DNA from: Vulcanimicrobiota bacterium
Lineage (GTDB): Bacteria; Vulcanimicrobiota; Vulcanimicrobiia; Vulcanimicrobiales; Vulcanimicrobiaceae
NCBI GenBank assembly: GCA_027459645.1
Contig: DAIDHQ010000011.1
Span: forward strand, 1-64,000
Direction: 5' to 3'
DNA length: 64,000 nucleotides
This document shows positions 1 through 64,000 of the stretch, piece after piece. Numbering within the stretch: position 1 is the stretch's first letter; every line of letters begins with the position of its first letter. The notes under the pieces are model-generated. The model made no database searches. It saw only the letters and a program-made list of their open reading frames with translations, and was not told where the DNA came from. Both the position numbers and the translations under genes were made by a program.

Positions 1-40
1 TATAGCAGCCCCCGCTCTCATGAGAGCGGGGGCTGCTATA
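1..40. repeat. 40-bp perfect palindrome, candidate hairpin telomere
   Basis: Bases 1-20 and 21-40 are exact reverse complements with no loop; the centre is CTCTCATGAGAG and each outer end is TATAGCAGC. Telomere resolvases act on long loopless palindromes of this kind and leave covalently closed hairpin ends. The palindrome starts exactly at base 1 and a resolvase gene lies at 16817, so the simplest reading is the end of a linear replicon, read a short way around the hairpin. A terminator is less likely because there is no loop, no T tract and no gene upstream. Whether the sequence really ends here cannot be seen from the window. Confidence 0.7.
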
Positions 41-384
41 CGCTTGCAGTAGTCCCTGGCTGGCACAGCCTGCAAGCCGCGTGCAGTAGTCGCTTCCGTC
101 GCGTTGTTGCTGCTCGCCCCCTGCAGTATCCGTGCTAAGGCTTCTGTATGGTTGCTGTACGCGGCATGCAGGCATCTGTCACGCTAGCGCGCGGCGTCGT
201 GATCGCTGCCGCTCTCTCCTTCTTTACTGCAGGCCGCTTGCGTTAGCCGTCGTTTTTCATTGTGGGACTTGTGTTTTCGCGCGTTCTGCTGCTCGCCGCT
301 TGCAGTATTCGCGTGCGCGTGCTATCCTGGAGGCAAGAAACCGCCGGCACGACCGCCGCGGGCGAACAAGGCAAGGAAGACGCT
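41..384. other. Sub-telomeric region rich in CTGCA/TGCAG motifs
   Basis: No convincing gene is visible in this stretch. It holds repeated variants of one dyad motif, CTGCA-GC/GCTTGCAG: TTGCAGTAG at 44-52, CTGCAAGCCGCGTGCAG at 70-86, CTGCAG near 121, ATGCAGGC near 167, CTGCAGGCCGCTTGCG at 228-242 and GCTTGCAG at 298-305. The same motif carries the -35 box of promoters further in, but most copies here lack a good -10. They could be sites for a telomere-binding or regulatory protein, or decayed promoter copies. Confidence 0.55.
300..328 (+). promoter_or_regulatory. Left-arm family promoter for the 385 gene
   Basis: TTGCAG (300-305), a 17-base spacer ending in TGC, and TATCCT (323-328). It has the same GCTTGCAG -35 context as the promoters at 955, 1414, 3345, 16149 and 18529, all of which have 18-base spacers. 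It lies about 55 bases upstream of the GTG start at 385. Confidence 0.6.
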
Positions 385-567
385 GTGCTCGATTTCATCC
401 GACCCGGCGATCGGGTCACGATCCGTAACCGATTCAACCAGGAACGCACCGGCAAGGCCGTCATGCGCGGCACCTACGGGTGGGTCCTCAATATGGGCGG
501 ACGCTACGGCACGCCGGCGATCGCCGACGAACGCAATATCGTGCGCGTCACCACCGCGCGAGCGTAG
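385..567 (+). CDS. Small hypothetical protein (60 aa), SH3-like composition
   Basis: The GTG at 385 was chosen because AAGGAAGA lies just upstream, while codons further up read through the promoter. The product is a compact beta-rich sequence with RPGDRVTIRN near its N-terminus and VRVTTARA at the end, resembling small SH3-like barrels in which a PGD turn opens the fold. No family is recognised. It is the first gene inside the telomere and starts a short run followed directly by the genes at 569 and 733. Confidence 0.55.
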   Translation: MLDFIRPGDRVTIRNRFNQERTGKAVMRGTYGWVLNMGGRYGTPAIADERNIVRVTTARA

Positions 568-568
568 C

Positions 569-736
569 ATGGCCGATCTCGACCGCTATCGCTGCCACTG
601 CACCGAATGCGCGTGCGCCCGTCTCACCCTCGATCGCATCTGCGCCGACTGCAAGCGCGGACGGCACGACGACGATCCCTACGCCTACCGCGATCCCGGC
701 GATTGGGAGCCGCACGATCGGAGCGGAGACCCGTGA
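569..736 (+). CDS. Small cysteine-rich protein (55 aa), probable zinc binder
   Basis: It starts at ATG 569, one base after the previous stop. It contains CHCTECAC and CADC, four to five cysteines spaced like a treble clef or short zinc ribbon, followed by an acidic, Asp/Tyr-rich tail. Its stop overlaps the next start in GTGA (733-736), which suggests translational coupling. Function unknown; small zinc-ribbon proteins of this sort recur along the left arm (2884, 4216, 11194). Confidence 0.55.
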   Translation: MADLDRYRCHCTECACARLTLDRICADCKRGRHDDDPYAYRDPGDWEPHDRSGDP

Positions 737-963
737 GTGAACACCGCGCGATCGACGCGAGAATCGGCGCTGCGCGCGCCGCCGGCGCCGACGCCGCACG
801 CCAGCATAAACCCCGTCTCCCGCAGCTCGACGACGATACCCTCGACCTGCTCGTCGGCGTTTCGCCCGAGCGCGGCGAAGCGATCATCGACGCCTGGCTC
901 CACGCCTACGATCACGAGCTGCACCACGATCATAACAATAATACTGCAGCGCGCTTGCAGTAG
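733..963 (+). CDS. Hypothetical protein (76 aa), helical, acidic
   Basis: GTG start inside the GTGA overlap with the previous gene. The product is mostly helical with a C-terminal His/Asp-rich segment (ELHHDHNNN) that could bind metal. The last codons overlap the -35 region of the next promoter (955-984). No family recognised. Confidence 0.5.
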   Translation: MSEHRAIDARIGAARAAGADAARQHKPRLPQLDDDTLDLLVGVSPERGEAIIDAWLHAYDHELHHDHNNNTAARLQ

Positions 964-984
964 CGCCACGAACCCTGCTATACT
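955..984 (+). promoter_or_regulatory. Left-arm family promoter for the 1021 gene
   Basis: TTGCAG at 955-960, an 18-base spacer ending in CTGC, TATACT at 979-984. The -35 sits in CTGCAGCGCGCTTGCAG, the shared inverted repeat. The transcript would start about 30 bases before the ATG at 1021. Confidence 0.75.
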
Positions 985-1020
985 ACTACCACGACGAGCA
1001 GCACGAGGATTTGCACCATA

Positions 1021-1362
1021 ATGCCTGACCCGACCAACGATACATTTGGCGATGACCTGGAAACCGAGCCCGCTACGTTTCGCGATTCGTTCCACGACGT
1101 GCGCCGCTATGACCGCAAGACGGAGCGCGGCCTTCGTCCTGGTATGCTAGTTGGCGCCCGCCGCTGGACTCCGCAATATAGCTGGTTCGAGGGTCGCATC
1201 GAATCGATCGACGGCGACAATATAACGATCAAAGAAACGATCTATCGATGGGAAGATGGGCGAGGGCGAGAGCAGGAGACGGGTGGCAGAATTACGGTGC
1301 CACGTCACCTCGTTCGTCATGCTCGCGCTGCGGAGAAAGGGCGCAGTCGTGAAAGAGCCTAG
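1021..1362 (+). CDS. Hypothetical protein (113 aa), SH3-like middle
   Basis: ATG at 1021; GAGGA lies about 10 bases upstream. The N-terminal half is acidic, then RPGMLVGARRW and a short beta-rich stretch (FEGRIESIDGDNITIKE) resemble a small SH3/KOW-like barrel, and the C-terminus is basic. It shares the RPG opening with the 385 protein, so the two may be distant relatives. It has its own promoter of the repeated family. Confidence 0.6.
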   Translation: MPDPTNDTFGDDLETEPATFRDSFHDVRRYDRKTERGLRPGMLVGARRWTPQYSWFEGRIESIDGDNITIKETIYRWEDGRGREQETGGRITVPRHLVRHARAAEKGRSRERA

Positions 1363-1413
1363 CTGCACGGAAGCGACGTTTGGATCGTGAAAGACTGACC
1401 TACTGCACGCGGC

Positions 1414-1443
1414 TTGCGGCACTTTGCGGCAGTATGCTACACT
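1414..1443 (+). promoter_or_regulatory. Left-arm family promoter for the 1501 gene
   Basis: TTGCGG 1414-1419, 18-base spacer ending in ATGC, TACACT 1438-1443, preceded by CTGCACGCGGCTTGCGG, a variant of the shared dyad. Confidence 0.7.
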
Positions 1444-1500
1444 TGAGTTAACAAAGCCCACCGACACGACCGCCGGCGGCGCGAACAAAGGGAGCGACGA

Positions 1501-1914
1501 ATGTTCTTTTCAGAATCCGATCTTATTCACTCGTACACGCGCGCGCAAGCGCTCGCAGACGGCAACTTGATTGACGTGACCAAGACGGCCCGCGAAGCAG
1601 GCTTCACGTTCCCCGTTGCACTCACGCTCTCGGCCCACGCTGACTGCGTGCTTTGGAGCGAAGAGGACAACGAACGCAAGGGGGCCTGCCAAGATATGAG
1701 CGGCCGTCTTTGGGACGTGCTTTATATGGCGGCGATCGCTGCTCGCGCTGCAAAGCGTAAATCCGAACCTGCCGATCGGATCACGTTCTCGCTCTACCGC
1801 GTGCCGCGCGAAGGGCAAGCCATAAAACCCCGTCTCGTCACGCTGGAGGCCGTCTGCGGCCCCGGAGACGTGGGCGAGCCCGTCATCACCATCATGCAGC
1901 CTGGCGAGGACTAA
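1501..1914 (+). CDS. DUF6573 family protein (137 aa)
   Basis: The N-terminal pattern SESDLIHSYTRAQALADGNL followed by IDVTKTAREAGFTFPVALT is the hallmark of the DUF6573 family found on plasmids, conjugative elements and phages, often near antirestriction genes. The molecular function of the family is not established. GGGAGCGACG lies just before ATG 1501. It has its own left-arm promoter and is followed without a gap by the 1914 frame. Confidence 0.8.
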   Translation: MFFSESDLIHSYTRAQALADGNLIDVTKTAREAGFTFPVALTLSAHADCVLWSEEDNERKGACQDMSGRLWDVLYMAAIAARAAKRKSEPADRITFSLYRVPREGQAIKPRLVTLEAVCGPGDVGEPVITIMQPGED

Positions 1915-2102
1915 TGCGCATGGCACACGCGTCGATCGGCGCGCCGCACGTCGCATCCGCCAGCCGGGCCGTCGCCGGCGAGCGATCCTGCAGCGACCGC
2001 GTACTACTGTTTCTCCTTTGCGCACGTGCGCACGGCCACCAAGGCCAACACGCCGCCTTTTTGCCGTGGCTCCCGATCCCATTCGCGCGGTGGGGACGAT
2101 AG
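1914..2102 (+). CDS. Doubtful small ORF tiling between two genes (62 aa)
   Basis: It starts in the TAATG that ends the DUF6573 gene and its stop abuts the ATG at 2103, so the three frames tile exactly. The sequence itself (Ala/Arg/His-rich, no motif) does not look like a known fold. It could be a translationally coupled small gene or merely untranslated spacer. Confidence 0.25.
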   Translation: MRMAHASIGAPHVASASRAVAGERSCSDRVLLFLLCARAHGHQGQHAAFLPWLPIPFARWGR

Positions 2103-2891
2103 ATGGGAAAGACAACGATCGCGTGGACGCAACACACCTGGAACCCCGTAACAGGTTGCACGAAGATTCCCGGCCCGCACGGCGCGCCTTCCGGCTGCGA
2201 TAACTGCTACGCTTACACCTTCGCAGAGCGGTGGCGCGGAACGGCCGGCCACTACTACGAAAATGGGTTCGACGTAACCCTGCGACCAGCAAAGCTCGAA
2301 GACCCGTTGCGTCGATCGACGCCAACGATGTACTTCTGCAACAGCATGAGCGATCTCTGGCACGACGAGATTCCCGACGCGTATATATCGGGCGTCTTCG
2401 ACGTAATGCGGCGCGCGCCGCAGCATACGTTTCAAGTTCTCACGAAGCGCCCGGAGCGCATGCGCCGTTTTCTCTCGCGGTACTACACGCTCGATATTCC
2501 GCACGGCACGCCCGCGCCGCTTCCAAACGTGTGGCTTGGCGTTACGATCGCGACGGAAGCTGACGCATGGCGAGCAGCAGCGCTGCGCGACGCCGCGCCG
2601 ATCGCAATCCGATTCCTCTCGCTCGAACCTTTGCTCGGCCCCGTGCCGGCGACCGTTCTCGATGGAATGGATTGGGCGATTCTCGGCGGCGAATCCGGCC
2701 GCGGCGCGCGCCCGATGCGCGAATCGTGGGTGCGCGATTTGGTGAGCGCTGCACGCGATCGCAACGTCGCACCATTCGTGAAGCAGCTCGGCAGCGTCTG
2801 GGCGAAATCCCACGGCCTCGCCGGCAAAGCCGAAGACCCGGCAGAGTGGCCGGCCGATCTTCGCGTTCGCGAACACCCGCCTAATGAGTGA
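2103..2891 (+). CDS. Phage Gp37/Gp68-like protein (DUF5131), 262 aa
   Basis: The N-terminal WTQHTWNPVTGC and the later GCDNCYAY form the three-cysteine signature of the Gp37/Gp68 (DUF5131) family, which has radical-SAM-like cysteine spacing. The rest follows the family: SMSDLWHDEIPD, QVLTKRPERM, NVWLGVTI, FLSLEPLLGP and GGESGRGARPM. Length is normal (about 230-270). The family is common on phages, plasmids and islands; its reaction is not established. The expected TcmP partner is not adjacent. It overlaps the 2884 gene by eight bases. Confidence 0.88.
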   Translation: MGKTTIAWTQHTWNPVTGCTKIPGPHGAPSGCDNCYAYTFAERWRGTAGHYYENGFDVTLRPAKLEDPLRRSTPTMYFCNSMSDLWHDEIPDAYISGVFDVMRRAPQHTFQVLTKRPERMRRFLSRYYTLDIPHGTPAPLPNVWLGVTIATEADAWRAAALRDAAPIAIRFLSLEPLLGPVPATVLDGMDWAILGGESGRGARPMRESWVRDLVSAARDRNVAPFVKQLGSVWAKSHGLAGKAEDPAEWPADLRVREHPPNE

Positions 2892-3093
2892 TCCTACGCC
2901 GCTCCCGCGCGTCTGCGAGTGCGGCTGGAAAGGCACGCCGGAGCTGTACGACATAGGATCGGGCCCGGAGTGGTCGAGCCCCGCGTGCGAGTGGTGCCAC
3001 GGCGCACTAGGTCAGACCTTACGCCCGTTCGTGCCTCACGAGCTGGCTTCTCCGGCACGTCTCGAAGAGGGGAAATCCCGATGCCTAAGCTGA
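2884..3093 (+). CDS. Small zinc-ribbon protein (69 aa)
   Basis: ATG 2884 overlaps the end of the Gp37/Gp68-like gene. VCECGWKG and CEWCHG supply two CxC/CxxC pairs typical of a one-domain zinc ribbon. The C-terminal part overlaps the start of the 3081 gene by 13 bases. Function unknown. Confidence 0.55.
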   Translation: MSDPTPLPRVCECGWKGTPELYDIGSGPEWSSPACEWCHGALGQTLRPFVPHELASPARLEEGKSRCLS

Positions 3094-3323
3094 CGATCAC
3101 TTTTCACACTGATAGCCTCGACGACGGGTTCCGTTGGGCCGACGTAATCGACACGCTCGGCGCAATCCGACACTTCATGAAACGCGAATGCGTTGAAGAA
3201 GGCAGCGTCTATAAGCCAATCGATAAGGTTTGGACGAATGACATTTTTGTGCATAACGAAGCTGATCCCACGACACGTACTCCACACGCGCATTGGCGCG
3301 TCGGTCCTTTCTCTTCGGAGTAA
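3081..3323 (+). CDS. Hypothetical protein (80 aa)
   Basis: ATG 3081 is preceded by GAAGAGGGGAAA, a good ribosome-binding site, which decides the start over earlier in-frame codons. It begins with a beta strand (MPKLTITFHT) and has a central helix. No family recognised. An antisense frame at 3036-3293 is judged to be its shadow. Confidence 0.6.
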   Translation: MPKLTITFHTDSLDDGFRWADVIDTLGAIRHFMKRECVEEGSVYKPIDKVWTNDIFVHNEADPTTRTPHAHWRVGPFSSE

Positions 3324-3344
3324 ATGGGTCGTGCTGCACGCGGC

Positions 3345-3374
3345 TTGCAGCGTCTAATGACTTCATGCTATACT
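3345..3374 (+). promoter_or_regulatory. Left-arm family promoter for the 3429 gene
   Basis: TTGCAG 3345-3350, 18-base spacer ending in ATGC, TATACT 3369-3374, preceded by CTGCACGCGGCTTGCAG. It is one of the closest copies to the family consensus. Confidence 0.8.
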
Positions 3375-3428
3375 TTTTGTGCAACTGCTCCGGCTCGACC
3401 GCCGCAGCACAATGACGAAGGAGAGTCT

Positions 3429-3860
3429 ATGACAACCAACAGCACGCCGGCGGCTGCGCGGAAGACGGACGCCGAAGTGGCAGCGCTCAAAGCGAATTGG
3501 AAGGCCGATCCCTGTTGGGATATTGAGGACACCGAAGGCTTCGAGGCGCACTACGACGAGCTGCTTGCGTTCCGCAAAGCCTATGAGGCGGAGTGTGAAC
3601 GACGGTTCACGGCGCAAATGGAAGACCTTGCGAAGCGCGAGCGGATAACCGTCGAGGAGGCGCGGGCGTTGCACCTCGCCGAACGCGGCGTCGAACGCGC
3701 GACCGGCGAGGCCGTTCGGTGCCTGCGGCACCTTTTCAATAACGCCGGGCTTTCGTATCCCGATCTCGACGCCGATCTCGGCGATTTCGTCGCGAAGGTC
3801 GTCGATGCGGCCGTCGCCAGCGCGACAGTCGAACGCATCCGCGCAGGAGCGGCGAAGTGA
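3429..3860 (+). CDS. Hypothetical protein (143 aa), helical
   Basis: ATG 3429 follows AAGGAGAG, the best ribosome-binding site in the area. The product is almost all helix and strongly charged (a long amphipathic stretch around FRKAYEAECERRFTAQMEDL), so a coiled-coil or helical-bundle DNA or protein adaptor is possible. No known domain. It is coupled to the 3857 gene by a GTGA overlap. Confidence 0.65.
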   Translation: MTTNSTPAAARKTDAEVAALKANWKADPCWDIEDTEGFEAHYDELLAFRKAYEAECERRFTAQMEDLAKRERITVEEARALHLAERGVERATGEAVRCLRHLFNNAGLSYPDLDADLGDFVAKVVDAAVASATVERIRAGAAK

Positions 3861-4111
3861 GAACCTATCGGTACGCATTGTCTCGACCGAAAGGTGCTTT
3901 GCATGCAGCCGAGGCTGGCGCGCTCGTCGCGCTTTGCGGTGAATCCGTTGGTTCATCTGCACCGGACCATCCGTCCCCACACCTTTGCGCTCGTTGCGAG
4001 AAGCGCGTGTCCGCGCTGTCGCCGATCCCTGACTCGCTGGCCTACTTCCGCGGCGCGATCGAGACGAAGCGCAAGTTCGCCACGAACGGCGCGACGCTGC
4101 CGCAAGCCTGA
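3857..4111 (+). CDS. Small hypothetical protein (84 aa)
   Basis: GTG start in the GTGA overlap with the preceding gene. It contains a CARC pair and a further cysteine, giving a weak half zinc-ribbon. No family recognised; its strength is the coupling to the gene before it. Confidence 0.5.
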   Translation: MRTYRYALSRPKGALHAAEAGALVALCGESVGSSAPDHPSPHLCARCEKRVSALSPIPDSLAYFRGAIETKRKFATNGATLPQA

Positions 4112-4215
4112 TTGCCCGGACGGAGGTTATCCGACCGCCCGGTAAAACTCCCCCAACACGACTGCTCGCACGACCGCGAGCCGTCTGAAATGACAAGACG
4201 AGGTATGCCACCCAA

Positions 4216-4521
4216 ATGGAACCCCGATTCTGCCCGCAATGCGGCCAGCAGGAGACGCTGCTGGATGACGCCGAGCACCCCCTTGCAACCGCGGAGCGTG
4301 GCTGCTACGACGGCACCACGTACTGCTTCGTCGGCCCACTCCCAACGCTGCGCTGTGGCGCCTGCGGCTTCCGCTTTGCGATCGACGTAGCCAAATCCGA
4401 AGAACATGCCACATGCAACTGCGAGGGTAATGCACTCTGCACGTGCGGACGCTATCGCAATGCGAAGGCGCTGCGCACGATCGTCGGCGATCCGCCGCTG
4501 CCTCCGAGCGACCCTTCATGA
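4216..4521 (+). CDS. Zinc-ribbon protein (101 aa)
   Basis: It contains three cysteine pairs: FCPQCGQQ at the N-terminus, RCGACGFRF in the middle and CNCEGNALCTC near the end. The first two could form one zinc ribbon and the third a knuckle. Such proteins on mobile elements often bind DNA or act as small adaptors, but no specific family is recognised. ATG 4216 lacks a strong ribosome-binding site. Confidence 0.55.
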   Translation: MEPRFCPQCGQQETLLDDAEHPLATAERGCYDGTTYCFVGPLPTLRCGACGFRFAIDVAKSEEHATCNCEGNALCTCGRYRNAKALRTIVGDPPLPPSDPS

Positions 4522-4525
4522 TTAT

Positions 4526-4560
4526 CGTATTACGCTAATTACGCAAACTTCGCGATATAC
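4526..4560. promoter_or_regulatory. Operator-like site, TACGC/ACGC family
   Basis: CGTATTACGCTAATTACGC followed by TTCGCGATATAC. It belongs to the GTAATACGCGAAATACG family seen upstream of both GntR genes, parA, rep and the relaxosome genes. It lies just after the 4216 gene. Confidence 0.5.
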
Positions 4561-4632
4561 AAAGGCACCTGGCCCGGAAAACCGGGCGGAGCTATCGCCC
4601 GCAGGGGGGACGATCGGCCGGGCTACCGGCGT

Positions 4633-4755
4633 ATGATCGAACGGATGACCGTTCAGCAGCTCTCGCTCGTTTTGCGGCGCCTCGGGCCGGCGATCTTGAT
4701 CGCTGGCCTTGCGCTGCTCGTTGTTGCGTATTTCATCCCGCCCCGCGGCTTCTAG
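4633..4755 (+). CDS. Small one-helix membrane protein (40 aa)
   Basis: ATG 4633 opens a frame with one clear transmembrane helix (AILIAGLALLVVAYFI) flanked by LVLRR and ending in PPRGF. An internal ATG at 4645 is an alternative start. The ribosome-binding site is weak. Its stop overlaps the end of the convergent GntR gene by four bases. Confidence 0.4.
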   Translation: MIERMTVQQLSLVLRRLGPAILIAGLALLVVAYFIPPRGF

Positions 4756-5147
4756 TAGCGGAAGCTATCGAAGAAGCTGGATCGCCATAGCCGGCGTCGC
4801 ACCGGCCGGACAATCTTCTCTTTCAACTTCGTCGTGCGCACGAGGAACGTGCCGAGGTTACCGCGCGACTCGAACAGCCCCCAATCGCGTAGCTCCGCGA
4901 TCGCCGAGAATACGCTCGCGTCGTTCTTACCAATACGTCTCGCGATTTTGGTTGCGGATGGAATCTGATCGCCAACTTTGATTACGCCTTTTTCGATAAG
5001 TTCAAGCAGCCGCTTCGTCACGTAGTGCTTTGCTCCAAGAGCACGCTGCGGTCGAAAGTACCGCAGGATTGCATTCGGAGACTCATTAGAGGCAGGGCTT
5101 TTTGGCGTCAAATATGGCGCTTCTACGGCGCTCGCGTTCGACTTCAT
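4752..5147 (-). CDS. GntR-type winged-helix repressor (131 aa)
   Basis: A DNA-binding regulator without a large effector domain. After a disordered N-terminus, LLELIEKGVIKVGDQIPSAT, then KIARRIGKND, VFSAIAELRDWGLFESRGN and GTFLV follow the GntR winged-helix plan (turn, recognition helix, wing). The C-terminus is very basic. A GTAATACGCGAAATACG-type site lies 20-50 bases upstream of its start at 5147, which suggests autorepression. GntR-type repressors control transfer in actinobacterial plasmids (the KorA/KorSA type), so an element-wide role is plausible. A second GntR gene lies at 27311. Confidence 0.8.
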   Translation of the reverse strand: MKSNASAVEAPYLTPKSPASNESPNAILRYFRPQRALGAKHYVTKRLLELIEKGVIKVGDQIPSATKIARRIGKNDASVFSAIAELRDWGLFESRGNLGTFLVRTTKLKEKIVRPVRRRLWRSSFFDSFRY

Positions 5148-5167
5148 CGCATCACTCTCTCTTTAAA

Positions 5168-5199
5168 CCCGGTAATTCGCGAAATACGCATATTACGTG
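5168..5199 (-). promoter_or_regulatory. Operator site upstream of the GntR gene
   Basis: GGTAATTCGCGAAATACG followed by CATATTACGTGC. It is a close copy of the shared palindromic operator and sits in the promoter region of the minus-strand GntR gene. Confidence 0.6.
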
Positions 5200-5329
5200 C
5201 AACGCGGAACATACGTTCTACTTTTATTTCGGCAACTATTGCGCGAGGCTCCGCCCACTCGTACACTCGGAGTAGATCGCTGCGACGACACAAAGCGACT
5301 CGGACAAAGGAATAGAGTCCAGGCAAGAT

Positions 5330-5359
5330 GACGGGCGCGCAAGCGCCCGTCTTTAGTTT
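5330..5359 (+). terminator. Rho-independent terminator
   Basis: GACGGGCGC (5330-5338), a four-base loop, GCGCCCGTC (5343-5351), then TTTAGTTT. It points rightward although no plus-strand gene ends nearby. It could insulate the 5536 operon from leftward transcription or end a short RNA started near 5200. Confidence 0.6.
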
Positions 5360-5388
5360 CCCCCCTCGACCCTTCTTCCGAGCCTGCC

Positions 5389-5430
5389 TTGCATCCGTTT
5401 CCCGATTTGTGCTAGTGTACTAGAACATAA
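5389..5430 (+). promoter_or_regulatory. Promoter with TGTGCTAGT / ACTAGAACATAA signature
   Basis: TTGCAT 5389-5394, 18-base spacer, extended -10 TGTGCTAGTGT (TAGTGT 5413-5418), followed by ACTAGAACATAA. The downstream block is shared with sites at 58229 and, in reverse orientation, 15671. A GC-rich hairpin (5443-5464) follows in the leader. It drives the 5483/5536 run. Confidence 0.6.
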
Positions 5431-5482
5431 AAAGAGCCGCCCCGACCGGGGCTCTCAGACAAGCGAAGAGAGGTTATTCCGC

Positions 5483-5539
5483 ATGAAGCCTTCGCCGAGG
5501 TCCGTAGGCCGCGTACGCGCGGCCACGGGCGCCTTGTGA
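5483..5539 (+). CDS. Possible 18-residue leader peptide
   Basis: ATG 5483 has AGAGAGG about 10 bases upstream. The peptide is MKPSPRSVGRVRAATGAL and its TGA overlaps the GTG start at 5536 in GTGA. It is too short to judge by composition; the ribosome-binding site and overlap suggest a translated leader coupled to the next gene. Confidence 0.35.
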   Translation: MKPSPRSVGRVRAATGAL

Positions 5540-5757
5540 ATCCCCAAGCCTGCGTGAAGCAGGCCGAAGCGATCGTCACATTTGCGCGATCACAGCGCGT
5601 GATCCGTCGATCGACGACCCTCGTCTTCGCGCCCTGGGCGGGCCTAATCGACTATCGCTTCCTCCACCGCCTTCTCGGCGATCGCGCGCGCGCCGCGCTT
5701 CTCGTCTCCAGGATCGACGCTGCGGATGCAGCCGATCAACCGCGGTGCGGCTCATGA
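5536..5757 (+). CDS. Hypothetical protein (73 aa)
   Basis: GTG start overlapping the possible leader peptide. It is a short helical protein with a hydrophobic centre (LVFAPWAGLIDYRFLHRLL) and no known motif. Its stop overlaps the 5754 start in ATGA. It opens a coupled run, 5536-6626, whose four later members overlap one another. Confidence 0.5.
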   Translation: MNPQACVKQAEAIVTFARSQRVIRRSTTLVFAPWAGLIDYRFLHRLLGDRARAALLVSRIDAADAADQPRCGS

Positions 5758-5969
5758 TGATCGGCAAGAACGTCAAGCGCGGGAGACGCGCATCGAACTA
5801 CCCAGCGCGTCGATACAAGTGGTGCTCACGCGCCTGGTGTCGCACGAAAGTCTCCGACTTCACAAAATGCGCGAAACACCGTAGGAGAGATCGCGACATT
5901 CAACGTCTTCGACGTATCGTGCTCGGACCCGGTACTTCACGGAAACGGAGAACACGCCGTGCAGCTTGA
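5754..5969 (+). CDS. Small basic zinc-binding-like protein (71 aa)
   Basis: ATG 5754 (or 5757) overlaps the previous stop. The product is highly basic, with KWCSRAWCRTKV and KCAKHRR giving a CxxxxC...CxxH arrangement. It is probably a nucleic-acid-binding zinc knuckle. Confidence 0.5.
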   Translation: MMIGKNVKRGRRASNYPARRYKWCSRAWCRTKVSDFTKCAKHRRRDRDIQRLRRIVLGPGTSRKRRTRRAA

Positions 5970-6330
5970 GCTTGACGATTCTCCACAACAGCAGCGCGAG
6001 CCGCTGCGTATCACCGACGCCCCGTGCCCATCTTCGTTCTATGCGTTCGGTGCCCCGTATCCCGATGGTTTCTGCCACGACGGCCACCTCGACGACGCGG
6101 ATGACGATTGCTGCCGCGTAGACTACGACTACCGGCCGTGCCCATATTGCAAGCCAATCGACTATCAGGCGCAGCTTCGCGATAGAGGCTTCTTCATGCC
6201 GCCGTATGGTTACGATCATGTCGTACGCGGCGACTATTTTTCGTGCCTCACTCGAAACGGAAAGAAACTCGTTCGCCGCGACGCCGCACGTCGCGAGATC
6301 GAACGGCGCGCCAAGGCGCAGGCAGCATGA
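5959..6330 (+). CDS. Hypothetical cysteine-containing protein (123 aa)
   Basis: GTG 5959 lies inside the end of the previous gene. The middle holds FCHDGHLDDADDDCC and PCPYCKP, so one metal site is possible. It is acidic in the centre and basic at the C-terminus (RRDAARREIERRAKA). No family recognised. Its TGA overlaps the next ATG in ATGA. Confidence 0.6.
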   Translation: MQLELDDSPQQQREPLRITDAPCPSSFYAFGAPYPDGFCHDGHLDDADDDCCRVDYDYRPCPYCKPIDYQAQLRDRGFFMPPYGYDHVVRGDYFSCLTRNGKKLVRRDAARREIERRAKAQAA

Positions 6331-6626
6331 CGAATGTTCCTGCTCCACTCATATTTGACTCACCCGATGAACAAGCGCCGGCGGCTCCGGCGTTCACCGG
6401 GCGCACCGACGAGGAGCGCGCGCGCGACGCCGCGCTCGATGCGTCGTACCAACAATCCCTCCTGCGGCGCCCTTGCGGCTTCTTCCTCGGCACCGGAGCG
6501 ACGTGCCTACGCGCCACGTGTCGCGCGTCTTGGAGCGCGCACTACGGCGATCCGCCGGCGAACGCGCCGCGCACCACGGACAACGCTTCACGATCGCGCG
6601 CGGCGCACCGCGGCCGATCGTTCTGA
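6327..6626 (+). CDS. Hypothetical protein (99 aa)
   Basis: ATG 6327 in an ATGA overlap. The N-terminal half is acidic and Pro/Ala-rich, then DASYQQSLLRRPCGFFLGTG and three further cysteines follow. No family recognised; included because of the strict coupling. Confidence 0.5.
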   Translation: MTNVPAPLIFDSPDEQAPAAPAFTGRTDEERARDAALDASYQQSLLRRPCGFFLGTGATCLRATCRASWSAHYGDPPANAPRTTDNASRSRAAHRGRSF

Positions 6627-6648
6627 CGGGAAGGTCATCGATAGCTCC

Positions 6649-6867
6649 ATGCTCACTACCGCGCATGCCTACGAAGTCGTCACGACGACGGACGCTGCTC
6701 GCGTTCCGGTCGGTCGAGTGATCGTCACCGATGCAAAGCTCGGCGACGGCGAGACGGAGTACGTGTGGCCCACGATCACCGAGCACGACGGTTTCGTGCG
6801 CCTTACACCTCTTTGCACGTGCCGGTATATCGGCCCGATTGCAAATCCGCGCGGCACGGCCGCGTAA
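6649..6867 (+). CDS. Hypothetical protein (72 aa)
   Basis: ATG 6649 begins a short beta-rich protein with conserved-looking blocks VPVGRVIVTDAKLGDGE and HDGFVRLTPLC. A start further upstream would run into Arg-rich shadow sequence. It ends 22 bases before dnaA and probably belongs to the same transcript. Confidence 0.5.
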   Translation: MLTTAHAYEVVTTTDAARVPVGRVIVTDAKLGDGETEYVWPTITEHDGFVRLTPLCTCRYIGPIANPRGTAA

Positions 6868-6889
6868 CCGATCCCAGGAGAACGCAACG

Positions 6890-8293
6890 ATGACTGTTAT
6901 GACGAGTTCCCTACCCAACGCCGGGGGCGCCGTGCCGCGCGATCTCTGGCAAGCAGCGCTTGACACGCTGGAAACGCGCTTCCCGCGCCCCACGTACGAA
7001 CTATGGATCAAGCCGCTGCAAGCAATCTCTTTGGACGGTAACGAGCTGCTGCTCTCGGTCCCGCATAAGTTTGCGCGCGAATGGATCGAGAACCGCCTGA
7101 AGCCGACACTGAGCGACGGGATCGCCGACGCGTTCGGTGTTCCGCTCGATCTGCGTATTACCGTGGCGGACCTTCCGACAGCGCCTCCTTCGCCGGTACC
7201 GGTCAACGCGACGCAGTTCGCTCCCGCATCGGTTTCGGCCAGGATCGAGCCCACGCTGGCGAAGCCCGCGGTCTTGAATCCTCGTTACACGTTCCAGGAG
7301 TTCGTGACCGGCAACGGCAGCCGGTTTGCGCACGCAGCCGCAATCGCGGTCGCCTCCGCGCCGGCACGGGCCTATAACCCGCTCTTCCTGCATGGCGGCG
7401 TCGGCCTCGGGAAGACGCACCTGCTCCACGCGATCGGCAACAACGTGACGGCCGCGAATCCGAACGCTCGGGTGGAGTACGTCACCAGCGAGCAATTCAC
7501 CAATGCGTTTCTGCGCGCAGTCGAGCGCAGCACTGTCGCCGCATTCCGCGAACGCTATCGCGGCACAGACGTGCTGCTGATCGACGACATTCAGTTTCTC
7601 GCCGGGCGAGAGAGCACGCAAGAAGAGTTCTACCACACCTTCAACGCTCTCCATGAATCCGGCGCTCAAATCGTCATGTCTTCGGATCGTCCGCCGAAAG
7701 AGATCGCCACGCTCGAAGCTCGCCTTCGCTCGCGGTTCGAGTGGGGGCTGCAGGCCGACGTGCAGCGACCCGATCTCGAAACGCGCGAGGCGATTCTTCG
7801 GCGGAAGGCGCAGCCCGAGGAGGTCGCGATCCCGGAGGACGTGTTCGCCTTCATTGCGCGGGTGATCGCGACGAACGTGCGAGAGCTTGAAGGCGCCCTT
7901 ACACGCGTTATCGCCTACGCTTCTCTCACGAATGCTCCGATCACGCTCTCGCTTGCGACGGATACGCTAAAAGACTTGTGCAGTGCTGCGACGATGCAAC
8001 GCGTCACGATTCCTAGGATCAAAGAGACGGTCGCCGCAGCGCACGGAATTACGGTGCGCGAAATGGATAATGGCCGGCGCGACCAGCGCCTCGCCGCTCC
8101 ACGTCAAATAGCCATGTACCTGGCGACCGACCTTACGAATTACTCCCTACCACAGATTGCACGAGAGTTCGGCAAGAGGGACCACACCACGGTCATGTAC
8201 GCGCGCGACAAAATCAAAGATTGCATGACGCGCGACGAATCATACCGCAACAAGATTCGGCAGCTCGTTGCCGTGTGCCAGAGCGGCGGGTAA
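6890..8293 (+). CDS. dnaA: DnaA replication initiator (467 aa)
   Basis: All four DnaA domains are visible: domain I (LWQAALDTLETRFPRPTYELW), a linker, domain III AAA+ with Walker A GGVGLGKT (about 169-176), Walker B LLIDDIQF (about 229-236) and NVRELEGALTRV, and domain IV with the DnaA signature GKRDHTTVMYARDKI (about 428-442). Length is normal. In domain IV the usual KKRSR-type basic loop reads NGRRDQR, so box recognition may differ. CAGGAG precedes ATG 6890. Chromosomal dnaA normally sits next to dnaN; here it lies among small mobile-element genes, so it is probably the element's own initiator or a copy that influences the host. I saw no cluster of DnaA boxes nearby. Confidence 0.95.
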   Translation: MTVMTSSLPNAGGAVPRDLWQAALDTLETRFPRPTYELWIKPLQAISLDGNELLLSVPHKFAREWIENRLKPTLSDGIADAFGVPLDLRITVADLPTAPPSPVPVNATQFAPASVSARIEPTLAKPAVLNPRYTFQEFVTGNGSRFAHAAAIAVASAPARAYNPLFLHGGVGLGKTHLLHAIGNNVTAANPNARVEYVTSEQFTNAFLRAVERSTVAAFRERYRGTDVLLIDDIQFLAGRESTQEEFYHTFNALHESGAQIVMSSDRPPKEIATLEARLRSRFEWGLQADVQRPDLETREAILRRKAQPEEVAIPEDVFAFIARVIATNVRELEGALTRVIAYASLTNAPITLSLATDTLKDLCSAATMQRVTIPRIKETVAAAHGITVREMDNGRRDQRLAAPRQIAMYLATDLTNYSLPQIAREFGKRDHTTVMYARDKIKDCMTRDESYRNKIRQLVAVCQSGG

Positions 8294-8299
8294 ACGAGC

Positions 8300-8584
8300 A
8301 TGCACGCCTCACCGGATCATACCGTTCACGACCTAAAAGTATGGCCCGACTCGTTCGTCGCGATTGTTCGAGACGAGAAGACCTGCGAGGTCCGGCTCGA
8401 CGATCGGCAGTACGCAGTGGGCGACATACTACGCCTGCGCGAGTACGATCCGAAGACGCAGACGTACTCGGGGCGTGAAACAGCGCGTCGCGTGACACAC
8501 GTCCTCCGCGGCGGAGCTTTCGGGATCGACCCACGGTACGTCGTTTTGAGCCTTGGGCGCCTCACGGCCGCGGCGGCAGCGTGA
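8300..8584 (+). CDS. DUF3850 (ASCH/PUA-like) protein (94 aa)
   Basis: HDLKVWPDSFVAIVRDEKTCEVR, DRQYAVGDILRLREYDP, YSGRETARRVTHVL and the closing YVVLSLGR follow the DUF3850 pattern, a small ASCH/PUA-like barrel that may bind RNA or modified nucleotides. The family is common on phages and plasmids. The gene starts six bases after dnaA and overlaps the MazG-like gene in GTGA, so all three are probably co-transcribed. Confidence 0.8.
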   Translation: MHASPDHTVHDLKVWPDSFVAIVRDEKTCEVRLDDRQYAVGDILRLREYDPKTQTYSGRETARRVTHVLRGGAFGIDPRYVVLSLGRLTAAAAA

Positions 8585-8922
8585 GCGCATCGCCCAATCG
8601 GCCTGCGGCCGACACATGGTGGACCAGCGTCTACGAGCGTATTGCCTACTTGTCTGAGGCTGGCTTCCACCGAAAGAAGCGCATTCGTTTGCGCGATCTC
8701 ACGTTCGCACAGATGATGAACCACCTCCACGGCGAGGCGTGCGAGCTGTACGACGATCTCAGTGAAGACAAGCCCGAAGCCCTTTACGAGCTTGCGGACG
8801 TGCTCTGTATCGCGTTGCACGTTGCCGTTCGTAAGGGGTGGTCACTCGGCACTCTCGCGAGCGCCATGATGGAAAAACTCGACGCACGCTTCGACGTAGT
8901 CGTGGACGAGCCCGGCTTATGA
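8581..8922 (+). CDS. MazG-like nucleotide pyrophosphohydrolase (113 aa)
   Basis: GTG start. The core HGEACELYDDL followed by EALYELADVL gives the ExxE...ExxD metal-binding pattern of all-alpha NTP pyrophosphohydrolases, and the remaining helices (IALHVAVRKGWSLGTL) fit a MazG-like fold. Such enzymes hydrolyse (d)NTPs and could adjust nucleotide pools during replication. Overlaps on both sides put it in the dnaA transcript. Confidence 0.75.
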   Translation: MSASPNRPAADTWWTSVYERIAYLSEAGFHRKKRIRLRDLTFAQMMNHLHGEACELYDDLSEDKPEALYELADVLCIALHVAVRKGWSLGTLASAMMEKLDARFDVVVDEPGL

Positions 8923-10265
8923 CGCACTCGGCGACGAGCGCCTGGGAAGACTATCAAGCGACGATCGCCGCGGATCGGGAGCTGCGCGACTTCCCGCTCC
9001 CCGTCGTGCAGCTTCTTCGCTCGGTCGCACGCGCGCGCGGCCACGTCGAAGAGGACGTGGACGAGCACTCGCGTGCTTACCTCGTTCAGCTCATGCTTCA
9101 CGCCGCGCGGTTGGCATTTGGCGAAGCTGTAACGGTGTCGCCGTTCCAGCTTCCGAAGGGTCGCGTTGACCTCGCGATCTTCACGCCGCAAGCGGCGATC
9201 GGCGTGATCGCTTACGCGAGAGACGATCAATACAGCCTGCGCCAACTCAAGAAAGCTCCCGCGGCCGGCGGCTTCGACTATCTCCTCTGCGTCAACGGCT
9301 CGAATCACCGTCCCTACGGCGATCCCGTTCCGGCAGCCGCCGTGTTCTCGACCGATTGGGAAGATGGTGAGCTGGTGCTACAACGCCGGCGCCTCGATGA
9401 AGCGCCTTCGGTGTCGGAACATTGGAAGTCGGAGCGCAGCGCCGACGAGCTTCTGTCGCTCTTGCTCGAACGCGAGCGGCCGCGGGCGGACTCGCGCGCG
9501 TGCCTCACGGCAGCGGACGCGCGTCTCCTGCTTATGCAGGCCGCTCGTGCTCGCGGCGACCTTCGCCCGGACACGTCGGTGCTCATGGGGCACGAACTCG
9601 CCTCTGCTCTTGCAGACCATCTGCGTGCGGAGACGCCATTCCCGCGCGCCGTCTTCACCGAAGCCTGGCTCGGTAACTACGCGACTGACGGCGTAGCCGA
9701 TTGCGTTGTGACCACGCCCACAACGATAAGTGTCTTTGAAATCAAGGGCGACCGCGATTCGCCGACGCGCCTAGCTCGGCAGGTTAAGGCATACGATCGC
9801 GTTGGCAGCTTCTGCACGTTAGTCACGACGCGGCGACACCTCGCGAAGTATCGCGCGAAGGTGCCGACTCATTGGGGGTTGCTGGTCGCGTACCGCACCA
9901 CAGACGGCGAGATAGCGTTCGTGCGCAGACGTACCGCGAAGCGCAATCCGTTTCAAGATGCCTTCGGCGTCACGGAGCTAATGCGAACCGAGTCGCTGCA
10001 CGACGCCCTACGTTTTCTCGGCAGCAGCGTGCGACGCCGCGAAGTTTACACGATGCGTAAGTCGCTGAGCGAGGCCCTACCACTTCCCTTGGTCGTCGCG
10101 CTCGCCGCGCGCGCTTGGGGATTCCGTCAAGTCGGTTCACTTAACGCCCAAAACGACGCGTCGCCGTGGCCGACGCTGCAGGCGATTCTCGCGCCTTTTG
10201 CGCCGGTGCTGATCTCCGATCCGCTACCGCTTCCGCCGCTACCACTTCTCGAACTAGGAGCCTAG
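8919..10265 (+). CDS. PD-(D/E)XK nuclease-like protein, sce7726-type C-terminus (448 aa)
   Basis: ATG 8919 in an ATGA overlap. The C-terminal half has the sce7726-family pattern: VADCVV, then ISVFEIKGDRDS, RLARQVKAYDRV and LVTTRRHL, i.e. the D...ExK core of a restriction-endonuclease fold. The N-terminal half has a second, weaker candidate core (GRVDLAIF...GVIAYARDD). The arrangement suggests a duplicated nuclease fold, with only the C-terminal one clearly catalytic. A role in DNA processing or defence is possible; no partner gene is recognised. Confidence 0.7.
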   Translation: MTHSATSAWEDYQATIAADRELRDFPLPVVQLLRSVARARGHVEEDVDEHSRAYLVQLMLHAARLAFGEAVTVSPFQLPKGRVDLAIFTPQAAIGVIAYARDDQYSLRQLKKAPAAGGFDYLLCVNGSNHRPYGDPVPAAAVFSTDWEDGELVLQRRRLDEAPSVSEHWKSERSADELLSLLLERERPRADSRACLTAADARLLLMQAARARGDLRPDTSVLMGHELASALADHLRAETPFPRAVFTEAWLGNYATDGVADCVVTTPTTISVFEIKGDRDSPTRLARQVKAYDRVGSFCTLVTTRRHLAKYRAKVPTHWGLLVAYRTTDGEIAFVRRRTAKRNPFQDAFGVTELMRTESLHDALRFLGSSVRRREVYTMRKSLSEALPLPLVVALAARAWGFRQVGSLNAQNDASPWPTLQAILAPFAPVLISDPLPLPPLPLLELGA

Positions 10266-10266
10266 C

Positions 10267-11184
10267 ATGCACGACAAACGCATGACCTACAAGCGCGTCC
10301 TTCTCTGGCTGATCGACCACGACGATCCGAGCGAGATCGATCCGGCCATGATCCGGTTGTCGAGCGCCGTGGCGCTCGCTGAAATGATCTACGGGTACAC
10401 GCACAACATGCCCGATGCGATCGCTCGCGCGCGGCGCGAGAAGTACGATCGCGATCCCGCGTTTCGCTTTGCCGTCGATCGGCGCGCCAGCGCCAGCGTG
10501 CGCGCTCGCCGGGCGTCATGCAAGGCCCGAGCGGCGGGCCCGGCTGTGACGATCGCCGACGTGAAGCCTGGGCACCGCTACTCCGTGCGCGGCGACGTGG
10601 TGGACGTGATCGAGATCGTCGCCGGCGCGACACCTCGCGCGGCCCGCGTACGGTTCGTCTTACGCGAGAAGACGCGCCCGCGCGGCGCAATCGCGGTCGG
10701 CGATACCGGCGAGCTTGGAATCGTAAACTTCGTCTCGTGGGGCCGGCACCTCGGTAAGACACCGCCGGCGGCACGTCGTCACAAGGCCACCGCGATCGCG
10801 CAGCTCGTCGCAATCGGCATGCTCTTCTTCCCACACGTCGCCAGCGCTGCGACGTTGCCGAACGAACCGGGCGCTATCGCGACAACGGACACCGCGACGG
10901 TTGTGCAGCTCGGGCTACGCGTCGTAGCGTGCGCCCACGCGGCGAGGAGTGGTATGAAATCAAACGCGCGCTGTACGAGCGCGCCGGTCTTCCGCGCGGC
11001 CAGCGCTACGGCTACGTCGCCGATCATATCGTGCCGCTCGAACTTGGCGGCGCGCCCGCAGACTTGCGAAATCTCTGGCTGCAACCGTACAGCAAGTCAC
11101 ACGCGAAAGATCGCGTCGAAGACGAGCTGCATATTCTCGTGTGTGACGATCGCGAAAGCACCCCGACTTACTAGCCCCCGATAG
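10267..11184 (+). CDS. Hypothetical protein (up to 305 aa), possibly frameshifted
   Basis: ATG 10267 directly follows the nuclease-like gene. Residues 1-165 look like a real protein (LLWLIDHDDPSEIDPAM at the start, then a beta-rich domain with VKPGHRYSVRGDVVDVIE). Around 175-198 comes a signal-peptide-like run (AQLVAIGMLFFPHVASAA). Beyond about base 10910 the frame turns into Ser/Arg/Thr-rich sequence, while the neighbouring frame encodes an HNH nuclease (10929-11174). The true end is therefore probably earlier, or a frameshift joins the two. Confidence 0.5.
   Translation: MHDKRMTYKRVLLWLIDHDDPSEIDPAMIRLSSAVALAEMIYGYTHNMPDAIARARREKYDRDPAFRFAVDRRASASVRARRASCKARAAGPAVTIADVKPGHRYSVRGDVVDVIEIVAGATPRAARVRFVLREKTRPRGAIAVGDTGELGIVNFVSWGRHLGKTPPAARRHKATAIAQLVAIGMLFFPHVASAATLPNEPGAIATTDTATVVQLGLRVVACAHAARSGMKSNARCTSAPVFRAASATATSPIISCRSNLAARPQTCEISGCNRTASHTRKIASKTSCIFSCVTIAKAPRLTSPR
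10929..11174 (+). CDS. HNH endonuclease domain (81 aa), start uncertain
   Basis: This frame encodes EWYEIKRALYERAG, then YVADHIVPLELGG, DLRNLWLQPY and SHAKDRVEDELH: a standard HNH fold with the DH, the N of RNLW and the final H. The frame stays open well upstream of the GTG at 10929 but shows no good start or ribosome-binding site there. It overlaps the 10267 frame completely. The options are an independent short HNH gene, or the C-terminus of the 10267 product after a frameshift near 10910. Confidence 0.6.
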   Translation: MRPRGEEWYEIKRALYERAGLPRGQRYGYVADHIVPLELGGAPADLRNLWLQPYSKSHAKDRVEDELHILVCDDRESTPTY

Positions 11185-11193
11185 AGGAGCCGC

Positions 11194-11433
11194 GTGCGAT
11201 CGGGATTGATACGTTCGGTCATGGACAGCGACGCCGGCCGCGGCGTACCGGCTTGCGGCGGCTGCGGAAAGCGCGGCGTGTACGAGTGGCCCGTACCGGG
11301 CACGTCCAACGCCACGCTGGAGTTCGACATTCAGTGTCGGTACTGCCAACGCTCGATGACCGTCACCGGCGTCGGCACAACGGCGCGCGATCGCGCCGCA
11401 GCGCTTGCGAACGTCGAGCCGCCGACACGATAG
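11194..11433 (+). CDS. Zinc-ribbon protein (79 aa)
   Basis: GTG 11194 with GAGGAG just upstream. CGGCGKRG and CRYCQRS form a classic two-CxxC zinc ribbon, with VYEWPVPG and LEFDIQ between them, followed by a helix. It is the last plus-strand gene before a convergent terminator. Confidence 0.65.
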   Translation: MRSGLIRSVMDSDAGRGVPACGGCGKRGVYEWPVPGTSNATLEFDIQCRYCQRSMTVTGVGTTARDRAAALANVEPPTR

Positions 11434-11456
11434 CGGCCGGCACAAAGGCCGGCCGC
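11433..11456. terminator. Bidirectional stem-loop between convergent genes
   Basis: GCGGCCGGC (11433-11441) and GCCGGCCGC (11448-11456) form a perfect nine-pair stem with a six-base loop. It has no T tract on the plus side. It lies between the ends of the zinc-ribbon gene and the minus-strand GHKL gene. Confidence 0.55.
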
Positions 11457-11484
11457 ACGGGGATCTATGTGGGCCAGCGTTCTG

Positions 11485-12954
11485 TCACCCCTGTGGAGTA
11501 AAGAACGACGGCTCCGCGATCGCGCGAGCCGCAACTAGTCCAGCAAAACGTTCGACCGCTTTGTAGAATCCTTCGGCAAGGTGATTGCTCTCGTGCTCGT
11601 GCGCAAGCTCGTGTACCAGCAGCGACACGACGCGCGCGAGCCCCGCTTCGGTTTGCCATATCTCGAACCAGCGCGGGCCGAGCGTCTTCGCTGCGAACGT
11701 CACTTGCCCGCGGCCGTAGCACGCGGTGCAGCCGTCCGACAATTCCTCGACCATCATGACGCGTATGTCGCGCCCAACGAGTAGCTTGCCGATTCGCTTC
11801 GCGAGTGCCGCGACTTCACGCATGCTGCGCGTCCACGCGCTCGGATCGATTACGACCGCCGGTTCGCCGCCCTCGTGGTACGGCGTCGGCGTCGGAAACA
11901 CCACACCTGCAGCCGGCGCGACGCCGGCGGCGCGAATGTTCACCCACGCCTCTTTGCTGAATTGCCCACCGTGCAGCACGGCGTATCCGCTCGCGATTGC
12001 TTGCGAGTTGCTTTCGCGATCGGACGGATCGGCCGTCACGATCTTGTCACCGAAGCGCGTCTCCAGCACGCTCTTGACGGCTTCCGGCTTGGCCTCGGCG
12101 TCTTCGAGCGCGGCGGCGACCCAGGGCGCCGACGCTTTCTCCGCGTCGAGATCGTCGTGCAGCTCGTTCAAGAGCAGCGTTGCGAGTCGCCGATAGTACG
12201 CCGGCGTCACGTTGTCTCGATCTTGATTGAGCGGAACCTTCTGATTTACGGATACGCTGAACGGCAGGTCCGTCTCGACGACGGGAATCCCAAGCTCGTA
12301 GAGCCACGCCTGGCCTTCGGCCCGATGCACGTCGATCGTTGTGGCTCGCTGCGTCGATCGCAGGGCGCCTTCGGCGTCCGCGATGATCGTCGGCAAGGTC
12401 GCCGCGATCACACGCATCGGTTCCCGCGACGGCAACGCTTCACCGTTGAACGTCGTACGGATATTGCGCGGCGGCAGCAGCAGCCGCACGCGCTCTTGAA
12501 CGTCGGCCAGCTCCGCGGCCGTCATTCGGATCACGGCGTCGAACTTCGAGCCGACCGCGGTGCGCTTGCGCACCGATCGGCGCGTGCCGTCCGCGGCGAA
12601 TGCTACGCCGCCGGCGACGCTGTGGATCGTGGCCTCGTCGCAGAGCGCGAGGACCAGCTTCTCTCCAAGATTGAACCGCCCCCGTTTCGTCGCATCGGCC
12701 TTCTTCTTCGACTCCGCGAAGAGCGTGTACGCATGCCGGAGATCGGCGAAGCCCTCTGGCGCATCGTCGGTAACGACAAGCCGCGCTCGGCCGCGGCGCT
12801 CTTCCATCATCGTCAACGTCACCTCGACGTTGCTTGTCGATTCATCCCACGCGTTCTGCAGCAGCTCGAAGATTACGAAGGCTTTGCCTCGATGCTCGAT
12901 GAGCTTTTGCAACCCTACTTTGTCTACAGCGAACCACGTATTCGTTGTGGTCAT
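11485..12954 (-). CDS. GHKL ATPase fused to an HExxH zinc metalloprotease (489 aa)
   Basis: The N-terminal third has GHKL (Hsp90/MutL/histidine-kinase-type) ATP-binding boxes: VIFELLQNAWDE (N box), VVTDDAPEGF (G1-like) and KRGRFNLGEKLV (G2-like). The C-terminus has a zincin site, VSLLVHELAHEHESNH (His448, Glu449, His452, with a further His or Glu as possible third ligand). The middle is unassigned. It would be an ATP-gated protease, or an ATPase with a protease effector. A TATAAT box on the minus strand near 13015 is its likely promoter. It is a single-gene unit, as is common for defence or regulatory genes. The fusion is unfamiliar to me. Confidence 0.7.
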   Translation of the reverse strand: MTTTNTWFAVDKVGLQKLIEHRGKAFVIFELLQNAWDESTSNVEVTLTMMEERRGRARLVVTDDAPEGFADLRHAYTLFAESKKKADATKRGRFNLGEKLVLALCDEATIHSVAGGVAFAADGTRRSVRKRTAVGSKFDAVIRMTAAELADVQERVRLLLPPRNIRTTFNGEALPSREPMRVIAATLPTIIADAEGALRSTQRATTIDVHRAEGQAWLYELGIPVVETDLPFSVSVNQKVPLNQDRDNVTPAYYRRLATLLLNELHDDLDAEKASAPWVAAALEDAEAKPEAVKSVLETRFGDKIVTADPSDRESNSQAIASGYAVLHGGQFSKEAWVNIRAAGVAPAAGVVFPTPTPYHEGGEPAVVIDPSAWTRSMREVAALAKRIGKLLVGRDIRVMMVEELSDGCTACYGRGQVTFAAKTLGPRWFEIWQTEAGLARVVSLLVHELAHEHESNHLAEGFYKAVERFAGLVAARAIAEPSFFTPQG

Positions 12955-13218
12955 GTTCGTGTGTCACTCTCTTTCTTGCAGCGCGCGGTCGTGCGCGCCG
13001 TACCTCTCTATTATAATTTCGGAGTGACGAGAAACACGCAAAACGATGCGCTGGTGACGCGCAAACGCCCGTCCTGTCTAGCGGGAGTGTCAACTTGACT
13101 TACGATTTTATGCTGGCGCACGACGCATGTTCGCGCGGTCTTAAAACCTTCGTTGGTAAAATCCGTGCGGGAAAAATCTTTACAAAACTATACTTTGCGC
13201 TATTGCATGCAGATTGTC

Positions 13219-14697
13219 TTATGCGGACTCCAACAGTTCGATTAACTGCGACGTTCGCTGTACGTTGAACGCGTAGTGAACCTTGCCAACGTAGACCCGC
13301 ACCGTGTTCTCCGCGATCCCAAGTTCTTGCGCGATCTCTTTGCGCGTTAAACGACGCTCCAATAGCCGGAGCACCTGGTGCTCACGCGCACCGAGTCGCC
13401 GACGCGCCATGCTTAGACGCGCGAGCAGTCGCGCAAACGGGCTCTCTCCATACGGCGCAAGTGCAGTTTGCGCGCGATCGCGCCACACCGGATCGCCCGT
13501 CAGGCGCAGCAGGTGGATCGCCATGCGCCCGGCGCGCCAGCCGTACCCGATCGGATCGAATCGGTCGTATGCTGCCGTCGCTTCGGCGACGGAAAGATCG
13601 CTGTCTGAATCGTATGCCAGGGCGATAGCTTCGCCCACGAAGGCGCGCATGCGCGTGCCGTGCGCGAGTAAGTAGCGAGGTTCAAGATTGCCAGAGTGCG
13701 CCTTCGCCATATCGGCGTAGACGCGCGCGCGCGCCGGGTCAATGTCGGCGCCGACCTGCGCCATGTATGGCAGAAGCGTTATCGTTTCGTCACGAACATT
13801 CGCCCAATCAATCGTCTTCACGAGTTGATCCGCGAGTTCAAATGTTGCTTTCGGGGTCGCCCGGTCGCCAGCGAAGAGCGCAATGGTCGCTTGATCGAGA
13901 TACGCATACGACTGCAGCGACGGCGTTCTTGCGAGTGGAAGCGCCTTATACAAAAGCTGCATGGCGGGCTCGTAGAGGCTACGCAACGCTGATGCCCACG
14001 CCAACGATCGCAGAATATGAAAGTGCGCCGTTGCGAGGTCATCCGTCCACGCGATCTCGCGCTCGACCGTTTCCAGAAGTTCGGCTCCGCCGACGAGCGG
14101 CACTTCGCGGATGAGCGCTGCAAGCAGATACGCGGATGCGGACAGATACGGAATGTGATCGGGCGCCTCGCTGCGCAGCAGCTCGATCGAAGAACGCGTG
14201 AGTTGACCCTGCTCGATAAAATCTTCACGGGCGCTCGCGATGATACCGCGGAGATTTAGATAGAGCGCACGTAGCGCCGGGTCCGCCGGCGTGTGCGATC
14301 GCAGCCAATTATCGGCCACGCTATTTTGCCGTTGGTAGAACGCGAGCAGCGCGACGTAGTACACAACGTCGCCAAGCATGTCGCCGGCGTCTGCGAGCCG
14401 CGCCACGTCGAAGACTTCTTCTGCGCCGACACCGCGCAATTCAAGAACGCAGTCGCGCATGAGACGCGCGAGTGTACGCTGCCCCCCGGAGGCATCTTTG
14501 TGGACCGCGGCCTCACGTGCGTACGTCTCGCAAGCGGTGTAGTCGGCGACGTGAAGCGCAAGGCGGTACGCGAGGATGAGTTCAGCCGGAGATCGGGGCG
14601 CGCTCAGGGTTGTTCGCGCAGCAGAAATACGGCCGGCTCGATACTGCTCGACGGCCTGCGCGAGAACCGAATCCCTAGCGCCACCCATTTGTTCCAT
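13219..14697 (-). CDS. LuxR-family regulator with TPR-like sensor (492 aa)
   Basis: Residues 1-420 are a long run of paired helices of TPR/MalT-like type. The C-terminal 65 residues are a LuxR HTH: LGAREHQVLRLLERRLTRKE, IAQELGIAENTVRVYVGKV. There is no nucleotide-binding domain. TPR solenoids of this kind bind peptides or protein partners. The gene lies 94 bases after the secreted repeat-peptide gene on the same strand, with two direct repeats in the gap, so the peptide is a candidate ligand (inference). Confidence 0.85.
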   Translation of the reverse strand: MEQMGGARDSVLAQAVEQYRAGRISAARTTLSAPRSPAELILAYRLALHVADYTACETYAREAAVHKDASGGQRTLARLMRDCVLELRGVGAEEVFDVARLADAGDMLGDVVYYVALLAFYQRQNSVADNWLRSHTPADPALRALYLNLRGIIASAREDFIEQGQLTRSSIELLRSEAPDHIPYLSASAYLLAALIREVPLVGGAELLETVEREIAWTDDLATAHFHILRSLAWASALRSLYEPAMQLLYKALPLARTPSLQSYAYLDQATIALFAGDRATPKATFELADQLVKTIDWANVRDETITLLPYMAQVGADIDPARARVYADMAKAHSGNLEPRYLLAHGTRMRAFVGEAIALAYDSDSDLSVAEATAAYDRFDPIGYGWRAGRMAIHLLRLTGDPVWRDRAQTALAPYGESPFARLLARLSMARRRLGAREHQVLRLLERRLTRKEIAQELGIAENTVRVYVGKVHYAFNVQRTSQLIELLESA

Positions 14698-14744
14698 CGA
14701 CCTGGTATGTTGGCAGCTAAGGACTCGGCCCCCCGCTAGTCGGT

Positions 14745-14784
14745 TTACGCCTAGTACCCTTTTTGCTGGCGCTTACGCCTAGTA
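14745..14784. repeat. Direct repeat TTACGCCTAGTA, two copies 28 bp apart
   Basis: TTACGCCTAGTA occurs at 14745-14756 and 14773-14784, both in the gap between the peptide gene and the LuxR gene. The spacing is close to three helical turns, so a dimeric regulator could bind both copies on one face. It is a possible site for the LuxR protein itself. Confidence 0.55.
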
Positions 14785-14791
14785 AGTGGGG

Positions 14792-14989
14792 TCACTTGCC
14801 GGTCGTGGTGCCGGTGTCGGCGGCCGCCGTGCTGAGTTGGTTCTTCCCGGTGGTCGTGCCGGTATCCGCGGCCGTCATGAGCTGGCATTTGCCTGTGGTG
14901 GTGCCGGTGTCGCAAGCGGGCTGTGCCCCGGAAAAGGCTCCGAGTTGACTCGAAAGACCGAGGAACAGGGAGAGAAGCAAAGACAGCAT
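14792..14989 (-). CDS. Secreted small peptide with three tandem repeats (65 aa)
   Basis: The ATG (complement of 14987-14989) follows AAAGGAG on the minus strand, a strong ribosome-binding site. The product starts with a hydrophobic signal segment (MLSLLLSLFLGLSSQLGAF), then three copies of a 15-16 residue unit: DTGTTTGKCQLMTAA, DTGTTTGKNQLSTAAA and DTGTTTGK. The layout (signal plus repeated identical cores) resembles multi-copy pheromone or peptide precursors. It is encoded directly upstream of a TPR-LuxR regulator. Processing and activity are inference; a cell-surface repeat peptide is the alternative. Confidence 0.6.
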   Translation of the reverse strand: MLSLLLSLFLGLSSQLGAFSGAQPACDTGTTTGKCQLMTAADTGTTTGKNQLSTAAADTGTTTGK

Positions 14990-15184
14990 TGGAAAGGGCT
15001 CCTTTCAAGAGCTGTGGAGGGGTCGGCGAACAGTGGCGCCTGAAAGGGTCCTACCCCGCCCCGTGCGCGGAAGCCTCGCGCGCTAGTCGCGGCGCGACTA
15101 TGCGAACGTCGTACTGCCCGGGTGAACGGGACTAGTGAAGAAATAGTAGGGCTACACTCAAGACCGGCCCCGTACGATAGGGGC

Positions 15185-15613
15185 ATGATGAACACGCTCT
15201 TGCTCACTCGGCCGATCGACGGCATCGGCGTACAGCGCACACGCCGCTACGCGCGGCTCATCGGCCTTCTCGCCTCGACGTGGGCTGGCCGTATGGCCCG
15301 CACGATGGGCCTCGCTGAGCACGAAGCCGACGAAGCGGCGCACGTGGGGCGAGCAATCGCGGCAAGGCACGCTCGCGGGGAAAGCGCGCCGGCGTGGAGC
15401 GAGCATTGCTCGACCACCGTCCACGCGATCGTCGCCGTCGCGGAACGGTTCGTCATGCTGATCGACCCGCTCGACGACGAGCCGCAGACGCCCAATGCGG
15501 CGCTTCGCGCGCTCGCCGAGGAACCCGCGCTTTACGATCGCACGGCAGTGGCCGCGCTCGCGGCGCAGTTCCGGCTCGGGCCGTCGCTCCTTCCCGGGCA
15601 AAAAGCGGCGTGA
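15185..15613 (+). CDS. Helical protein resembling a degenerate HD-GYP domain (142 aa)
   Basis: ATG 15185 (or 15188) follows GATAGGGG. The order TRRYARLIGLLASTW, GLAEHEADEAAHVGRAIAA and VAERFVMLIDP...ALRALAEEP...DRTAVAALAAQF recalls the helices of HD-GYP phosphodiesterases, but the HD metal ligands and the GYP loop are missing. If the resemblance is real it is a non-catalytic derivative. An upstream in-frame start at 15122 is less likely because it has no ribosome-binding site. Confidence 0.5.
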   Translation: MMNTLLLTRPIDGIGVQRTRRYARLIGLLASTWAGRMARTMGLAEHEADEAAHVGRAIAARHARGESAPAWSEHCSTTVHAIVAVAERFVMLIDPLDDEPQTPNAALRALAEEPALYDRTAVAALAAQFRLGPSLLPGQKAA

Positions 15614-15670
15614 CCCGACCGTCACGCACCCCCGGGGCGGTAGCAATAATACCGACCGAGCCACCAGGAC

Positions 15671-15699
15671 ACTTATGTTCTAGTGCAGTAGCACAAATG
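15671..15699 (-). promoter_or_regulatory. TGTGCTA / ACTAGAACATAA element, minus orientation
   Basis: Read on the minus strand this is TTTGTGCTACTGC followed by ACTAGAACATAAG, nearly identical to the element at 5404-5430. It lies just after the convergent end of the 15185 gene and points into it, so it may drive an antisense RNA or be only a protein-binding site. Confidence 0.45.
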
Positions 15700-15869
15700 C
15701 TTAACGGACACTTTACTACGTCGCTCTTCGTAGCCGGCGTTTGCGCGAGGAGCCGCGCGCTTGGCCTGCTAAAATCGAGCGCAACGGCGGCGAAATCGAG
15801 TGGTGTCATACACGGCTTAACTCAAGCGCGCGTGTCACAACGCTCGCGCGTTGCCATATAGAAATAACA

Positions 15870-16091
15870 ATGGTTCGCCGCTCAAAAAGGACGACTCACT
15901 TGCACGGTTTACGGACGATCCCCGATCCAACGTTGATCCTAACCGATCGCGATCACGCAGTGATCGACGCAGCTTACTCGGCCGTCGTCGAAGTGTTCCG
16001 CAAACACGGGCTTACGCCGCCATCGCGGAACGATTGGCGCAACGCCCGCCTACGAAACGGCCTCATCGATTACGTCCTGACCGTAGGCTAA
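15870..16091 (+). CDS. Small hypothetical protein (73 aa)
   Basis: ATG 15870 starts a basic N-terminus followed by LILTDRDHAVIDAAYSAVVE and DWRNARLRNGLIDYVLTVG, which looks like a short all-helical protein. It lacks a good ribosome-binding site. The stretch 15614-15869 upstream has no convincing gene, only the minus-oriented element at 15671. Confidence 0.45.
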   Translation: MVRRSKRTTHLHGLRTIPDPTLILTDRDHAVIDAAYSAVVEVFRKHGLTPPSRNDWRNARLRNGLIDYVLTVG

Positions 16092-16148
16092 CCGAGGTAG
16101 AATCCGCCCGCGGCGGATCACTCCCACATGCGCCGTACTGCAGGACGC

Positions 16149-16178
16149 TTGCGTCTCGCAGGCCGCTTGCAGTATAGT
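16149..16178 (+). promoter_or_regulatory. Left-arm family promoter of the telomere-resolvase operon
   Basis: TTGCGT 16149-16154, 18-base spacer, TATAGT 16173-16178. Two copies of the dyad flank and fill it (CTGCAGGACGCTTGCG, then CGCAGGCCGCTTGCAG), the densest arrangement outside the sub-telomere. It is about 40 bases upstream of ATG 16218. Confidence 0.8.
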
Positions 16179-16217
16179 AGAGGGGATTACACCGCCCAAT
16201 GAGGTACTGCTGCGAAT

Positions 16218-16820
16218 ATGGCACCGAAAGCCAAGGCCAAGGCGACGAAAAAAACCACCATGGGAGCGTCACACAAAAAGCGTGCGACGCCGGCACGCGC
16301 CGCGGCGAAGACGCCGAAGAAGCCTGCGCCCCCCGCCAACGCCGCTCCTCCCGAGCCGATCGCATTCACGATCGCGCTCGGCACGAATGAGCGTGTAGCG
16401 TGGTTTAGCGAAACGAAGTCGGAGAACGAGCAACTGCGCGGCCTTAAATGCACCGAGGCGGAGCTGATTCGGAAGGCTGCACGAGCGTCGGGCATTGGAC
16501 CCGAGCAGATTTTGCGCACCGGCATGCAAGCCTACGCGAAGCGACTCCTGGCGAACGCCGCAAACTCCGATCCCGCGGGAAGCAAGGGGATTGCCGGAGC
16601 GAACGATCCGGCGTTTCGAGACGCGTACACCGCCCTCAAGAAAGAAGGCGACGGCAAAGCCATCACGCCGTCGCGGATCGCGTACCGAGCTGCGGAACTC
16701 ACGAAGAATCCAGCACTCGCGCGTGCCTATCGATCGGCGCAGCGCTGGTTGCGCATCCATCACCCGGAAGAACTTGCAAGGGTGACGGATGCGAATGCGA
16801 GCGGCAAGCCGCAACAATGA
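16218..16820 (+). CDS. Histone-H1-like N-terminus, helical C-terminus; partner of resolvase (200 aa)
   Basis: Residues 1-50 are Lys/Ala/Pro-rich (KAKAKATKK, AAAKTPKKPAPP), like bacterial H1-type tails that bind DNA without sequence preference. The remaining 150 residues form a helical domain (ECTEAELIRKAARASGIGPEQIL in outline, then ITPSRIAYRAAELTKNPALARAY). Its stop overlaps the resolvase start in ATGA, so the two are made together. It may help the unusually short resolvase bind or bend telomere DNA, in place of the extra domains found in longer protelomerases (inference). Confidence 0.7.
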   Translation: MAPKAKAKATKKTTMGASHKKRATPARAAAKTPKKPAPPANAAPPEPIAFTIALGTNERVAWFSETKSENEQLRGLKCTEAELIRKAARASGIGPEQILRTGMQAYAKRLLANAANSDPAGSKGIAGANDPAFRDAYTALKKEGDGKAITPSRIAYRAAELTKNPALARAYRSAQRWLRIHHPEELARVTDANASGKPQQ

Positions 16821-17878
16821 GCGCTGGCCTCGAACGGATCGACGCCTTTATCGTCGATTTGAAAGCGATCCCGACGAATGAGCCGCAGCGTATTTGGGGT
16901 CGCTGCCTTTCGGAGATCAAGCACCTTAAAACCGGATCGTGGGTTCCCGCCGGCGCAGTGGCGCCGCAACGTGGATATGCTCCGGCAACGGTGCGCAGCG
17001 TACTACGCGACTATCGTAACGCGATTCGCGCGCAGCTCGGCGAGTCGCATCCCGCGCTTCGCTACTTGAAACCTTCGGCTGCAACGCAGCAGCAGGTCAA
17101 AGATGAGCAAACGGAGCGCATCTATGCGATGCACCACAATCTTCGGCCGATCTCGTGTGAAGACTTGGTTGATACAGCCGATACGCTGATCTCCTCTCCG
17201 CGCTCGACCGCTCCGCTCGTCGTCGCAGCAGCTCTTCTTCTCCTCACGGGTCGTCGTCCGTGGGAGATTCTTGCTACCGGCGGATTTAAGCCGGCTGGCG
17301 ACGATGCGCTGGTCTTCTCCGGCCAAGCGAAGACCCGCGGGGCAGAAAGCGCGCAGACGGAGCCGTACACGATTCCCGTCCTCACTGATCCCGATCGCAT
17401 CGTCTTCGCTTTCAAGGCGCTGCGCGATCGGTACGATCTCAGCGGCCTTGATTACAAGAAGGCTCACAATCGCTATTCCAAGACGCTCGGGCAGTACGCG
17501 CGGCAATACTTCAAAGACGAGAACCACGGCAAGGTGCTCGCCGGCAGCGATCGCCAACACGACGGGGGAATCACTCCGAGTGATCTCCGCGCCGCATACG
17601 CGACGATCGCCTTCGAGTGGTTCGCCCCCGACGAGGTTTCCTTGAACGCATACTTCGCGTGCATCCTCGGCCACTCCGAATACGACTTCGTGACCTCACT
17701 CTCGTACTGCACCTTCTACCCGATCGGCGAGAAGCGTGACTTTGTTCGCGAGTTTCGTCGGGGCACGCGTGACGCGATCGACGGGCAACGACATTTGCTC
17801 GCGAGCGAGCAAGACGAGAAGCAACGCCACTATATCGCGCAGCGCATTTCTAACTTCCAGAAGGTTCTTGTGGAGTAA
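16817..17878 (+). CDS. Telomere resolvase / protelomerase (353 aa)
   Basis: Telomere resolvases cut replicated telomere palindromes and reseal each strand as a hairpin. The core is complete: LLLLTGRRPWEIL (catalytic Arg about 146), LVFSGQAKTR (Lys172), SDLRAAYATIAFEW (Arg258), CILGHSEYD (His286) and SLSYCTFY (Tyr297, candidate nucleophile). FSGQAKTR and AAYATI are resolvase traits not shared by ordinary phage integrases. The His-Tyr distance is 11 rather than the 9 I recall for TelN/TelK. At 353 residues it is shorter than known enzymes (about 440-630), so accessory DNA-binding domains are reduced. ATG 16817 overlaps the H1-like gene. The substrate is presumably the 40-bp palindrome at 1-40. 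Confidence 0.9.
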   Translation: MSAGLERIDAFIVDLKAIPTNEPQRIWGRCLSEIKHLKTGSWVPAGAVAPQRGYAPATVRSVLRDYRNAIRAQLGESHPALRYLKPSAATQQQVKDEQTERIYAMHHNLRPISCEDLVDTADTLISSPRSTAPLVVAAALLLLTGRRPWEILATGGFKPAGDDALVFSGQAKTRGAESAQTEPYTIPVLTDPDRIVFAFKALRDRYDLSGLDYKKAHNRYSKTLGQYARQYFKDENHGKVLAGSDRQHDGGITPSDLRAAYATIAFEWFAPDEVSLNAYFACILGHSEYDFVTSLSYCTFYPIGEKRDFVREFRRGTRDAIDGQRHLLASEQDEKQRHYIAQRISNFQKVLVE

Positions 17879-17890
17879 CCACACTCGAAG

Positions 17891-18142
17891 ATGAATAAGG
17901 AACAACGCTTTCGCCGCTTCTTGGCGATCCTCGCCGGTACGATCGTGATCGCGACGCTCTTCGTGCTCACGAAGGCGATCTTCTTCCACCAGGCGATCTC
18001 TCTATCGAATACGCTACGTTTCGTGATCGCCGGCGTCGTCATCGCCACGATCCTCTTCGAGTACAAGCGGATGCAGGTACAGGAGCTTCGCGACGCCGAG
18101 GTCCCGCCGCACGAGGACACCGGGGCAGACGCTGCGTCGTGA
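17891..18142 (+). CDS. Small membrane protein, two helices (83 aa)
   Basis: ATG 17891, 12 bases after the resolvase. Two hydrophobic helices (FLAILAGTIVIATLFVL and LRFVIAGVVIATILF) are joined by a short loop, with an acidic C-terminus. Its stop overlaps the next start in GTGATG. No family recognised. Confidence 0.65.
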   Translation: MNKEQRFRRFLAILAGTIVIATLFVLTKAIFFHQAISLSNTLRFVIAGVVIATILFEYKRMQVQELRDAEVPPHEDTGADAAS

Positions 18143-18486
18143 TGCTGATCGTCGCATTCGTCTTTCTCGGCTGCACTATCATCGTCGAGCTATGCTGGCT
18201 TCATGTGCTCGACAGGCGCGCGATCCGGCTTGCCGATCGCTACGTGGAGCTGCATGCCGACGAGGCGGATTCAACCGAACTCGTGAAGGCGAACCGGATC
18301 GCACTGTTCGGTGGCGCGGCGTGCCTCTTGGCACTCGTTATCCTGGCGGCGCGACTTCCCGCCTCGCATGGCTGGTTCAGCGTAGCCGACCTGTTCATCG
18401 TTGTCGTGCTTATTCCGACCTCAACGTTTCTCTTTCGCGTAGCGCTCCGCTTAAAGGAGGTTGGCAACCGCCGCGGGCTGCGGTAA
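18139..18486 (+). CDS. Membrane protein, three helices (115 aa)
   Basis: GTG 18139 or ATG 18142. Helices at the N-terminus (LIVAFVFLGCTIIVELCWL), in the middle (IALFGGAACLLALVILAARL) and near the C-terminus (VADLFIVVVLIPTSTFLF). It is encoded with the 17891 protein in the resolvase operon; a two-protein membrane complex is possible. Function unknown. Confidence 0.65.
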   Translation: MMLIVAFVFLGCTIIVELCWLHVLDRRAIRLADRYVELHADEADSTELVKANRIALFGGAACLLALVILAARLPASHGWFSVADLFIVVVLIPTSTFLFRVALRLKEVGNRRGLR

Positions 18487-18528
18487 GCCTTCACTTATAA
18501 CCGCGACCAAATACTTACTGCAGGGGGC

Positions 18529-18558
18529 TTGCGTACTGCAGGCCGCTTACATTATACT
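18529..18558 (+). promoter_or_regulatory. Left-arm family promoter for the 18620 lipoprotein
   Basis: TTGCGT 18529-18534, 18-base spacer, TATACT 18553-18558, with CTGCAGGGGGCTTGCG and CTGCAGGCCGCTTAC as overlapping dyads. It is the rightmost copy I found; I saw none beyond it. Confidence 0.8.
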
Positions 18559-18619
18559 TTATTCAGATGGGCGGGGTCAGGACAAACCCGCACACGTAAC
18601 AAACGAAAGGGAACTCACC

Positions 18620-19498
18620 ATGAAACGGATTTTCGCGTGCGGAACGCTGGCGCTCATCCCCCTCCTTGCGGCTTGCGGCGGTGGTGGTGGCGGAAGTTCA
18701 TCTGGTGGCGGGAGCGCAACGCTGCCGCCGACGCCGATCGCTACGCAGACACCGAGCGCGACGATCGCCGGGAAGGTTGTGCAGCTCGCCGGCCCGCTCG
18801 CGGCGAATGGCACACCGACCGCACAGTCCACTCCGGCAGCGGGTGTCGGCATCGGCGGCGCGACGGTGTACGTGACCGCAGCTACGACCGCCGCGCTTGC
18901 GGCGCCCACGGCGTCGCCGATCGCAACCGCGACGACCGCACCGGATGGCTCCTTCAGCGTTACGATCCCAAACGCGCAAGCCGCAGAGTACGGTATCGTA
19001 GCCGTGAACGGCACGCTCGGCTCCAGCGGCTTCACCTCTACTGGTTTCACGCTCGGTCGCGCGCTCGCGGCCGTCAATTCGACCGGAGCCGTTCTCTATG
19101 TCGATACGTTAACAACGAACGAGCAGAGCGGTTTCACGGCCTACAACGCGGCTCGTACGGGCGCCGGCATGTCGGCCATTACGGCAGATACTGCCGCGCA
19201 AATGGCAGCGCGTCTCGCCAATGCAAACAACGAGGCTACGGGAAACTGCTCCGGTGATCCGCGCGTTCTCGCAGAGTACACGGCGCTGGGCGGCGTGACG
19301 CTCGGCGGCACGACCGCCATCGGCACGCAGCCCACGACACCGTTCTACAACACGTGGGCGACGCAAATCGCCTTTGCTCAGCAGGCGAGCCTCGACTTTG
19401 CGGGCTTCGCTGGTCCGATCGTCGGTGGCCCATCGTGCCCGACTTCCGGTTCGAGCCTTCCGCAGAACTACTTTTCAGAACTTCTTATTACCAACTAA
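18620..19498 (+). CDS. Lipoprotein with carboxypeptidase-regulatory-like domain (292 aa)
   Basis: ATG 18620 follows GAAAGGGA. The signal peptide ends in LIPLLAAC-GGGGGG, a lipobox followed by a Gly linker. Then comes a transthyretin/CarboxypepD_reg-like stretch (GKVVQLAGP...GVGIGGATVYV...APDGSFSVTIP). The C-terminal half is helical (FTAYNAARTGAGMSAITADTAAQ in outline), loosely like CAP/SCP secreted domains. It is probably anchored in the outer membrane and faces outward. It has its own left-arm promoter and a strong terminator. Confidence 0.75.
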   Translation: MKRIFACGTLALIPLLAACGGGGGGSSSGGGSATLPPTPIATQTPSATIAGKVVQLAGPLAANGTPTAQSTPAAGVGIGGATVYVTAATTAALAAPTASPIATATTAPDGSFSVTIPNAQAAEYGIVAVNGTLGSSGFTSTGFTLGRALAAVNSTGAVLYVDTLTTNEQSGFTAYNAARTGAGMSAITADTAAQMAARLANANNEATGNCSGDPRVLAEYTALGGVTLGGTTAIGTQPTTPFYNTWATQIAFAQQASLDFAGFAGPIVGGPSCPTSGSSLPQNYFSELLITN

Positions 19499-19523
19499 CT
19501 GCAACGCGAGCCAGCGGAGAGAA

Positions 19524-19562
19524 GCTAAGACGCCGTGCAAAGTACATGCACGGCGTCTTAGC
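19524..19562. terminator. Strong bidirectional terminator, 16-bp perfect stem
   Basis: GCTAAGACGCCGTGCA (19524-19539), a seven-base loop, TGCACGGCGTCTTAGC (19547-19562). It separates the convergent 18620 and 19594 genes. The stem ends are AT-rich but have no long T tract. Confidence 0.75.
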
Positions 19563-19593
19563 TTCGCCAGCGTCGGTCTGCCGCCTAGCACTC

Positions 19594-21720
19594 CTAGCAA
19601 GCCGTCTGTTCTTGAAACCCCTGGATTCCGTTCCAATAGTATGTCGGTCCACCCGTGGCGGTTAACGTCGTTGCTCCGCTTGCGTTAGACGGCGCCGTTA
19701 CAGCGCTGCCATACAACTGCCCACTATACCCGCCAGGACTGTGCGATGCCGTAGTATCGCTGCTCAGGAAGCCGTAGACTTCGTACGATCCTGCACCACC
19801 TGATAGAATGAACGTTCCTTGCACGACCAGATCTCCAGAACCATTCGTCGTGTAGGGGAGCGCATAGGTTTTGTTGTGCGTCTGATCCCACAAACACACC
19901 CCGGTTCCGATCACCTGCACAGTACCCGAGGCTGCGTACGTCACGTTCAACGCGACGGCGTTCGATGCGTTGCTGAAGAAATAGCTACTCGTTCCTCCGT
20001 TCAGCGTATACGTCCATGCACCCGCGCAATCGACGTCGCCCTGCTGGTCGAATTGCATGCATGACTCGCTCTCGTTATCGACGGGCGCGGTTCCGCTCGT
20101 GGTCATTATCGACGGCGTTGCCGCTAACGATAGGGGGCGCGTCTGTCCGTTGTTATCCGCGATAGTCGCCGTACATGACTGCGTGCCTGCCGGCGCGCTC
20201 GTAACTTGGACCGCTGCAGCATTCAGCGTTCCGCTCATCGCGCTAGCATAGCCGCCCGGAGTCACGCTTGGCGAGAGGCTTGCGACGCTGCCGCACGACG
20301 ACGTATTAGGCGTCACTCCGTTGCGATCATTCGCCTCCGACACCGTTGTGCTTGCGCTGCCGGGATGCGAACCGTCGTTTGGCGCATAGTACATAGAGAG
20401 AGAGCCGGTTCCAAGCGTCAATGCGCACGGGGAGCCGCTTGCTGTCACATAATTCGAACCACTCTTCACGCCAAGATACGTCGCTGAGCTGCTGCTCGCG
20501 CACGTGGGAGAGACGGGAATCGACGCTCCGATTGTGCTGATTGTTCTCGCGGTCCCGTACGCATCTCTAATTGTCATGGCACCGCAGGAATAGGATGACT
20601 GCAACGGGCTTCCGGTTACAGCGGCTGGCGAGGTTATGGTTACGGTTCCGCTGCCGGAGCCGCCGTTGCTTGCGCCACTCGAAAAACCGCCACACGTCCA
20701 GCCGGACGTTGTATAACTCGTTGCAGGCGCGTAGGCTTCGGAGAGCGTGATCGTGTTGCTCTGACTCGCATCAGTCGCATCAACTGTCGTTGTTGAGACG
20801 TATAGTGGCGACACGCGAACCTGCTGCGCTGGGGCACTAGCACTCGATATGCTGGTTAGCGTCGTATACCCGGCGGAGCCTCCGCCGTTGTAAACGATCG
20901 CAAGCGTCTGCCCTGGGGTCGTGATGGTCGCGCTTGTGCCAACACTGCTTCCGTTCACCGTCAAATGCGCGAGTCCTGAGCCGCCACTCTCCGCGAGCGA
21001 CACATTGATCGGTGACGCATACGGCTGCGATCCCGTGATTATCTTTCCATCGGCGTCGTACGCGACAAAGGATACGGCGACGGTATGCGCGCTGCCGTCC
21101 GCCGGCACGCTCGCGAACGTCGGCGCCGATAGCGACGAAACAATACCATCCACGACGAAGGCCAACGAGTTCACCGCGTACGGCTGGATCGTTTGGTTTG
21201 TGAGCGATCCGGTTGATAGCGCGTGCGCGCTGCCAGGGATCGCTCCGCTCACTGGAGGCGCATCGTACAGCGTCATGCTGAAGTCATACGATCCCGGCTG
21301 CAGATAGAGTGCGAGCGTACAGGTGCGCGGGCCACTGCCAGTGCAGATATTCGATCCGCTCGAAACATCGTACGCTAGCGTCATGAGCGCAGTGCTGCTG
21401 CCGTGCGGATACACGACTACTTTCACGCCGAGCGTTGACGTGGACACGTACTGCGGTGTACGCACGCCTTGTGCAGCGATCGCCGCGCGGTGCGCCGCGA
21501 TCGTACGCGCCGCCGTCTCCGCGGATTGCCCGATCTGCATCGCTATTGCGACATTAGGCTTGCTTTGCGGCGTCGGTTGCGGCTGCGTGGTTGCCGCCGG
21601 CGTCGGCGTTGTCGTCGGCATGACCGGCGCCATGACTGCATTCCCAACGCTGCCGGCGGCGCCGCCGCCGCATCCCGAGACGAGAATAAGAGCAGTAACG
21701 AGCGCGATTGCGCGAGGCAT
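19594..21720 (-). CDS. Large Ig-like lipoprotein (708 aa)
   Basis: The ATG at 21720 is chosen because AGGAGG precedes it directly; an earlier in-frame ATG at 21753 has no such site. The signal peptide ends in LILVSGC-GGG. The rest is Ser/Thr/Gly-rich beta sequence with paired cysteines and repeated Ig-like units, e.g. VKVVVYPHG, CTLALYLQPGSYDFSMTLYD and DADGKIITGSQPYASPINVS. It shares whole blocks with the 21757 gene (TLxTYDxAPVxGxxPG, GIVSxxxAP, PYASPIxVSxAESGGxG), so the two are paralogues. Surface role likely; no enzyme motif. Confidence 0.75.
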   Translation of the reverse strand: MPRAIALVTALILVSGCGGGAAGSVGNAVMAPVMPTTTPTPAATTQPQPTPQSKPNVAIAMQIGQSAETAARTIAAHRAAIAAQGVRTPQYVSTSTLGVKVVVYPHGSSTALMTLAYDVSSGSNICTGSGPRTCTLALYLQPGSYDFSMTLYDAPPVSGAIPGSAHALSTGSLTNQTIQPYAVNSLAFVVDGIVSSLSAPTFASVPADGSAHTVAVSFVAYDADGKIITGSQPYASPINVSLAESGGSGLAHLTVNGSSVGTSATITTPGQTLAIVYNGGGSAGYTTLTSISSASAPAQQVRVSPLYVSTTTVDATDASQSNTITLSEAYAPATSYTTSGWTCGGFSSGASNGGSGSGTVTITSPAAVTGSPLQSSYSCGAMTIRDAYGTARTISTIGASIPVSPTCASSSSATYLGVKSGSNYVTASGSPCALTLGTGSLSMYYAPNDGSHPGSASTTVSEANDRNGVTPNTSSCGSVASLSPSVTPGGYASAMSGTLNAAAVQVTSAPAGTQSCTATIADNNGQTRPLSLAATPSIMTTSGTAPVDNESESCMQFDQQGDVDCAGAWTYTLNGGTSSYFFSNASNAVALNVTYAASGTVQVIGTGVCLWDQTHNKTYALPYTTNGSGDLVVQGTFILSGGAGSYEVYGFLSSDTTASHSPGGYSGQLYGSAVTAPSNASGATTLTATGGPTYYWNGIQGFQEQTAC

Positions 21721-21756
21721 ACGACCTCCTTTCACGTTTCGACTTCTCTCCATGAT

Positions 21757-23232
21757 CTACGACACCGTTCCGCCCGTAACGGTAACGCCTGTTGCGCACG
21801 TGTAAGCGTTTCCGGCCGGATCGGAGATCGATACATTGGCGGTCCCTGCGCCAACCGAAGTAATCGTAACGGTCAAGCCGTTCACGCTCACCGTGACGAC
21901 GCCCGTATTGCTACTGCTCGCCGTCAATGGCCCCGAAAAGCCTGGGTCGCTCATAGCTTGTGTAGCAACGACACCCGCTCCTGAGAACGAGAGCGTGGTT
22001 GCGCACGAACCCGAGATATTTGACCCCGTTACCGTCCCTGCGGTAATCGGCCCCGACATTGCATAGGAAACGGGAACCGTAACCGTCGTCCCGAGAATAT
22101 CCGTCACGCTGACGCTACATGACGTGTTCGTTCCGCCAGGCACATTCACGGCAACGGTGGCAGTGGTGCTTGCGCCAGTCCCGGCGGTGCTACCATTGGT
22201 CGTGCTTGGACACCAGGAGTTTGGTGTCGCCGAATATGCGATGCTCGACGGAGCGCCCGTCTCGGTCACGCCGATATTCTGCGACTGCACCAGCTTTGTG
22301 TACGATAGCGCAGATGGCGCGACATACATGGGTGAAACCGTGAGGCTCAACGGCGCCGTGCTTCCAACCGACACCGTAGAGTGATACGTGCCGCTCCCCT
22401 TGCCGTCGTATTGAACGGCAAGTGAGTCGCTCGGTTTAGTGATATTTCCGCTGCTGCCAACATTAACACCGGCGACGACAAGGCTCATGTGGCCGGTGCC
22501 GCCCGATTCTGCGATCGAGACCGGGATTGGAGAAGCATATGGAGCCGGCCCGGTAATAACGTTTCCATCCGGGTCGGTAACGGTTAATCCAATCGATACC
22601 TGGTGAGGTGATCCGTCACCCGGTGTGCTAAAGAACGTTGCGGCACCAAGCCCGTTGGTTGCCGTAACTCCTGACACGATGCCGGAAAGCACGAACGAAA
22701 GCGAGTTTGTCGCGTCTTGCGCGATCGTCGCCGTGATCGTGGAAGTCGCGAGCTGCTTCGCACCACTCGGAACTTGACCGTTCACCGGCGCCTGATCGTA
22801 GGTCTGCAACGTGACCGAGTACGTTCCTGGATTGACGTAAATCGGAATCGTACATGTTCTTCCGCCGCCACCCGTCGCTACGCAGAGACTTGAACCGGAA
22901 CTCAAGTCCGCTACTCCACTATAGGCAACGGTTTGACTACCTTGTGGCGTCGCACTCCAGACAGCCGTCACCGTCGATGGCGCAATATATAAAGGGCGTC
23001 GCCTGCCTTGCGATTCGCGCACAAGCACGGATGCCGTCGTCGTCGTCGTCGTCGTAGCTGGATAGACGACCACGATGTATCCTTTTGCGGAACCTTGCGT
23101 CGTCGGCGGCGGATTCGTCGCGGGCACACCGCCGCCGCCCGGTGAACCGGCGGCTCCGCCGCCTCCACCACCACACGCCGTAAGCACGAGCGCCATCGCG
23201 ATCGCGGCGGCACCTTGCGAAAGTCGTTTCAC
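21757..23232 (-). CDS. Ig-like lipoprotein, paralogue of the 19594 product (491 aa)
   Basis: GTG at 23232 with AGGAGG eight bases upstream on the minus strand. The signal ends in ALVLTAC-GGGGGG, followed by a Gly/Pro linker and a poly-Thr stretch (TTTTTTT) coded by a short triplet repeat. The middle matches the 19594 protein; the C-terminus is a BIG2-like domain (FSGPLTASSSNTGVVTVS, VGAGTANVSISDPAGN) like those of the 23270 and 23908 proteins. All five genes from 25123 down to 19594 read the same way. Confidence 0.75.
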   Translation of the reverse strand: MKRLSQGAAAIAMALVLTACGGGGGGAAGSPGGGGVPATNPPPTTQGSAKGYIVVVYPATTTTTTTASVLVRESQGRRRPLYIAPSTVTAVWSATPQGSQTVAYSGVADLSSGSSLCVATGGGGRTCTIPIYVNPGTYSVTLQTYDQAPVNGQVPSGAKQLATSTITATIAQDATNSLSFVLSGIVSGVTATNGLGAATFFSTPGDGSPHQVSIGLTVTDPDGNVITGPAPYASPIPVSIAESGGTGHMSLVVAGVNVGSSGNITKPSDSLAVQYDGKGSGTYHSTVSVGSTAPLSLTVSPMYVAPSALSYTKLVQSQNIGVTETGAPSSIAYSATPNSWCPSTTNGSTAGTGASTTATVAVNVPGGTNTSCSVSVTDILGTTVTVPVSYAMSGPITAGTVTGSNISGSCATTLSFSGAGVVATQAMSDPGFSGPLTASSSNTGVVTVSVNGLTVTITSVGAGTANVSISDPAGNAYTCATGVTVTGGTVS

Positions 23233-23269
23233 GAAATTAACCTCCTGAAGTAGCACGATGCTTGCGTCC

Positions 23270-23911
23270 TTACGGAACCGTGACGCTGCACGGAGACGTA
23301 TGAGCTATGTTGTCCGCCACGACGACCGTCGTGACGCCATTTGCCAATCCTTTGATTTGAAGAATGTTGCTCGCGACCGACGCGCTCGCCGTCCCGGGTG
23401 TCGAGTTAGACTGCACGGTAAACACGCCGGAATAACCCGGCTCACTTACGAGAATCGATGCCGTGCTGCCGATCGCAACATGAACCGTCGTCGCACAGCT
23501 TCCCGTCGCGCCAAATGGCGTACCGAATTGCGGAGGCGTACTTGGCGTCGGTGTCGGCGTTGGGATCGGGATCACGATTGGCGCACTACTCGACGGCGAC
23601 GGTGCGGGACTACCCGTGGCCGTTGGTGCGCTGGTCGGTACGCTCGTCGGCGACGCCGTTGGTCCGCTGGTTGGTCCGCTGGTTGGTCCGCTGGTCGGTC
23701 CGCTCGTCGGCGTGCTCGTCGCACCTGACGTTGGCGAGCTTGTCGGCGTTGGCGCGCTCGAACCCGTCGGCGCGCTTGACGGTGACGGATTACTCGTCGT
23801 ATTCGTCGTCGGCGTCACGCTGACGCCGACGGCGCCTGGTGAAAGCGCGGATAGGCCTCCGCCGCAGCCCGTAAGGACAAGAAACGCAAGCGCGATCGCG
23901 CGCGGCTTCAC
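23270..23911 (-). CDS. Lipoprotein with Pro/Thr/Ser stalk and BIG2-like domain (213 aa)
   Basis: GTG at 23911 preceded by GGGAGGGA. The signal ends in LAFLVLTGC-GGG. A stalk of about 80 residues is built of TPTSGP-type repeats, then a compact C-terminal domain (GYSGVFTVQSNSTPGTASAS, VVVADNIAHTSPCSVTV) resembles BIG2 Ig-like folds. Its start overlaps the end of the 23908 gene, so the two are coupled. Confidence 0.7.
   Translation of the reverse strand: MKPRAIALAFLVLTGCGGGLSALSPGAVGVSVTPTTNTTSNPSPSSAPTGSSAPTPTSSPTSGATSTPTSGPTSGPTSGPTSGPTASPTSVPTSAPTATGSPAPSPSSSAPIVIPIPTPTPTPSTPPQFGTPFGATGSCATTVHVAIGSTASILVSEPGYSGVFTVQSNSTPGTASASVASNILQIKGLANGVTTVVVADNIAHTSPCSVTVP
23661..23708. repeat. 12-bp tandem repeat coding TSGP units
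   Basis: Three near-identical GGTCCGCTGGTT units and a fourth variant in a row, inside the stalk of the 23270 lipoprotein. It is in frame, so slippage would change stalk length without breaking the gene. Confidence 0.75.
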
Positions 23912-24375
23912 GATACCGTCCCTCCCGTCACCGTGACGTTGACGCTGCATGTGCTCTCGTTGTTGGTCGAATCGCTAACGGTGATCGTCGCGGCGCCCGA
24001 ATTGATCGCGGTGATCGTCAGCGTTGCGTTCGTTATCGACGCGGTTGCGACGCTCGAATCGGAACTCGCCGCGGCAAAGGTGCCGCTATAACCCGATTCA
24101 GTTAGATTGGATACCGCCGTCTGCCCTAAGCCGTTGAACGCGATCCCGCTCGTGCAGTTACCACTCCCGCCAATCGGAAATGTCGGCGTGCCGATGATCG
24201 GCGCGTTATTGTTGCTCGTCGGCGTCGTCGGCACGGGGGCTCCCGCAGCGGCGGGGGCAATGGCCGAAAGGCCGCCACCTGAGCAGCTACTAAGGAGCGC
24301 AGCCGCGATAAAGATCGCGGCGCGCGGAATCTTTAGACGATTCACTCGTCTACGGAGCACTTGCTCGAAACGCAT
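23908..24375 (-). CDS. Lipoprotein with BIG2-like domain (155 aa)
   Basis: The start at 24375 overlaps the end of the 24350 gene. The signal ends in AALLSSC-SGGG, followed by a short Pro/Thr/Asn linker and one BIG2-like domain (ESGYSGTFAAASSDSSVATA, INSGAATITVSDSTNNESTC) closing in VTGGTVS, the same ending as the 21757 protein. An internal start in the Arg-rich N-terminus is possible. Confidence 0.7.
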   Translation of the reverse strand: MRFEQVLRRRVNRLKIPRAAIFIAAALLSSCSGGGLSAIAPAAAGAPVPTTPTSNNNAPIIGTPTFPIGGSGNCTSGIAFNGLGQTAVSNLTESGYSGTFAAASSDSSVATASITNATLTITAINSGAATITVSDSTNNESTCSVNVTVTGGTVS

Positions 24376-25123
24376 TTACGACTGCTGAAAGACCGAGGCC
24401 AAGATTCGTTAGATTTTGAACGCTCGGACACGCGCTTGCCGTCGTGCGATCGAGGATCAAGTCTTGGATGGCTTCGCCGGCGATGAACCCGATCGGCGAT
24501 CGAATGAATCCGAACAACCCCCTCGACACGGCGCCATGTCGAATCGCCGTCGCTGTTACGAGGGCGTCTACGCCTTGCGCAACATACCGAAAGTTGCGAC
24601 TCCATTTCGTCGAGTTGGTCAGCGGCGCCGGATTGGAACTACCGCCAGCGTACGCCGCAGCGCTATCGGCCGCGTTTTGACACGTCCGCTTACCGGGGTC
24701 AGGGACGAGCCGCGATGGGTTCACACTCCCACTCGATTGCAGCACAAGGTGATACCCGACGATGCTTCCGGTGGCATCGAGCACCGGAACGAAATCTTTG
24801 CGGCCACTCAGGTCTGCCGCACTCGTGTACGCAACCAGCGCGCCCGATGTGTCGTAAATCGGGAGCGGTCCTGGCGCGGCGGCTACCGTGCGCGGCGCCG
24901 ACGGCGCCGGTGTCGGCGTGGTGAAGTTCGTTGCGACGGCCGCCGTGAACGTTGGCTGATCGCCGCCATGCTCGATACGCGACTCGCTGTTGCCCGGAAC
25001 GACGATCGCGACCGTTGTGCTGCCCGCGAGTTTACTTGGCGGCGTATCCGCCATCGCTGGAACCTGTAGAGCAACAACAACCGCAAGCGCGCTTGCCGAT
25101 ACTAACCCTCGCTTACCCAACAC
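24350..25123 (-). CDS. Exported protein (257 aa), first gene of the lipoprotein run
   Basis: The GTG at 25123 follows AAGGAG and opens a signal peptide (VSASALAVVVALQVPAMADT). An upstream ATG at 25165 has no ribosome-binding site. The mature part has a small beta domain (LPIYDTSGALVAYTSAADL, DATGSIVGYHLVLQ) and a C-terminal helical, hydrophobic stretch (FGFIRSPIGFIAGEAIQDLI) that may contact a membrane. No known family. It probably leads the transcript of the four lipoprotein genes that follow. Confidence 0.7.
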   Translation of the reverse strand: MLGKRGLVSASALAVVVALQVPAMADTPPSKLAGSTTVAIVVPGNSESRIEHGGDQPTFTAAVATNFTTPTPAPSAPRTVAAAPGPLPIYDTSGALVAYTSAADLSGRKDFVPVLDATGSIVGYHLVLQSSGSVNPSRLVPDPGKRTCQNAADSAAAYAGGSSNPAPLTNSTKWSRNFRYVAQGVDALVTATAIRHGAVSRGLFGFIRSPIGFIAGEAIQDLILDRTTASACPSVQNLTNLGLGLSAVVNAFRASAP

Positions 25124-25173
25124 CTCTTTACTCCTTCTCCATCCGAAAAAAGCCGGAAAGTCCAATCCGGGGG

Positions 25174-25218
25174 ACTTTTATGCAAGCATGTATTTATGCC
25201 ATTAGACCGGAATATACC
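25174..25218 (+). promoter_or_regulatory. 44-bp conserved upstream element, copy 1
   Basis: By my count it matches 37 of 44 bases of the element at 49341-49384 upstream of the pilus operon. Shared blocks are CTTTTATGC, TATTTAT, and GACCGGAATATACC. It lies 34 bases before the GTG of the DUF192 gene, within promoter range. Confidence 0.65.
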
Positions 25219-25251
25219 TGTCCAATGGAACGAATCGACGGGGAGGCTCGT

Positions 25252-25785
25252 GTGCGCAATTACCTTCTAATGGCAGCCGGAGCGCTGGCCCTAGCGGGCT
25301 GCTCGAACGGTCTTGGACACGGGGTTGCCCTGGGGCCGAGCCAGGAGAAGATCGTGCGGCTAGCACCGCATTTCGCCCGTCGCCCCTACGAAGGGGCGAT
25401 CACGGTGCGAACGCCCAACGCCACCCTTCACCTTACCGTCGCGGCCGACGCGCGATCACTCACACGCGGCCTCGGCGGCCGGCATAGCCTGGCGAGGCAC
25501 ACCGGCATGCTCTTCGTGGCGCCCTGGCCGGGCGATCATCTTCTCACCATGTGGATGAAAGACACGTACGTGCCGATCGACATGGTGTTCATCAACGCCG
25601 CCGACGAAGTGACGGGCGTCGCGCGCGACGTTCCGGCCGGCGCACGAAATGCGCCCGATTTTCGAATCGCGCGACGGTTCGGTCACGGTCACTACGTTAT
25701 CGAGCTACCCGCCTTTGAAGCGATGCGCGACGGAATTACCACAGGTACGCACTTGTCGATTCCTCATGCGATCGCAACGCTCTAG
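25252..25785 (+). CDS. DUF192 family lipoprotein (177 aa)
   Basis: GTG 25252 follows GGGGAGG; an ATG at 25225 in the same frame is less favoured. The signal ends in ALALAGC-SNG. The DUF192 core is clear: RGLGGRHSL, TGMLFVAPWPGDHLLTMWMK, DTYVPIDMVFINA and YVIELPAFEA. DUF192 proteins are small periplasmic or surface beta proteins of unknown role. It shares its 44-bp upstream element with the type IV secretion operon, so it may be made with the transfer apparatus. Confidence 0.88.
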   Translation: MRNYLLMAAGALALAGCSNGLGHGVALGPSQEKIVRLAPHFARRPYEGAITVRTPNATLHLTVAADARSLTRGLGGRHSLARHTGMLFVAPWPGDHLLTMWMKDTYVPIDMVFINAADEVTGVARDVPAGARNAPDFRIARRFGHGHYVIELPAFEAMRDGITTGTHLSIPHAIATL

Positions 25786-25813
25786 GTGGGATGCGTCAGC
25801 GGAAATCCAGGTG

Positions 25814-26131
25814 ATGATTTTCGACGATACGCTTGAAGTCGCGCCACGTTGCCGGAAGTGTGGTTCACAGAAGGCGCGGGGTGGACGACGTAAGCGTGTT
25901 TGGTACTGCCGTACTTGTAACCGCGAACATTGCCGGCGGCTGCGAACGGCAGCGCCGGGAGCGATTCCTATATCCGTTACCGGCGCGCGCGAACGACTTG
26001 CGCGAACGCTCGACGCGTTGCCGGATCACTATCTCTTCGAGCGTCTAGCCGCGTTGTTAGAACGTAACGCGAACTTCGGTGAAGCCTATCCCGAGCGTCG
26101 CCGATCGATAGGTGACGGCTGTGCCGTATAG
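25814..26131 (+). CDS. Zinc-ribbon protein (105 aa)
   Basis: ATG 25814 (GTG 25811 is also possible). RCRKCGSQKARGG and YCRTCNREHCRR form a two-CxxC zinc ribbon of the transposase/DNA-binding type, followed by helices (ARERLARTLDALPDHYLFER). Function unknown. Confidence 0.6.
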   Translation: MIFDDTLEVAPRCRKCGSQKARGGRRKRVWYCRTCNREHCRRLRTAAPGAIPISVTGARERLARTLDALPDHYLFERLAALLERNANFGEAYPERRRSIGDGCAV

Positions 26132-26468
26132 TCTTCTCGCAGCGCCGCGGTGGTCGAGCCACCGCTCCGGCACGTCGCCGCGGCCTAGAGCGGACGATCT
26201 ACTGAACTTTCCGCGATCGTGGTACGTCGTGCTCGACACTCGACCGCTTGATCCGAGGCGATCGAAATATCGATACGATACGCGGGTACTGATCGGCCGT
26301 ATAAGCGCGGACGTGGCTGCAGCGCACGCTCGCAGCAGCCCGAGCTGCATCGTGATCCCGTGCAAATGGGATCGCCCGGCGCGACGCGCCGGCGCTAGAA
26401 AGCAACGAGAGCCCGCCGATTTGCAGCCGGCAGGCTCTCTCGGACGAGGAGGTCCCGCGGGAGGGTAA
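26112..26468 (+). CDS. Hypothetical protein (118 aa), uncertain
   Basis: GTG 26112 overlaps the end of the zinc-ribbon gene. The centre (LLNFPRSWYVVLDTRPLDPR, RVLIGRISADVAAAHARS, CIVIPCKWDRP) looks protein-like, while the last 30 residues are Arg/Gly/Pro-rich and run through a hairpin at 26406-26443. No family recognised. Confidence 0.4.
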   Translation: MTAVPYSLLAAPRWSSHRSGTSPRPRADDLLNFPRSWYVVLDTRPLDPRRSKYRYDTRVLIGRISADVAAAHARSSPSCIVIPCKWDRPARRAGARKQREPADLQPAGSLGRGGPAGG

Positions 26469-26567
26469 GCCGCGCGGGACAGGTGTTGGAGACGCGCATA
26501 CCTGGGTGAAAGACCGGGCCGCGCCGCCCGGCACTTTCTTAGCCCCGGCCAGAGGCCGGTCCTGGCA

Positions 26568-27314
26568 CTACTGCCAGGTTCCGGTAAAGCCCTCGTCCAC
26601 TAAAGTCGGCTTCTTCTTCCGCTGCCTCGGCGATTTTGCCGTCGTCGGCATAGCGGCCCGTCGCAGGGGCGTGGTCGGCGCTGCGATGATCGTCGGCGCG
26701 GACACGAGCTGCACCATAGCGAGAACGTCTTGCTGAATCCGCGACCGCGCCGCGGAAGTAAAGTGGTGCGCGTCCGCGTATGCGCTCGCGCGCGCGGAGT
26801 AGGCTCCGTACGCGGCTTCGCGGACGTATTGCGAATTGTACGCAACGTTCATCCTGCGCATGTACTCCTGGGAACGCGTCAACGTGTTCGAGTTGTACTC
26901 GCTCGCCGTTGAATCCATGAGGATGAAGATCGGCGCTTGTGCTCCGTAGTGCGCGAGCGCGGTGTTCCATCCGCTCACGAGTATCTTTTCGCCCATCTGT
27001 AGGTCGGTGCAGGGATCGAACGCATCGGCCACCGTGTGCCCGAGTCCACTGAGATTGCCATCGTTCACCTGCGCGACGCCGAGATCGAGGACGTGTCCAC
27101 GTGCGAGAAGGCTCGTCGCGAGTTCGATAGCGGCTTCTCGTGACTGAGGGTAGTACGACGTTCTCGTGGTGTCGTCGTCGATCGCGTTCGTATCCGGTGC
27201 GCCAAGCGTTGGATTCGTCGCTTCGATCGACACGATCGACGCGAAAAAGCGCGGGTCACTGTTCGGCGCACAAGCCGCGAGGTACGCACCGAGCGCTGCC
27301 GCGGGTAGGATCAT
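26568..27314 (-). CDS. virB1: VirB1-like lytic transglycosylase (248 aa)
   Basis: It opens the peptidoglycan for assembly of the secretion channel. The N-terminus is a signal-like segment with a cysteine (LGAYLAAC-APNSDP), then FFASIVSIEAT with the catalytic Glu position and DLGVAQVNDGNLSGLG, the VirB1/soluble-transglycosylase motif. CTDLQMGEKILVSGWN and later helices fit the fold. The C-terminal tail is basic (RQRKKKPT). It is encoded 22 kb from the other virB genes and overlaps the GntR gene by four bases, so repressor and transglycosylase share a transcript. Confidence 0.8.
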   Translation of the reverse strand: MILPAAALGAYLAACAPNSDPRFFASIVSIEATNPTLGAPDTNAIDDDTTRTSYYPQSREAAIELATSLLARGHVLDLGVAQVNDGNLSGLGHTVADAFDPCTDLQMGEKILVSGWNTALAHYGAQAPIFILMDSTASEYNSNTLTRSQEYMRRMNVAYNSQYVREAAYGAYSARASAYADAHHFTSAARSRIQQDVLAMVQLVSAPTIIAAPTTPLRRAAMPTTAKSPRQRKKKPTLVDEGFTGTWQ

Positions 27315-27769
27315 CGCTTCTTCGTGCTCTTCTTCCGCGCTGCCGGCGTCGCTTTTGCGCCTGTAGCGTAGACGCGCGCCATCTGCTCCTCGAATGCGCG
27401 CTTCATATTCTTCGCAGGTACGCCGAGGCGACGCAGCTCCAGGAGCAGCGCCGCAAGTCGGCGTGCGGCGAATCCCGTCACGACCGCCTCTCTCACGTCG
27501 TTCGGCATTTCTTGAATGCGGGTGCCGCCCTTTTGCTGGCCGAGCGCAACGCCGATCGACTCCAGGTACTTGTTCGCCCGCACGATCGTGCCGTGCGAAA
27601 CGCCAAGGTCTTCTTCAAGCTGCGCTACGGTTGGAAGGCGATCCCCCGAGCGAAGCGCGCCGAGCTGCCCGAGGGCAACGCGATCGAGAATCTGGTCGAT
27701 AAGCTGCCGGAAGACATCCGGGCCGTCCGGGTCAACAACGAACTTAGGGCCTGGCTCTTTTTGTTCCAT
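27311..27769 (-). CDS. GntR-family repressor (152 aa)
   Basis: A standard GntR winged helix: VFRQLIDQILDRVALGQL, then LRSGDRLPTVAQLEEDLGVS, HGTIVRANKYLESIGVALGQ and KGGTRI. A short helical region follows and the tail is Lys-rich (RKKSTKKR). There is no effector domain, as in plasmid KorA-type repressors. The divergent operator array at 27915-28130 lies between it and parA, so it probably controls both. It is the second GntR gene of the element. Confidence 0.88.
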   Translation of the reverse strand: MEQKEPGPKFVVDPDGPDVFRQLIDQILDRVALGQLGALRSGDRLPTVAQLEEDLGVSHGTIVRANKYLESIGVALGQQKGGTRIQEMPNDVREAVVTGFAARRLAALLLELRRLGVPAKNMKRAFEEQMARVYATGAKATPAARKKSTKKR

Positions 27770-27914
27770 CCGATTATACTATATCGCAGTGCAGCGCAGT
27801 GGACTACCCAACCAGGCTAAATTGCTGGTTCGGCGTCGAGGGATTCAGAGGCAGCCCGTTCGGGTTTACCGGAGACTTCCCTCGAAGCATGCGCGGAGCG
27901 AGCCTCTTGGCGCA

Positions 27915-28130
27915 CCGTAAATACCGTATTACGATATTTACGCAAAATACGCCTTTTACGCATTTTACACACATGCGCCGTAAATAACGCAAATAGCGTA
28001 TTATGCGTGAATGGCGTAAGTAGCGTAAATACTACCTTGTATATAAGTCACTCTTTACTGTATAATGCGTATTACGCGAAATACGTGAAAGGAGGGTAAT
28101 GCGCGCTTCACGCGTATAGCGCGAATTACA
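27915..28130. promoter_or_regulatory. Operator/iteron array with GCGTAAATA units upstream of parA
   Basis: About ten copies of an AT-rich unit, GCGTAAATA or its complement TATTTACGC, follow at roughly 8-12 base intervals (for example near 27916, 27935, 27952, 27980, 27997, 28014, 28023). After the parA promoter come GCGTATTACGCGAAATACG (28067-28085) and GCGTATAGCGCGAATTAC (28112-28129). It is the only long repeat cluster in the window, so it is a candidate partition centromere, GntR operator array or replication origin. No gene is visible in 27770-28203 apart from a possible six-residue ORF at 28099-28119. Confidence 0.65.
28037..28066 (+). promoter_or_regulatory. Promoter of parA
   Basis: TTGTAT 28037-28042, 18-base spacer, TATAAT 28061-28066. 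The operator GCGTATTACGCGAAATACG directly follows the -10 and would cover the start point. A leader ORF (MRASRV, 28099-28119) with AAAGGAGG sits between promoter and parA. Confidence 0.65.
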
Positions 28131-28203
28131 AGGAGGGCCCGCGAGGGCCAGGTCAGCGCTGTGGAAAGCCCTGCGGGGCAGCAGTGCAGGAGGGTAAACA
28201 GGG

Positions 28204-29037
28204 TTGGAACAGTCGCCTACGCACGGCGCAGCCGTGCCATACCGTGTCTTGCTCGTGGATGCCGATCCACAGCACGACCTCACCACGTGGATCGGGGACC
28301 CGAACGCGGCCGTCACGCTCGCCGACGTTCTGCTCGATCCCACATTGGTACGTTCTGCGATCGTCCCATCGCGCGCCGGCGGCGCGCACATTATCAACGG
28401 CTCGCGCGAAGTTGCGGCCGTGCAGAACGAACTAAAGGAGCGCCACAAGTCGCCGTACACGGTGCTCCGCAAGATCATCGAATCCGTCCGAAACGATTAC
28501 GATTTCGTCTTCATTGACACGGCGCGAACGATGGACCTCTTGAGTGTTTCCGCGATCGCCGCGGCCACGGAGATTCTGTCACCGATCGATTGCGACCCAA
28601 TGGCAGTGAAAGGTCTTGGGCTGATCCGTCAATCACTCTCGGAACTCGAAGAAGCCGAGTTACTTCGGACACGCCCCACGATTCGCGTGCTGCTCACGAA
28701 ATATCCGGGTGGAAAAACGCAGCCAGCCGTCGTGCGAGATACCGTCGAATACGTGCGCGAACTCGACGTACCAGTATTCAAAACGGTCATTCGGTTCTCG
28801 GAACAGAGCCGCGGTGCGTTCCCGCAATCAGAAACCGTCTTCACGCTCTTCCCGCGATCGATTACGGCGGAGGACTACCGCACGCTTCGCGGCGAGCTGT
28901 TGAGCACGCTCGGCGAAGGCCCGCACATCGTTGTCGTCTCGATTGAAAAAGGCGGCGTCATGAAAACCTCGACGGTAGCGTCGCTCGGACACGCGCTCTC
29001 GACGCCGGTCGAAGCCGTCACCGGAGGTGCGGCGTGA
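28204..29037 (+). CDS. parA: ParA-type partition ATPase, circularly permuted (277 aa)
   Basis: The protein starts where the second strand of a normal ParA would be: YRVLLVDADPQHDLTTWIG (about 13-31), then the Walker-B-like FVFIDTARTMDLL, the IDCDPMAVKGL region and VFKTVIRFSEQSRGAFP. The missing first strand and deviant Walker A appear at the C-terminus: HIVVVSIEKGGVMKTSTVA (Lys249, Lys254). The order is therefore rotated, with the break exactly between helix 1 and strand 2. An in-frame TAA at 28195 rules out an N-terminal extension. The start is TTG 28204 after GGAGG. The GTGA overlap with the next gene fits a parAB-like pair. Confidence 0.88.
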   Translation: MEQSPTHGAAVPYRVLLVDADPQHDLTTWIGDPNAAVTLADVLLDPTLVRSAIVPSRAGGAHIINGSREVAAVQNELKERHKSPYTVLRKIIESVRNDYDFVFIDTARTMDLLSVSAIAAATEILSPIDCDPMAVKGLGLIRQSLSELEEAELLRTRPTIRVLLTKYPGGKTQPAVVRDTVEYVRELDVPVFKTVIRFSEQSRGAFPQSETVFTLFPRSITAEDYRTLRGELLSTLGEGPHIVVVSIEKGGVMKTSTVASLGHALSTPVEAVTGGAA

Positions 29038-29555
29038 CGAACGAGGGCGGTGCGGCGCCGGCCAAAGCGAAGCGGAAAGTCGGTGTCGCTGCGGCGCTCG
29101 CCGGTGGCGGGCTCGGTAAACCGACGCCGCCCCCGGAGGTGAGTGAAGAAGAGAAGGGGCGTCTCGCGGCCGAGGAGCGTGAACGACGTGACCGTGAGGA
29201 GCGCGAGCGCCACGAACGCGAAGAGCGGGAGCGCCAGGAGCGTGACGAACGCGAGCGTCGCGATCGTGAGGAGCGCGAGCGGCTCGCTGCTGAACCGGCA
29301 CCCCCCACGGAACAACGCCGCGGGCCGGGCCGGCCGAAGACGCTGGAGGGCGCGCGCCGTGGACGCTCGTTCCGGGCCTCTGATCCCGAATACCAAGCCG
29401 TGTATGACACCCTGGACGCCCTCTTCACGAAGGTGCCGCCGTCCGTTGCCCGGCGGATCGAGCCTTCGGCGATCGTTCGGGCCGCCTTGCGAATCGCAAA
29501 GCAGAACCCGGACCTCGTGCTGAAAGAGATACAGGAGCAGAACGACTTCACGTGA
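29034..29555 (+). CDS. ParA partner: coiled coil plus ribbon-helix-helix-like domain (173 aa)
   Basis: GTG 29034 overlaps the parA stop. A basic N-terminus (APAKAKRKVG, a possible ParA-stimulating arm) leads into about 60 residues of Glu/Arg repeats forming a single long charged helix. Then comes an AT-hook-like RGPGRPKTL and a C-terminal SFRASDPEYQAVYDTL...PSAIVRAALRIA, which resembles ribbon-helix-helix centromere binders (ParG/Omega class). Its position after parA supports the partition role. A terminator follows. Confidence 0.7.
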   Translation: MTNEGGAAPAKAKRKVGVAAALAGGGLGKPTPPPEVSEEEKGRLAAEERERRDREERERHEREERERQERDERERRDREERERLAAEPAPPTEQRRGPGRPKTLEGARRGRSFRASDPEYQAVYDTLDALFTKVPPSVARRIEPSAIVRAALRIAKQNPDLVLKEIQEQNDFT

Positions 29556-29576
29556 GGTCGTTGGAGCCGAGCCACG

Positions 29577-29607
29577 AAGAGGGGTTGCCAAGCGGCGCCC
29601 CTCTTTA
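29577..29607 (+). terminator. Terminator of the parA operon
   Basis: AAGAGGGG (29577-29584) pairs with CCCCTCTT (29598-29605), with an inner GCC/GGC pairing around AAGC; TTTAC follows. It lies 21 bases after the partner gene. Confidence 0.6.
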
Positions 29608-29616
29608 CGTTCCATT

Positions 29617-29648
29617 CGCGTAATAATCGTATTACGCGAATTACGCCG
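29617..29648. promoter_or_regulatory. Operator site, two adjacent copies
   Basis: CGCGTAATAATCGTATTACG followed by CGAATTACG. Two half-overlapping copies of the shared operator lie between the partition operon terminator and the convergent 29649 gene. No start lies close on either side, so it may also serve as a partition or spreading site. Confidence 0.5.
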
Positions 29649-30185
29649 TTATAGGGGCTGCCGTGCTTGAAGAGCGCGATAGGCGAACTGCAGCGCAAGG
29701 CGGTACCGAAGCGTGCCGGGCTCCGCTCCGGTCCCATCGAGCCCCCGAAGCGCCGCCTCGTGGAGCCCCGCCAGCACCGCAGTCGGTAACTCACCGATCG
29801 CGGCAAACTCGCGGCGCAGCGCTTCGAGCCCTTGCCTCGCTGCGGCCGTATCGGCCAAGTGCTCGCGGCGGTGCGCGGGGCAAAACCACCGGACGGCCAG
29901 CGGCTTGCCAGGATCGTCCCAATCGGGGCATACGTGGCGATCGCCACAAAGCTCGCACCGGCCGGGTCTAAGCTTGCCGCGGCGCACGTACATGGCGACG
30001 TACGCGCGAGCACGGCGGATCGCCGCCTGCTCGTCGGAGAAGGTGCGGGCCGCTTCACGGCTGCGCACCTCATCTCGGTTCTCGTGCCGCCACCGGCGGG
30101 TCGCCGTCGTCGCGCACGCCCGACAATAGCGTGCGTAGAGCGTGCGCTCACGCGTGCAGCCGGGCCGGGCGCATTGCCGTTTCAC
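29649..30185 (-). CDS. Zinc-finger protein (178 aa)
   Basis: Two metal sites: CARPGCTRERTLYARYCRAC at the N-terminus and CELCGDRHVCPDWDD...WFCPAHRREH in the middle, the latter like an HNH-type treble clef but without a clear catalytic pattern. The rest is helical and Ala/Arg-rich. Function unknown; possibly a DNA-binding or structural protein. Confidence 0.65.
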   Translation of the reverse strand: MKRQCARPGCTRERTLYARYCRACATTATRRWRHENRDEVRSREAARTFSDEQAAIRRARAYVAMYVRRGKLRPGRCELCGDRHVCPDWDDPGKPLAVRWFCPAHRREHLADTAAARQGLEALRREFAAIGELPTAVLAGLHEAALRGLDGTGAEPGTLRYRLALQFAYRALQARQPL

Positions 30186-30268
30186 GGATTAACACGTTCG
30201 GAGCGCAGAAAGAGCGCTCCTTGACGCTCCGTAGACCCTGCGTGGTACGATATGAATGGAACAAACCT

Positions 30269-30868
30269 ATGACAGACACGACCCAAGGGAAGCTCGACGC
30301 TCTCCTCCGCGCCGTACGCGCGCGAGGCGGCGTTTTCACGGCGAGCGAAGCTGGCCGCTTCGGCCTCTCCCGGAGAACCCTGCGGCAGCTCGCGCGCGAG
30401 GGACAAGGGGTCGTGCATGCCTTCCGGGGAGTCTACCAGGCGATCGACACTCCGTACGACCTGGCGATCGCCGCGGCGTGGCGACGCGCTGGCGACGATG
30501 CCATCGCCTCGCACGAGACGGCGCTGCAGCTCTACGACCTCGGAGACATAGAGCCGCGCCGCTACGAGTTTACGGTTCCGCGCGCGGCACGCGCACGTCG
30601 GCCCGGATCGGCCTTCCGGCTCCACACGACGACCGCCATGCCGCCGTCGCGATCGATCCGCGGCGTGCCGGTCACGACACCGGCTAGAGCGATCGTCGAT
30701 ACGGCGCCCCTTGGCGACCTTACGGAGATCGCCGTCGCGCAGGCGCTCGGACGCGGGCTTGCGACGGAAGAAGAGCTGCGGCGTGAAGCTACCGGACGGC
30801 CGCGCGCCGTGCAAGACGCAATCGATCGCGCGCTGAGCGTGCGTGATCGCTACGCGGCTTACGTGTAG
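30269..30868 (+). CDS. AbiEi-type antitoxin (199 aa)
   Basis: The antitoxin half of a type IV (AbiE) toxin-antitoxin pair. The N-terminal winged helix (GGVFTASEAGRFGLSRRTLR, QLAREGQGVVHAFRGVY) autoregulates in known AbiEi proteins. The C-terminal part (ASHETALQLYDLGD, FTVPRAAR, IRGVPVTTPARAIVDTA) is the antitoxin domain. ATG 30269 begins just after a TATGAATGG segment. TAGTG overlap with the toxin gene. Confidence 0.85.
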   Translation: MTDTTQGKLDALLRAVRARGGVFTASEAGRFGLSRRTLRQLAREGQGVVHAFRGVYQAIDTPYDLAIAAAWRRAGDDAIASHETALQLYDLGDIEPRRYEFTVPRAARARRPGSAFRLHTTTAMPPSRSIRGVPVTTPARAIVDTAPLGDLTEIAVAQALGRGLATEEELRREATGRPRAVQDAIDRALSVRDRYAAYV

Positions 30869-31845
30869 TGGCGCGGCGGTACGTCGATGCGCGCGCATTC
30901 GGTGCGGCGCTTGACGTTCGCTTGCGTGCCATCGCAAACGAACAGATCGTACCTATCGATCGTCTTCGACGCGAAGTCGCATACGAGCGTTTTCTCGCAA
31001 GGCTACAAGCAGAAGCCCCGGGCGAGTGGCTGCTGAAAGGCGGCGTCGCACTCGATCTCCGGTTCCCGATCGGCGCAGCACGCCGGACGAACGACGTTGA
31101 CATAGAGACAACGGCGCACGTGAACGTGGAGCGCGCGCGAGCGCTCTTGCAGCGTGCCGCCGGCGCCGACCTTGGCGACTACTTCACGTTCCATGTCACG
31201 AATGAACCCGCTCGCGAACTGATCCAAGGAACCTTCGCGTATCGGTTCGGTATGGAAGCACGACTCGGCGGTCATGTGTACCATGCGTTCAAATGCGATG
31301 TAGCGATGGGAACAGCGCGCGACAAGATCGAGCGCATCCACGGCCGCTCGCTCTTGGAGTTTGCCGGCATTGAAGCCCCCACGCTCGACGCTGTTTCGAT
31401 ACCCACCCACGTCGCGGAAAAGCTCGCGGCGTATACACAGCTCTACAGTGACGGCGTTCCGAGTTCACGCGCCAAAGATTTAGTCGATCTCGCCCTACTC
31501 GTCGAGCACCGCGAGATCGGGCCCGCCGGCGACCTGCGTGCGGCGATCAAGCGAACGTTCGCCGAACGCGGACGATCCACGCCGGCATTCCTTCCCGATC
31601 CGCCGGCGGAGTGGAAGACCGCTTATCAGCGACTCGCGTCCGGGATAGACGTTCCTGCGAACGTCGCGGACGCGTATGCCTCGGTTCGCGCAATGGTGGA
31701 CCCCATACTCGCCGGCGAAGCCGACGATCAAACGTCGTGGCGAGTCGGCCACGGGTGGAGCGATCGCGACGAACGATCACGCGACACCGAGCCGCAACGC
31801 GCGGCAGCAGAAGAACGGGGCGAAGACTTCGATCTAGGCTTGTAG
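30868..31845 (+). CDS. AbiEii-type nucleotidyltransferase toxin (325 aa)
   Basis: GTG 30868 overlaps the antitoxin stop by one base. WLLKGGVALDLRF and RRTNDVDIE are the GG/S and DxD motifs of DUF1814 nucleotidyltransferases (AbiEii/MenT class). VAEKLAAYTQLYSDG...RAKDLVDLALL is the conserved second half. In studied systems such toxins block growth when the antitoxin or phage state changes. Here the pair probably stabilises the element and may resist phage. It overlaps the convergent Rep gene by 12 bases. Confidence 0.88.
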   Translation: MARRYVDARAFGAALDVRLRAIANEQIVPIDRLRREVAYERFLARLQAEAPGEWLLKGGVALDLRFPIGAARRTNDVDIETTAHVNVERARALLQRAAGADLGDYFTFHVTNEPARELIQGTFAYRFGMEARLGGHVYHAFKCDVAMGTARDKIERIHGRSLLEFAGIEAPTLDAVSIPTHVAEKLAAYTQLYSDGVPSSRAKDLVDLALLVEHREIGPAGDLRAAIKRTFAERGRSTPAFLPDPPAEWKTAYQRLASGIDVPANVADAYASVRAMVDPILAGEADDQTSWRVGHGWSDRDERSRDTEPQRAAAEERGEDFDLGL

Positions 31846-33843
31846 TCGCGACGAGCGGTGCTGCTGCGCCACGAGTTCGACGATCTTCGCACGCACGAAG
31901 TTCTCGAACTGCGCCGGTAACTCGCGCAGAAACCCGTGCGTCGCTTCCACCGATCGAACCGCGTCATCGCGTAGTGCATCAAAGAGCGGCTGCGGCAGCT
32001 TTGCGAGCAACGTATCACGCTCCGATCCTGACAAAAGCGATCCACGAGTCGCGATGAGGGCGAGAACTGCTACGTCGTTAACCGCAGGCGTCGCCGGTGA
32101 CTTCTCTTCGGGACGTTGTGACGCTTCAACCGGCGTCTCGCCTCGAAGCACGGTAATCTCTGCCTGTTTATTCACAGTCAGCGGCTGCTGCAGAATTGGA
32201 GCGTTCGGCCGACGAGCTGCGAGCTTCCGGCCAAAGTCCGAAAGGGAACGCGACTCCACGTCGTTCTCACGCTGCGGCTCCGCTTTCCATGTACCCGTGC
32301 GGAACTGCTCAATACGACGCCGACGTGCCCGAAGATTCGGACGCGTCTCAGCGATCGCGGCGCAGCGTTGCGCTGCAGCCGACTGCGCGAGCACGCGGCG
32401 ATCCTCAACGCCTTTTACGTCCTCCGGCGGAGCTTCGGAGACACGAACAGGGGTTTCACCGACGAGGCCAAGGATCGTCGGAAGGCCACGTTTGCCTTGC
32501 GTCCCTCGATCGTGAATCACCACATAGCCTTTCTGAACGAGGCCCCGTACTGCACGGTGCGCCAGCTCAGCGTGAGAGAGCCCTGCGAAGGCTGCGATCT
32601 CCCGGTACGACACGCCGAAGCAATCCGGGGTGATCCCTTTCTTGCGCGCGTAGTCGTAGAGCATCGGAAGCACCTTGCGTTCGTTCTCCGTGAGAAGAAG
32701 CGTCGGTGAGAGTGCCTGCTGCGCAGGTGTGACATTATCTAGGGGCTCCGCCCCTCCCGGAGTGGATAATGTCACAGCCGCTGCTTCGGCTCGGTCACGA
32801 GCTGCGCGATCGGCGTTGACGGCGGCGTTCCATGCCGATGCGCCGCGGCGGTCCCAATCGAGGGGGTGACGGTCGTCCGCGTTCTTTCGGGAGGGTTGGC
32901 GAAGGGCGGGGCTTGAGTCCGTAATACGGTCGAGCCAGCCGCGGTAGACGTTGCACGCGACGGCATAACCTGACCCTTGTCCGCAATGGAAGCGGATAGC
33001 CTCAAAAGCGAGGCGGTTCATGAAGCGGTTGATCGCGGCCGTGTTGCCCACGATCGGACGTTCGGTACGCTTCGCGTTAGCGAACTCGTTGGGTAACTCG
33101 TACGCGAGTCCGTAGGTGAGGGCTTGCGCGACCCAGCCGCCGATCGGGGCGACCGGGATCGCGATCGGATCGACGGGGAAGCGCAGGCGCGTCGCTGGTT
33201 GCACGTGCGCGAGTGAACGCGGTTGACCGTCGAGATCGAAGAAAACGTCGCATCCGAGCGCGTGTCTATCGGCTTTACGATTGCGACCGCCGACGCGTAG
33301 TAGCCCGCCGGTTCCACCGAGTGGAAAGACCTCGACGGGCTTTACTTCAATTCCCCAGGTGGCGTCGAGGCGCGCGGCGTCAAGAATCTTTTTGCCGAGA
33401 TTCCGTACGCGTCGCGCATCGTATGCGCGTTTGAAGAAGACGAGGACTTTCCCGCGCCCGGGATCGGAACCGCTCGTGACGATCGTTGCGTCTTCGAGCC
33501 GCCGTTCGTGCAGCTCGCGGGCGAGTAGCGGGAGTCGCTGCGCGAAGCGTTCGTCAATATCGAGCGCAAGGAGGTGCGTTTTTGGGAACACACGGTGCTG
33601 CGCGCGTCGCCGCGCACGTGGTTCCGGGTCCGTGACCGCGGCGATCGCGAAGGTGCGTTCGCCGGCGTAGTGCGCGCGCGCGTCGGCGTCGGTGAAATCC
33701 GACAGCGCGCCGGGATAGCTCCCAACGCCGTCGATTTGCCAAACGCCGCAAATGCGACCGCCGAGCAGTGCCCGTAGTGCTTGGGCCTGCTCGTCCGGGG
33801 TGTAGACCGGAGCGGTCGTGGAGAGCGCGCGGTGCAAGGCCAC
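31834..33843 (-). CDS. AEP-primase-type replication protein (669 aa)
   Basis: The N-terminal 250 residues carry archaeo-eukaryotic primase motifs: LLALDID (Asp95, Asp97), TIVTSGSDPGRGKVLVFF (the sGR/H-like strand) and VEVFPLGGTGGLLRVGG, as in TOTE-type and plasmid primases. A winged helix around 400-470 (VSYREIAAFAGLSHAELAH, AVRGLVQKGYVVI) would bind DNA. The C-terminal 200 residues are disordered. No helicase domain is present. With the operator and small-RNA promoter upstream it is my best candidate for the element's Rep protein. A priming or defence-related role is possible. Confidence 0.65.
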   Translation of the reverse strand: MALHRALSTTAPVYTPDEQAQALRALLGGRICGVWQIDGVGSYPGALSDFTDADARAHYAGERTFAIAAVTDPEPRARRRAQHRVFPKTHLLALDIDERFAQRLPLLARELHERRLEDATIVTSGSDPGRGKVLVFFKRAYDARRVRNLGKKILDAARLDATWGIEVKPVEVFPLGGTGGLLRVGGRNRKADRHALGCDVFFDLDGQPRSLAHVQPATRLRFPVDPIAIPVAPIGGWVAQALTYGLAYELPNEFANAKRTERPIVGNTAAINRFMNRLAFEAIRFHCGQGSGYAVACNVYRGWLDRITDSSPALRQPSRKNADDRHPLDWDRRGASAWNAAVNADRAARDRAEAAAVTLSTPGGAEPLDNVTPAQQALSPTLLLTENERKVLPMLYDYARKKGITPDCFGVSYREIAAFAGLSHAELAHRAVRGLVQKGYVVIHDRGTQGKRGLPTILGLVGETPVRVSEAPPEDVKGVEDRRVLAQSAAAQRCAAIAETRPNLRARRRRIEQFRTGTWKAEPQRENDVESRSLSDFGRKLAARRPNAPILQQPLTVNKQAEITVLRGETPVEASQRPEEKSPATPAVNDVAVLALIATRGSLLSGSERDTLLAKLPQPLFDALRDDAVRSVEATHGFLRELPAQFENFVRAKIVELVAQQHRSSRLQA

Positions 33844-33872
33844 GAGGTCTGCCTTAGCCCTCGTCCCCTATG

Positions 33873-33896
33873 TCACGTAATTTGCGTAATACGTGA
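33873..33896 (-). promoter_or_regulatory. Operator upstream of the Rep gene
   Basis: TCACGTAATTTGCGTAATACGTGA is a 24-base near-palindrome built of the shared operator half sites, about 30 bases before the Rep start. Confidence 0.6.
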
Positions 33897-33906
33897 AAAG
33901 AGGTAC

Positions 33907-33935
33907 TTGCAGGAAACCCGCGTTTGTGCTCTAAT
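33907..33935 (+). promoter_or_regulatory. Divergent promoter of a candidate small RNA
   Basis: TTGCAG 33907-33912, 17-base spacer with an extended TGTGC, TCTAAT 33930-33935. It reads away from the Rep gene. Confidence 0.6.
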
Positions 33936-33941
33936 AGTGGT

Positions 33942-34094
33942 GTAGTCAGCAGGGCGATTCGCCCTCCCGACTTAGCAAAAATGTTCAGTTTAGCAATCTC
34001 TTTTCTGAACTCGACTATCTGAAAACGTCTCGGCTGCAACCGGGGCATTTTCGTCTTCAAGGGCCTGCGACGACCGTCGTGGGCCCTCTCTTTA
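33942..34094 (+). ncRNA. Candidate small RNA between Rep gene and 34436 gene
   Basis: A promoter (33907-33935) and a terminator-like hairpin (AGGGCC...GGCCCT, 34060-34087, then CTCTTTA) bound about 150 bases. It contains a hairpin AGGGCG-ATT-CGCCCT near its 5' end and only a 13-codon frame (MFSLAISFLNSTI). The position next to a replication gene is where plasmids often carry copy-control RNAs, but this one diverges from rather than opposes the Rep mRNA. The region 34100-34435 beyond it holds a second promoter and no convincing gene (a frame opening at 34237 is weak). Confidence 0.45.
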
Positions 34095-34163
34095 ATGGCC
34101 CTCTATACTCCGGCTGGTAGGAATCCCCTATCGCCAACCACTAGATATAGGCCGAACGTACGT

Positions 34164-34200
34164 TTGACTACCAGGCCTATTGTGCTAGTATGTAGGTACA
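34164..34200 (+). promoter_or_regulatory. Strong promoter TTGACT-N16-TAGTAT
   Basis: TTGACT 34164-34169, 16-base spacer, extended -10 TGTGCTAGTAT (TAGTAT 34186-34191). It shares TTGTGCTAGT with the promoters at 5389 and 58229, but the downstream ACTAGAAYATAA block is altered. It probably drives the 34436 gene through a 240-base leader. Confidence 0.65.
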
Positions 34201-34435
34201 CAACAAGAGGGCCATGCGGCTGGTGAGACGGGGTTAGTGGCGGGTCCGAGGAAGGTGGACCTGGCGCTTCGCGAAGAAACAAGGCGACCAACGCCGCTCC
34301 TCGCGATCGAAACGTCTCGCGACCGGGCGGCGTCGGTTTTTGTGGAGGCCAGGGCTCGCTTGGCCGAAGGAAAACGGAAGAGTGCCGATCGACGACCCGA
34401 CCGGCCGAGACAAGAGAAGAAGGGTGGAACCCACG

Positions 34436-35134
34436 ATGATCTTTCTATCACTCCTGCTCATGCTGGTTCCGCTGGCGATCGCGGCGGTTCGCCGCATTAT
34501 CGCGGATGCGGCCGTCTTTGCTCGCGCTCCGCGCGCGGTGTACGAAATGTTCACGCACGAACGATTCGGTGTAGCCGAGTCGGTGGTGCGGCTACGTTAC
34601 GTGCTGCTTGCGCTCGTCGTTGCTGGCTTGGTTGAAGCGCATGCCGTCGAGCATGCGAATAAGGCGACGGTGGCTGCGTATCAGCACGATCTGACGATCG
34701 CGGCGATCACGATTTGGATCTTCTGGATGCTTCCGCTCATGCTGTATGTTGCTCGGGCAATTCGGTGGGGCGCCTTTGCTGCGGAACCGTTGAAGTTCGC
34801 TTCGGTTCCGGTTCGCGTATCGTGGGCGCTCGCGCCGGCGATCGTGGCGACGCTCGCGATCGAGCCGCTGCGCAAGTTCGCGCTGCATCGCGATCCGGTG
34901 CTGGCGGGTCACGCGCATTTCGCGCTGCTGCCGCCTGGCGTTGTAGGCGTGGCGGAGGTGGCGGTGCCGATCGCGATCGCGATCTTCGCGACGGCCGCGC
35001 TCGTGATTCGCGCGATCGAAGGCGTGACGTTGCGCTCGCTCGTGCAGCGCACACCGTACCGCAAAGGTTCCGTGGATCACCTTATGGATGATCTCATGCG
35101 CGACTTTCGCGATAAGTCGGTCGCGAAGCCGTAA
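34436..35134 (+). CDS. Integral membrane protein, about five helices (232 aa)
   Basis: ATG 34436 follows AGAAGGGTGG. Hydrophobic segments: LSLLLMLVPLAIAAV, YVLLALVVAGLV, IAAITIWIFWMLPLMLYVA, WALAPAIVATLAI and VAVPIAIAIFATAALVI. The C-terminal tail is charged (DHLMDDLMRDFRDKS). It lies at the left edge of the transfer region with its own promoter and terminator. No family recognised. Confidence 0.7.
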   Translation: MIFLSLLLMLVPLAIAAVRRIIADAAVFARAPRAVYEMFTHERFGVAESVVRLRYVLLALVVAGLVEAHAVEHANKATVAAYQHDLTIAAITIWIFWMLPLMLYVARAIRWGAFAAEPLKFASVPVRVSWALAPAIVATLAIEPLRKFALHRDPVLAGHAHFALLPPGVVGVAEVAVPIAIAIFATAALVIRAIEGVTLRSLVQRTPYRKGSVDHLMDDLMRDFRDKSVAKP

Positions 35135-35146
35135 GGTAACGAACCC

Positions 35147-35177
35147 GAGCCGTGGCACGAACGTCGCGGCTCTTTTT
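35147..35177 (+). terminator. Rho-independent terminator
   Basis: GAGCCG (35147-35152) and CGGCTC (35167-35172) followed by five T. It ends the membrane-protein transcript. Confidence 0.75.
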
Positions 35178-35206
35178 CTAAGCAAGGGAGCAAAGGTGGA
35201 ATAGGG

Positions 35207-35908
35207 ATGGGCGAGTGGGTGAAAAGTGTTGTGGGCGCGATCGTGACGCTATCGGTTCTTGCGGCGTGTGGACACGACGTTAAGCTCGACCAGCTAACGA
35301 CGAAGAACCTCATACCGGAACAAGTCGCGATCGACGATTCGAGCCTACCCCGCGAGAATCGGGCGCTCTTTGATCGGTTCGTGCAACGCGTCAATATCGG
35401 CTCAATGAAGATCACGGATAAAGAAACGGTCGGTCAGGCAATCGCGTTAGAGCAGGCTGCAGAAGCCGCCGACGCGGCCAATGCGAAGGCCGAAGCGGAT
35501 CGGATAGCTCAGCAGCAAGCGCAGGAAGCCGCTGCAGCCGCGCAAGCTGCTGAACAACAGCGGCAGGATCAAGCGAAGCTCGCAAGCGCGGTTCAGGCTG
35601 GACTCACACCGGATGGGAAGGGCGTCGAAATCCACAACGTGAGTGGGCAGCAAATTTACTGCTACGAAGGTTACGTTGACGTGAAGAACGCGGATGACAG
35701 TCGGGAGGCAAAAGCGTGGTTCATGTACCGCAGCGATGACGGGCTCGGCGTGAACAACGACGTGACGGTTCCGCTGAGTAGCGTGGACGGCGCGGACTTG
35801 TCGGGATACCCCGCCGAATCACTGAGTAAGGTGCTCGTCCCGGTGTCGGTCCGATTTACGCAGTACGGATCGGGAATTGAGGCACCGTCGCAATTCGGCC
35901 ATTGCTGA
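35207..35908 (+). CDS. Lipoprotein with coiled-coil segment (233 aa)
   Basis: ATG 35207. The signal ends in LSVLAAC-GHD. An Ala/Gln/Glu-rich coiled coil (about residues 85-125) separates the anchor from a C-terminal beta domain containing YCYEGYVDVKN and a final cysteine (FGHC). A small lipoprotein near a type IV secretion system could play a VirB7-like role, but it is much longer than VirB7, so this is only a possibility. Confidence 0.65.
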   Translation: MGEWVKSVVGAIVTLSVLAACGHDVKLDQLTTKNLIPEQVAIDDSSLPRENRALFDRFVQRVNIGSMKITDKETVGQAIALEQAAEAADAANAKAEADRIAQQQAQEAAAAAQAAEQQRQDQAKLASAVQAGLTPDGKGVEIHNVSGQQIYCYEGYVDVKNADDSREAKAWFMYRSDDGLGVNNDVTVPLSSVDGADLSGYPAESLSKVLVPVSVRFTQYGSGIEAPSQFGHC

Positions 35909-35912
35909 CAGA

Positions 35913-35972
35913 AAGACACCTAAACGAGAGAGCCCCGGGGCACGCCTTCGGGCTCTCTCGTTTAGGTGTCTT
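35913..35972. terminator. Very long bidirectional terminator, 23-bp perfect stem
   Basis: AAGACACCTAAACGAGAGAG-CCC (35913-35935) pairs without mismatch with 35950-35972; the loop is 14 bases. It separates the convergent lipoprotein and relaxosome genes and overlaps the stop codon of the latter. Confidence 0.75.
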
Positions 35973-36303
35973 ACGCCGCCGGCGTCTCCGGTTGTTTCAC
36001 ACGAGGTTTCAACCCCAAGGCTTTACGCGCGTCCTTGTCGTCGAGGTCGAATAGCTCTCGGTCGTCATCGGCGGAGAGCTTGCCGTCGAGCATTTCCATA
36101 ATCGCGCGGTAGAGCTTTACGTCATCCTCGTCCTTCGAGTCGGCGAGTGCGAGAAGCGTCTTGCCGGTGATCTCCACGCGCCGTTTTTGCGCTGCGCGTT
36201 CGGCCTCTCGTTCTTTGCGTTCGATCTCTTTCAGCTCAGCTTGGAGCTTTTCGATCTCCGCGAGCTTTGCGCTTTTGCGTTCTGCAAGTTTCGTCCGTGC
36301 CAT
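35971..36303 (-). CDS. Relaxosome accessory protein, TraC/TraD-like (110 aa)
   Basis: The ATG at 36303 is preceded by GAGAGG; longer in-frame starts run through Arg-rich shadow. The N-terminal 55 residues form a charged coiled coil (KLAEIEKLQAELKEIERKE), then a helical part ending in DRELFDLDDKDARKALG. The DRELF.LD motif is shared with the 36381 protein. Small coiled-coil proteins of this sort next to TraA relaxases in Agrobacterium-type systems (TraC, TraD) help assemble the relaxosome at oriT. Confidence 0.6.
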   Translation of the reverse strand: MARTKLAERKSAKLAEIEKLQAELKEIERKEREAERAAQKRRVEITGKTLLALADSKDEDDVKLYRAIMEMLDGKLSADDDRELFDLDDKDARKALGLKPRVKQPETPAA

Positions 36304-36380
36304 GATCCTCTCTGTTCCGCGTGCCTGGTATCCGGTCCACCGTCGGGGCCGACGTATCAACGTCGCCCCCCGGCGCGGAC

Positions 36381-36665
36381 TTAGCTGTCGAGTCCGAAGA
36401 GTTCCCGGTCCCCGCGCTTTTCGAGAGCGCGGCCGAGGCCGTCGAGCACTGCGCCGAGTAGCGGATCGTCGGCGTGGTCGAGCACCCACTCTCCGATTAG
36501 AAACGCGCGCCGCTGCCGCTTGTGCTGCAGCCGCCGCGTTTCTTCCGCCGAGATCAGGTCGCGGGCCGCCTCTGCTTGGCTCAGGCGTCGCTTCGCGTCG
36601 CCGAGCCGGTCGCGCTCGTAGCGCAGCTCCGCGAGGATGCTCCCGGTCGTCCTCTTCCGTGTCAT
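36381..36665 (-). CDS. TraD-family relaxosome accessory protein (94 aa)
   Basis: The coiled-coil N-terminus is followed by RRAFLIGEWVLDHADDPLLG, AVLDGLGRALEKRGDRELFG and LDS, which resembles the TraD family of Agrobacterium-type transfer regions. It is divergent from the relaxase with about 145 bases between, the usual place for oriT. Operator copy upstream at 36673-36696. Confidence 0.65.
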   Translation of the reverse strand: MTRKRTTGSILAELRYERDRLGDAKRRLSQAEAARDLISAEETRRLQHKRQRRAFLIGEWVLDHADDPLLGAVLDGLGRALEKRGDRELFGLDS

Positions 36666-36809
36666 ACCCTCAATTCACGTAATACGCGAAATGCGGTCAT
36701 TTCGCTCCACGCGGGCCTTTCGTTCGGTTTGCCGCTTAGGCTCCCTGCGTGAAAGCACCTCTTTACGTGCAGGACTTAGCAATAGCGCGCTTATACATTA
36801 AGCCCACAA
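36666..36809. other. Candidate origin of transfer (oriT) with operator
   Basis: The stretch between the divergent accessory genes and the relaxase holds TTCACGTAATACGCGAAATG (an operator copy) and, close to the relaxase start, TAGCGCGCTTATA (36784-36796). The latter matches 8 of 11 bases of the GTGCGCCCTTA nick-region core I recall for MobQ/IncQ and Ti-type oriT. The layout equals the Ti plasmid traCD-oriT-traA order. The nick site itself is not proven. Confidence 0.5.
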
Positions 36810-39800
36810 ATGGCGGCGTATCGGCTGGCGGCTCAGGTGCTCTCCCGCTCGAAGGGGCAGAGCGCCGTGGCGGCGGCGGCGTACCGCGCCGGCGAACGGC
36901 TCTACGACGATCGGGTCGGCGAGGAATACGACTATACGGGGCGCGGCGGCGTCGAGCACCGGGAGATTCTACTGCCCGAGGGTGCGCCGGAGGCTTTCGC
37001 GGCTCGCGGCGTTCTGTGGAACGCCGTCGAGGCCGCGGAGCGGCGCAAGGACGCCCAGGTGGCGCGCGAGTTGCAGCTAAATGTTCCATTCGAGTTGAAT
37101 AAAGGCGAACGCGTGACGCTGGTGCGGGCGTTTCTCGCGCGTCGCGTAAGCGAAGGGATGATAGCGGACTATGCGATCCACCAACCGTCTCGAAGCGGCG
37201 ATCCGCGCAACAATCACTGTCACGTGTTACTCACGTTGCGCTCGTTGTCGAGCGACGGTTTCGGGCCGAAGGTTCGCGAGTGGAATCAGGTTGCGACGTT
37301 ACAGCGGTGGCGCGAGGAATGGGCTCTCGACTGCAATCACGCGCTGGAGATCGCGGGGCTTTCGACGCGGGTCACGCACCTTTCGTACGCCGCCCGCGGG
37401 ATCGATCGGGAGCCAGCTATCAAGGTGGGTCCGGTGGCGACGGAGCTTGAGCGCCGGGGTATTGCGACTTACGCGGGCGAGCAGCTCCGAGCGATATGGG
37501 AGCGTAACGCGGTGCGTGAGCTTCGGCGTGCCTGGGACGTGGCGCGCTCAAAGTTTGGCGTTGCAGCGCTCGTGCTCCCAGGTGAACTGCCACACGATCC
37601 CGGGATGGTACTCGCGGATGGCGCGCGTGCGCGGCGCTTCGCGTGCGATCGTCTGCTGCAGTCGAGTTACGGGGTCACGGGGGCGGAGATGGGCTTAAGC
37701 GAGGGATGGAAGGTGGCGAAGCGGTTACTCGGGGGCGTCGAGTTTAAGTCGGGCGATCGGCGCGTTACCGATCGCGGTGACAAGGTGTTCGGGAAGACGG
37801 GCGACGCGCAAGAGATCGCCGCGATGCTGGCGATCGCGGAGGCGCGCGGGTTCCGCAAGCTCTCGTTCGATGGTAGCGACGAGTTCAAGCTCCAGGCGTA
37901 CACGGCGGCGATCGAACGCGGGTTTCGTATCGAGGCGTCGGGCCGGGACCGGCGGGTGTTGGAGCGCGCGGAGCGCGCTGCTCGGCGCACGCTTTCGGAG
38001 CGTAACCGCCCCGAAAGAATCGGCCCTGACGGGCCGAGCGCTGACGCGCAGGGTGCGCCGGCGGCGGAGCAGGCTTCGCCCGCTCCGCGCGAACCCGCGC
38101 TCGTGGTCGAGCGCGTGCTCGCGGAAATGACCCACGGCGAGGCGCGGTTTACGCAGCGCGATCTCGATCGCGCGCTATCGCGCTACGCGACGGATCATAC
38201 GGAGGTCAACCTGGAGGAGCTGCTGCAAGCAGCTCGCGTTCACCCGTCGATCGTGCAAGTCGGCAGCCGGTACGGAACCGTCTTTTACACGACGGAGAAC
38301 GTGCGCGAGCAGGAACGCGAAATGTTCGATGCGATCGGGGCGCTGGCGCAGGACAACGCGTATCCAACGGATCGCGCGTACATGGAGCACGTCGCCAAGG
38401 AAATGACGATCGGCGGCGGGCAGCTCGACGCGCTACGACGGATCACGGGGCCCGAGCGGGCGTCCGCGGTGATCGGCTTTGCCGGAACCGGCAAGTCGTA
38501 CATGATGAAAGCAGCGCGCCTCGTGTGGGAGCGTGCTGGCTACGAGGTCGTGGGAGTTGCGCTCGCCGGCGTCGCTGCCCAAGGGTTGGAAGAAGGCTCC
38601 GGTATTCCGTCCTCAACGATCGCATCGTTTTTGCTGCGCCACGAAGCGGAGCCGGGACGCGAACCGCGCGAACCGCTCGGCGAGAATACGGTCATCGCGA
38701 TCGATGAAGCAGGGATGGTCGGGTCGGATGATTACCGCCGTTTGGTTCGCATTGCCGAACAGTACGGGGCGAAGATCGTGTCGATCGGCGATTACGAGCA
38801 GCTTCAAGCGATCGAGCGCGGCGCGGCATTCCGCGGGATCGTGGAGCGGATCGGGTCTGCTGAGATCACCGAGATTCAGCGGCAGAAGAAGGGTGCAGCG
38901 TGGATGTGCGAGGCGACTCGTGAAATGTCCACGGGACGTACGAAGGAAGCGCTGAAACGGTACGACGAGGCGAGTTTGACGCACGAGCACGTGACGCTCG
39001 ATGATGCGAAGAAGGCGCTCGTCGAGAAGTGGGTCGCCGATCACAAGGCGTTCCCGATGGAACGCAACGAGAAAGGCGATCTTGTCGGTACGCAGATTAT
39101 TCTTGCGTTCACGAACAAGGACGTGCAATCGCTGAACGAGGTTGTGCGCGCGGAGCGGAAAGCTGCCGGCGAACTTGGCGAGGACGTAGACGTGACACTC
39201 GCGATTCCCCGGGGCGAGAAGAGTGTAGCCCATAAGACGAAGCTCGCGGTTGGGGACCGCGTGTACTTCCTCGCGAATAAAAAGGACCTCAACGGCGTCG
39301 CCGTTATGAACGGGTCGCTAGGCACGATCGAAGCGGTCGAGGGAGGCAAGGACCCGCAGCTCACCGTCGCTTTGGATAATCGGAAGACGGTCACGTTCAA
39401 GCTGTCGGAGTACGCGAGTCTGACGCACGGGTATGCGGCAACGGTGAACAAGGCGCAAGGCGTCACGGTCGATCGCGCGTACGCGCTCGCCACGTCGCAT
39501 TGGAATCGTCACCTGACGCTTGTAGCTATGTCGCGCCACCGCTACGAAGCGAATATGTATTGGTCGAACGATGTGTTCCGCAATGTGGCGCAGCGCGATC
39601 GTGTGCTTGGACGCAAGGGCTTGAAAGAGAATGCGCTCGATAGCGAGATTGAGCGTGGGAGCGAGCACGCCCCGACGTACATTCGTACGCCGCGGCAGGT
39701 GCAGCGGGACTTTGACGACGTGCTCACGACGGCGAAGCACCTTGCGGCGGTTGCGCCGGATCAAGAGCGCGAGGCGGCCGTCGCCGCGCTAGCCGAAGTG

Positions 39801-41975
39801 CAGGCGTGGCACGGCGATATGTCGCGCGCGTTGGAACGGTTACGGGCAGGGGATGTGCCGACTATCGAGATCGATCGGCACGATCACACGAAGCTGGTCG
39901 AGCACGTCGAAGCGCTGCAGGCGGGTGTGGAACGTGAGGTCGATCGGACGATCGAGCGCGAACGTGCTGCGTTGGAACGAGTCGTGGAGGAAGGGCGAGC
40001 CGAAGAGATCGCGACCCCTGCGGCGGAGATTGAGCCGGCGGAAGACCGCGCTGCGGACGTTCCCGAAGCCGGGATGACGGAAGCGCCGCGGCGCGACGTG
40101 AATCTGCGAACGTTGCAACCGATCGACGCGGAGCGTGTGATTGCTCGCGCGTCTGAGCTGCTGTTGAGCGATAGCTACTTGCAGCGGACGGCCGCGATCG
40201 CGGCGCTCACGGGGCGCCGTCCGGTCGAGATACTGAAGTCGGGCGAGTTTCAGGTCGGGCTAGACGAGCATACGCTCGTGTTTTCCGGGCAGGCGAAGAC
40301 GCGCGACGAGGAAGGGCGCGGTAAAGACGCCTACGAGATTCCAACGCTCGCGGAACGCGATCGCATCGTCGATGCTGTGGCACAGTTGCGGGCGGAGTTG
40401 TCGGTTCCGACGAAGCGCGCGGAGCGTCCGATAGCCGAGCTGGAGGCCTCGGAACTCAACGATCGCATTGGCAAGCCGTTGCGCCAAATCACGCAGCGCG
40501 AGTTTGGTATGACGCCGCAAGAGTTGCGCGCGGCGTACGCGACGATCGCGCGTGCGCGCTTTGCGCCGGAACGCGGCGCGTTCGGATATTTTGCAGAAGT
40601 GCTCGGTCATAATTGGCTCGACGAGAAAACGGGGCTGTCGTATGCGAAGTGCAGCATTCGCGGCGAAGAGCGCTCTTCGGTGCGCGCGCTTGAACGAGGG
40701 CGAGCCGAAGTGCTCGATGCGCTGCGACAGCAGCTCCTCGAACATGATGCTACCCACGATGTGCATGATCCGATGCGCGGATATTTACAGGAACGTATTG
40801 CGCGCATGGAAGCGGCGCGGTTCGTAGCGCCGGCCGCGCAAGTGGAGATCGCGCTTCAGCCTGTGAGCGAGGCGGCGGTGCTGGTGCGTGCGGAGCGTCT
40901 TTTGCGCAGCGATCGGTACGCGGACGTTGCCGCGGGGCTCGTTGTCCTCACGGGCAGGCCAATCACAGAGATACTGCGCGACGCGAGGTTCGAGGTCGAT
41001 CCCTCGGATCGCAGTAGGATGCTGGTCCGAACGAGCCGGTCGGGTCCGGCGTCATCGGTCTACGCGCTCGCTCCGCCGCAGCGTCTTATCGACGCGCTCG
41101 CGAAGATTCGCGAGCAGCGTGACTTCGGCGGACTGAGCGATCGCGAACTGATCGCGCGTGTGCGCGAACAGATGCAGGGGGCGATCACGCGAGGGTATGG
41201 TGCGTCGATGACGACGCGCGACCTTCGGTCGGTCTACGCGTCGATCGCGTACGATCGCGAGCGCCCTGCTCACGGGTTTGTGCAGTACGCATCCCGGACG
41301 CTCGGCGTCGAAGCGGATCGCGTACCGGAGAGCTACATGCGCTACTACACCGGCTCTCAGGATCGCGCGGTAGAACGTGCGCGTCAGTCCGCCGCCGAAG
41401 CGCGTGCGGAGTTGGAGCGGCTGGCGCAACGTGAGCGCGACCCCGCGCTTCGTGAGCGGCTGTTGCAGCGCGCCGATCGGCTCGCTGAGCCGACGCTGCG
41501 CGTGGATGCTGCGCCGGCGCTTGAGCTGGACGCGCAAGAGCTGCGCGATGTTGTGCGGCGCGAACGCATGGAGGTTGAGCGTGAGCTTGCCGTCGAGCAG
41601 CAGCCGGAGAACAATGCCGAGACGCAAGCGCGTCGTCGGTTGCAGCAGCAGGCGTCGCAGCAAGACGAGATCGAGGTCGAGGACGCGGTTGCGCACGAGG
41701 TGCGTGCGGAGCACGCGCACGATCGCGACGCCGACCAGGTGCGGCGTATGACAGGTGGGCAGCGCCGTGCGGAGCTGCTTGGGCGCCGGGAAGAGCTGCT
41801 GGAACTCGAATCGGAACTTGAAGCCGCAGTGGAGCGTGCCCCAGCGGGCCGCGTAACTGCGCAAATTGGTCACGATAGCATGATTGATCTTGACGCAGTG
41901 CGCGGGGCGGTGCGTGGTATCGACGTGGAACTCGCGGCACCGGAGATTGCTTCTGGCGCCGAGTTGAGCCTGTAG
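36810..41975 (+). CDS. traA: TraA relaxase-helicase fused to two telomere-resolvase-like domains (1721 aa)
   Basis: Residues 1-230: MobA/MobL relaxase, with QSAVAAAAYRAGERLYD and the metal site RNNHCHVLLTL (His136, His138). About 530-920: RecD-like helicase, Walker A GFAGTGKS near 556, AIDEAGMV near 631 and ATVNKAQGVTVDRAYAL plus VAMSRHR at its end. About 1105-1330: a resolvase-like domain with LTGRRPVEIL (Arg1136), VFSGQAKTRD (Lys1163), ELRAAYATIARARF (Arg1240), EVLGHNW (His1267) and GLSYAKC (Tyr1278). About 1360-1550: a degenerate second copy (TGRPITEIL, DLRSVYASIAYD; His replaced by Val1500; no QAK motif). The C-terminus is a long charged coil. Known TraA proteins (about 1100 aa) lack these domains. 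Likely acts on both oriT and telomeres. Confidence 0.9.
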   Translation: MAAYRLAAQVLSRSKGQSAVAAAAYRAGERLYDDRVGEEYDYTGRGGVEHREILLPEGAPEAFAARGVLWNAVEAAERRKDAQVARELQLNVPFELNKGERVTLVRAFLARRVSEGMIADYAIHQPSRSGDPRNNHCHVLLTLRSLSSDGFGPKVREWNQVATLQRWREEWALDCNHALEIAGLSTRVTHLSYAARGIDREPAIKVGPVATELERRGIATYAGEQLRAIWERNAVRELRRAWDVARSKFGVAALVLPGELPHDPGMVLADGARARRFACDRLLQSSYGVTGAEMGLSEGWKVAKRLLGGVEFKSGDRRVTDRGDKVFGKTGDAQEIAAMLAIAEARGFRKLSFDGSDEFKLQAYTAAIERGFRIEASGRDRRVLERAERAARRTLSERNRPERIGPDGPSADAQGAPAAEQASPAPREPALVVERVLAEMTHGEARFTQRDLDRALSRYATDHTEVNLEELLQAARVHPSIVQVGSRYGTVFYTTENVREQEREMFDAIGALAQDNAYPTDRAYMEHVAKEMTIGGGQLDALRRITGPERASAVIGFAGTGKSYMMKAARLVWERAGYEVVGVALAGVAAQGLEEGSGIPSSTIASFLLRHEAEPGREPREPLGENTVIAIDEAGMVGSDDYRRLVRIAEQYGAKIVSIGDYEQLQAIERGAAFRGIVERIGSAEITEIQRQKKGAAWMCEATREMSTGRTKEALKRYDEASLTHEHVTLDDAKKALVEKWVADHKAFPMERNEKGDLVGTQIILAFTNKDVQSLNEVVRAERKAAGELGEDVDVTLAIPRGEKSVAHKTKLAVGDRVYFLANKKDLNGVAVMNGSLGTIEAVEGGKDPQLTVALDNRKTVTFKLSEYASLTHGYAATVNKAQGVTVDRAYALATSHWNRHLTLVAMSRHRYEANMYWSNDVFRNVAQRDRVLGRKGLKENALDSEIERGSEHAPTYIRTPRQVQRDFDDVLTTAKHLAAVAPDQEREAAVAALAEVQAWHGDMSRALERLRAGDVPTIEIDRHDHTKLVEHVEALQAGVEREVDRTIERERAALERVVEEGRAEEIATPAAEIEPAEDRAADVPEAGMTEAPRRDVNLRTLQPIDAERVIARASELLLSDSYLQRTAAIAALTGRRPVEILKSGEFQVGLDEHTLVFSGQAKTRDEEGRGKDAYEIPTLAERDRIVDAVAQLRAELSVPTKRAERPIAELEASELNDRIGKPLRQITQREFGMTPQELRAAYATIARARFAPERGAFGYFAEVLGHNWLDEKTGLSYAKCSIRGEERSSVRALERGRAEVLDALRQQLLEHDATHDVHDPMRGYLQERIARMEAARFVAPAAQVEIALQPVSEAAVLVRAERLLRSDRYADVAAGLVVLTGRPITEILRDARFEVDPSDRSRMLVRTSRSGPASSVYALAPPQRLIDALAKIREQRDFGGLSDRELIARVREQMQGAITRGYGASMTTRDLRSVYASIAYDRERPAHGFVQYASRTLGVEADRVPESYMRYYTGSQDRAVERARQSAAEARAELERLAQRERDPALRERLLQRADRLAEPTLRVDAAPALELDAQELRDVVRRERMEVERELAVEQQPENNAETQARRRLQQQASQQDEIEVEDAVAHEVRAEHAHDRDADQVRRMTGGQRRAELLGRREELLELESELEAAVERAPAGRVTAQIGHDSMIDLDAVRGAVRGIDVELAAPEIASGAELSL

Positions 41976-41988
41976 GGAGGTGCGGTAA

Positions 41989-42204
41989 ATGGCGCTCGTG
42001 GAGCAAAAGAGATCTGAGGCGACGGATTCGCTCAGTGACGTGCTTGGGACGGTGACGGAAAAGGAGGTCGCCGGCGGCGAGATCGCGGACGCCGGCGTGA
42101 TCGAGGACGTGCGCGAGGACGAGTTGCGCAGGTTCGGCGTCACGGTCGAAGGGTTTGCTCTCGATGAGGTAACGGGGAATGATTCGACGGGTGACGCGGA
42201 GTGA
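41989..42204 (+). CDS. Small acidic protein between relaxase and ArdC-like genes (71 aa)
   Basis: ATG 41989 follows GGGAGG. Rich in Glu/Asp (KEVAGGEIADAGVIEDVRED), it ends in ALDEVTGNDSTGDAE. It overlaps the next GTG by four bases. No family recognised; the acidic nature suggests a small chaperone or DNA mimic, which is speculation. Confidence 0.6.
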   Translation: MALVEQKRSEATDSLSDVLGTVTEKEVAGGEIADAGVIEDVREDELRRFGVTVEGFALDEVTGNDSTGDAE

Positions 42205-44408
42205 GCGAAAAGTTCTTTCTGCGTACGACCGAGCGGCGCACAGGGATCGAGGACGCGCGACGGTTCGCGAGCGACCTGATTGAGTTTGCGCCGGATGGCG
42301 AAGCGCACGAGCGCGTAGCGCGCGCGCTGACGTACGTGCCGCCGGGTTTGTTGGGACTATTGAAGCGCGACGGGACGAAGATCAATATCGTCACGCTCGA
42401 TCGACAAGTGCGTGACGTATCGCCGATTTACCCGTTTCTCGATCCGAAGACGCGCGATCATATCGATCGCGGCGTCGGTTTGCATATCGGTGTGGAGAAG
42501 CGCGTGTATCTCCGTGCGGAGGCTCTGGAACACCCCGCGGGGCTCGTTCACGAACTCGCGCACGCGATCGACGCCGCCGTGCTGCGCGATCGCGCCCGCC
42601 GCGAGCCCGATCGCTATCCCGATACGCGTACGCTGAGTGACGTTGGCGGTGAGATACTGAATCTGCCCGCGCATTCGGTCGGCTACCTATCGCATATGGG
42701 GGCGGAGCTGCCCGGGTACGACGGCGACGGCGACGCGCTCGAAAGCGCGTGGCGTAATTCGCAGTTCGTATCCAAGTACGCGGCAGAGAACCGCGAAGAA
42801 ATGTTCGCGGAAGCGTTCCGCGGCTATTGCGGAACGGGCACCCCGGATAAAGGCCGCGATTTCCTTGGGCCCGGAACGACGAAGAACCTCGAACGAGTGG
42901 GTCCGTCGCTCGTCGGCGTGATCGAAGGGCTTGTCGGCGAGTATGAAGCCGAACGGCAGCGCGGGATCGAGGTCGCTGGCGCAACGCACGGCGTGCGCGC
43001 GAGTGACGAACCGAAGGAAGAGCGCGGCAAGCGCGACTTTCGGCAGGAGATCACCGAGAAAATCATCGCGCAGCTTGAAGCGGGGAAGATTCCGTGGGAG
43101 AAGCCGTGGGAGTTTACACTTCCGTTCAACGCGACGCGAGGTAATCAATATCACGGGATTAACCAGCTTATCCTAATGCTCACCGCGCAGGAGCGCGGCT
43201 GGAGCGATCCGCGGTGGATGACCTTCAAACAGGCGACCGACAAAGAATGGTCGGTTCGTAAAGGCGAGCGTTCGACGATGGTCGAGTATTGGAAGCCTCC
43301 CGAGAAGTTGACGGAGGCGGAGTTGCGCAAGCGCTTCGACGAGGCGAAGGCGCACGATCCGACACTCGACTTCGCCGCGTTCGCGAAAGAGCAGGCGCGC
43401 GCGAACCGCTGGCAAGTATTCTATGCGCGGGTATTCAACGCCGCGCAAATCGACGTGCCGACGCGTGACGCGAACGGCGAGGTAGTAAAAGAGCGCGTCG
43501 CGATCGACGGAAAGGAAGTCGAACGAGCCGTCGTGAGGCCGCTCACGCAGGCTGTGCCGTGGGCGAAGAGCGCCGTAGAGATTGAGCCGGTCGAGCGAAT
43601 CGAGAAGCTGCTGGGCGCAACGGGCGCACACTTCGAGTACGGCGGCGGCCAGGCATACTACTCGCCGTCGCGCGACGTGATCGTGATTCCGCCGAAGACG
43701 ACGTTCAAATCGCTTGAGGGCTACGAATCGACGCGCTTGCACGAGCTTGGTCATTGGACGGGCCATCCGTCACGGCTCGATCGTTCGGAGTTGCAGTCGC
43801 ATCCGTTCGGGTCGCCCGGATATGCGAAGGAAGAGTTGCGCGCGGAGCTTGCAAGTGTGTTTCTGTCGGCAGAAACGGGAATACCGTACGACGTAACGCA
43901 GCATGCCGCCTACGTGCAGTCGTGGGTGAAAGCGCTGCGCGAAGATAAGAACGAAATCTTCCGAGCAGCCAAAGACGCGGAGAAGATTACCGACTACGTG
44001 CTCGCGTTCGAGGGCGAACGTGCGCGAGATCGCGCGAGCGATCGTAGCGAAGGGCGTGGTGCGGATGACCGTGGTTCCGGCATGGCGGTGGCGGGCGTCG
44101 ATCTGCAAGCGCTGCCGCTGGCGGAAGTAAACGGCTCGGTACGCGCCGCGGAGGCGGTGGCGTATGATTTCACGGCTCGCGTGAGCGGCCGTGACGAGAG
44201 CGCCGAGCACGTGATCGCGGTGATCGGGGGGAAGGCGGTAGCGGTAGAGCGCGCCTCTTTCCGCTCGGTGCCTCGTGTCGGTGAGGTGGTGGAGGTACGG
44301 CGCGACGGTGACACGACGCGCGCGTTCACGGAGCGCGAAGCGGAGCTGGCGGCTCAGGAGGAGCCGTCGCTTGAGGCCGGGCGCGACGCGGAGTTCGAGG
44401 TCGCATAG
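42201..44408 (+). CDS. ardC: ArdC-like antirestriction protein with two zincin domains (735 aa)
   Basis: Residues 1-250: a first metallopeptidase-like domain with LVHELAHAID (His117, Glu118, His121), ending in NREEMFAEAFRGY, like lethal-factor-type zincins. Residues 270-620: a full ArdC: the N-terminal ssDNA-binding part (KIIAQLEAGKIPWEKPW, YHGINQLILM, WMTFKQATD) and the zincin LHELGHWTGHPSRLDR (His514, Glu515, His518). Residues 650-735: a KfrB-like small barrel (YDFTARVSGRDESAEHVIAV) shared with the 46923 protein. ArdC proteins protect incoming DNA from restriction, and one plasmid ArdC is known to travel with the transferred strand. Extra N-terminal zincin is unusual. Confidence 0.85.
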   Translation: MSEKFFLRTTERRTGIEDARRFASDLIEFAPDGEAHERVARALTYVPPGLLGLLKRDGTKINIVTLDRQVRDVSPIYPFLDPKTRDHIDRGVGLHIGVEKRVYLRAEALEHPAGLVHELAHAIDAAVLRDRARREPDRYPDTRTLSDVGGEILNLPAHSVGYLSHMGAELPGYDGDGDALESAWRNSQFVSKYAAENREEMFAEAFRGYCGTGTPDKGRDFLGPGTTKNLERVGPSLVGVIEGLVGEYEAERQRGIEVAGATHGVRASDEPKEERGKRDFRQEITEKIIAQLEAGKIPWEKPWEFTLPFNATRGNQYHGINQLILMLTAQERGWSDPRWMTFKQATDKEWSVRKGERSTMVEYWKPPEKLTEAELRKRFDEAKAHDPTLDFAAFAKEQARANRWQVFYARVFNAAQIDVPTRDANGEVVKERVAIDGKEVERAVVRPLTQAVPWAKSAVEIEPVERIEKLLGATGAHFEYGGGQAYYSPSRDVIVIPPKTTFKSLEGYESTRLHELGHWTGHPSRLDRSELQSHPFGSPGYAKEELRAELASVFLSAETGIPYDVTQHAAYVQSWVKALREDKNEIFRAAKDAEKITDYVLAFEGERARDRASDRSEGRGADDRGSGMAVAGVDLQALPLAEVNGSVRAAEAVAYDFTARVSGRDESAEHVIAVIGGKAVAVERASFRSVPRVGEVVEVRRDGDTTRAFTEREAELAAQEEPSLEAGRDAEFEVA

Positions 44409-44410
44409 AC

Positions 44411-46789
44411 GTGCCTACGATCGATCATATCCTGCGTGAGCAACAGGGAAAGTATCGCAGCCAGCAGCCGGAGGGGATGTGGCCTGCGCTTTTCGGCATT
44501 CTACTCGGCGTCGTTCTTTCGTTGGCGTCGGTCGTCGTAACGCAGAATATGGTGGCGAGCGAGCTGCGGTTTGATCCGCAACTTGGGTCGCCGACCATCG
44601 GCCGAGTGTATCTGTCGCCGTTGACGACGCTCGCATGGCGGATTCGATGCTTCCGCTCGCGCGATCGATCATTCATCCATCCGATACCGGCGTGCGAAAG
44701 TGAACCGGCGCGGTCGGAAGTCATGCGCCGCTTCGGGGAGTACGATCGTGTGATCCTGATCGTGTCGATCGTGTCGTTGACGGGGAGCATTCTGCTCGGC
44801 GTCGTGATTCGCGAGCGTCGTCGTGCGAATGTATCGGTGCAGACGCACGGCGACGCGGCGTGGGCGGAGTTTGAAGATATTGCGACGCGCGGCTTGATTC
44901 TCTCGCGGCGGAAGCAAATCGCAAACGACAAAGGGAAGATCGGATTCCCGCTCGGCGTGCTGCGGCACGAAGGAAAGACGTATTACGTCTTTACGAATCC
45001 CGAGCAGGCTCTCGGTGTCATGTTGATCGGGCCACCCGGAACCGGAAAGACGGCCTGCTTTTACATGCCGCATTTGCTGACCGACCCCACCTCGAAGTTC
45101 ATCTACGATCCTTCGCTCGAAATGTGGCGCAAGTCGGCGGGCTGGCGCAGCCGGCCGCGAAGCCAGGGCGGCGCTGGAAATATCTGCCTGCTCTTCGCGC
45201 CGACGCGGCCCGAGCTGTCAGTGTGTATCAATCCGGCCGACAGCGTGAAGTGGGAGACGCCGAACGAGACGCGGACGCTCCAGAATCTGTGGAAGCGACT
45301 GTTGGACTTCGCCGACAAGGCCTCTGAGGGAAGCGAAGCGCATTGGATCGCGACAGGTACGGTGCTCGGCGAATGCGCGCTCGCGCATTTGCACTACACC
45401 GATCCGGCGAACTGTAATTTTGAGGGTGTCTATAACTACCTCGCACAATTCGAGGACAGCAAGGACGGAAAGATTACGGGCGTCGATCTCGCGCTTCGCG
45501 AGATCATGAACTCGGATCATCGGCAGGGCCGCGAAGACCTTGACCATATCTTCCGGGATCACGAAGGCAATCAGTGGGACGTGCATCCGTACGTCGAGCG
45601 CAGCGCGAAAGAGACGTTGCAAAAGGCGCCAAATGAAAAATCAGGCGTGATCTCGACGATGCGGCGATTCTTGCACGTTTTCCGCGAGCGGAACGTTGCC
45701 GAAGTAACGCGCCGCTCGGATTTCTCGCTCGAAGACCTCATGCTGAACGACAAGCCGGTATCGCTGTACTTTGGCGTGCCACCGAGCGACGTGCAGCGCC
45801 TGCGGCCACTCGTGGGACTGCTCGTGAATCTGATTACGTTTACGCACATGGATGACGAAGCGCTCGACTTGGAAACGGGTGAGTTTCGGTACAAACACCC
45901 GCTCGATCTTGATCTCGACGAAGCGAAGCAGCTAGGGAAGCAAGAGCAAGCGTTCACGTCGTGGAGCATGGCGCGGAAATACGGAATCGCGCCGAATCTC
46001 GGCTATCAGGATATTTCGCAAGTGTGGTCGGCCGCCGGCGGCCAAAACGAAGAAGCCGTCACGTCCGTATCCAACGTGAAAGTCTTTTTGCGACCGAACA
46101 AGCCGGAGACGGCAAAGTGGATAAGCCACGAGCTGCTCGGGAAGACGACGGGCGAAGATTTCAACCGGAACTACTCAGGGAATCGGTTAGGGTATCTCGG
46201 ACACGCGCAGACGCAACGTTCGTACGTGTCTACAGACCTTATGTCGCCGCAGCGCCTTATGAACATGGAGCCGCACGTCGCGATCGTCAAAGCAGGTGAT
46301 CTCGCACCGTTTTTAGTCGAAACGTTGTACTACGAATCAGATCCTCAAATGCTCGAACGATCGCGGATTCCGCCGCCGAAGCGGTCGGCGGTGATCCCGA
46401 TGGCGCGTCGCGCGTATCGGCCGCCTTGGTGGAAGGCGGACGGCGAGGAGGCGGTCGCCGAGGCGAGTGCGATCGTCGCCGATGCGCAAGGCGCGGCGCC
46501 GGCACTGCCGCCGACGACACCTACAGACGCGGGCTTGCAGCAGGAGCGCAATGCGGTCAAGGAGCTGGCAGGGGTAGGTGTGGCGCCCGCGGCGGTCGTG
46601 GCTCAAGCCGTAGCGAGTGAGATTGAAGTGCCGGCCGGCGCGCCGGTCATGGTTTCGACGGACGCCGTAGCCGATCGGGCGATCACGAGCGAGTCGTCTC
46701 AGGCGATCGAGGACGCTTTGGCGGGCATGTTCTTCGAGCCCGACACGGGTCCCGAGATTGGCGCAGCCGGCGACCCAATGAACGGCTAG
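44411..46789 (+). CDS. virD4: Type IV coupling protein VirD4/TraG (792 aa)
   Basis: It brings the relaxase-DNA complex to the channel. Two N-terminal transmembrane helices (ALFGILLGVVLSLASVVV; VILIVSIVSLTGSILLGVVI), then TNPEQALGVMLIGPPGTGKT (Walker A about 207-214), FIYDPSLEMW, and a Walker B region LDLDLDEAKQLG (about 498-508). SNVKVFLRPNKPETAKWIS and IVKAGDLAPFLVE follow the family. The C-terminal 110 residues are disordered and acidic. GTG start three bases after ardC. A terminator follows. Confidence 0.9.
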   Translation: MPTIDHILREQQGKYRSQQPEGMWPALFGILLGVVLSLASVVVTQNMVASELRFDPQLGSPTIGRVYLSPLTTLAWRIRCFRSRDRSFIHPIPACESEPARSEVMRRFGEYDRVILIVSIVSLTGSILLGVVIRERRRANVSVQTHGDAAWAEFEDIATRGLILSRRKQIANDKGKIGFPLGVLRHEGKTYYVFTNPEQALGVMLIGPPGTGKTACFYMPHLLTDPTSKFIYDPSLEMWRKSAGWRSRPRSQGGAGNICLLFAPTRPELSVCINPADSVKWETPNETRTLQNLWKRLLDFADKASEGSEAHWIATGTVLGECALAHLHYTDPANCNFEGVYNYLAQFEDSKDGKITGVDLALREIMNSDHRQGREDLDHIFRDHEGNQWDVHPYVERSAKETLQKAPNEKSGVISTMRRFLHVFRERNVAEVTRRSDFSLEDLMLNDKPVSLYFGVPPSDVQRLRPLVGLLVNLITFTHMDDEALDLETGEFRYKHPLDLDLDEAKQLGKQEQAFTSWSMARKYGIAPNLGYQDISQVWSAAGGQNEEAVTSVSNVKVFLRPNKPETAKWISHELLGKTTGEDFNRNYSGNRLGYLGHAQTQRSYVSTDLMSPQRLMNMEPHVAIVKAGDLAPFLVETLYYESDPQMLERSRIPPPKRSAVIPMARRAYRPPWWKADGEEAVAEASAIVADAQGAAPALPPTTPTDAGLQQERNAVKELAGVGVAPAAVVAQAVASEIEVPAGAPVMVSTDAVADRAITSESSQAIEDALAGMFFEPDTGPEIGAAGDPMNG

Positions 46790-46800
46790 AAGCGACCGTT

Positions 46801-46828
46801 GCCCTCGCCCTCCGGCGGGGGCTTTTTC
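46801..46828 (+). terminator. Rho-independent terminator after virD4
   Basis: GCCCTCGCC (46801-46809), loop CTCC, GGCGGGGGC (46814-46822), then TTTTT. It ends the relaxase-ArdC-VirD4 transcript. Confidence 0.85.
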
Positions 46829-46848
46829 GTGCGTGCCGGAAAAGGCGT

Positions 46849-46876
46849 GTATGCTAGTTGATTGGAATATAAACGG
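46849..46876 (+). promoter_or_regulatory. Promoter/operator element TATGCTAG..TTGATTGGAATATAAAC
   Basis: It combines ATGCTAG of the TGTGCTAGT family with TTGATTGGAATATAAAC, close to the TTGACCGGAATATACC of the elements at 25174 and 49341. It precedes the 46923 gene by about 50 bases. Confidence 0.45.
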
Positions 46877-46922
46877 GGAGCGGCGACCGCTTCGCAGCGT
46901 CGCCAAAGAAGGGGGAGTCTCC

Positions 46923-48218
46923 GTGAATCAATCGGTACGCCGCAAAGGGCCGCGTGAGATTACGCTCGTCGGAACGTTAGAGCGCGATCCGCAATTTTAT
47001 CCGAATCGCAGTGGCAATGGCGAACACGCGACGGTGCGCGTGCATGCTGTAACGCCAGGGTACACGTTCACGCGCGACGGCCGCGAAATGATCGTCAAAG
47101 ATAAGCCGCAGTGGCTCTCGGCGACTGTCGTTGGAGCAGGAGTGGAAAAACTGCGTACGTTTCGCGCTGGAGATGAAATAGCACTGCGGAACGCAACCGT
47201 GGAGCCGTACAAAGACGAGGCGAAGCGCGCCGTGATCGGTATTCGCGCCTTCGATGTTTCCAGCGAGGTCCCGGACGGGTTACGCAAGGCGCCTAATCAG
47301 GTGCATCTTGCGGGGACTGTCGCCGAAGTGTCGTTTCGGGCGAACAAAGGGAACCAGCAGCTCGACTATATGGAGTATAAGGTCGTGCCATTCGGCAAGG
47401 ATGCCGAGCCGGTTCTCGTCCGGGAGTACGGTGCGTCTACGCGCGAGTTGGAAGCGGCTCGTGCAAAAGGGGAAAAGCTCGAACTCGACGGGCGACTCGT
47501 GCACTCGTCATTTGCCGGGCGGAACGGGCGAATCGACACGTACTACATTTCGACGACAACAAAAGAAGTCGAGAACATGCGTGAGCGCGCCGCTGAGCGC
47601 TCGCAAGAGCGCGATCGCGAACGCGTGGGAGAGATCGATCGGGAGATCGCGTCACTGACGGCGGAACACGAGGCGTTACTAAGTGAAGATCGCACGCCTG
47701 GTGCGCCCGCCTACGAACGGATCGAGGCTATAGCGCAGCAGGAAACAATGCTCCTGCAAGAGCGTGAGTGGCTCGCGAAGACGCCAGCCGAGCGTGCGGC
47801 AATGTACGAACGGCAGGCCGCGGAGCGCGAAGCGTCGGCGCCAGAGCGTGCGGAAGTACCGCAGAGTGAACTCGACGCAGTGGCGGCGCTAAACGAGGAG
47901 CATCGTGAGGAGGAGCGCATCGATCTTGGCGCTCTCCCTGTGGTGTCGCCAGCTAGTACGCTGCGCGACGCCACAGAGATTCCACACGACTTCAACGCTC
48001 GTGTGCGTGGTCGCGATGAGAGCGGGGAGCGTGTGATCGCGACGCTCGGCGGAAAGCTGGTGTCGATCGATCGTTCCGCCTTCTCGGAACGGCCGGAGGT
48101 CGGTGAAGTCGTCGAAGTGAGCCGAGACGGCGCCGGCGTGCGTGCGATGACCGAACGGCAGGCGGAACTCGCGGCCGAACAAGAGATCGCCCGCGGCGAA
48201 GAAATCGAGGTCGGCTAG
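46923..48218 (+). CDS. Tandem OB-fold (SSB-like) protein with KfrB-like tail (431 aa)
   Basis: GTG 46923 follows GGGGGAG. Two SSB-like OB folds in a row: REITLVGTLERDPQFYPN...QWLSATVVGAG...FRAGDEIALRNA and NQVHLAGTVAEVSFR...YMEYKVVPFGK...LELDGRLVHS. A charged coiled coil follows (about 220-330), and then the same small barrel and tail as in the ArdC-like protein (HDFNARVRGRDESGERVIAT, ending in EEIEVG). Single-strand binding and passage through the secretion channel with the ArdC-like protein are plausible (inference). Confidence 0.75.
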   Translation: MNQSVRRKGPREITLVGTLERDPQFYPNRSGNGEHATVRVHAVTPGYTFTRDGREMIVKDKPQWLSATVVGAGVEKLRTFRAGDEIALRNATVEPYKDEAKRAVIGIRAFDVSSEVPDGLRKAPNQVHLAGTVAEVSFRANKGNQQLDYMEYKVVPFGKDAEPVLVREYGASTRELEAARAKGEKLELDGRLVHSSFAGRNGRIDTYYISTTTKEVENMRERAAERSQERDRERVGEIDREIASLTAEHEALLSEDRTPGAPAYERIEAIAQQETMLLQEREWLAKTPAERAAMYERQAAEREASAPERAEVPQSELDAVAALNEEHREEERIDLGALPVVSPASTLRDATEIPHDFNARVRGRDESGERVIATLGGKLVSIDRSAFSERPEVGEVVEVSRDGAGVRAMTERQAELAAEQEIARGEEIEVG

Positions 48219-48220
48219 AC

Positions 48221-49282
48221 GTGACTGCGACTGCCGAGCGTCCGCGGGCGCGTTCAGCTTTCGCCGAAAAGCGCGAGCGGCAGCGCACAGCGCTGGAGCG
48301 GACGATCGGCGGTGAGCTGCACGCGTGGTTCGATCGCGACGAGGTACGCGAGATCGACTTGAATGACGACGGCAGGGTCTTCGCCGAAGTCGCCGGCGAA
48401 GGGACGGTCGATACCGGGCTGCGCTACAGTGCCGAAGAGGCGGAATCGCTCGTCATGACGATCGCCTCGGAGATCGCGATCATCGACCCGTTAGCGAAGT
48501 TGACCGAGGATGAACAGTCGCTTGACGGCAAGCTCGACTTTCGACGCGGAACGTTTGCGCGCGTTACACTGACGGCGCCGCCGGGGGTCGAGCAGCACAC
48601 AATGGAGCTGCGTAAACACTCGTCCATCGCGCTCGCGCTGGAGGCGCATCTGGAGCCGCGAGGCCCGATGAACCTTCCGCTGCTCACGAGGAATCAATAC
48701 GACGGCGTGGTCACGCTGCTTGGTGAGAATGCAAACATTGCGGTTTGTGGGGAAATGTTTGCCGGGAAGACGACGCTTCTAAACTCGCTGTTCGCGAAGA
48801 TCGCAGAGCTTGATCCTGAGCGACGCTACGCGTGTATCGAGCACGTGCGCGAGATCGTGAATCCGTTAAAGAACAAGAAAATGGTGCAGGCAACGAATGC
48901 CTGGCCGATACCGCGGTGGTTGCCGAAAATCGTGCGCTGGAACGTACGAAGCGCGACGATCGGCGAGCTGCGCGACGCCGAGGCGGTGAATCTTTTACTG
49001 AACGATATTTGGCTACAGATGACGGGTGGTTTAACGACGTTCCACGGCAAAAAGGCGAGGCGTATCCTCGCACGCATGGAAGCAATGCTGAAGACGATTG
49101 GCTTGACGCCGCAGCGCGAAGTCATCTGCTCGTCGCTGAATGGAATCGTGACAATGGAGCACTCGCACAAGGCTGGGCGGATCGTCACCGGCGTGTACCG
49201 TGTGGAGCCGGAACTTGACGCGAAGGGCGATTACGTCTTGACGGCTCTCGGCGAGGTACGAGAGCTGCCCGACGCGGCGTAA
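48221..49282 (+). CDS. virB11: VirB11/TrbB-type secretion ATPase (353 aa)
   Basis: A hexameric ATPase of the secretion channel. It has an N-terminal domain, then NIAVCGEMFAGKTTLLNSL (Walker A GEMFAGKT, about 177-184, with Met-Phe-Ala where GTGS is usual), the Asp box region YACIEHVREIV, and ATIGELRDAEAVNLL...GGLTTFHGKKA with the His box. Length is normal. GTG start three bases after the tandem-OB gene. A terminator follows, so it is separated from virB2 transcriptionally. Confidence 0.88.
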   Translation: MTATAERPRARSAFAEKRERQRTALERTIGGELHAWFDRDEVREIDLNDDGRVFAEVAGEGTVDTGLRYSAEEAESLVMTIASEIAIIDPLAKLTEDEQSLDGKLDFRRGTFARVTLTAPPGVEQHTMELRKHSSIALALEAHLEPRGPMNLPLLTRNQYDGVVTLLGENANIAVCGEMFAGKTTLLNSLFAKIAELDPERRYACIEHVREIVNPLKNKKMVQATNAWPIPRWLPKIVRWNVRSATIGELRDAEAVNLLLNDIWLQMTGGLTTFHGKKARRILARMEAMLKTIGLTPQREVICSSLNGIVTMEHSHKAGRIVTGVYRVEPELDAKGDYVLTALGEVRELPDAA

Positions 49283-49306
49283 AGACAATCCGGGCAGGGG
49301 AAAACG

Positions 49307-49345
49307 GCAACAAGGGCGGCTAGAAGGGCCGCCTTTGTTGCTTTT
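49307..49345 (+). terminator. Rho-independent terminator after virB11
   Basis: A 14-base stem (49307-49320 with 49328-49341, one G-T pair), seven-base loop, then TTTT. It overlaps the start of the 44-bp element upstream of virB2. Confidence 0.8.
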
Positions 49346-49384
49346 ATGCTTGAAGGTATTTATACCACTTGACCGGAATATACC
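49341..49384 (+). promoter_or_regulatory. 44-bp conserved upstream element, copy 2 (pilus operon)
   Basis: CTTTTATGC, then TATTTATACCA with an inverted repeat GGTAT/ATACC, then TTGACCGGAATATACC. It is nearly identical to 25174-25218. No standard -10 stands out at the right distance, so it may be an activator- or repressor-controlled promoter. It precedes virB2 by about 77 bases. No gene lies in 49283-49460. Confidence 0.65.
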
Positions 49385-49460
49385 GCTCCGTAAGGCGGGA
49401 TAGGCCCGGCGTTTCTGAGCCCCCTGCCCTTCCGCGCAATTTGGAATTGGAGGATTACTC

Positions 49461-49799
49461 GTGCAACAGATTCTTGCAACGGCCTACGGTGCGCTCAGAG
49501 CAAATCGCCGTCGCATTTTCGACTACAGTCTGCTCGGAATGTTTGTCGCGCTTGCGCTGCCGCACCAGGCTTTGGCCGATTGGGGTAGTCTCGTCACTCA
49601 AGTGCAGAGCTTCAAGACCGCGATCGTGACGATCTCCGCATCGTTGATCGTCATCGGCCTTGTCGCCGCCGGCGTCGGTTGGATGACGCGTTCGCACGAA
49701 GGGCTCGGTCCCGTCTTTTGGGGCGGCGTAACGATGGTCGTGATTGGCGCGATCATCCTTATGGGCGACGCGTTCGTTTCGACACTGCAAGGCAGTTAG
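49461..49799 (+). CDS. virB2: VirB2/TrbC-type pilin (112 aa)
   Basis: GTG 49461 with TTGGAGG upstream. A long signal segment ends in LALPHQALA-DWG. Two transmembrane helices (AIVTISASLIVIGLVAAGVGWM and FWGGVTMVVIGAIILMGDAFV) flank the short loop TRSHEGLGPV, as in VirB2/TrbC. First gene of the secretion operon. Confidence 0.88.
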   Translation: MQQILATAYGALRANRRRIFDYSLLGMFVALALPHQALADWGSLVTQVQSFKTAIVTISASLIVIGLVAAGVGWMTRSHEGLGPVFWGGVTMVVIGAIILMGDAFVSTLQGS

Positions 49800-49812
49800 G
49801 GCTAACGCGGTC

Positions 49813-50148
49813 GTGAGCGTCCAGCAGCGCGAGCATCCGATCAATCGCGGCCTCTTCCAGAGATCGAAGATCGCTGGCATTGAGGCCGACGCGTTCGTGT
49901 TGTTGGTGCTTTTTACGATCGCATTTTTCGTGCCGGTGCTTTTGAACCCGCGGAAGATGTGGTGGTACGCCGTAGTCGGCGCCGCATTTTTCGCGGTGTC
50001 GTACTTTCTGCTGCGCTGGCTCTATAAAATCGATCCGCGGTTCTTCGTGAAGATTAGACACTTCTTCCGTTGGAACGCGTTTTATCGCGCTCGACCGTCG
50101 CTTATTGCGGAGCGGGCGCGCATCGTTAAGAGTAGTCAGAAGGGGTAG
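49813..50148 (+). CDS. virB3: VirB3/TrbD-like protein (111 aa)
   Basis: GTG 49813. It has the VirB3 layout: a short cytosolic N-terminus (REHPINRGLFQRSKIAGIEA), two transmembrane helices (AFVLLVLFTIAFFVPVLL, WWYAVVGAAFFAVSYFLLR) and a basic tail. It lies between virB2 and virB4, the conserved order. The tail is longer than in most VirB3 proteins. Confidence 0.82.
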   Translation: MSVQQREHPINRGLFQRSKIAGIEADAFVLLVLFTIAFFVPVLLNPRKMWWYAVVGAAFFAVSYFLLRWLYKIDPRFFVKIRHFFRWNAFYRARPSLIAERARIVKSSQKG

Positions 50149-50153
50149 CGCAG

Positions 50154-52796
50154 GTGGGCGTTTGGGCGTTTCTCGCGGTGATCGTCATCGTCGCGATCTG
50201 CATCGTGGGCGACGAAGAGATTTACACGTTGCGTTGGCTTCGCACGCGTGGGAAACTCGGTGTGGATAAGGCCGTTGGCTACGACTATCGAGCGAAAGAT
50301 GGGATCATAGCGTGGGTCGATAACCGTCTCCTCGTCGGGTGGGAAGTAAGCGGACCCGACTTCGACGGATCGACGTACGCTCAACAAGCAGCGCATGTCG
50401 CGGCCCATAACGAGGCTGTAAAGAAGCGCGACGAAGCGTGGGTGCTCGATTACTACGACTTCTCTGAGGGTGTGACCGGGTATCCCGCGGGGAATAAGGC
50501 GAGCGATCCAACGACGGCAACGATGGCGTGGGCGCGTATAAAGCGATACCTGCAACCGTTCCGGCAGTTCGCGCACGAGCAGTTCGTCGTTGCGACGTAC
50601 ACCCCACCGAGCGCAGTAATCGAGGCGCTTAATCGCCTCATGCTGGACGAGAGTGCCCAAGCGGTAGAGCTTGCGGACGAACAGCACCAGCGCGCGCTTG
50701 CGCAGTTCGAGCAGTATGTGGCTGAGTTGGAAGACGCGCTTTCGACCGTCTTCCGAATGAAGCGACTTGGCAAGCGGCGCATCACGATTGAGGGGCAGCG
50801 ACGCACGGTGGACGATCTTGTGTCGCTGCTGTTCCGTATCGAGACGGGTCGTAATCTGCAGCTTATCTGCGAAGGCGACGGCGACGTACGCCGCATTCTC
50901 ACCTCGTTCGACTTTTCCGGCGGCTTGTATCCGAAGGTGGACGGCGAGCACGTTGTTGTCGTAAGCGTCGAGGATACGCCGGATGCATCGGTACCGGGGA
51001 TGCTCGATGCGCTTGTGTCGGTCAAAGTGCCGTATTGCCGAGCGACGAAAATGGTGTTTTTGGAACAAGAGCATGCGCGCAAGATTGCGCGTGGTTCGTT
51101 CTACCGTCATTCGGAGTCGTCGCAGAACATCGCCACTCGCGTGGCGTCAAACGGCGCCGATGGTGGCGTCGTCGATCCTGGCGCGTTGGAGAACGCGGCA
51201 GATGCGCAGAAGGCTCTCGGCGATATTACGCGCGGGCAAGTGAAGTACGTGCTGTGGAGCACGCGTGTCGTGCTGCGTGATAAAAATCTGTTCCGCGCGT
51301 TGCAGAATGCGTGGAAGATCAAGAGCGAGATCGGGAAGCGTGGCTTCACGGCACGAGTCGAATTGTTCAATAACTCCGAGGCGTACGTGGCCCATCTTGC
51401 TGGGGATAATGCGCATGATGTGTCGCCGCTCGCGCTCGATACGATCGCGGCATCGGACCTCACGCGTATCGCGAGTAACGATCTCGGCCAGCATGAGAAT
51501 CCGAATCCGATGCTGCCGCCAGGATCGCCGCCGCTCTATCGCATGCTCACGTTTGGTGGACAGCCTTACGATCTTGTGCTCGCACAGGAGGACATTCAGC
51601 ACACGTTCTTTGCGGGCCCGACGGGCGCGGGTAAATCGACCGTGCTGAACGTGCTGAGCGCCGCAATGCGGGCTCAGTATGGGCGGACACAGCTATTCAC
51701 GTTCGACCAAGGCCGTTCGGCGGAGCGTTACTGCCTGGCCGCCGGCGGGGACTTCTACGAGCTTGATCCTACGAATAAGGAACCCGGCGCGATCGGCTTT
51801 GCGCCGTTGCAGCGCATCAACGAACCCGAGGAGTTCGAGTGGGCGCTTGAGTGGCTGCAAGAGTTCCTTCTGAAGCTGCAGCGCGTCGAGTTGACGCCGG
51901 AGCAGCAGCAGGCTCTTCGCAACGGCCTTATGGTGGTCGCGCGCGATCCTGATCCGTCGCAACGGACACTTTCGCGGCTACAGTATCAGATGGTCGCGCT
52001 TGATCGCACGATCGCGACGGCGTTAGAGCATTACACAATCTCGGGTGCCCTTGGACGGCTGCTCGATTCGAGCACCGACAGCCTCGGAAGCGCTAGCGTC
52101 CAGGTATTTGAAATGGGCGTCCTCATGAAGCGCAAGGATGCGCGCGTTATTGTGCCGGTGTTGGAGTATATCTTCCATCGAATCGACGAGCGTCTTGGTG
52201 CAATCGATCCAGACACGGGCTTCGCAATCCCGAGCGTGATTCTGCTCGATGAGTCGCCGGAATATCTGCGGCATGAGGCATTTGGCGCGAGAATCAATTA
52301 TTGGCTCGATAAAGTCCGCAAGAAGAATTGCGGCATCTGGCTCGCGACGCTTCGTCTCGGCGACTTCATGAAGTTGCCGATCGCGGATGCGATCCTGGAC
52401 TCGTGCGTCAATAAGGTCTTTTTGCCGAATCCCGAGGCGGACGACGCAATGCAGAAGCTCTATTTCGACGCTGGGTGCAGCGTAGAGGACACGTTGCGCA
52501 TTGCCTCGGGGACGAAGAAACGTCACGTGTTCGTGAAGCAAGGCGATAGGTTTGCCTTTTGCAACACCGACTTCGATCCCGTCGAGCTGGAGTTCGCTGG
52601 TCGCTCGCAACCCGACGACGTGAAGCAAACAGCGCGCCTTTGGCGACAACACGGCCGCATGATGGGCGGCTATATATTACGGGAGGCCGGCCTACATGAA
52701 GCGGCTGACAAGTGGTTCGAGTTTGCTCGCAAAGCTGGGTGGGATCATGAAACGCAGCCTAAAGCAGCGACGGAAAAGGAGCTAATCAGTGCTTAA
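50154..52796 (+). CDS. virB4: VirB4/TrbE-type secretion ATPase (880 aa)
   Basis: The large assembly ATPase. N-terminal membrane helix (FLAVIVIVAICIVGD), CagE/TrbE-VirB domain in the middle (HPHEN-like Asn-rich region near SNDLGQHENPNPMLPPGSPP), Walker A FFAGPTGAGKSTVL (about 486-497), Walker B IPSVILLDESPEYL (about 690-703) and KNCGIWLATLRLGDF (motif following B). Start GTG 50154. Overlaps virB8 by eight bases. Confidence 0.93.
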   Translation: MGVWAFLAVIVIVAICIVGDEEIYTLRWLRTRGKLGVDKAVGYDYRAKDGIIAWVDNRLLVGWEVSGPDFDGSTYAQQAAHVAAHNEAVKKRDEAWVLDYYDFSEGVTGYPAGNKASDPTTATMAWARIKRYLQPFRQFAHEQFVVATYTPPSAVIEALNRLMLDESAQAVELADEQHQRALAQFEQYVAELEDALSTVFRMKRLGKRRITIEGQRRTVDDLVSLLFRIETGRNLQLICEGDGDVRRILTSFDFSGGLYPKVDGEHVVVVSVEDTPDASVPGMLDALVSVKVPYCRATKMVFLEQEHARKIARGSFYRHSESSQNIATRVASNGADGGVVDPGALENAADAQKALGDITRGQVKYVLWSTRVVLRDKNLFRALQNAWKIKSEIGKRGFTARVELFNNSEAYVAHLAGDNAHDVSPLALDTIAASDLTRIASNDLGQHENPNPMLPPGSPPLYRMLTFGGQPYDLVLAQEDIQHTFFAGPTGAGKSTVLNVLSAAMRAQYGRTQLFTFDQGRSAERYCLAAGGDFYELDPTNKEPGAIGFAPLQRINEPEEFEWALEWLQEFLLKLQRVELTPEQQQALRNGLMVVARDPDPSQRTLSRLQYQMVALDRTIATALEHYTISGALGRLLDSSTDSLGSASVQVFEMGVLMKRKDARVIVPVLEYIFHRIDERLGAIDPDTGFAIPSVILLDESPEYLRHEAFGARINYWLDKVRKKNCGIWLATLRLGDFMKLPIADAILDSCVNKVFLPNPEADDAMQKLYFDAGCSVEDTLRIASGTKKRHVFVKQGDRFAFCNTDFDPVELEFAGRSQPDDVKQTARLWRQHGRMMGGYILREAGLHEAADKWFEFARKAGWDHETQPKAATEKELISA

Positions 52797-53517
52797 GTCT
52801 TCTTCAGGAAGAGCGAGTGAAAATGGCGGCGGCAATGGCACCGGCAGCGGCGGAAAGACGGGTGTTCGCGAGTTTGTAAGCCGTATTTCCGAAGAACGGA
52901 GAGACAAAGCCGCATGGCGGCGCTGGACGTTCATTTTGGCCGCCGGCTATCCGGTTCTTTTTGCGGTGATCGTGTATCTAGCGCAGCTCCCTCAAGTGCA
53001 ACCGTTTCTCATCGCGCTTACCTCGACGGGAGCGTATATCCCGATCGGGCCCGCAAAGCCGTTCGATCCGCCCGACGTGCAATCTCGTGAGGCCGTAATC
53101 GGGCATTGGCTCGAAGACTGCTATACCGTGACCGACGAGCATTCGCAACTGAACGTACGCAAGCGGTGCTTCGGAATGGTGAAGTCGGGCTCGCAAGCGT
53201 ACCAAGCCGTGAACGCATATTGGAGTGACCCAATGCGTGGGCCCGATGCAATGCGTGCGAACAAGCTCACCTACAGCATTACGGTCGAGAACGTCGATGC
53301 CACGGATAACGAGCACTTCATTGCGGACTATACGCTGCGCGTGTTCGACAATCAGAACGAACTGCGCGAAACGGACAACCGGCACGCGCAGATCACGGCC
53401 GAGTTTCACCCGGAGGTGAAAGACCCCAATCTTCTGTGGGTCGATCCGTCGCGAATCTATATCACCCAATTCATGGACGGGCCGGCTGGAAACGTCGCGC
53501 CGACGACCGGAGGTTAG
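52789..53517 (+). CDS. virB8: VirB8/TrbF-like inner-membrane protein (242 aa)
   Basis: GTG 52789 within the end of virB4. Cytosolic Gly/Ser-rich N-terminus, one transmembrane helix (FILAAGYPVLFAVIVYLA), then a periplasmic domain of the NTF2-like VirB8 type (VIGHWLEDCYTVTDEHSQLN, SQAYQAVNAYW, ITVENVDATDNEHFIADY, DPSRIYITQF). It carries two cysteines. Position after virB4 supports the call over VirB5. Confidence 0.78.
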   Translation: MLKSSSGRASENGGGNGTGSGGKTGVREFVSRISEERRDKAAWRRWTFILAAGYPVLFAVIVYLAQLPQVQPFLIALTSTGAYIPIGPAKPFDPPDVQSREAVIGHWLEDCYTVTDEHSQLNVRKRCFGMVKSGSQAYQAVNAYWSDPMRGPDAMRANKLTYSITVENVDATDNEHFIADYTLRVFDNQNELRETDNRHAQITAEFHPEVKDPNLLWVDPSRIYITQFMDGPAGNVAPTTGG

Positions 53518-53522
53518 GTGCG

Positions 53523-54965
53523 ATGAATACCGAGGGTGACGGACAGCCGAATGAAGAGTACGAGCAGCCGGCGCAACACGCCGCGCCGGTCCTCGACGTG
53601 CTCGGCGATCAGGAGCGCGCGAGCGAGGAGGGCGGTCAGGCGCCGCCACCACCGACCGGCGAGAGTTTCGGAGTTGCGACGCCTGTGCGTCCACCCGGGC
53701 TGTCGAAGAAGACGCTTGCGTTCGTGTCGATCGGCGGACTCGCGTTCTTGTTTCTCTTGATCGTGGGTATTGCGTTCGGCATTTCGTCGAAGGCCGACGC
53801 GGCTCGTGGGATCAAGATCGGCGATACGCCGAGGAAACCGTTTATCGGGCAGGTCGGCGGTGGGCTTGCGCCGGCTCAGGCCTTCGGTACGCCGGTTCCA
53901 AACGGCACACCGAGGCCGTATTCACCGTTGCAGCCCGTGAACGGCCAGGCAACGGCAACCCCGTTCCCAAGTCTTAACGCGGGCGCTCGCTCGCCGGTGT
54001 GTCAGGTGCAACCGGGTTACGCCGGCCCTGCACAGCCGGGCTGCGCCACCGGACAACGCACGGCGCAAGGAACGCAGCAGTCGCCGTCGGGATCGGGCGG
54101 GGGGACGAGCATCCAATCGACGCCGACGCCGGCGGAGATCGCTGCGCAACACGAGCGTGACGAGGAAGTCGCCTACGTCGCCCATGAAGCGCAGGCGGCG
54201 GCGTTCGTAGGCGATCGGAGCGGCAACGACGGGTCGCAGATGGCGGTCGGAAACGCGTCATCCACCGTTGCTGTAAGCGGCCTGCGTAATGTCACGCAGC
54301 AGAATACCCCCGTGACAAATCCGCCAGGCGCTGGCTTCGGAGCGCCGGCGCCAACAGCGCCGCCGACGAACTACCTGAACGTCGGCGTGGGCACGTGGAT
54401 TCCGATTACGACGAAGGGTAAGATGGACTGCAACTCAGGGGGCGTAACCGCGCAGGTGCGCGAGTACGTCCCGGATGTGAGTGGCACGTATCCGCTTATT
54501 CCGCCATACTCGACTGTTGTTGGACAAATCGTCCCGGTATCGAGCGGGCACTGTGACATTGTGTGGACGCTGCTGCGACTGCCGAATCAATACGAAACGT
54601 CGTTGCAAGCGTATCACACGCAGGATTCAGCCGGTAAAAGCGGCGTTGGTGGGCTCGTAGACGATCATCGATGGAGCATAGCTCGTACGGCTCTTTACGC
54701 CTCCGGCGTTGCCGCTGCAGCCGGTTACGTGCTCGCGCGTGTCACGCAGCCGCCCTCGTCATCGAACGTCGTGGTGGTGACGCAAACGAGCCCGTCGCAA
54801 CAAGCGATCACCGCGGCGATCGGCCCGATTCAGAGCGGCGCCGACCGGCTGATAAACCTCGATGCGAATAAAGCTCCGAATGTGTACCTCGACGACGGTA
54901 CGCACTTAAATATCTATGTTGACAGCCCCATCTATCTGCCCGTGTGGCAAGGAGTGACACCGTGA
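53523..54965 (+). CDS. virB10: VirB10/TrbI-like channel protein (480 aa)
   Basis: ATG 53523. Cytosolic acidic, Pro-rich N-terminus, one transmembrane helix (AFVSIGGLAFLFLLIVGIAF), a long Pro/Ser/Gln-rich periplasmic linker with two cysteines (VCQVQPGYAGPAQPGC), and the C-terminal VirB10 barrel: NVGVGTWIPITTKGKMDC, YPLIPPYSTVVGQIVPVSSG, a membrane-like antenna ALYASGVAAAAGYVLA and the final DGTHLNIYVDSPIYLP. Overlaps virB5 in GTGA. Confidence 0.88.
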   Translation: MNTEGDGQPNEEYEQPAQHAAPVLDVLGDQERASEEGGQAPPPPTGESFGVATPVRPPGLSKKTLAFVSIGGLAFLFLLIVGIAFGISSKADAARGIKIGDTPRKPFIGQVGGGLAPAQAFGTPVPNGTPRPYSPLQPVNGQATATPFPSLNAGARSPVCQVQPGYAGPAQPGCATGQRTAQGTQQSPSGSGGGTSIQSTPTPAEIAAQHERDEEVAYVAHEAQAAAFVGDRSGNDGSQMAVGNASSTVAVSGLRNVTQQNTPVTNPPGAGFGAPAPTAPPTNYLNVGVGTWIPITTKGKMDCNSGGVTAQVREYVPDVSGTYPLIPPYSTVVGQIVPVSSGHCDIVWTLLRLPNQYETSLQAYHTQDSAGKSGVGGLVDDHRWSIARTALYASGVAAAAGYVLARVTQPPSSSNVVVVTQTSPSQQAITAAIGPIQSGADRLINLDANKAPNVYLDDGTHLNIYVDSPIYLPVWQGVTP

Positions 54966-55696
54966 AGCGATTTTCTCTTCTCGCGTTCGTCTTCGCCGCG
55001 TGCGTTATCGCCGCGGCGCGCCCTGCGAGTGCGCAGATGATCGTTTCGGACCCGGAGACGGAGTTCGAGACGTACACGACTGCGTTCCAAACCGCGCAGC
55101 AATATGCGACGCAGGTGCAGCAGTTTTCGACGCAGATGCAGCAGTGGCAGCAGCAGCTCAAGGACGGGCAACTCATTAACGAGTCGAACTACTCGAACTA
55201 CGTCGGCGATATGCAAAACCTCGTGAACGCGCTTAACACGTCGGGATCGAATCAGGTATCAGTGAACAATGGCGGCTTGTCGTCGAGCTACGCAACGACG
55301 TACGCCGGCTACACGCCGCAGAGCGGCGATCCGGGCGAGTCGGAGTTCTCCTCCATGATCGGCAATCAGCTCGCCGGCGTGCTCCAAGCATTACAGGCGA
55401 ATCAGGCGACCTTCACGCGCGCGAATGCGAACGCGGGTGTGTCGCAGCAGCTCGCCTCGGAGAATAATTCGGACTCGGGGACCGATGCGTTGTTGCAGAC
55501 GACCAATGCGATCCTGATTGGCATTCTCGAAGACATAGAGTACGAGCAAAGCGCGAACGCGGTTAACATGCAAGCGTTGCTCGCGAGCACCGCCGGCGAC
55601 ACCGAGGTGAGTGCGCAAGATCGTGCCGAGTTCTCGTCGTTCTTGCAAAACGAGGCGTCGCAGTACGCGAATCCGCCAGCGTCGGCGGGCTTCTAA
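54962..55696 (+). CDS. virB5: VirB5/TrbJ-like protein (244 aa)
   Basis: GTG 54962. Signal peptide ending in IAAARPASA-QMIV, then a long helical domain (FETYTTAFQTAQQYATQVQQ, MQQWQQQLKDGQ) and a Gln/Asn-rich second half (TDALLQTTNAILIGILEDIE). The pattern is that of TrbJ/VirB5, the pilus-tip or periplasmic subunit. Next to virB6 as usual. Confidence 0.82.
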   Translation: MKRFSLLAFVFAACVIAAARPASAQMIVSDPETEFETYTTAFQTAQQYATQVQQFSTQMQQWQQQLKDGQLINESNYSNYVGDMQNLVNALNTSGSNQVSVNNGGLSSSYATTYAGYTPQSGDPGESEFSSMIGNQLAGVLQALQANQATFTRANANAGVSQQLASENNSDSGTDALLQTTNAILIGILEDIEYEQSANAVNMQALLASTAGDTEVSAQDRAEFSSFLQNEASQYANPPASAGF

Positions 55697-55717
55697 GCGC
55701 CGGAGGAACCGGAGTAG

Positions 55718-57067
55718 GTGTTGGGGTCGGTAGGTAAGGAGGTTGCGATCGGACTCGGCCGCGCAATCGTGCGTCGCACGGTCGAGTTCGCTCGGGCCGA
55801 AGTTGCGTTGGTGCGCTGGATCGTCACGAGCTATCGTGACGCGTTCGCAGAAGCGCGCCGCAATCCGAAGCGACTGCTCGTTAAGAGCGCAATCGTGTTG
55901 CCGCTTGCGTTTGCATTTTACGTCATGTATCTGCATAGCCCAGCTGCGGCAGCAGGTTCGGGGCCATCCTGCCAAGCGTGGGCAACATCGGAGGCAAGTA
56001 CGCCCGGGCCACTGTCGCAAGCGCTGAGCAACATGACGGGCGGAAGCACCGTGAGCACGTGGATGAACAACGCAGTCGTGTTCGTCGGCGTCATCTTTTG
56101 GGCGCTCATGGTCGTGCAGCTCACGCAAGACATTATCGACTATATGTTCCAGACCGCCGGCGCCGGAACGCTCGGCGGATTCTTCGGGCAATATGGCCGC
56201 GTGTTACTAATGAATCTGCTGATCGCAGGACTATTCGTGAATCTTCCGTCGATCACGTACGATTTCTTTTCGGGCGCGAGCCAGGCCGGGCAAGCTGTCA
56301 CCGGCGTTGCGCCGGCGCCGTGGTACAGCAATATCTTCAACTTTGAGCCCGGCATTATTTCGGACGAGGGCGTCTGCGTTCAGGACGAGATGGATACCGC
56401 GTTCTACACGCTTGCAAATAAGAAAATGCAGTTGAGTTGGACGAATATCGGCCAATCGCTGCAGGCCGTGATGGAATATGTGACGGCGTGGTTTTCCGAG
56501 TTCGTCGGAGCGAGCGTAGTAAACATCGCGTATTTGATTATTGCGGTCGTCTTCACGTTCGTAGCTCTCGAAGTATTCTTCATCGCAGGGCTTGGGATGA
56601 TAACCCTCGGCGGTATGTCGCATCGGGCGCTGTGGTTCATGCCGATGGGGTATCGCGCTGCGGCGTTCAGCCTATTTATGAAGATCGCAGCTCTCGGTGC
56701 GATCTCGGCGTTCGGTGTTCAAGAAGCCGACACGTGGGCGCAGATGATCGCGGGCGCGACGAGCTTGGAGCAGCTCGTGCCGATCTGCAAGGAGATCATG
56801 TACGGCGGGATCGGCTTTGCGTTGCTCGGCGGTTTTATGCCAGGGATCATCGGAAAGCATTTTGGCGGAGCGTACATGGGCCAACAAGCGACGATGGCGA
56901 TCGGCCGCGTCGGGAGCACGACCTCGAACGTCGTGCAGCAGAACATGCGGCCCGGCAATACTCGGCCGTCATCGCCGCAGCAGCCCCAGAACGGCTCCTC
57001 GGGCGGCGGGGGCAACGGTTCGACGCAGCGCGCAAATCAGACGCCCACTATGTCGGGCACGCCGTAA
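55718..57067 (+). CDS. virB6: VirB6/TrbL-like polytopic membrane protein (449 aa)
   Basis: GTG 55718 after GGAGGAACCGGAG. At least six hydrophobic segments, including FLSLPLAFAFYVMYL-like at 55 and VVFVGVIFWALMVVQLTQDI, YGRVLLMNLLIAGLFVNL, VVNIAYLIIAVVFTFVALEVF, FSLFMKIAALGAISAFGV and IGFALLGGFMPGIIG. C-terminal tail Pro/Gln/Ser-rich and disordered. The layout is typical of VirB6/TrbL. Confidence 0.85.
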   Translation: MLGSVGKEVAIGLGRAIVRRTVEFARAEVALVRWIVTSYRDAFAEARRNPKRLLVKSAIVLPLAFAFYVMYLHSPAAAAGSGPSCQAWATSEASTPGPLSQALSNMTGGSTVSTWMNNAVVFVGVIFWALMVVQLTQDIIDYMFQTAGAGTLGGFFGQYGRVLLMNLLIAGLFVNLPSITYDFFSGASQAGQAVTGVAPAPWYSNIFNFEPGIISDEGVCVQDEMDTAFYTLANKKMQLSWTNIGQSLQAVMEYVTAWFSEFVGASVVNIAYLIIAVVFTFVALEVFFIAGLGMITLGGMSHRALWFMPMGYRAAAFSLFMKIAALGAISAFGVQEADTWAQMIAGATSLEQLVPICKEIMYGGIGFALLGGFMPGIIGKHFGGAYMGQQATMAIGRVGSTTSNVVQQNMRPGNTRPSSPQQPQNGSSGGGGNGSTQRANQTPTMSGTP

Positions 57068-57079
57068 GGAGGCAAGGAT

Positions 57080-58216
57080 ATGAACGGGAAGGTATTTTCG
57101 CGCCTCGCGGCAGGCTCGATCGTGACCGCCATGTTGAGCGTCGCGATCGGAAGCGCAGTGCCGCCGGCGAGTGGCAGTGCTGCGGAGTCATCGCCGCGGC
57201 CGTCGCCGACGTGCTATCAAGCAGCGAATGGGACGAAGGTGTGCGTAGCGGTTACGCCGCCGACGCCGGCGCCCACGCCTACGCCGCGAGTGGTGACGCG
57301 GATCGTGACCAAAGTAGTGACAATTCCGGTCAAGGTGCCCGTGCTTGAAACGCGCACGCTCGTGAGGACGCATACGATTGTGCGAAAGGTGCCGGTGGTG
57401 CGAATCGAGCGCGTCGCCGTCGCGCGGCATAGTACGCCGGCCAATGCGGCGTATCCGGCGGGCGGGCGAGTCCTCGCCAACGGCTTTCGCGAATACCCCG
57501 CAAATGGGCAAACATACGACGTAGGGTGTAACCCGCACGCGTTCTGTCTCTTCTTGTTCCCGAAGGGAGCGAAGATCACGTCGCGCGCCGTGCAAGATCA
57601 ATCGCATTGGGCCGTTCCCTTTACGACGTACGGCCCCGACGATCGATCTCTGCTCGCGGTGAAAGTGACGAGCACCGAACCGTTCGCGTACCCGGGGCAT
57701 GCTCCGCACGATATTCGCACGCAGCTCATCGTAACGACGGACAAGAGCAAGTGGCCGTATATTGTGTCGCTGCACACGTCGTCGTCGGCGCCGACCGCCG
57801 GTACGAAGGTTGCGTTCTACGACGCGTCGTCGTCGATCGCCGACGATCTCGTTCCGGGCAGCGTCAGGGGAAAGCCGGCGCCCACGCCGACGCCTGAGCC
57901 GACGTTGCCGCCGGTTGCAGCCCCGTGCTCGCTGGAAGGGCCGACGATGTACTTTTTACGCGGCACCGCAGACTTCTCGCCCACGAACGTCTTTGAAGAC
58001 ACCGTAGGGCATACGTGCATTGCGATTCCGAAGAACGCCGCGGACGCTCCCGTTGTGTTGAAGTCGGCGAACGACGGAGACGAAGTGCTGAACAGTTATC
58101 CTTGGAACGCGGGACTCTTCGTGATCGGCACACCCGATGTGCTGATCCTGCAAGACGGCAGCGGAAAAGGCTCACACCGCATCTATATCGTGAAGGATAC
58201 CCGCCGCCACCCGTGA
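57080..58216 (+). CDS. virB9: VirB9/TrbG-like outer-membrane channel protein (378 aa)
   Basis: ATG 57080 follows TAAGGAGG. Signal peptide, then a Pro/Thr and Val-rich extended region with repeated VVTRIVTKVVTIPVKVPV-like strands, an N-terminal VirB9-type domain (GQTYDVGCNPHAFCLFLFPK, LLAVKVTSTEP) and a C-terminal domain (FSPTNVFEDTVGHTCIAIPK, NAGLFVIGTPDVLILQDGSG). Two to four cysteines may form disulphides. Last gene of the secretion operon. No separate VirB7 gene was recognised next to it. Confidence 0.8.
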   Translation: MNGKVFSRLAAGSIVTAMLSVAIGSAVPPASGSAAESSPRPSPTCYQAANGTKVCVAVTPPTPAPTPTPRVVTRIVTKVVTIPVKVPVLETRTLVRTHTIVRKVPVVRIERVAVARHSTPANAAYPAGGRVLANGFREYPANGQTYDVGCNPHAFCLFLFPKGAKITSRAVQDQSHWAVPFTTYGPDDRSLLAVKVTSTEPFAYPGHAPHDIRTQLIVTTDKSKWPYIVSLHTSSSAPTAGTKVAFYDASSSIADDLVPGSVRGKPAPTPTPEPTLPPVAAPCSLEGPTMYFLRGTADFSPTNVFEDTVGHTCIAIPKNAADAPVVLKSANDGDEVLNSYPWNAGLFVIGTPDVLILQDGSGKGSHRIYIVKDTRRHP

Positions 58217-58228
58217 GGGAGCGTGAAG

Positions 58229-58257
58229 GGTATTTGTGCTAGTACACTAGAATATAA
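58229..58257 (+). promoter_or_regulatory. Promoter/operator TGTGCTAGTAC / ACTAGAATATAA
   Basis: TATTTGTGCTAGTAC, then ACTAGAATATAAC just before ATG 58264. CTAGT-AC-ACTAG is an inverted repeat. Closest relatives are at 5404-5430 and (minus) 15671-15699. A ribbon-helix-helix gene follows at once. Confidence 0.6.
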
Positions 58258-58263
58258 CGAAGC

Positions 58264-58488
58264 ATGGATGCCGTGATAGATAGGGAAGCTGTGCAGCGCA
58301 ATTTCGAGCGTGTACCCGTATCGCTGGACCCGGCGATCGCCGGACAGTTGGAGCGAAATGTGTTCGATCATAAGGTGTCTCGCTCGGGGTTCGTCGAGGC
58401 CGCGCTCCAGGAGCTGATGAGAAAGTCGCCGAGCGAGATCGCGCGTACGTTGAAAAAATACAACGTCGGTCGTCGGCGTAAGGTCTAA
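58264..58488 (+). CDS. Ribbon-helix-helix-type regulator (74 aa)
   Basis: ATG 58264, seven bases after the conserved element. The core RVPVSLDPAIAGQLERNVFD followed by KVSRSGFVEAALQELMRK matches the strand-helix-helix of small Arc/MetJ-type repressors. The tail is basic (KKYNVGRRRKV). It probably binds the CTAGT/ACTAG inverted repeat in its own promoter and, by extension, at the other sites. Confidence 0.75.
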   Translation: MDAVIDREAVQRNFERVPVSLDPAIAGQLERNVFDHKVSRSGFVEAALQELMRKSPSEIARTLKKYNVGRRRKV

Positions 58489-58496
58489 GCGTTCTA

Positions 58497-58640
58497 ATGG
58501 AATCCTGGGTGAAAGGCGAGGCCGCGCGGTTGCAGACGGGCGGAGTCGCGGAGGGGAAGCGGGGGTCCGGCGTAGTCGTGCAAACGATACGCCTGGCTCC
58601 CGCTCGTGTTTTTGATTGCCAGCGGAGAGGGATGCAATGA
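58497..58640 (+). CDS. Possible small protein (47 aa)
   Basis: ATG 58497 opens MESWVKGEAARLQTGGVAEG and runs to a TGA that overlaps the next ATG in ATGA. There is no strong ribosome-binding site or motif. The overlap is the main argument for it. Confidence 0.35.
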   Translation: MESWVKGEAARLQTGGVAEGKRGSGVVVQTIRLAPARVFDCQRRGMQ

Positions 58641-58993
58641 ACGATCGGGAGCCTGTATTGGATGCCGCGCCGGCATGGCTACTACGGGTCGTGAGCGTAG
58701 TGCAATCACCCGCCGGGAGAGCGGGCGCAGCAATCGTGCGCGCCGCGGCGTCTGGATTCGCGTGGGGAAGCGCGTGTATATGGGTGGGACTTCTCGCTTT
58801 CTTTTCCACCGCTACCGCCGATAAGACGCCCGCAACTGTTGGCGCCTTGTCCCAGCAGATGCTTTCAATCGAGGGCCCGTGGATAGCGCTCTGCATTGGG
58901 TTCGCGGTTGCGCGTCTCGCAGTGAGTGACGTAGGACGCTGGCTAGGCGAGACGGTGGGTGCGCGAATCAAAGCGCGGCACGACGAGGCTTAA
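58637..58993 (+). CDS. Membrane protein (118 aa)
   Basis: ATG 58637 follows GGAGAGG. Two hydrophobic segments (FAWGSACIWVGLLAFFSTA and IEGPWIALCIGFAVARLAV) and a basic C-terminus. No family recognised. It lies directly upstream of topB. Confidence 0.6.
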   Translation: MNDREPVLDAAPAWLLRVVSVVQSPAGRAGAAIVRAAASGFAWGSACIWVGLLAFFSTATADKTPATVGALSQQMLSIEGPWIALCIGFAVARLAVSDVGRWLGETVGARIKARHDEA

Positions 58994-59001
58994 GACGTAC
59001 A

Positions 59002-61026
59002 ATGCGAGTGTGGATTGCAGAGAAACCGAGTGTTGGCCGCGCGATCGCGGGCCACTTGCCTGGCCCTCAAAAGGCGTCGCGATCGCATATTGAATGCGGC
59101 AGCGGCGACGTAGTGACGTGGTGCTTCGGTCATTTGTTGCATGACTTCAAGCCCGAGGAATATACCGAGGCCTGGTCCTGGAAGGGACTCGGGGAGGCGC
59201 ATGCGGCCGGTACGCTTGACGGCGTGCTGCCCATGTGCCCGGATGAGTTCAAGCTGAAACCCGGCAAGGATGCGAAGGAACAGTTCGACGCGGTAAAGCG
59301 GCTCGTGAAGGCTGCAGGCTCTGTGGTTCATGCTGGTGATATTGACCGTGAAGGGCAGCTTATCGTAGACGAATTGCTACAGTTCGTTGGGAATCGCCGT
59401 CCCGTCATGCGACTTGATACGTCGTCGCTCGACGATGTAAATCTGTCGCGCTCCATGAAGAATCTTACTGACAACGCGAAGAACGCGGCGACGACGGAAG
59501 CGGGTCACGCTCGTCGCGAAGCCGATTGGCTCTTCGGAATGAACCTCACCGTAGCGGTAACGTTCGCTGCTCGCAAGAGCGGCTTCAGTGACGGCGTGCT
59601 TAACGTCGGACGCGTCAAGACGCCGACGATGCGACTCGTGGTCGAACGCGATCTTGATATAGAGAACTTTAAGCCGGTCGCGTACTTCGTCGTCGCTGCG
59701 TCGTTTAAGACGAGCGCTGGCGAAGTATTTACAGCGACGTGGAAGCCGAACCCCGAGCAGGTCGTGCTGGACGCCGAAAAGCGATTGCTGGATCGTGCGC
59801 CGGCCGCGGCGCTCGCGGAGATAATCGCAAATAAACCTGCTGTCGTGACCCGTTACAGCGACGAAGAGAAAAAGCAGGGGCCGAAGTTGCTGTATGCGCT
59901 TTCGGACCTGCAAGCCGATGCGTCGCGCATCTACGGACTACCCGTCGATCGAACGTTGCAGCTCGCGCAGAAGCTCTACGAAGCAAAGATCACGACGTAT
60001 CCTCGTACCGATTGCAAGTATGTGCCCGAAGCGCAGCTCGTCGATGCGCCGGCGGTGCTCGCGAACGTCGCACAAATCTATCCCCAGGTCGCCGAGTTCT
60101 GCAAGCAGGCCGATTCGTCGCGAAAGAGCGTGGCCTGGAACGATAAGAAGGTTACAGCTCACCACGCGATCCTGCCAACGGCACAACGTGTAGACCTTTC
60201 GCAGCTTGACGATGAGCAACGCAAAATCTACGACCTCATCGTGCGGCGCTATCTCTCGCAGTTTTTGCCGGAGTACCGCTATCGGGCCGTCGCAGCGGAG
60301 ATCGAGTGTGCTGGTGAGCGGTTTACTGCGACCGGACAGACGCCGGTAGCCGCCGGCTGGAAGGCGCTGTATGGCGCGAGCGTTGCCGACGAAGACGACG
60401 AGAAGCGCGATGATGACGAGGAGCAGTCAACGCAGGCGATTCCTCGCCTCACGAACGGCGAGCAGACGACGTGCCTTGGTGGCAAGGTGACGGCGAAGGA
60501 TACGAAGCCACCGCGGCGGTTCACCGAAGGTACACTCGTCAAGGCGATGGCCGCAATTCACGAGTACGTGACCGATCCCGAGATTCGTAAACGATTGAAA
60601 GAGAACGACGGGATCGGGACGGAAGCGACGCGCGCGTCGATCATTGCGGAGCTGAAGAAGGGTGAGTTCTTCGTACTGCAGGGCAAGAATATCGTGTCGA
60701 GTCCGCGGTGCCGAGGCCTGATCGCAGCGCTCAAGAGCATTAGCGATCGGCTTACCGATTACGGAGTCACCGCACAAGTTGAACAGAATCTTGCGCGGAT
60801 CGCGGACGGCACGCTCACCCGAGTGCAATTCCGCCAAGCGTTCATGCAGTTCGTCTCGGCTGCCTGCAAGGCTGCGCTTCGCGCCGTCGTCGCGATTCCT
60901 GCGACGATGCGCGGCCCGAGCAAGGGCGGCGCCAAGCGCACGTTCTCGAAAGCCGGAGCGGCAGCGAAGTCGGGCTTCGTTGCGCGCAAGACGGGCTTGA
61001 CGAGGAAAGCGCCTGCGCGTGGATGA
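59002..61026 (+). CDS. topB: DNA topoisomerase III (674 aa)
   Basis: A type IA topoisomerase that decatenates and relaxes DNA. Toprim: IAEKPSVGRAIAG (Glu7) and HAGDIDREGQLIVDE (Asp113, Asp115, Glu117). Catalytic ITTYPRTDCKYV (Tyr333, Arg335). GVLNVGRVKTPTMRLVVERD and EGIGTEATRASI-like (NDGIGTEATRASII) complete the family pattern. The C-terminus is short and basic without zinc fingers. Plasmid TopB enzymes commonly accompany type IV transfer systems. For a hairpin-ended replicon, unlinking replicated ends is an obvious use. Confidence 0.95.
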   Translation: MRVWIAEKPSVGRAIAGHLPGPQKASRSHIECGSGDVVTWCFGHLLHDFKPEEYTEAWSWKGLGEAHAAGTLDGVLPMCPDEFKLKPGKDAKEQFDAVKRLVKAAGSVVHAGDIDREGQLIVDELLQFVGNRRPVMRLDTSSLDDVNLSRSMKNLTDNAKNAATTEAGHARREADWLFGMNLTVAVTFAARKSGFSDGVLNVGRVKTPTMRLVVERDLDIENFKPVAYFVVAASFKTSAGEVFTATWKPNPEQVVLDAEKRLLDRAPAAALAEIIANKPAVVTRYSDEEKKQGPKLLYALSDLQADASRIYGLPVDRTLQLAQKLYEAKITTYPRTDCKYVPEAQLVDAPAVLANVAQIYPQVAEFCKQADSSRKSVAWNDKKVTAHHAILPTAQRVDLSQLDDEQRKIYDLIVRRYLSQFLPEYRYRAVAAEIECAGERFTATGQTPVAAGWKALYGASVADEDDEKRDDDEEQSTQAIPRLTNGEQTTCLGGKVTAKDTKPPRRFTEGTLVKAMAAIHEYVTDPEIRKRLKENDGIGTEATRASIIAELKKGEFFVLQGKNIVSSPRCRGLIAALKSISDRLTDYGVTAQVEQNLARIADGTLTRVQFRQAFMQFVSAACKAALRAVVAIPATMRGPSKGGAKRTFSKAGAAAKSGFVARKTGLTRKAPARG

Positions 61027-61259
61027 CGCCGCGCGCGTGCGACGACGACGAGTGCGCGTCTACCGATAACACGGTAGCCCTGTTGTCCTCGCTGGCGCGC
61101 GAGATCGTTGATGTGCGCACGAAGTTGCTTGACCGTGAGGCGAATGTCGTGAGACGCACCACGATAACGATGAACCTAAACATGGCGATGGGCTTTGTGC
61201 TGCGAGCCCGGACAATCGTCGCACGGCAGCTCGCAAACGAACGCAGGAGGGTAAGTTAA
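61023..61259 (+). CDS. Small helical protein between topB and ssb (78 aa)
   Basis: ATG in an ATGA overlap with topB. N-terminal acidic, Cys-containing part, then helices (VALLSSLAREIVDVRTKLLD, RARTIVARQLANERRR). No family recognised. Confidence 0.55.
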   Translation: MTPRACDDDECASTDNTVALLSSLAREIVDVRTKLLDREANVVRRTTITMNLNMAMGFVLRARTIVARQLANERRRVS

Positions 61260-61260
61260 A

Positions 61261-61686
61261 ATGGCAGGTAGTTACAACCGCGTGATTCTAGTCGGCAATC
61301 TCACGCGTGATCCCGAGATTCGATACACGCAATCGCAGAAGGCAGTCGCAAAGTTCACGCTTGCCGTGAATAATCCGCGTAACAAAGAAGAGACGACGTT
61401 CGTCGATATTGTTGCATGGGATCGCCTTGGTGAGACGTGTAACACGTACTTAAAGAAGGGTGCAAATACGCTCGTCGAGGGTCGCCTTGTGATCCGCACC
61501 TACGATGACAAGGATGGCAACAAGCGCAAGGCGACTGAAGTCGTGATCGACAGCATGCAAATGCTGGGATCGCGGCCACGTGAAGGCGGAGCTGGCGCGG
61601 GGACGGGAGACGTCGGTAGTGGCGACGGTTTTAGCGGCTATGCCGGCGGCGGGTTCGAGGAAGAGGAGGACGAGCTTCCGTTCTGA
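61261..61686 (+). CDS. ssb: Single-stranded DNA-binding protein (141 aa)
   Basis: YNRVILVGNLTRDPEIRYTQ, FTLAVNN, TTFVDIVAWDRLGETCNTYL, KGANTLVEGRLVIRTY and VIDSMQMLG are the SSB OB-fold. The acidic tip FEEEEDELPF is intact, so it can recruit the host replication enzymes. AGGAGGGTAAGTTAAA precedes ATG 61261. Overlaps the next ATG by one base. Confidence 0.96.
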   Translation: MAGSYNRVILVGNLTRDPEIRYTQSQKAVAKFTLAVNNPRNKEETTFVDIVAWDRLGETCNTYLKKGANTLVEGRLVIRTYDDKDGNKRKATEVVIDSMQMLGSRPREGGAGAGTGDVGSGDGFSGYAGGGFEEEEDELPF

Positions 61687-61994
61687 TGTTGTATCACAAT
61701 GAAGGGCGAAAAACGCCAGAAAATGTGAAATCCGGCGCCGATTGTGAAAATGATCGGCCCGGCCTAAACGAACTGTCGTCCGCCCTTGATGCGATGCAGC
61801 GACAGGCGTCTGCAGCCGCTCAGCTATTCGATGCGCCGTCGCCAGAAGCGCGTGAGGCTCTACGCCAAGCGCAGCGTGATATGACGACCTATAGCGCCGC
61901 GTGCGCGGTGGTGGTCGGAATGACTAGGCTTTACGGGAAGTCGATCATCGAGCTAGACGGGGCCGATCTAGTGCGCTATTGCGCAGAAAGATAG
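61686..61994 (+). CDS. Hypothetical protein (102 aa)
   Basis: ATG 61686 overlaps the ssb stop. Mostly helical (LNELSSALDAMQRQASAAAQ, EAREALRQAQRDMTTYSAAC). No family recognised; coupling to ssb suggests a role in DNA metabolism. Confidence 0.6.
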   Translation: MLYHNEGRKTPENVKSGADCENDRPGLNELSSALDAMQRQASAAAQLFDAPSPEAREALRQAQRDMTTYSAACAVVVGMTRLYGKSIIELDGADLVRYCAER

Positions 61995-62003
61995 CAAGCG
62001 AAG

Positions 62004-62321
62004 ATGGCAAGTGAAATGCGGTACGACGAACTACCGCGTTCTGAGGGTGACCTGCAGGCGCTCTTGCTTCGTATTACAAGAGGCGAAGTAATACGCTTCT
62101 CCGCGATCGTGCGCTTGGAGCGTTACGATCATGATGCTGAGAGCGGCCCGCCTTCGTTCGAGCTGATAGAAACGCGCGAAGGCGATGGCGACGTTGCAGA
62201 TGGCTTGTATCAGCTCTCGCTGTCGGGAGTCAGCGAGGCGATCGAAGACGTTAAGGACGTGTTGGCATTCGGTCCCGGTGACGGCGCCGTATTTACCGTG
62301 TCGAGTGGTGAGAAGCGGTGA
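62004..62321 (+). CDS. Hypothetical protein (105 aa)
   Basis: ATG 62004 after GCAAGCGAAG. An acidic protein with a beta-rich middle (VIRFSAIVRLERYDHD, YQLSLSGVSEAIEDVKDVL). No family recognised. GTGA overlap with the next gene. Confidence 0.6.
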   Translation: MASEMRYDELPRSEGDLQALLLRITRGEVIRFSAIVRLERYDHDAESGPPSFELIETREGDGDVADGLYQLSLSGVSEAIEDVKDVLAFGPGDGAVFTVSSGEKR

Positions 62322-62539
62322 CCCCCGGCGAGCCGCTACCGCTGAGATCATGCCCTGATTGTGGTTGCACCGAAGCCGATGCCTGCGTCGTGAAAAGCTC
62401 GACGTACGGATACTCGGGCTGTTCGTGGGTTCCGCAGTCGCCGCGCTGCAGCGCGTGCGTCTTTCCCGAGACACGTATCCGCGGCCCACGCCTTACGAAT
62501 GAATGCAAACACACGCAAAGGAGAGCCGTGAGTGAGTGA
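62318..62539 (+). CDS. Zinc-ribbon-like protein (73 aa)
   Basis: GTG 62318. SCPDCGCTEADACVV and CSACVFPETR, with a further CSW between them, resemble small zinc-ribbon proteins of phages and plasmids. Overlaps the next start by eight bases. Confidence 0.6.
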   Translation: MTPGEPLPLRSCPDCGCTEADACVVKSSTYGYSGCSWVPQSPRCSACVFPETRIRGPRLTNECKHTQRRAVSE

Positions 62540-63017
62540 GGTGAGTACACGACAACATTGGGGCTCGATTGTTGTACGCAACAACCTCTGGCTGGTAATT
62601 GTGTTGGGCGCGGTCGTTACGTGGGTTGTCTTGCACTACGCACCCGGGCTCCCATCTAGGCTACCGTGGAAGTCGCGCGAAGCGCTGGCGCTTGCGCACG
62701 CAGTCGCCACGCTCCAAAAATACACAGTGCCGGCGTACCTAGTGATCGTAGCGATAGTGCTCGTGAGCAATGTAGTCGTCTGGAGTTGTAGCACGCTGCA
62801 AGTCGCCGGCGGAAACGTAAGCTGGCGAGTGGGGATCGTGTCGGAGACGCGCATCCCGCTTGGCGCGATCCAGGACCTGCAAATATCGCGTTCGTTCGCT
62901 GGGTTGCTGTTCGGATACGGGACGTTGACGATCCGAAGTGGGTTGGCTATGGAGCGCCTGCCGTTCGTCCCGAACGTGGCCGCGATCGCGAACGTCATTC
63001 AGCGTGGAGCGTGGTGA
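62532..63017 (+). CDS. Membrane protein with bacterial PH-like domain (161 aa)
   Basis: GTG 62532. Two transmembrane helices (LWLVIVLGAVVTWVVLHYA, VPAYLVIVAIVLVSNVVVWS), then VAGGNVSWRVGIVSETRIPL...IQDLQISRSFAGLLFGYGTL, the pattern of bPH_2 (DUF304) domains that follow a membrane anchor. Role unknown. Confidence 0.7.
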   Translation: MSEVSTRQHWGSIVVRNNLWLVIVLGAVVTWVVLHYAPGLPSRLPWKSREALALAHAVATLQKYTVPAYLVIVAIVLVSNVVVWSCSTLQVAGGNVSWRVGIVSETRIPLGAIQDLQISRSFAGLLFGYGTLTIRSGLAMERLPFVPNVAAIANVIQRGAW

Positions 63018-63538
63018 AGATGATCGACATTTGGGTGCCGGGCCTTGACCCGGCCGATGACCCGCTCCTCGCGGAGATCGCTGACGCATGTTCGCGGATT
63101 CGCGAGATACCTGCGCGAGTGCTCGGCTGGTCGATAGAAGACGTGGCGATGGGTAATGTCAAGGGCGCGCGCCGGCGTCTGCGCGGGTGGGCGAAAGAGG
63201 TCGGGATCACTTGCGATACGATGCGGAAGACTGACGCGCCTGTTCTATGGTCGTTGTACCAGGACGGGTGGCGGACGGTTGGCATGCCGGCGGATATGCC
63301 GTCGCTGCCGACAAGTGAGATCGTTGACGGGCGCGAGGCGTCGATCGCGCACTACGACGAGGATTTGTTCGTGGATTTCGGACGCAAATTGCACTATGGA
63401 ACGAGTGCAGAGTCGTGGGCCGCGTTCCTTGCATTTGCCAAAGAGAACGACGGCAACGCGTTCGTGGTCGCCGACGTGATTCGACGAGCAAAGCATGACG
63501 AGCCATCTGACGACGAATGGCGAGCGGGAGAACCGTAA
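63011..63538 (+). CDS. Hypothetical protein (175 aa)
   Basis: GTG 63011; GTG 63014 or ATG 63020 are alternatives. The sequence is a mixed alpha/beta protein with conserved-looking blocks DIWVPGLDPADDPLLAEIAD and WSLYQDGWRTVGMPADMP. No family recognised. Confidence 0.6.
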   Translation: MVKMIDIWVPGLDPADDPLLAEIADACSRIREIPARVLGWSIEDVAMGNVKGARRRLRGWAKEVGITCDTMRKTDAPVLWSLYQDGWRTVGMPADMPSLPTSEIVDGREASIAHYDEDLFVDFGRKLHYGTSAESWAAFLAFAKENDGNAFVVADVIRRAKHDEPSDDEWRAGEP

Positions 63539-63541
63539 CCG

Positions 63542-64000
63542 ATGTTTGTTCACGAGGCGTCGTTCGAGAAGAGCGTAGCCGACCTGCTGTCGGCGAATCC
63601 TTGCACGAGAGCGGTCTTCGACGGCTACTCGTTCCAAAGCGGGCTAGCGGGGCAATACCCGATGGTGCGCGTTTTCGTTGAAGGCGTTGTGCATGAGGTA
63701 CACACGAGCGCTCTGGACGACGACGCGGCGACGCGCGTCGCAGAGCGTGTGTGGGAACATAACGGACGTAGAGAGGTTGACGCGCACGAGTTTGTCACTC
63801 TCTCGAATGAGCTTGCACGTCTCGAACGAGCTGTTCAAGTCGTGAGGAATAGCGGAAGCAGCGACGTGCTGCTCACCATCGCGAATCGGTGCGACATAGC
63901 CATTGGCGCTCTACGCGTGACTATAGTCGCGCCGGCGCTTCGGCGCTTTCACGGGGGCTTTATCGGGATTGCGTTCCGCCCGCGGCACGCTGGTGACAAC
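63542..64000 (+). CDS. Hypothetical protein, truncated by window end (at least 153 aa)
   Basis: ATG 63542, three bases after the previous stop, opens 153 codons with no stop before the last base. It starts MFVHEASFEKSVADLLSANP. The middle is a helical stretch (EFVTLSNELARLERAVQVV) and the end has FHGGFIGIAFRPRHAG. No family recognised from this part. Confidence 0.6.
   Translation, partial: MFVHEASFEKSVADLLSANPCTRAVFDGYSFQSGLAGQYPMVRVFVEGVVHEVHTSALDDDAATRVAERVWEHNGRREVDAHEFVTLSNELARLERAVQVVRNSGSSDVLLTIANRCDIAIGALRVTIVAPALRRFHGGFIGIAFRPRHAGDN

Follow-up and report, generated by a model that had tools for sequence, protein, structure and literature searches.

The relaxase-helicase-resolvase fusion protein

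The window, i.e. the whole stretch of DNA that was analysed, covers the first 64,000 nucleotides of a 68,410 bp contig from a draft genome in 47 contigs. At positions 36810-41975 of the forward (+) strand it contains a single open reading frame encoding a 1721-residue protein in which a Ti-type MobA/TraA relaxase-helicase precedes two catalytic domains of the telomere-resolvase family. The MobA/MobL (MobQ) relaxase domain occupies residues 17-216 (36858-37457, +; Pfam PF03389, E=3e-62; NCBIfam MobQ, 246 bits) and is followed by an LPD7 domain (residues 310-387) and a TraA-type SF1 helicase region (residues about 433-946; 38106-39647, +; TIGR02768, PF13604) with a Pfam AAA_30 helicase match at residues 536-727. 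Besides its MobA/MobL domain the protein scores 659 bits against TraA_Ti (TIGR02768, cut-off 590), which places it among the Ti-type TraA relaxases, and it also scores 65.5 bits against the NCBIfam model of TelA. Two stretches of the protein match the Pfam family ResT-TelK_cat (PF16684), with E=2.3e-43 for the protein as a whole. Codon-position GC is uniform over the entire reading frame and thus gives no hint of a frameshift or a non-coding tail. The reading frame, its length, the resolvase motifs and the tyrosine Tyr1278 are all as described in the first-pass annotation, which had recognised here a TraA-type relaxase with resolvase motifs.

Resolvase domain 1 (residues about 1100-1340; 40107-40829, +) scores 110.5 bits against PF16684 when taken alone (curated cut-off 27), and its sequence matches the PDB chains of TelA (E about 9e-14) and also those of TelK and ResT. 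It is 36-40% identical (E about 4e-30) to the stand-alone resolvase encoded by the same contig (16820-17878), which bears out the resemblance to a gene near 16817 that had been claimed earlier. The catalytic residues of TelA are R255, K286, Y363, R366, H394 and Y405 (PMC3558466), and in the alignment their counterparts in domain 1 are R1137, K1163, Q1237, R1240, H1267 and Y1278. The position of Y363 is taken by Gln in domain 1 and by Ser and Lys in intact stand-alone resolvases. The Arg/Lys/Arg/His/Tyr set that marks a catalytic telomere resolvase is present in domain 1 and incomplete in domain 2, and since all five residues (R1137, K1163, R1240, H1267 and Y1278) are retained, domain 1 is catalytically competent on paper.

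Domain 1 opens at the catalytic domain and has no counterpart of the N-core and alpha-helical linker of TelA-type resolvases. In TelA the linker holds Tyr201 and Arg205, which are involved in refolding of the hairpin, and the annealing activity maps to an N-terminal domain, which is likewise missing from the fusion. The possibility that the stretch before domain 1 conceals an N-core was discarded, since the fusion up to residue 1051 aligns with the ordinary relaxase tail of a related relaxase that carries no resolvase domains (contig C76, see below), and the approximately 50 residues that are left after this point do not provide space for an N-core.

Resolvase domain 2 (residues about 1343-1562; 40836-41496, +) is degenerate and scores 48.2 bits when aligned alone to PF16684 (cut-off 27). 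In the alignment the position of Arg255 of TelA corresponds to Pro1384 (TGRRP to TGRPI), the QAKT motif with the catalytic Lys is gone and the His is replaced by Val, with R1473 and Y1509 retained. Because Arg, Lys and His are lost, domain 2 is catalytically dead. A degenerate second copy lacking the His and the QAK motif had been reported before, and the catalytic Arg can now be added to its losses.

The AlphaFold2 model of residues 1091-1560, built from a shallow alignment of four rows, has a mean pLDDT of 81 with values mostly above 85 across domain 1, and a Foldseek search with this tandem region returned TelA six times, followed by ResT and TelK, all with a probability of 1.00. The pTM of the tandem model is 0.55 and the mutual placement of the two domains is therefore not to be interpreted. 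Domain 2 modelled alone reached a pLDDT of 86, and its best PDB hits were again TelA, ResT and TelK, with TelA in first place; as its input alignment contains resolvase catalytic domains, this model is supportive rather than independent, whereas the HMM score of domain 2 is evidence independent of the model. Both analyses that had been suggested for the tandem region agree, the Pfam search by matching ResT-TelK_cat in both domains and the structure prediction by giving the region a predicted fold whose best PDB matches are TelA, ResT and TelK.

A predicted hairpin-ended linear plasmid

The contig starts with a perfect 40 bp palindrome (1-40), predicted to be a replicated or hairpin telomere, which is the sole perfect palindrome with arms of at least 10 nucleotides on the 68.4 kb contig and whose half-site has no other occurrence in the genome when up to two mismatches are allowed. 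A left terminal inverted repeat (55-337) is matched by the right contig end, which lies outside the window. The two copies agree at 74% over a 294-column alignment scoring 185 bits, compared with a maximum of 31 bits among 194 internal pairs used as a control. The right copy sets in at the final base of the contig, which faces position 55 on the left, so that exactly the first 54 bp are absent there; such a gap would arise if the outermost 54 bp, with the palindrome among them, are the same at the two ends and entered the assembly a single time. Within the terminal repeats (41-340 and the right contig end) the motifs CTGCAGTA and GCTTGCAGTA recur and are possible near-telomere binding sites.

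The stand-alone gene (16820-17878, +) encodes a TelA-like telomere resolvase with an N-core and all catalytic residues (PF16684, 96 bits; TelA PDB chain, E=2e-29). The palindromic tip, the terminal inverted repeats and this resolvase gene are the features by which a hairpin linear replicon is recognised, and together they support the view that the contig is a hairpin-ended linear plasmid, its closed ends being predicted. The element also encodes a topoisomerase, SSB, ParA and DnaA. The DnaA gene (6731-8293) is complete with N-terminal, ATPase and HTH domains, which is unusual for a plasmid, and an AbiEii-type nucleotidyltransferase toxin gene (30868-31845) lies approximately 2 kb from the ParA-type gene (28204-29037).

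Transfer genes and a candidate oriT

A candidate oriT/nic core, GCGCGCTTATAC (36785-36796, +), lies just upstream of the fusion gene. It follows the pattern GCGCNNTTATAC, which occurs once per contig in this and in the related element described below, each time adjoining the start of the relaxase gene, where 0.1 and 0.03 occurrences are expected; the pattern was picked after the two elements had been compared. No inverted repeats were found in the oriT gap. The candidate oriT is located approximately 53% along the replicon, i.e. near its middle, and such an internal position would imply that transfer must pass a hairpin.

Downstream of the fusion gene lie genes for a polyvalent protein with ArdC-N and metallopeptidase domains (42201-44408, +; PF08401, PF18818) that has no resolvase domain, and for a T4SS coupling protein of the TraG/VirD4 type (44411-46789, +; PF02534, E=8e-51). 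These are followed by mating-pair genes (48221-54965, +) identified with Pfam, which encode a VirB11-like protein (48221), a VirB4-like ATPase (50154, a weak match), VirB8 (52789) and VirB10/TrbI (53436). The fusion is a multidomain protein in a T4SS neighbourhood and may be a polyvalent protein that is translocated with the DNA.

A related element with the module on an ArdC-type protein

PF16684 was found in two of 149 genomes of the phylum, and both encode one stand-alone copy and at least one copy fused to a transfer protein, together on one conjugative contig. The second genome belongs to the same order and a different family, and its element is a conjugative contig of 62,330 bp (C76; SCRA01000081.1, FW021_bin.48). 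The stand-alone resolvases of the two elements are 46% identical. The relaxase of C76 shares 35% identity with that of the window and ends without resolvase domains; it is the adjoining gene which encodes a 1285-residue protein with ArdC-N, metallopeptidase, resolvase and SSB domains. This protein is 31.5% identical over 622 residues to the ArdC-N protein of the window. Its resolvase part has an N-core and the catalytic Arg, Lys, Arg and His, and a Lys replaces the catalytic Tyr. The two related transfer operons therefore have the module on different proteins, the relaxase in one and an ArdC-type protein in the other.

A tree addressing whether domain 1 stems from the resolvase of its own element or shares its origin with the C76 fusion left the long branches unplaced. 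No palindrome with arms of at least 10 nucleotides was found at the C76 contig ends. On the minus strand of C76 (36604-36945) a partial, divergent relaxase N-terminus (53% identity) is located just upstream of the intact relaxase gene.

Searches for other fusions

The first-pass annotation had remarked that a tyrosine recombinase fold fused to a relaxase was unfamiliar, and the searches are in line with this. No precedent for a relaxase fused to a telomere resolvase, protelomerase or recombinase was found in the literature searched, and no relaxase-resolvase fusion was found in PLSDB, a phage collection, IMG/VR or 386 cyanobacterial genomes. PLSDB holds at least 5000 records with related relaxases, and the records matching the resolvase sequences number 15 for domain 1, 26 for the stand-alone resolvase and 12 for the C76 module. 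The features beneath these matches are labelled protelomerase, telomere resolvase or hypothetical protein, with one match lacking an annotated gene, and the inspected matches with an annotated gene are all stand-alone genes. Matches in the phage collection (13 records) are all protelomerases or hypothetical proteins, and the single relative in IMG/VR stands alone. As only one relaxase fusion is known, selection on domain 1 is not measurable.

Among the cyanobacterial genomes PF16684 occurs in 15 of the 386. Two large reading frames inspected there (802 and 902 residues) have coiled-coil-like tails and no relaxase recognisable by eye. The 902-residue resolvase (genome G177, C1:2111405-2114975) has two catalytic domains, the second of which is a weak match, and is present in two inverted copies approximately 1.3 kb apart; it represents a separate tandem duplication with no recognised relaxase. 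A further observation concerns the Agrobacterium deltaense plasmid pEL101-131 (NZ_CP143887.1), which is labelled circular and appears to be a hairpin linear plasmid in the form of an inverted dimer, with the protelomerase and its neighbours recurring in mirror order around about 103 kb.

Possible function of the resolvase module

How plasmids with covalently closed hairpin ends are conjugated is an open problem. A hairpin-ended duplex is topologically one closed strand. A strand nicked at the internal oriT and displaced would have to run round a hairpin, and the recipient which it enters would at first have neither resolvase nor end protection. It is proposed that the relaxase of this conjugative hairpin linear plasmid carries the resolvase module, a competent catalytic domain with a dead partner domain, as cargo that recognises the palindromic ends in the course of transfer, a reading which we hold with moderate confidence. 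The chances appear evenly balanced for the proposition that conjugation is here adapted to hairpin DNA, with the relaxase delivering telomere-processing or telomere-capping domains and sister elements using an ArdC-type protein for the same end.

Relaxases travel covalently attached to the transferred strand, and transfer of the full-length protein in conjugation has been reported for ArdC of plasmid pSa and TraC1 of RP4 (PMC5512222). Judging from these families, the relaxase and the ArdC-type protein would both cross into the recipient with the strand, and it is this property of their classes which the two module-bearing proteins have in common. The pattern in the two elements suggests that the recipient cell is supplied with a telomere-handling module along with the plasmid DNA, and the earlier idea that the module travels with the strand is strengthened by its presence on the ArdC-type protein of C76. 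Once in the recipient, the module would hold, protect or re-form the hairpin ends before the resolvase gene of the plasmid can be expressed.

Several activities could serve this purpose. TelN shields hairpins from Mre11-Rad50 independently of catalysis, its Tyr being dispensable for this (PMC12624138), and annealing of single-stranded DNA is an activity of both TelA and ResT (PMC7861564). SbcD was not detected over the cut-off in either host, which makes protection specifically from Mre11-Rad50 (SbcD) uncertain in these hosts. Since the C76 copy has lost its Tyr and domain 1 its N-core, the two elements more probably share a function in recognising or protecting the ends, or in recruitment there, than one in full resolution. 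A non-catalytic role in capping, recruitment or annealing fits both elements and catalysis only one, as domain 2 is dead and the C76 copy lacks the Tyr. Catalysis may nevertheless be open to the element of the window, in which the active site of domain 1 is intact and might cleave and rejoin a single strand at the palindrome; given the proposed cargo role, this seems about equally probable either way. Counting against the proposal as a whole, self-annealing of a strand that has run round both hairpins could rebuild the element with no resolvase needed.

In a stricter and compatible version of the same proposal, domain 1 would cleave the replicated or folded palindrome via Tyr1278 in the recipient and reseal the hairpin, while domain 2 would complete the dimer structurally; a single polypeptide would then perform both oriT and telomere chemistry. 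The five retained catalytic residues are consistent with this, and the tandem arrangement could imitate the dimer of TelA, in which there are extensive contacts between the catalytic domains (PMC3558466). However, this version is rather doubtful, as the N-core and the linker with its refolding residues are missing and the active site of the partner domain is dead. The fused copy of C76 has no Tyr, which argues against catalysis as the common function. Because domain 1 has neither N-core nor refolding linker, a role in capping, recruitment or annealing after entry into the recipient is at least as good a fit as resolution by the relaxase on its own. Of the interpretation offered in the first-pass annotation, the fusion, the identity of the resolvase and the linear hairpin context have thus stood, while the rebuilding of telomeres by the relaxase itself is plausible, as far as can be judged from sequence.

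Alternatively, the tail may act in the donor, where it would dock the relaxase onto telomere-bound stand-alone resolvase or coordinate transfer replication with telomere resolution and have no role in the recipient. The catalytic domains of resolvases form dimers (PMC3558466), docking is a task that would suit a dead domain 2 and a stand-alone resolvase is encoded by the same element; but the oriT appears to be internal rather than telomeric, and in C76 the module is carried by a protein of the ArdC type, known to act in the recipient on the strand that has been transferred (PMC5512222). A role confined to the donor is therefore unlikely. It is quite improbable that a duplicated resolvase segment has joined a polyvalent transfer protein by domain shuffling and contributes generic DNA binding or mere length with no telomere function. 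Polyvalent proteins do collect varied domains (PMC5512222), and degeneration is seen in domain 2 as well as in the C76 copy, yet neutral drift would erode the catalytic residues that are all kept in domain 1, and the module occurs on two different co-transferred proteins from contigs which both encode a stand-alone resolvase. An artefact of assembly or annotation joining a relaxase gene to a resolvase gene, as might be suspected from a draft of 47 contigs in which the exact fusion is found once, is highly improbable in view of the continuous frame with its uniform codon-position GC, the further resolvase gene elsewhere on the contig and the analogous fusion in the independent assembly of C76.

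If the proposed delivery of a telomere-handling module is correct, a relaxase or ArdC-type protein with resolvase domains would provide a concrete and testable answer to the problem of hairpin-plasmid conjugation, and telomere handling would join the functions that mobile elements inject with their DNA.

Comparison with known systems

Domain 1 has the same catalytic domain, fold and five catalytic residues as the telomere resolvases TelA (Agrobacterium), ResT (Borrelia) and the phage proteins TelK and TelN, and the element of the fusion shares the palindromic-telomere context with them. Unlike these resolvases, which are separate proteins with an N-core, the fusion carries a bare catalytic domain and a dead copy inside a relaxase. 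The polyvalent ArdC-N/MPTase class consists of multidomain proteins that enter together with the DNA (Iyer et al. 2017, PMC5512222), and the C76 fusion with its ArdC-N, MPTase and SSB domains conforms to it; in contrast to what is seen in the two elements described here, domains of telomere resolvases, recombinases or integrases are not referred to in the survey's main text.

The hairpin linear plasmids of the Rhizobiaceae resemble the element in combining telomere resolvase, topoisomerase and T4SS genes, but no relaxase was identified on the six that have been described and no fusion was reported, whereas the relaxase here is itself the fusion; for one further plasmid, putatively linear, a relaxase gene of its own is recorded (PMC13293297). 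With the Ti-type TraA and MobQ relaxases the fusion shares the MobA/MobL nickase, the SF1 helicase and LPD7, and its locus has the same divergent small gene and candidate oriT upstream. It differs from them in approximately 620 additional residues which contain the resolvase domains, and in its location on a linear hairpin replicon, the closed ends of which are predicted.
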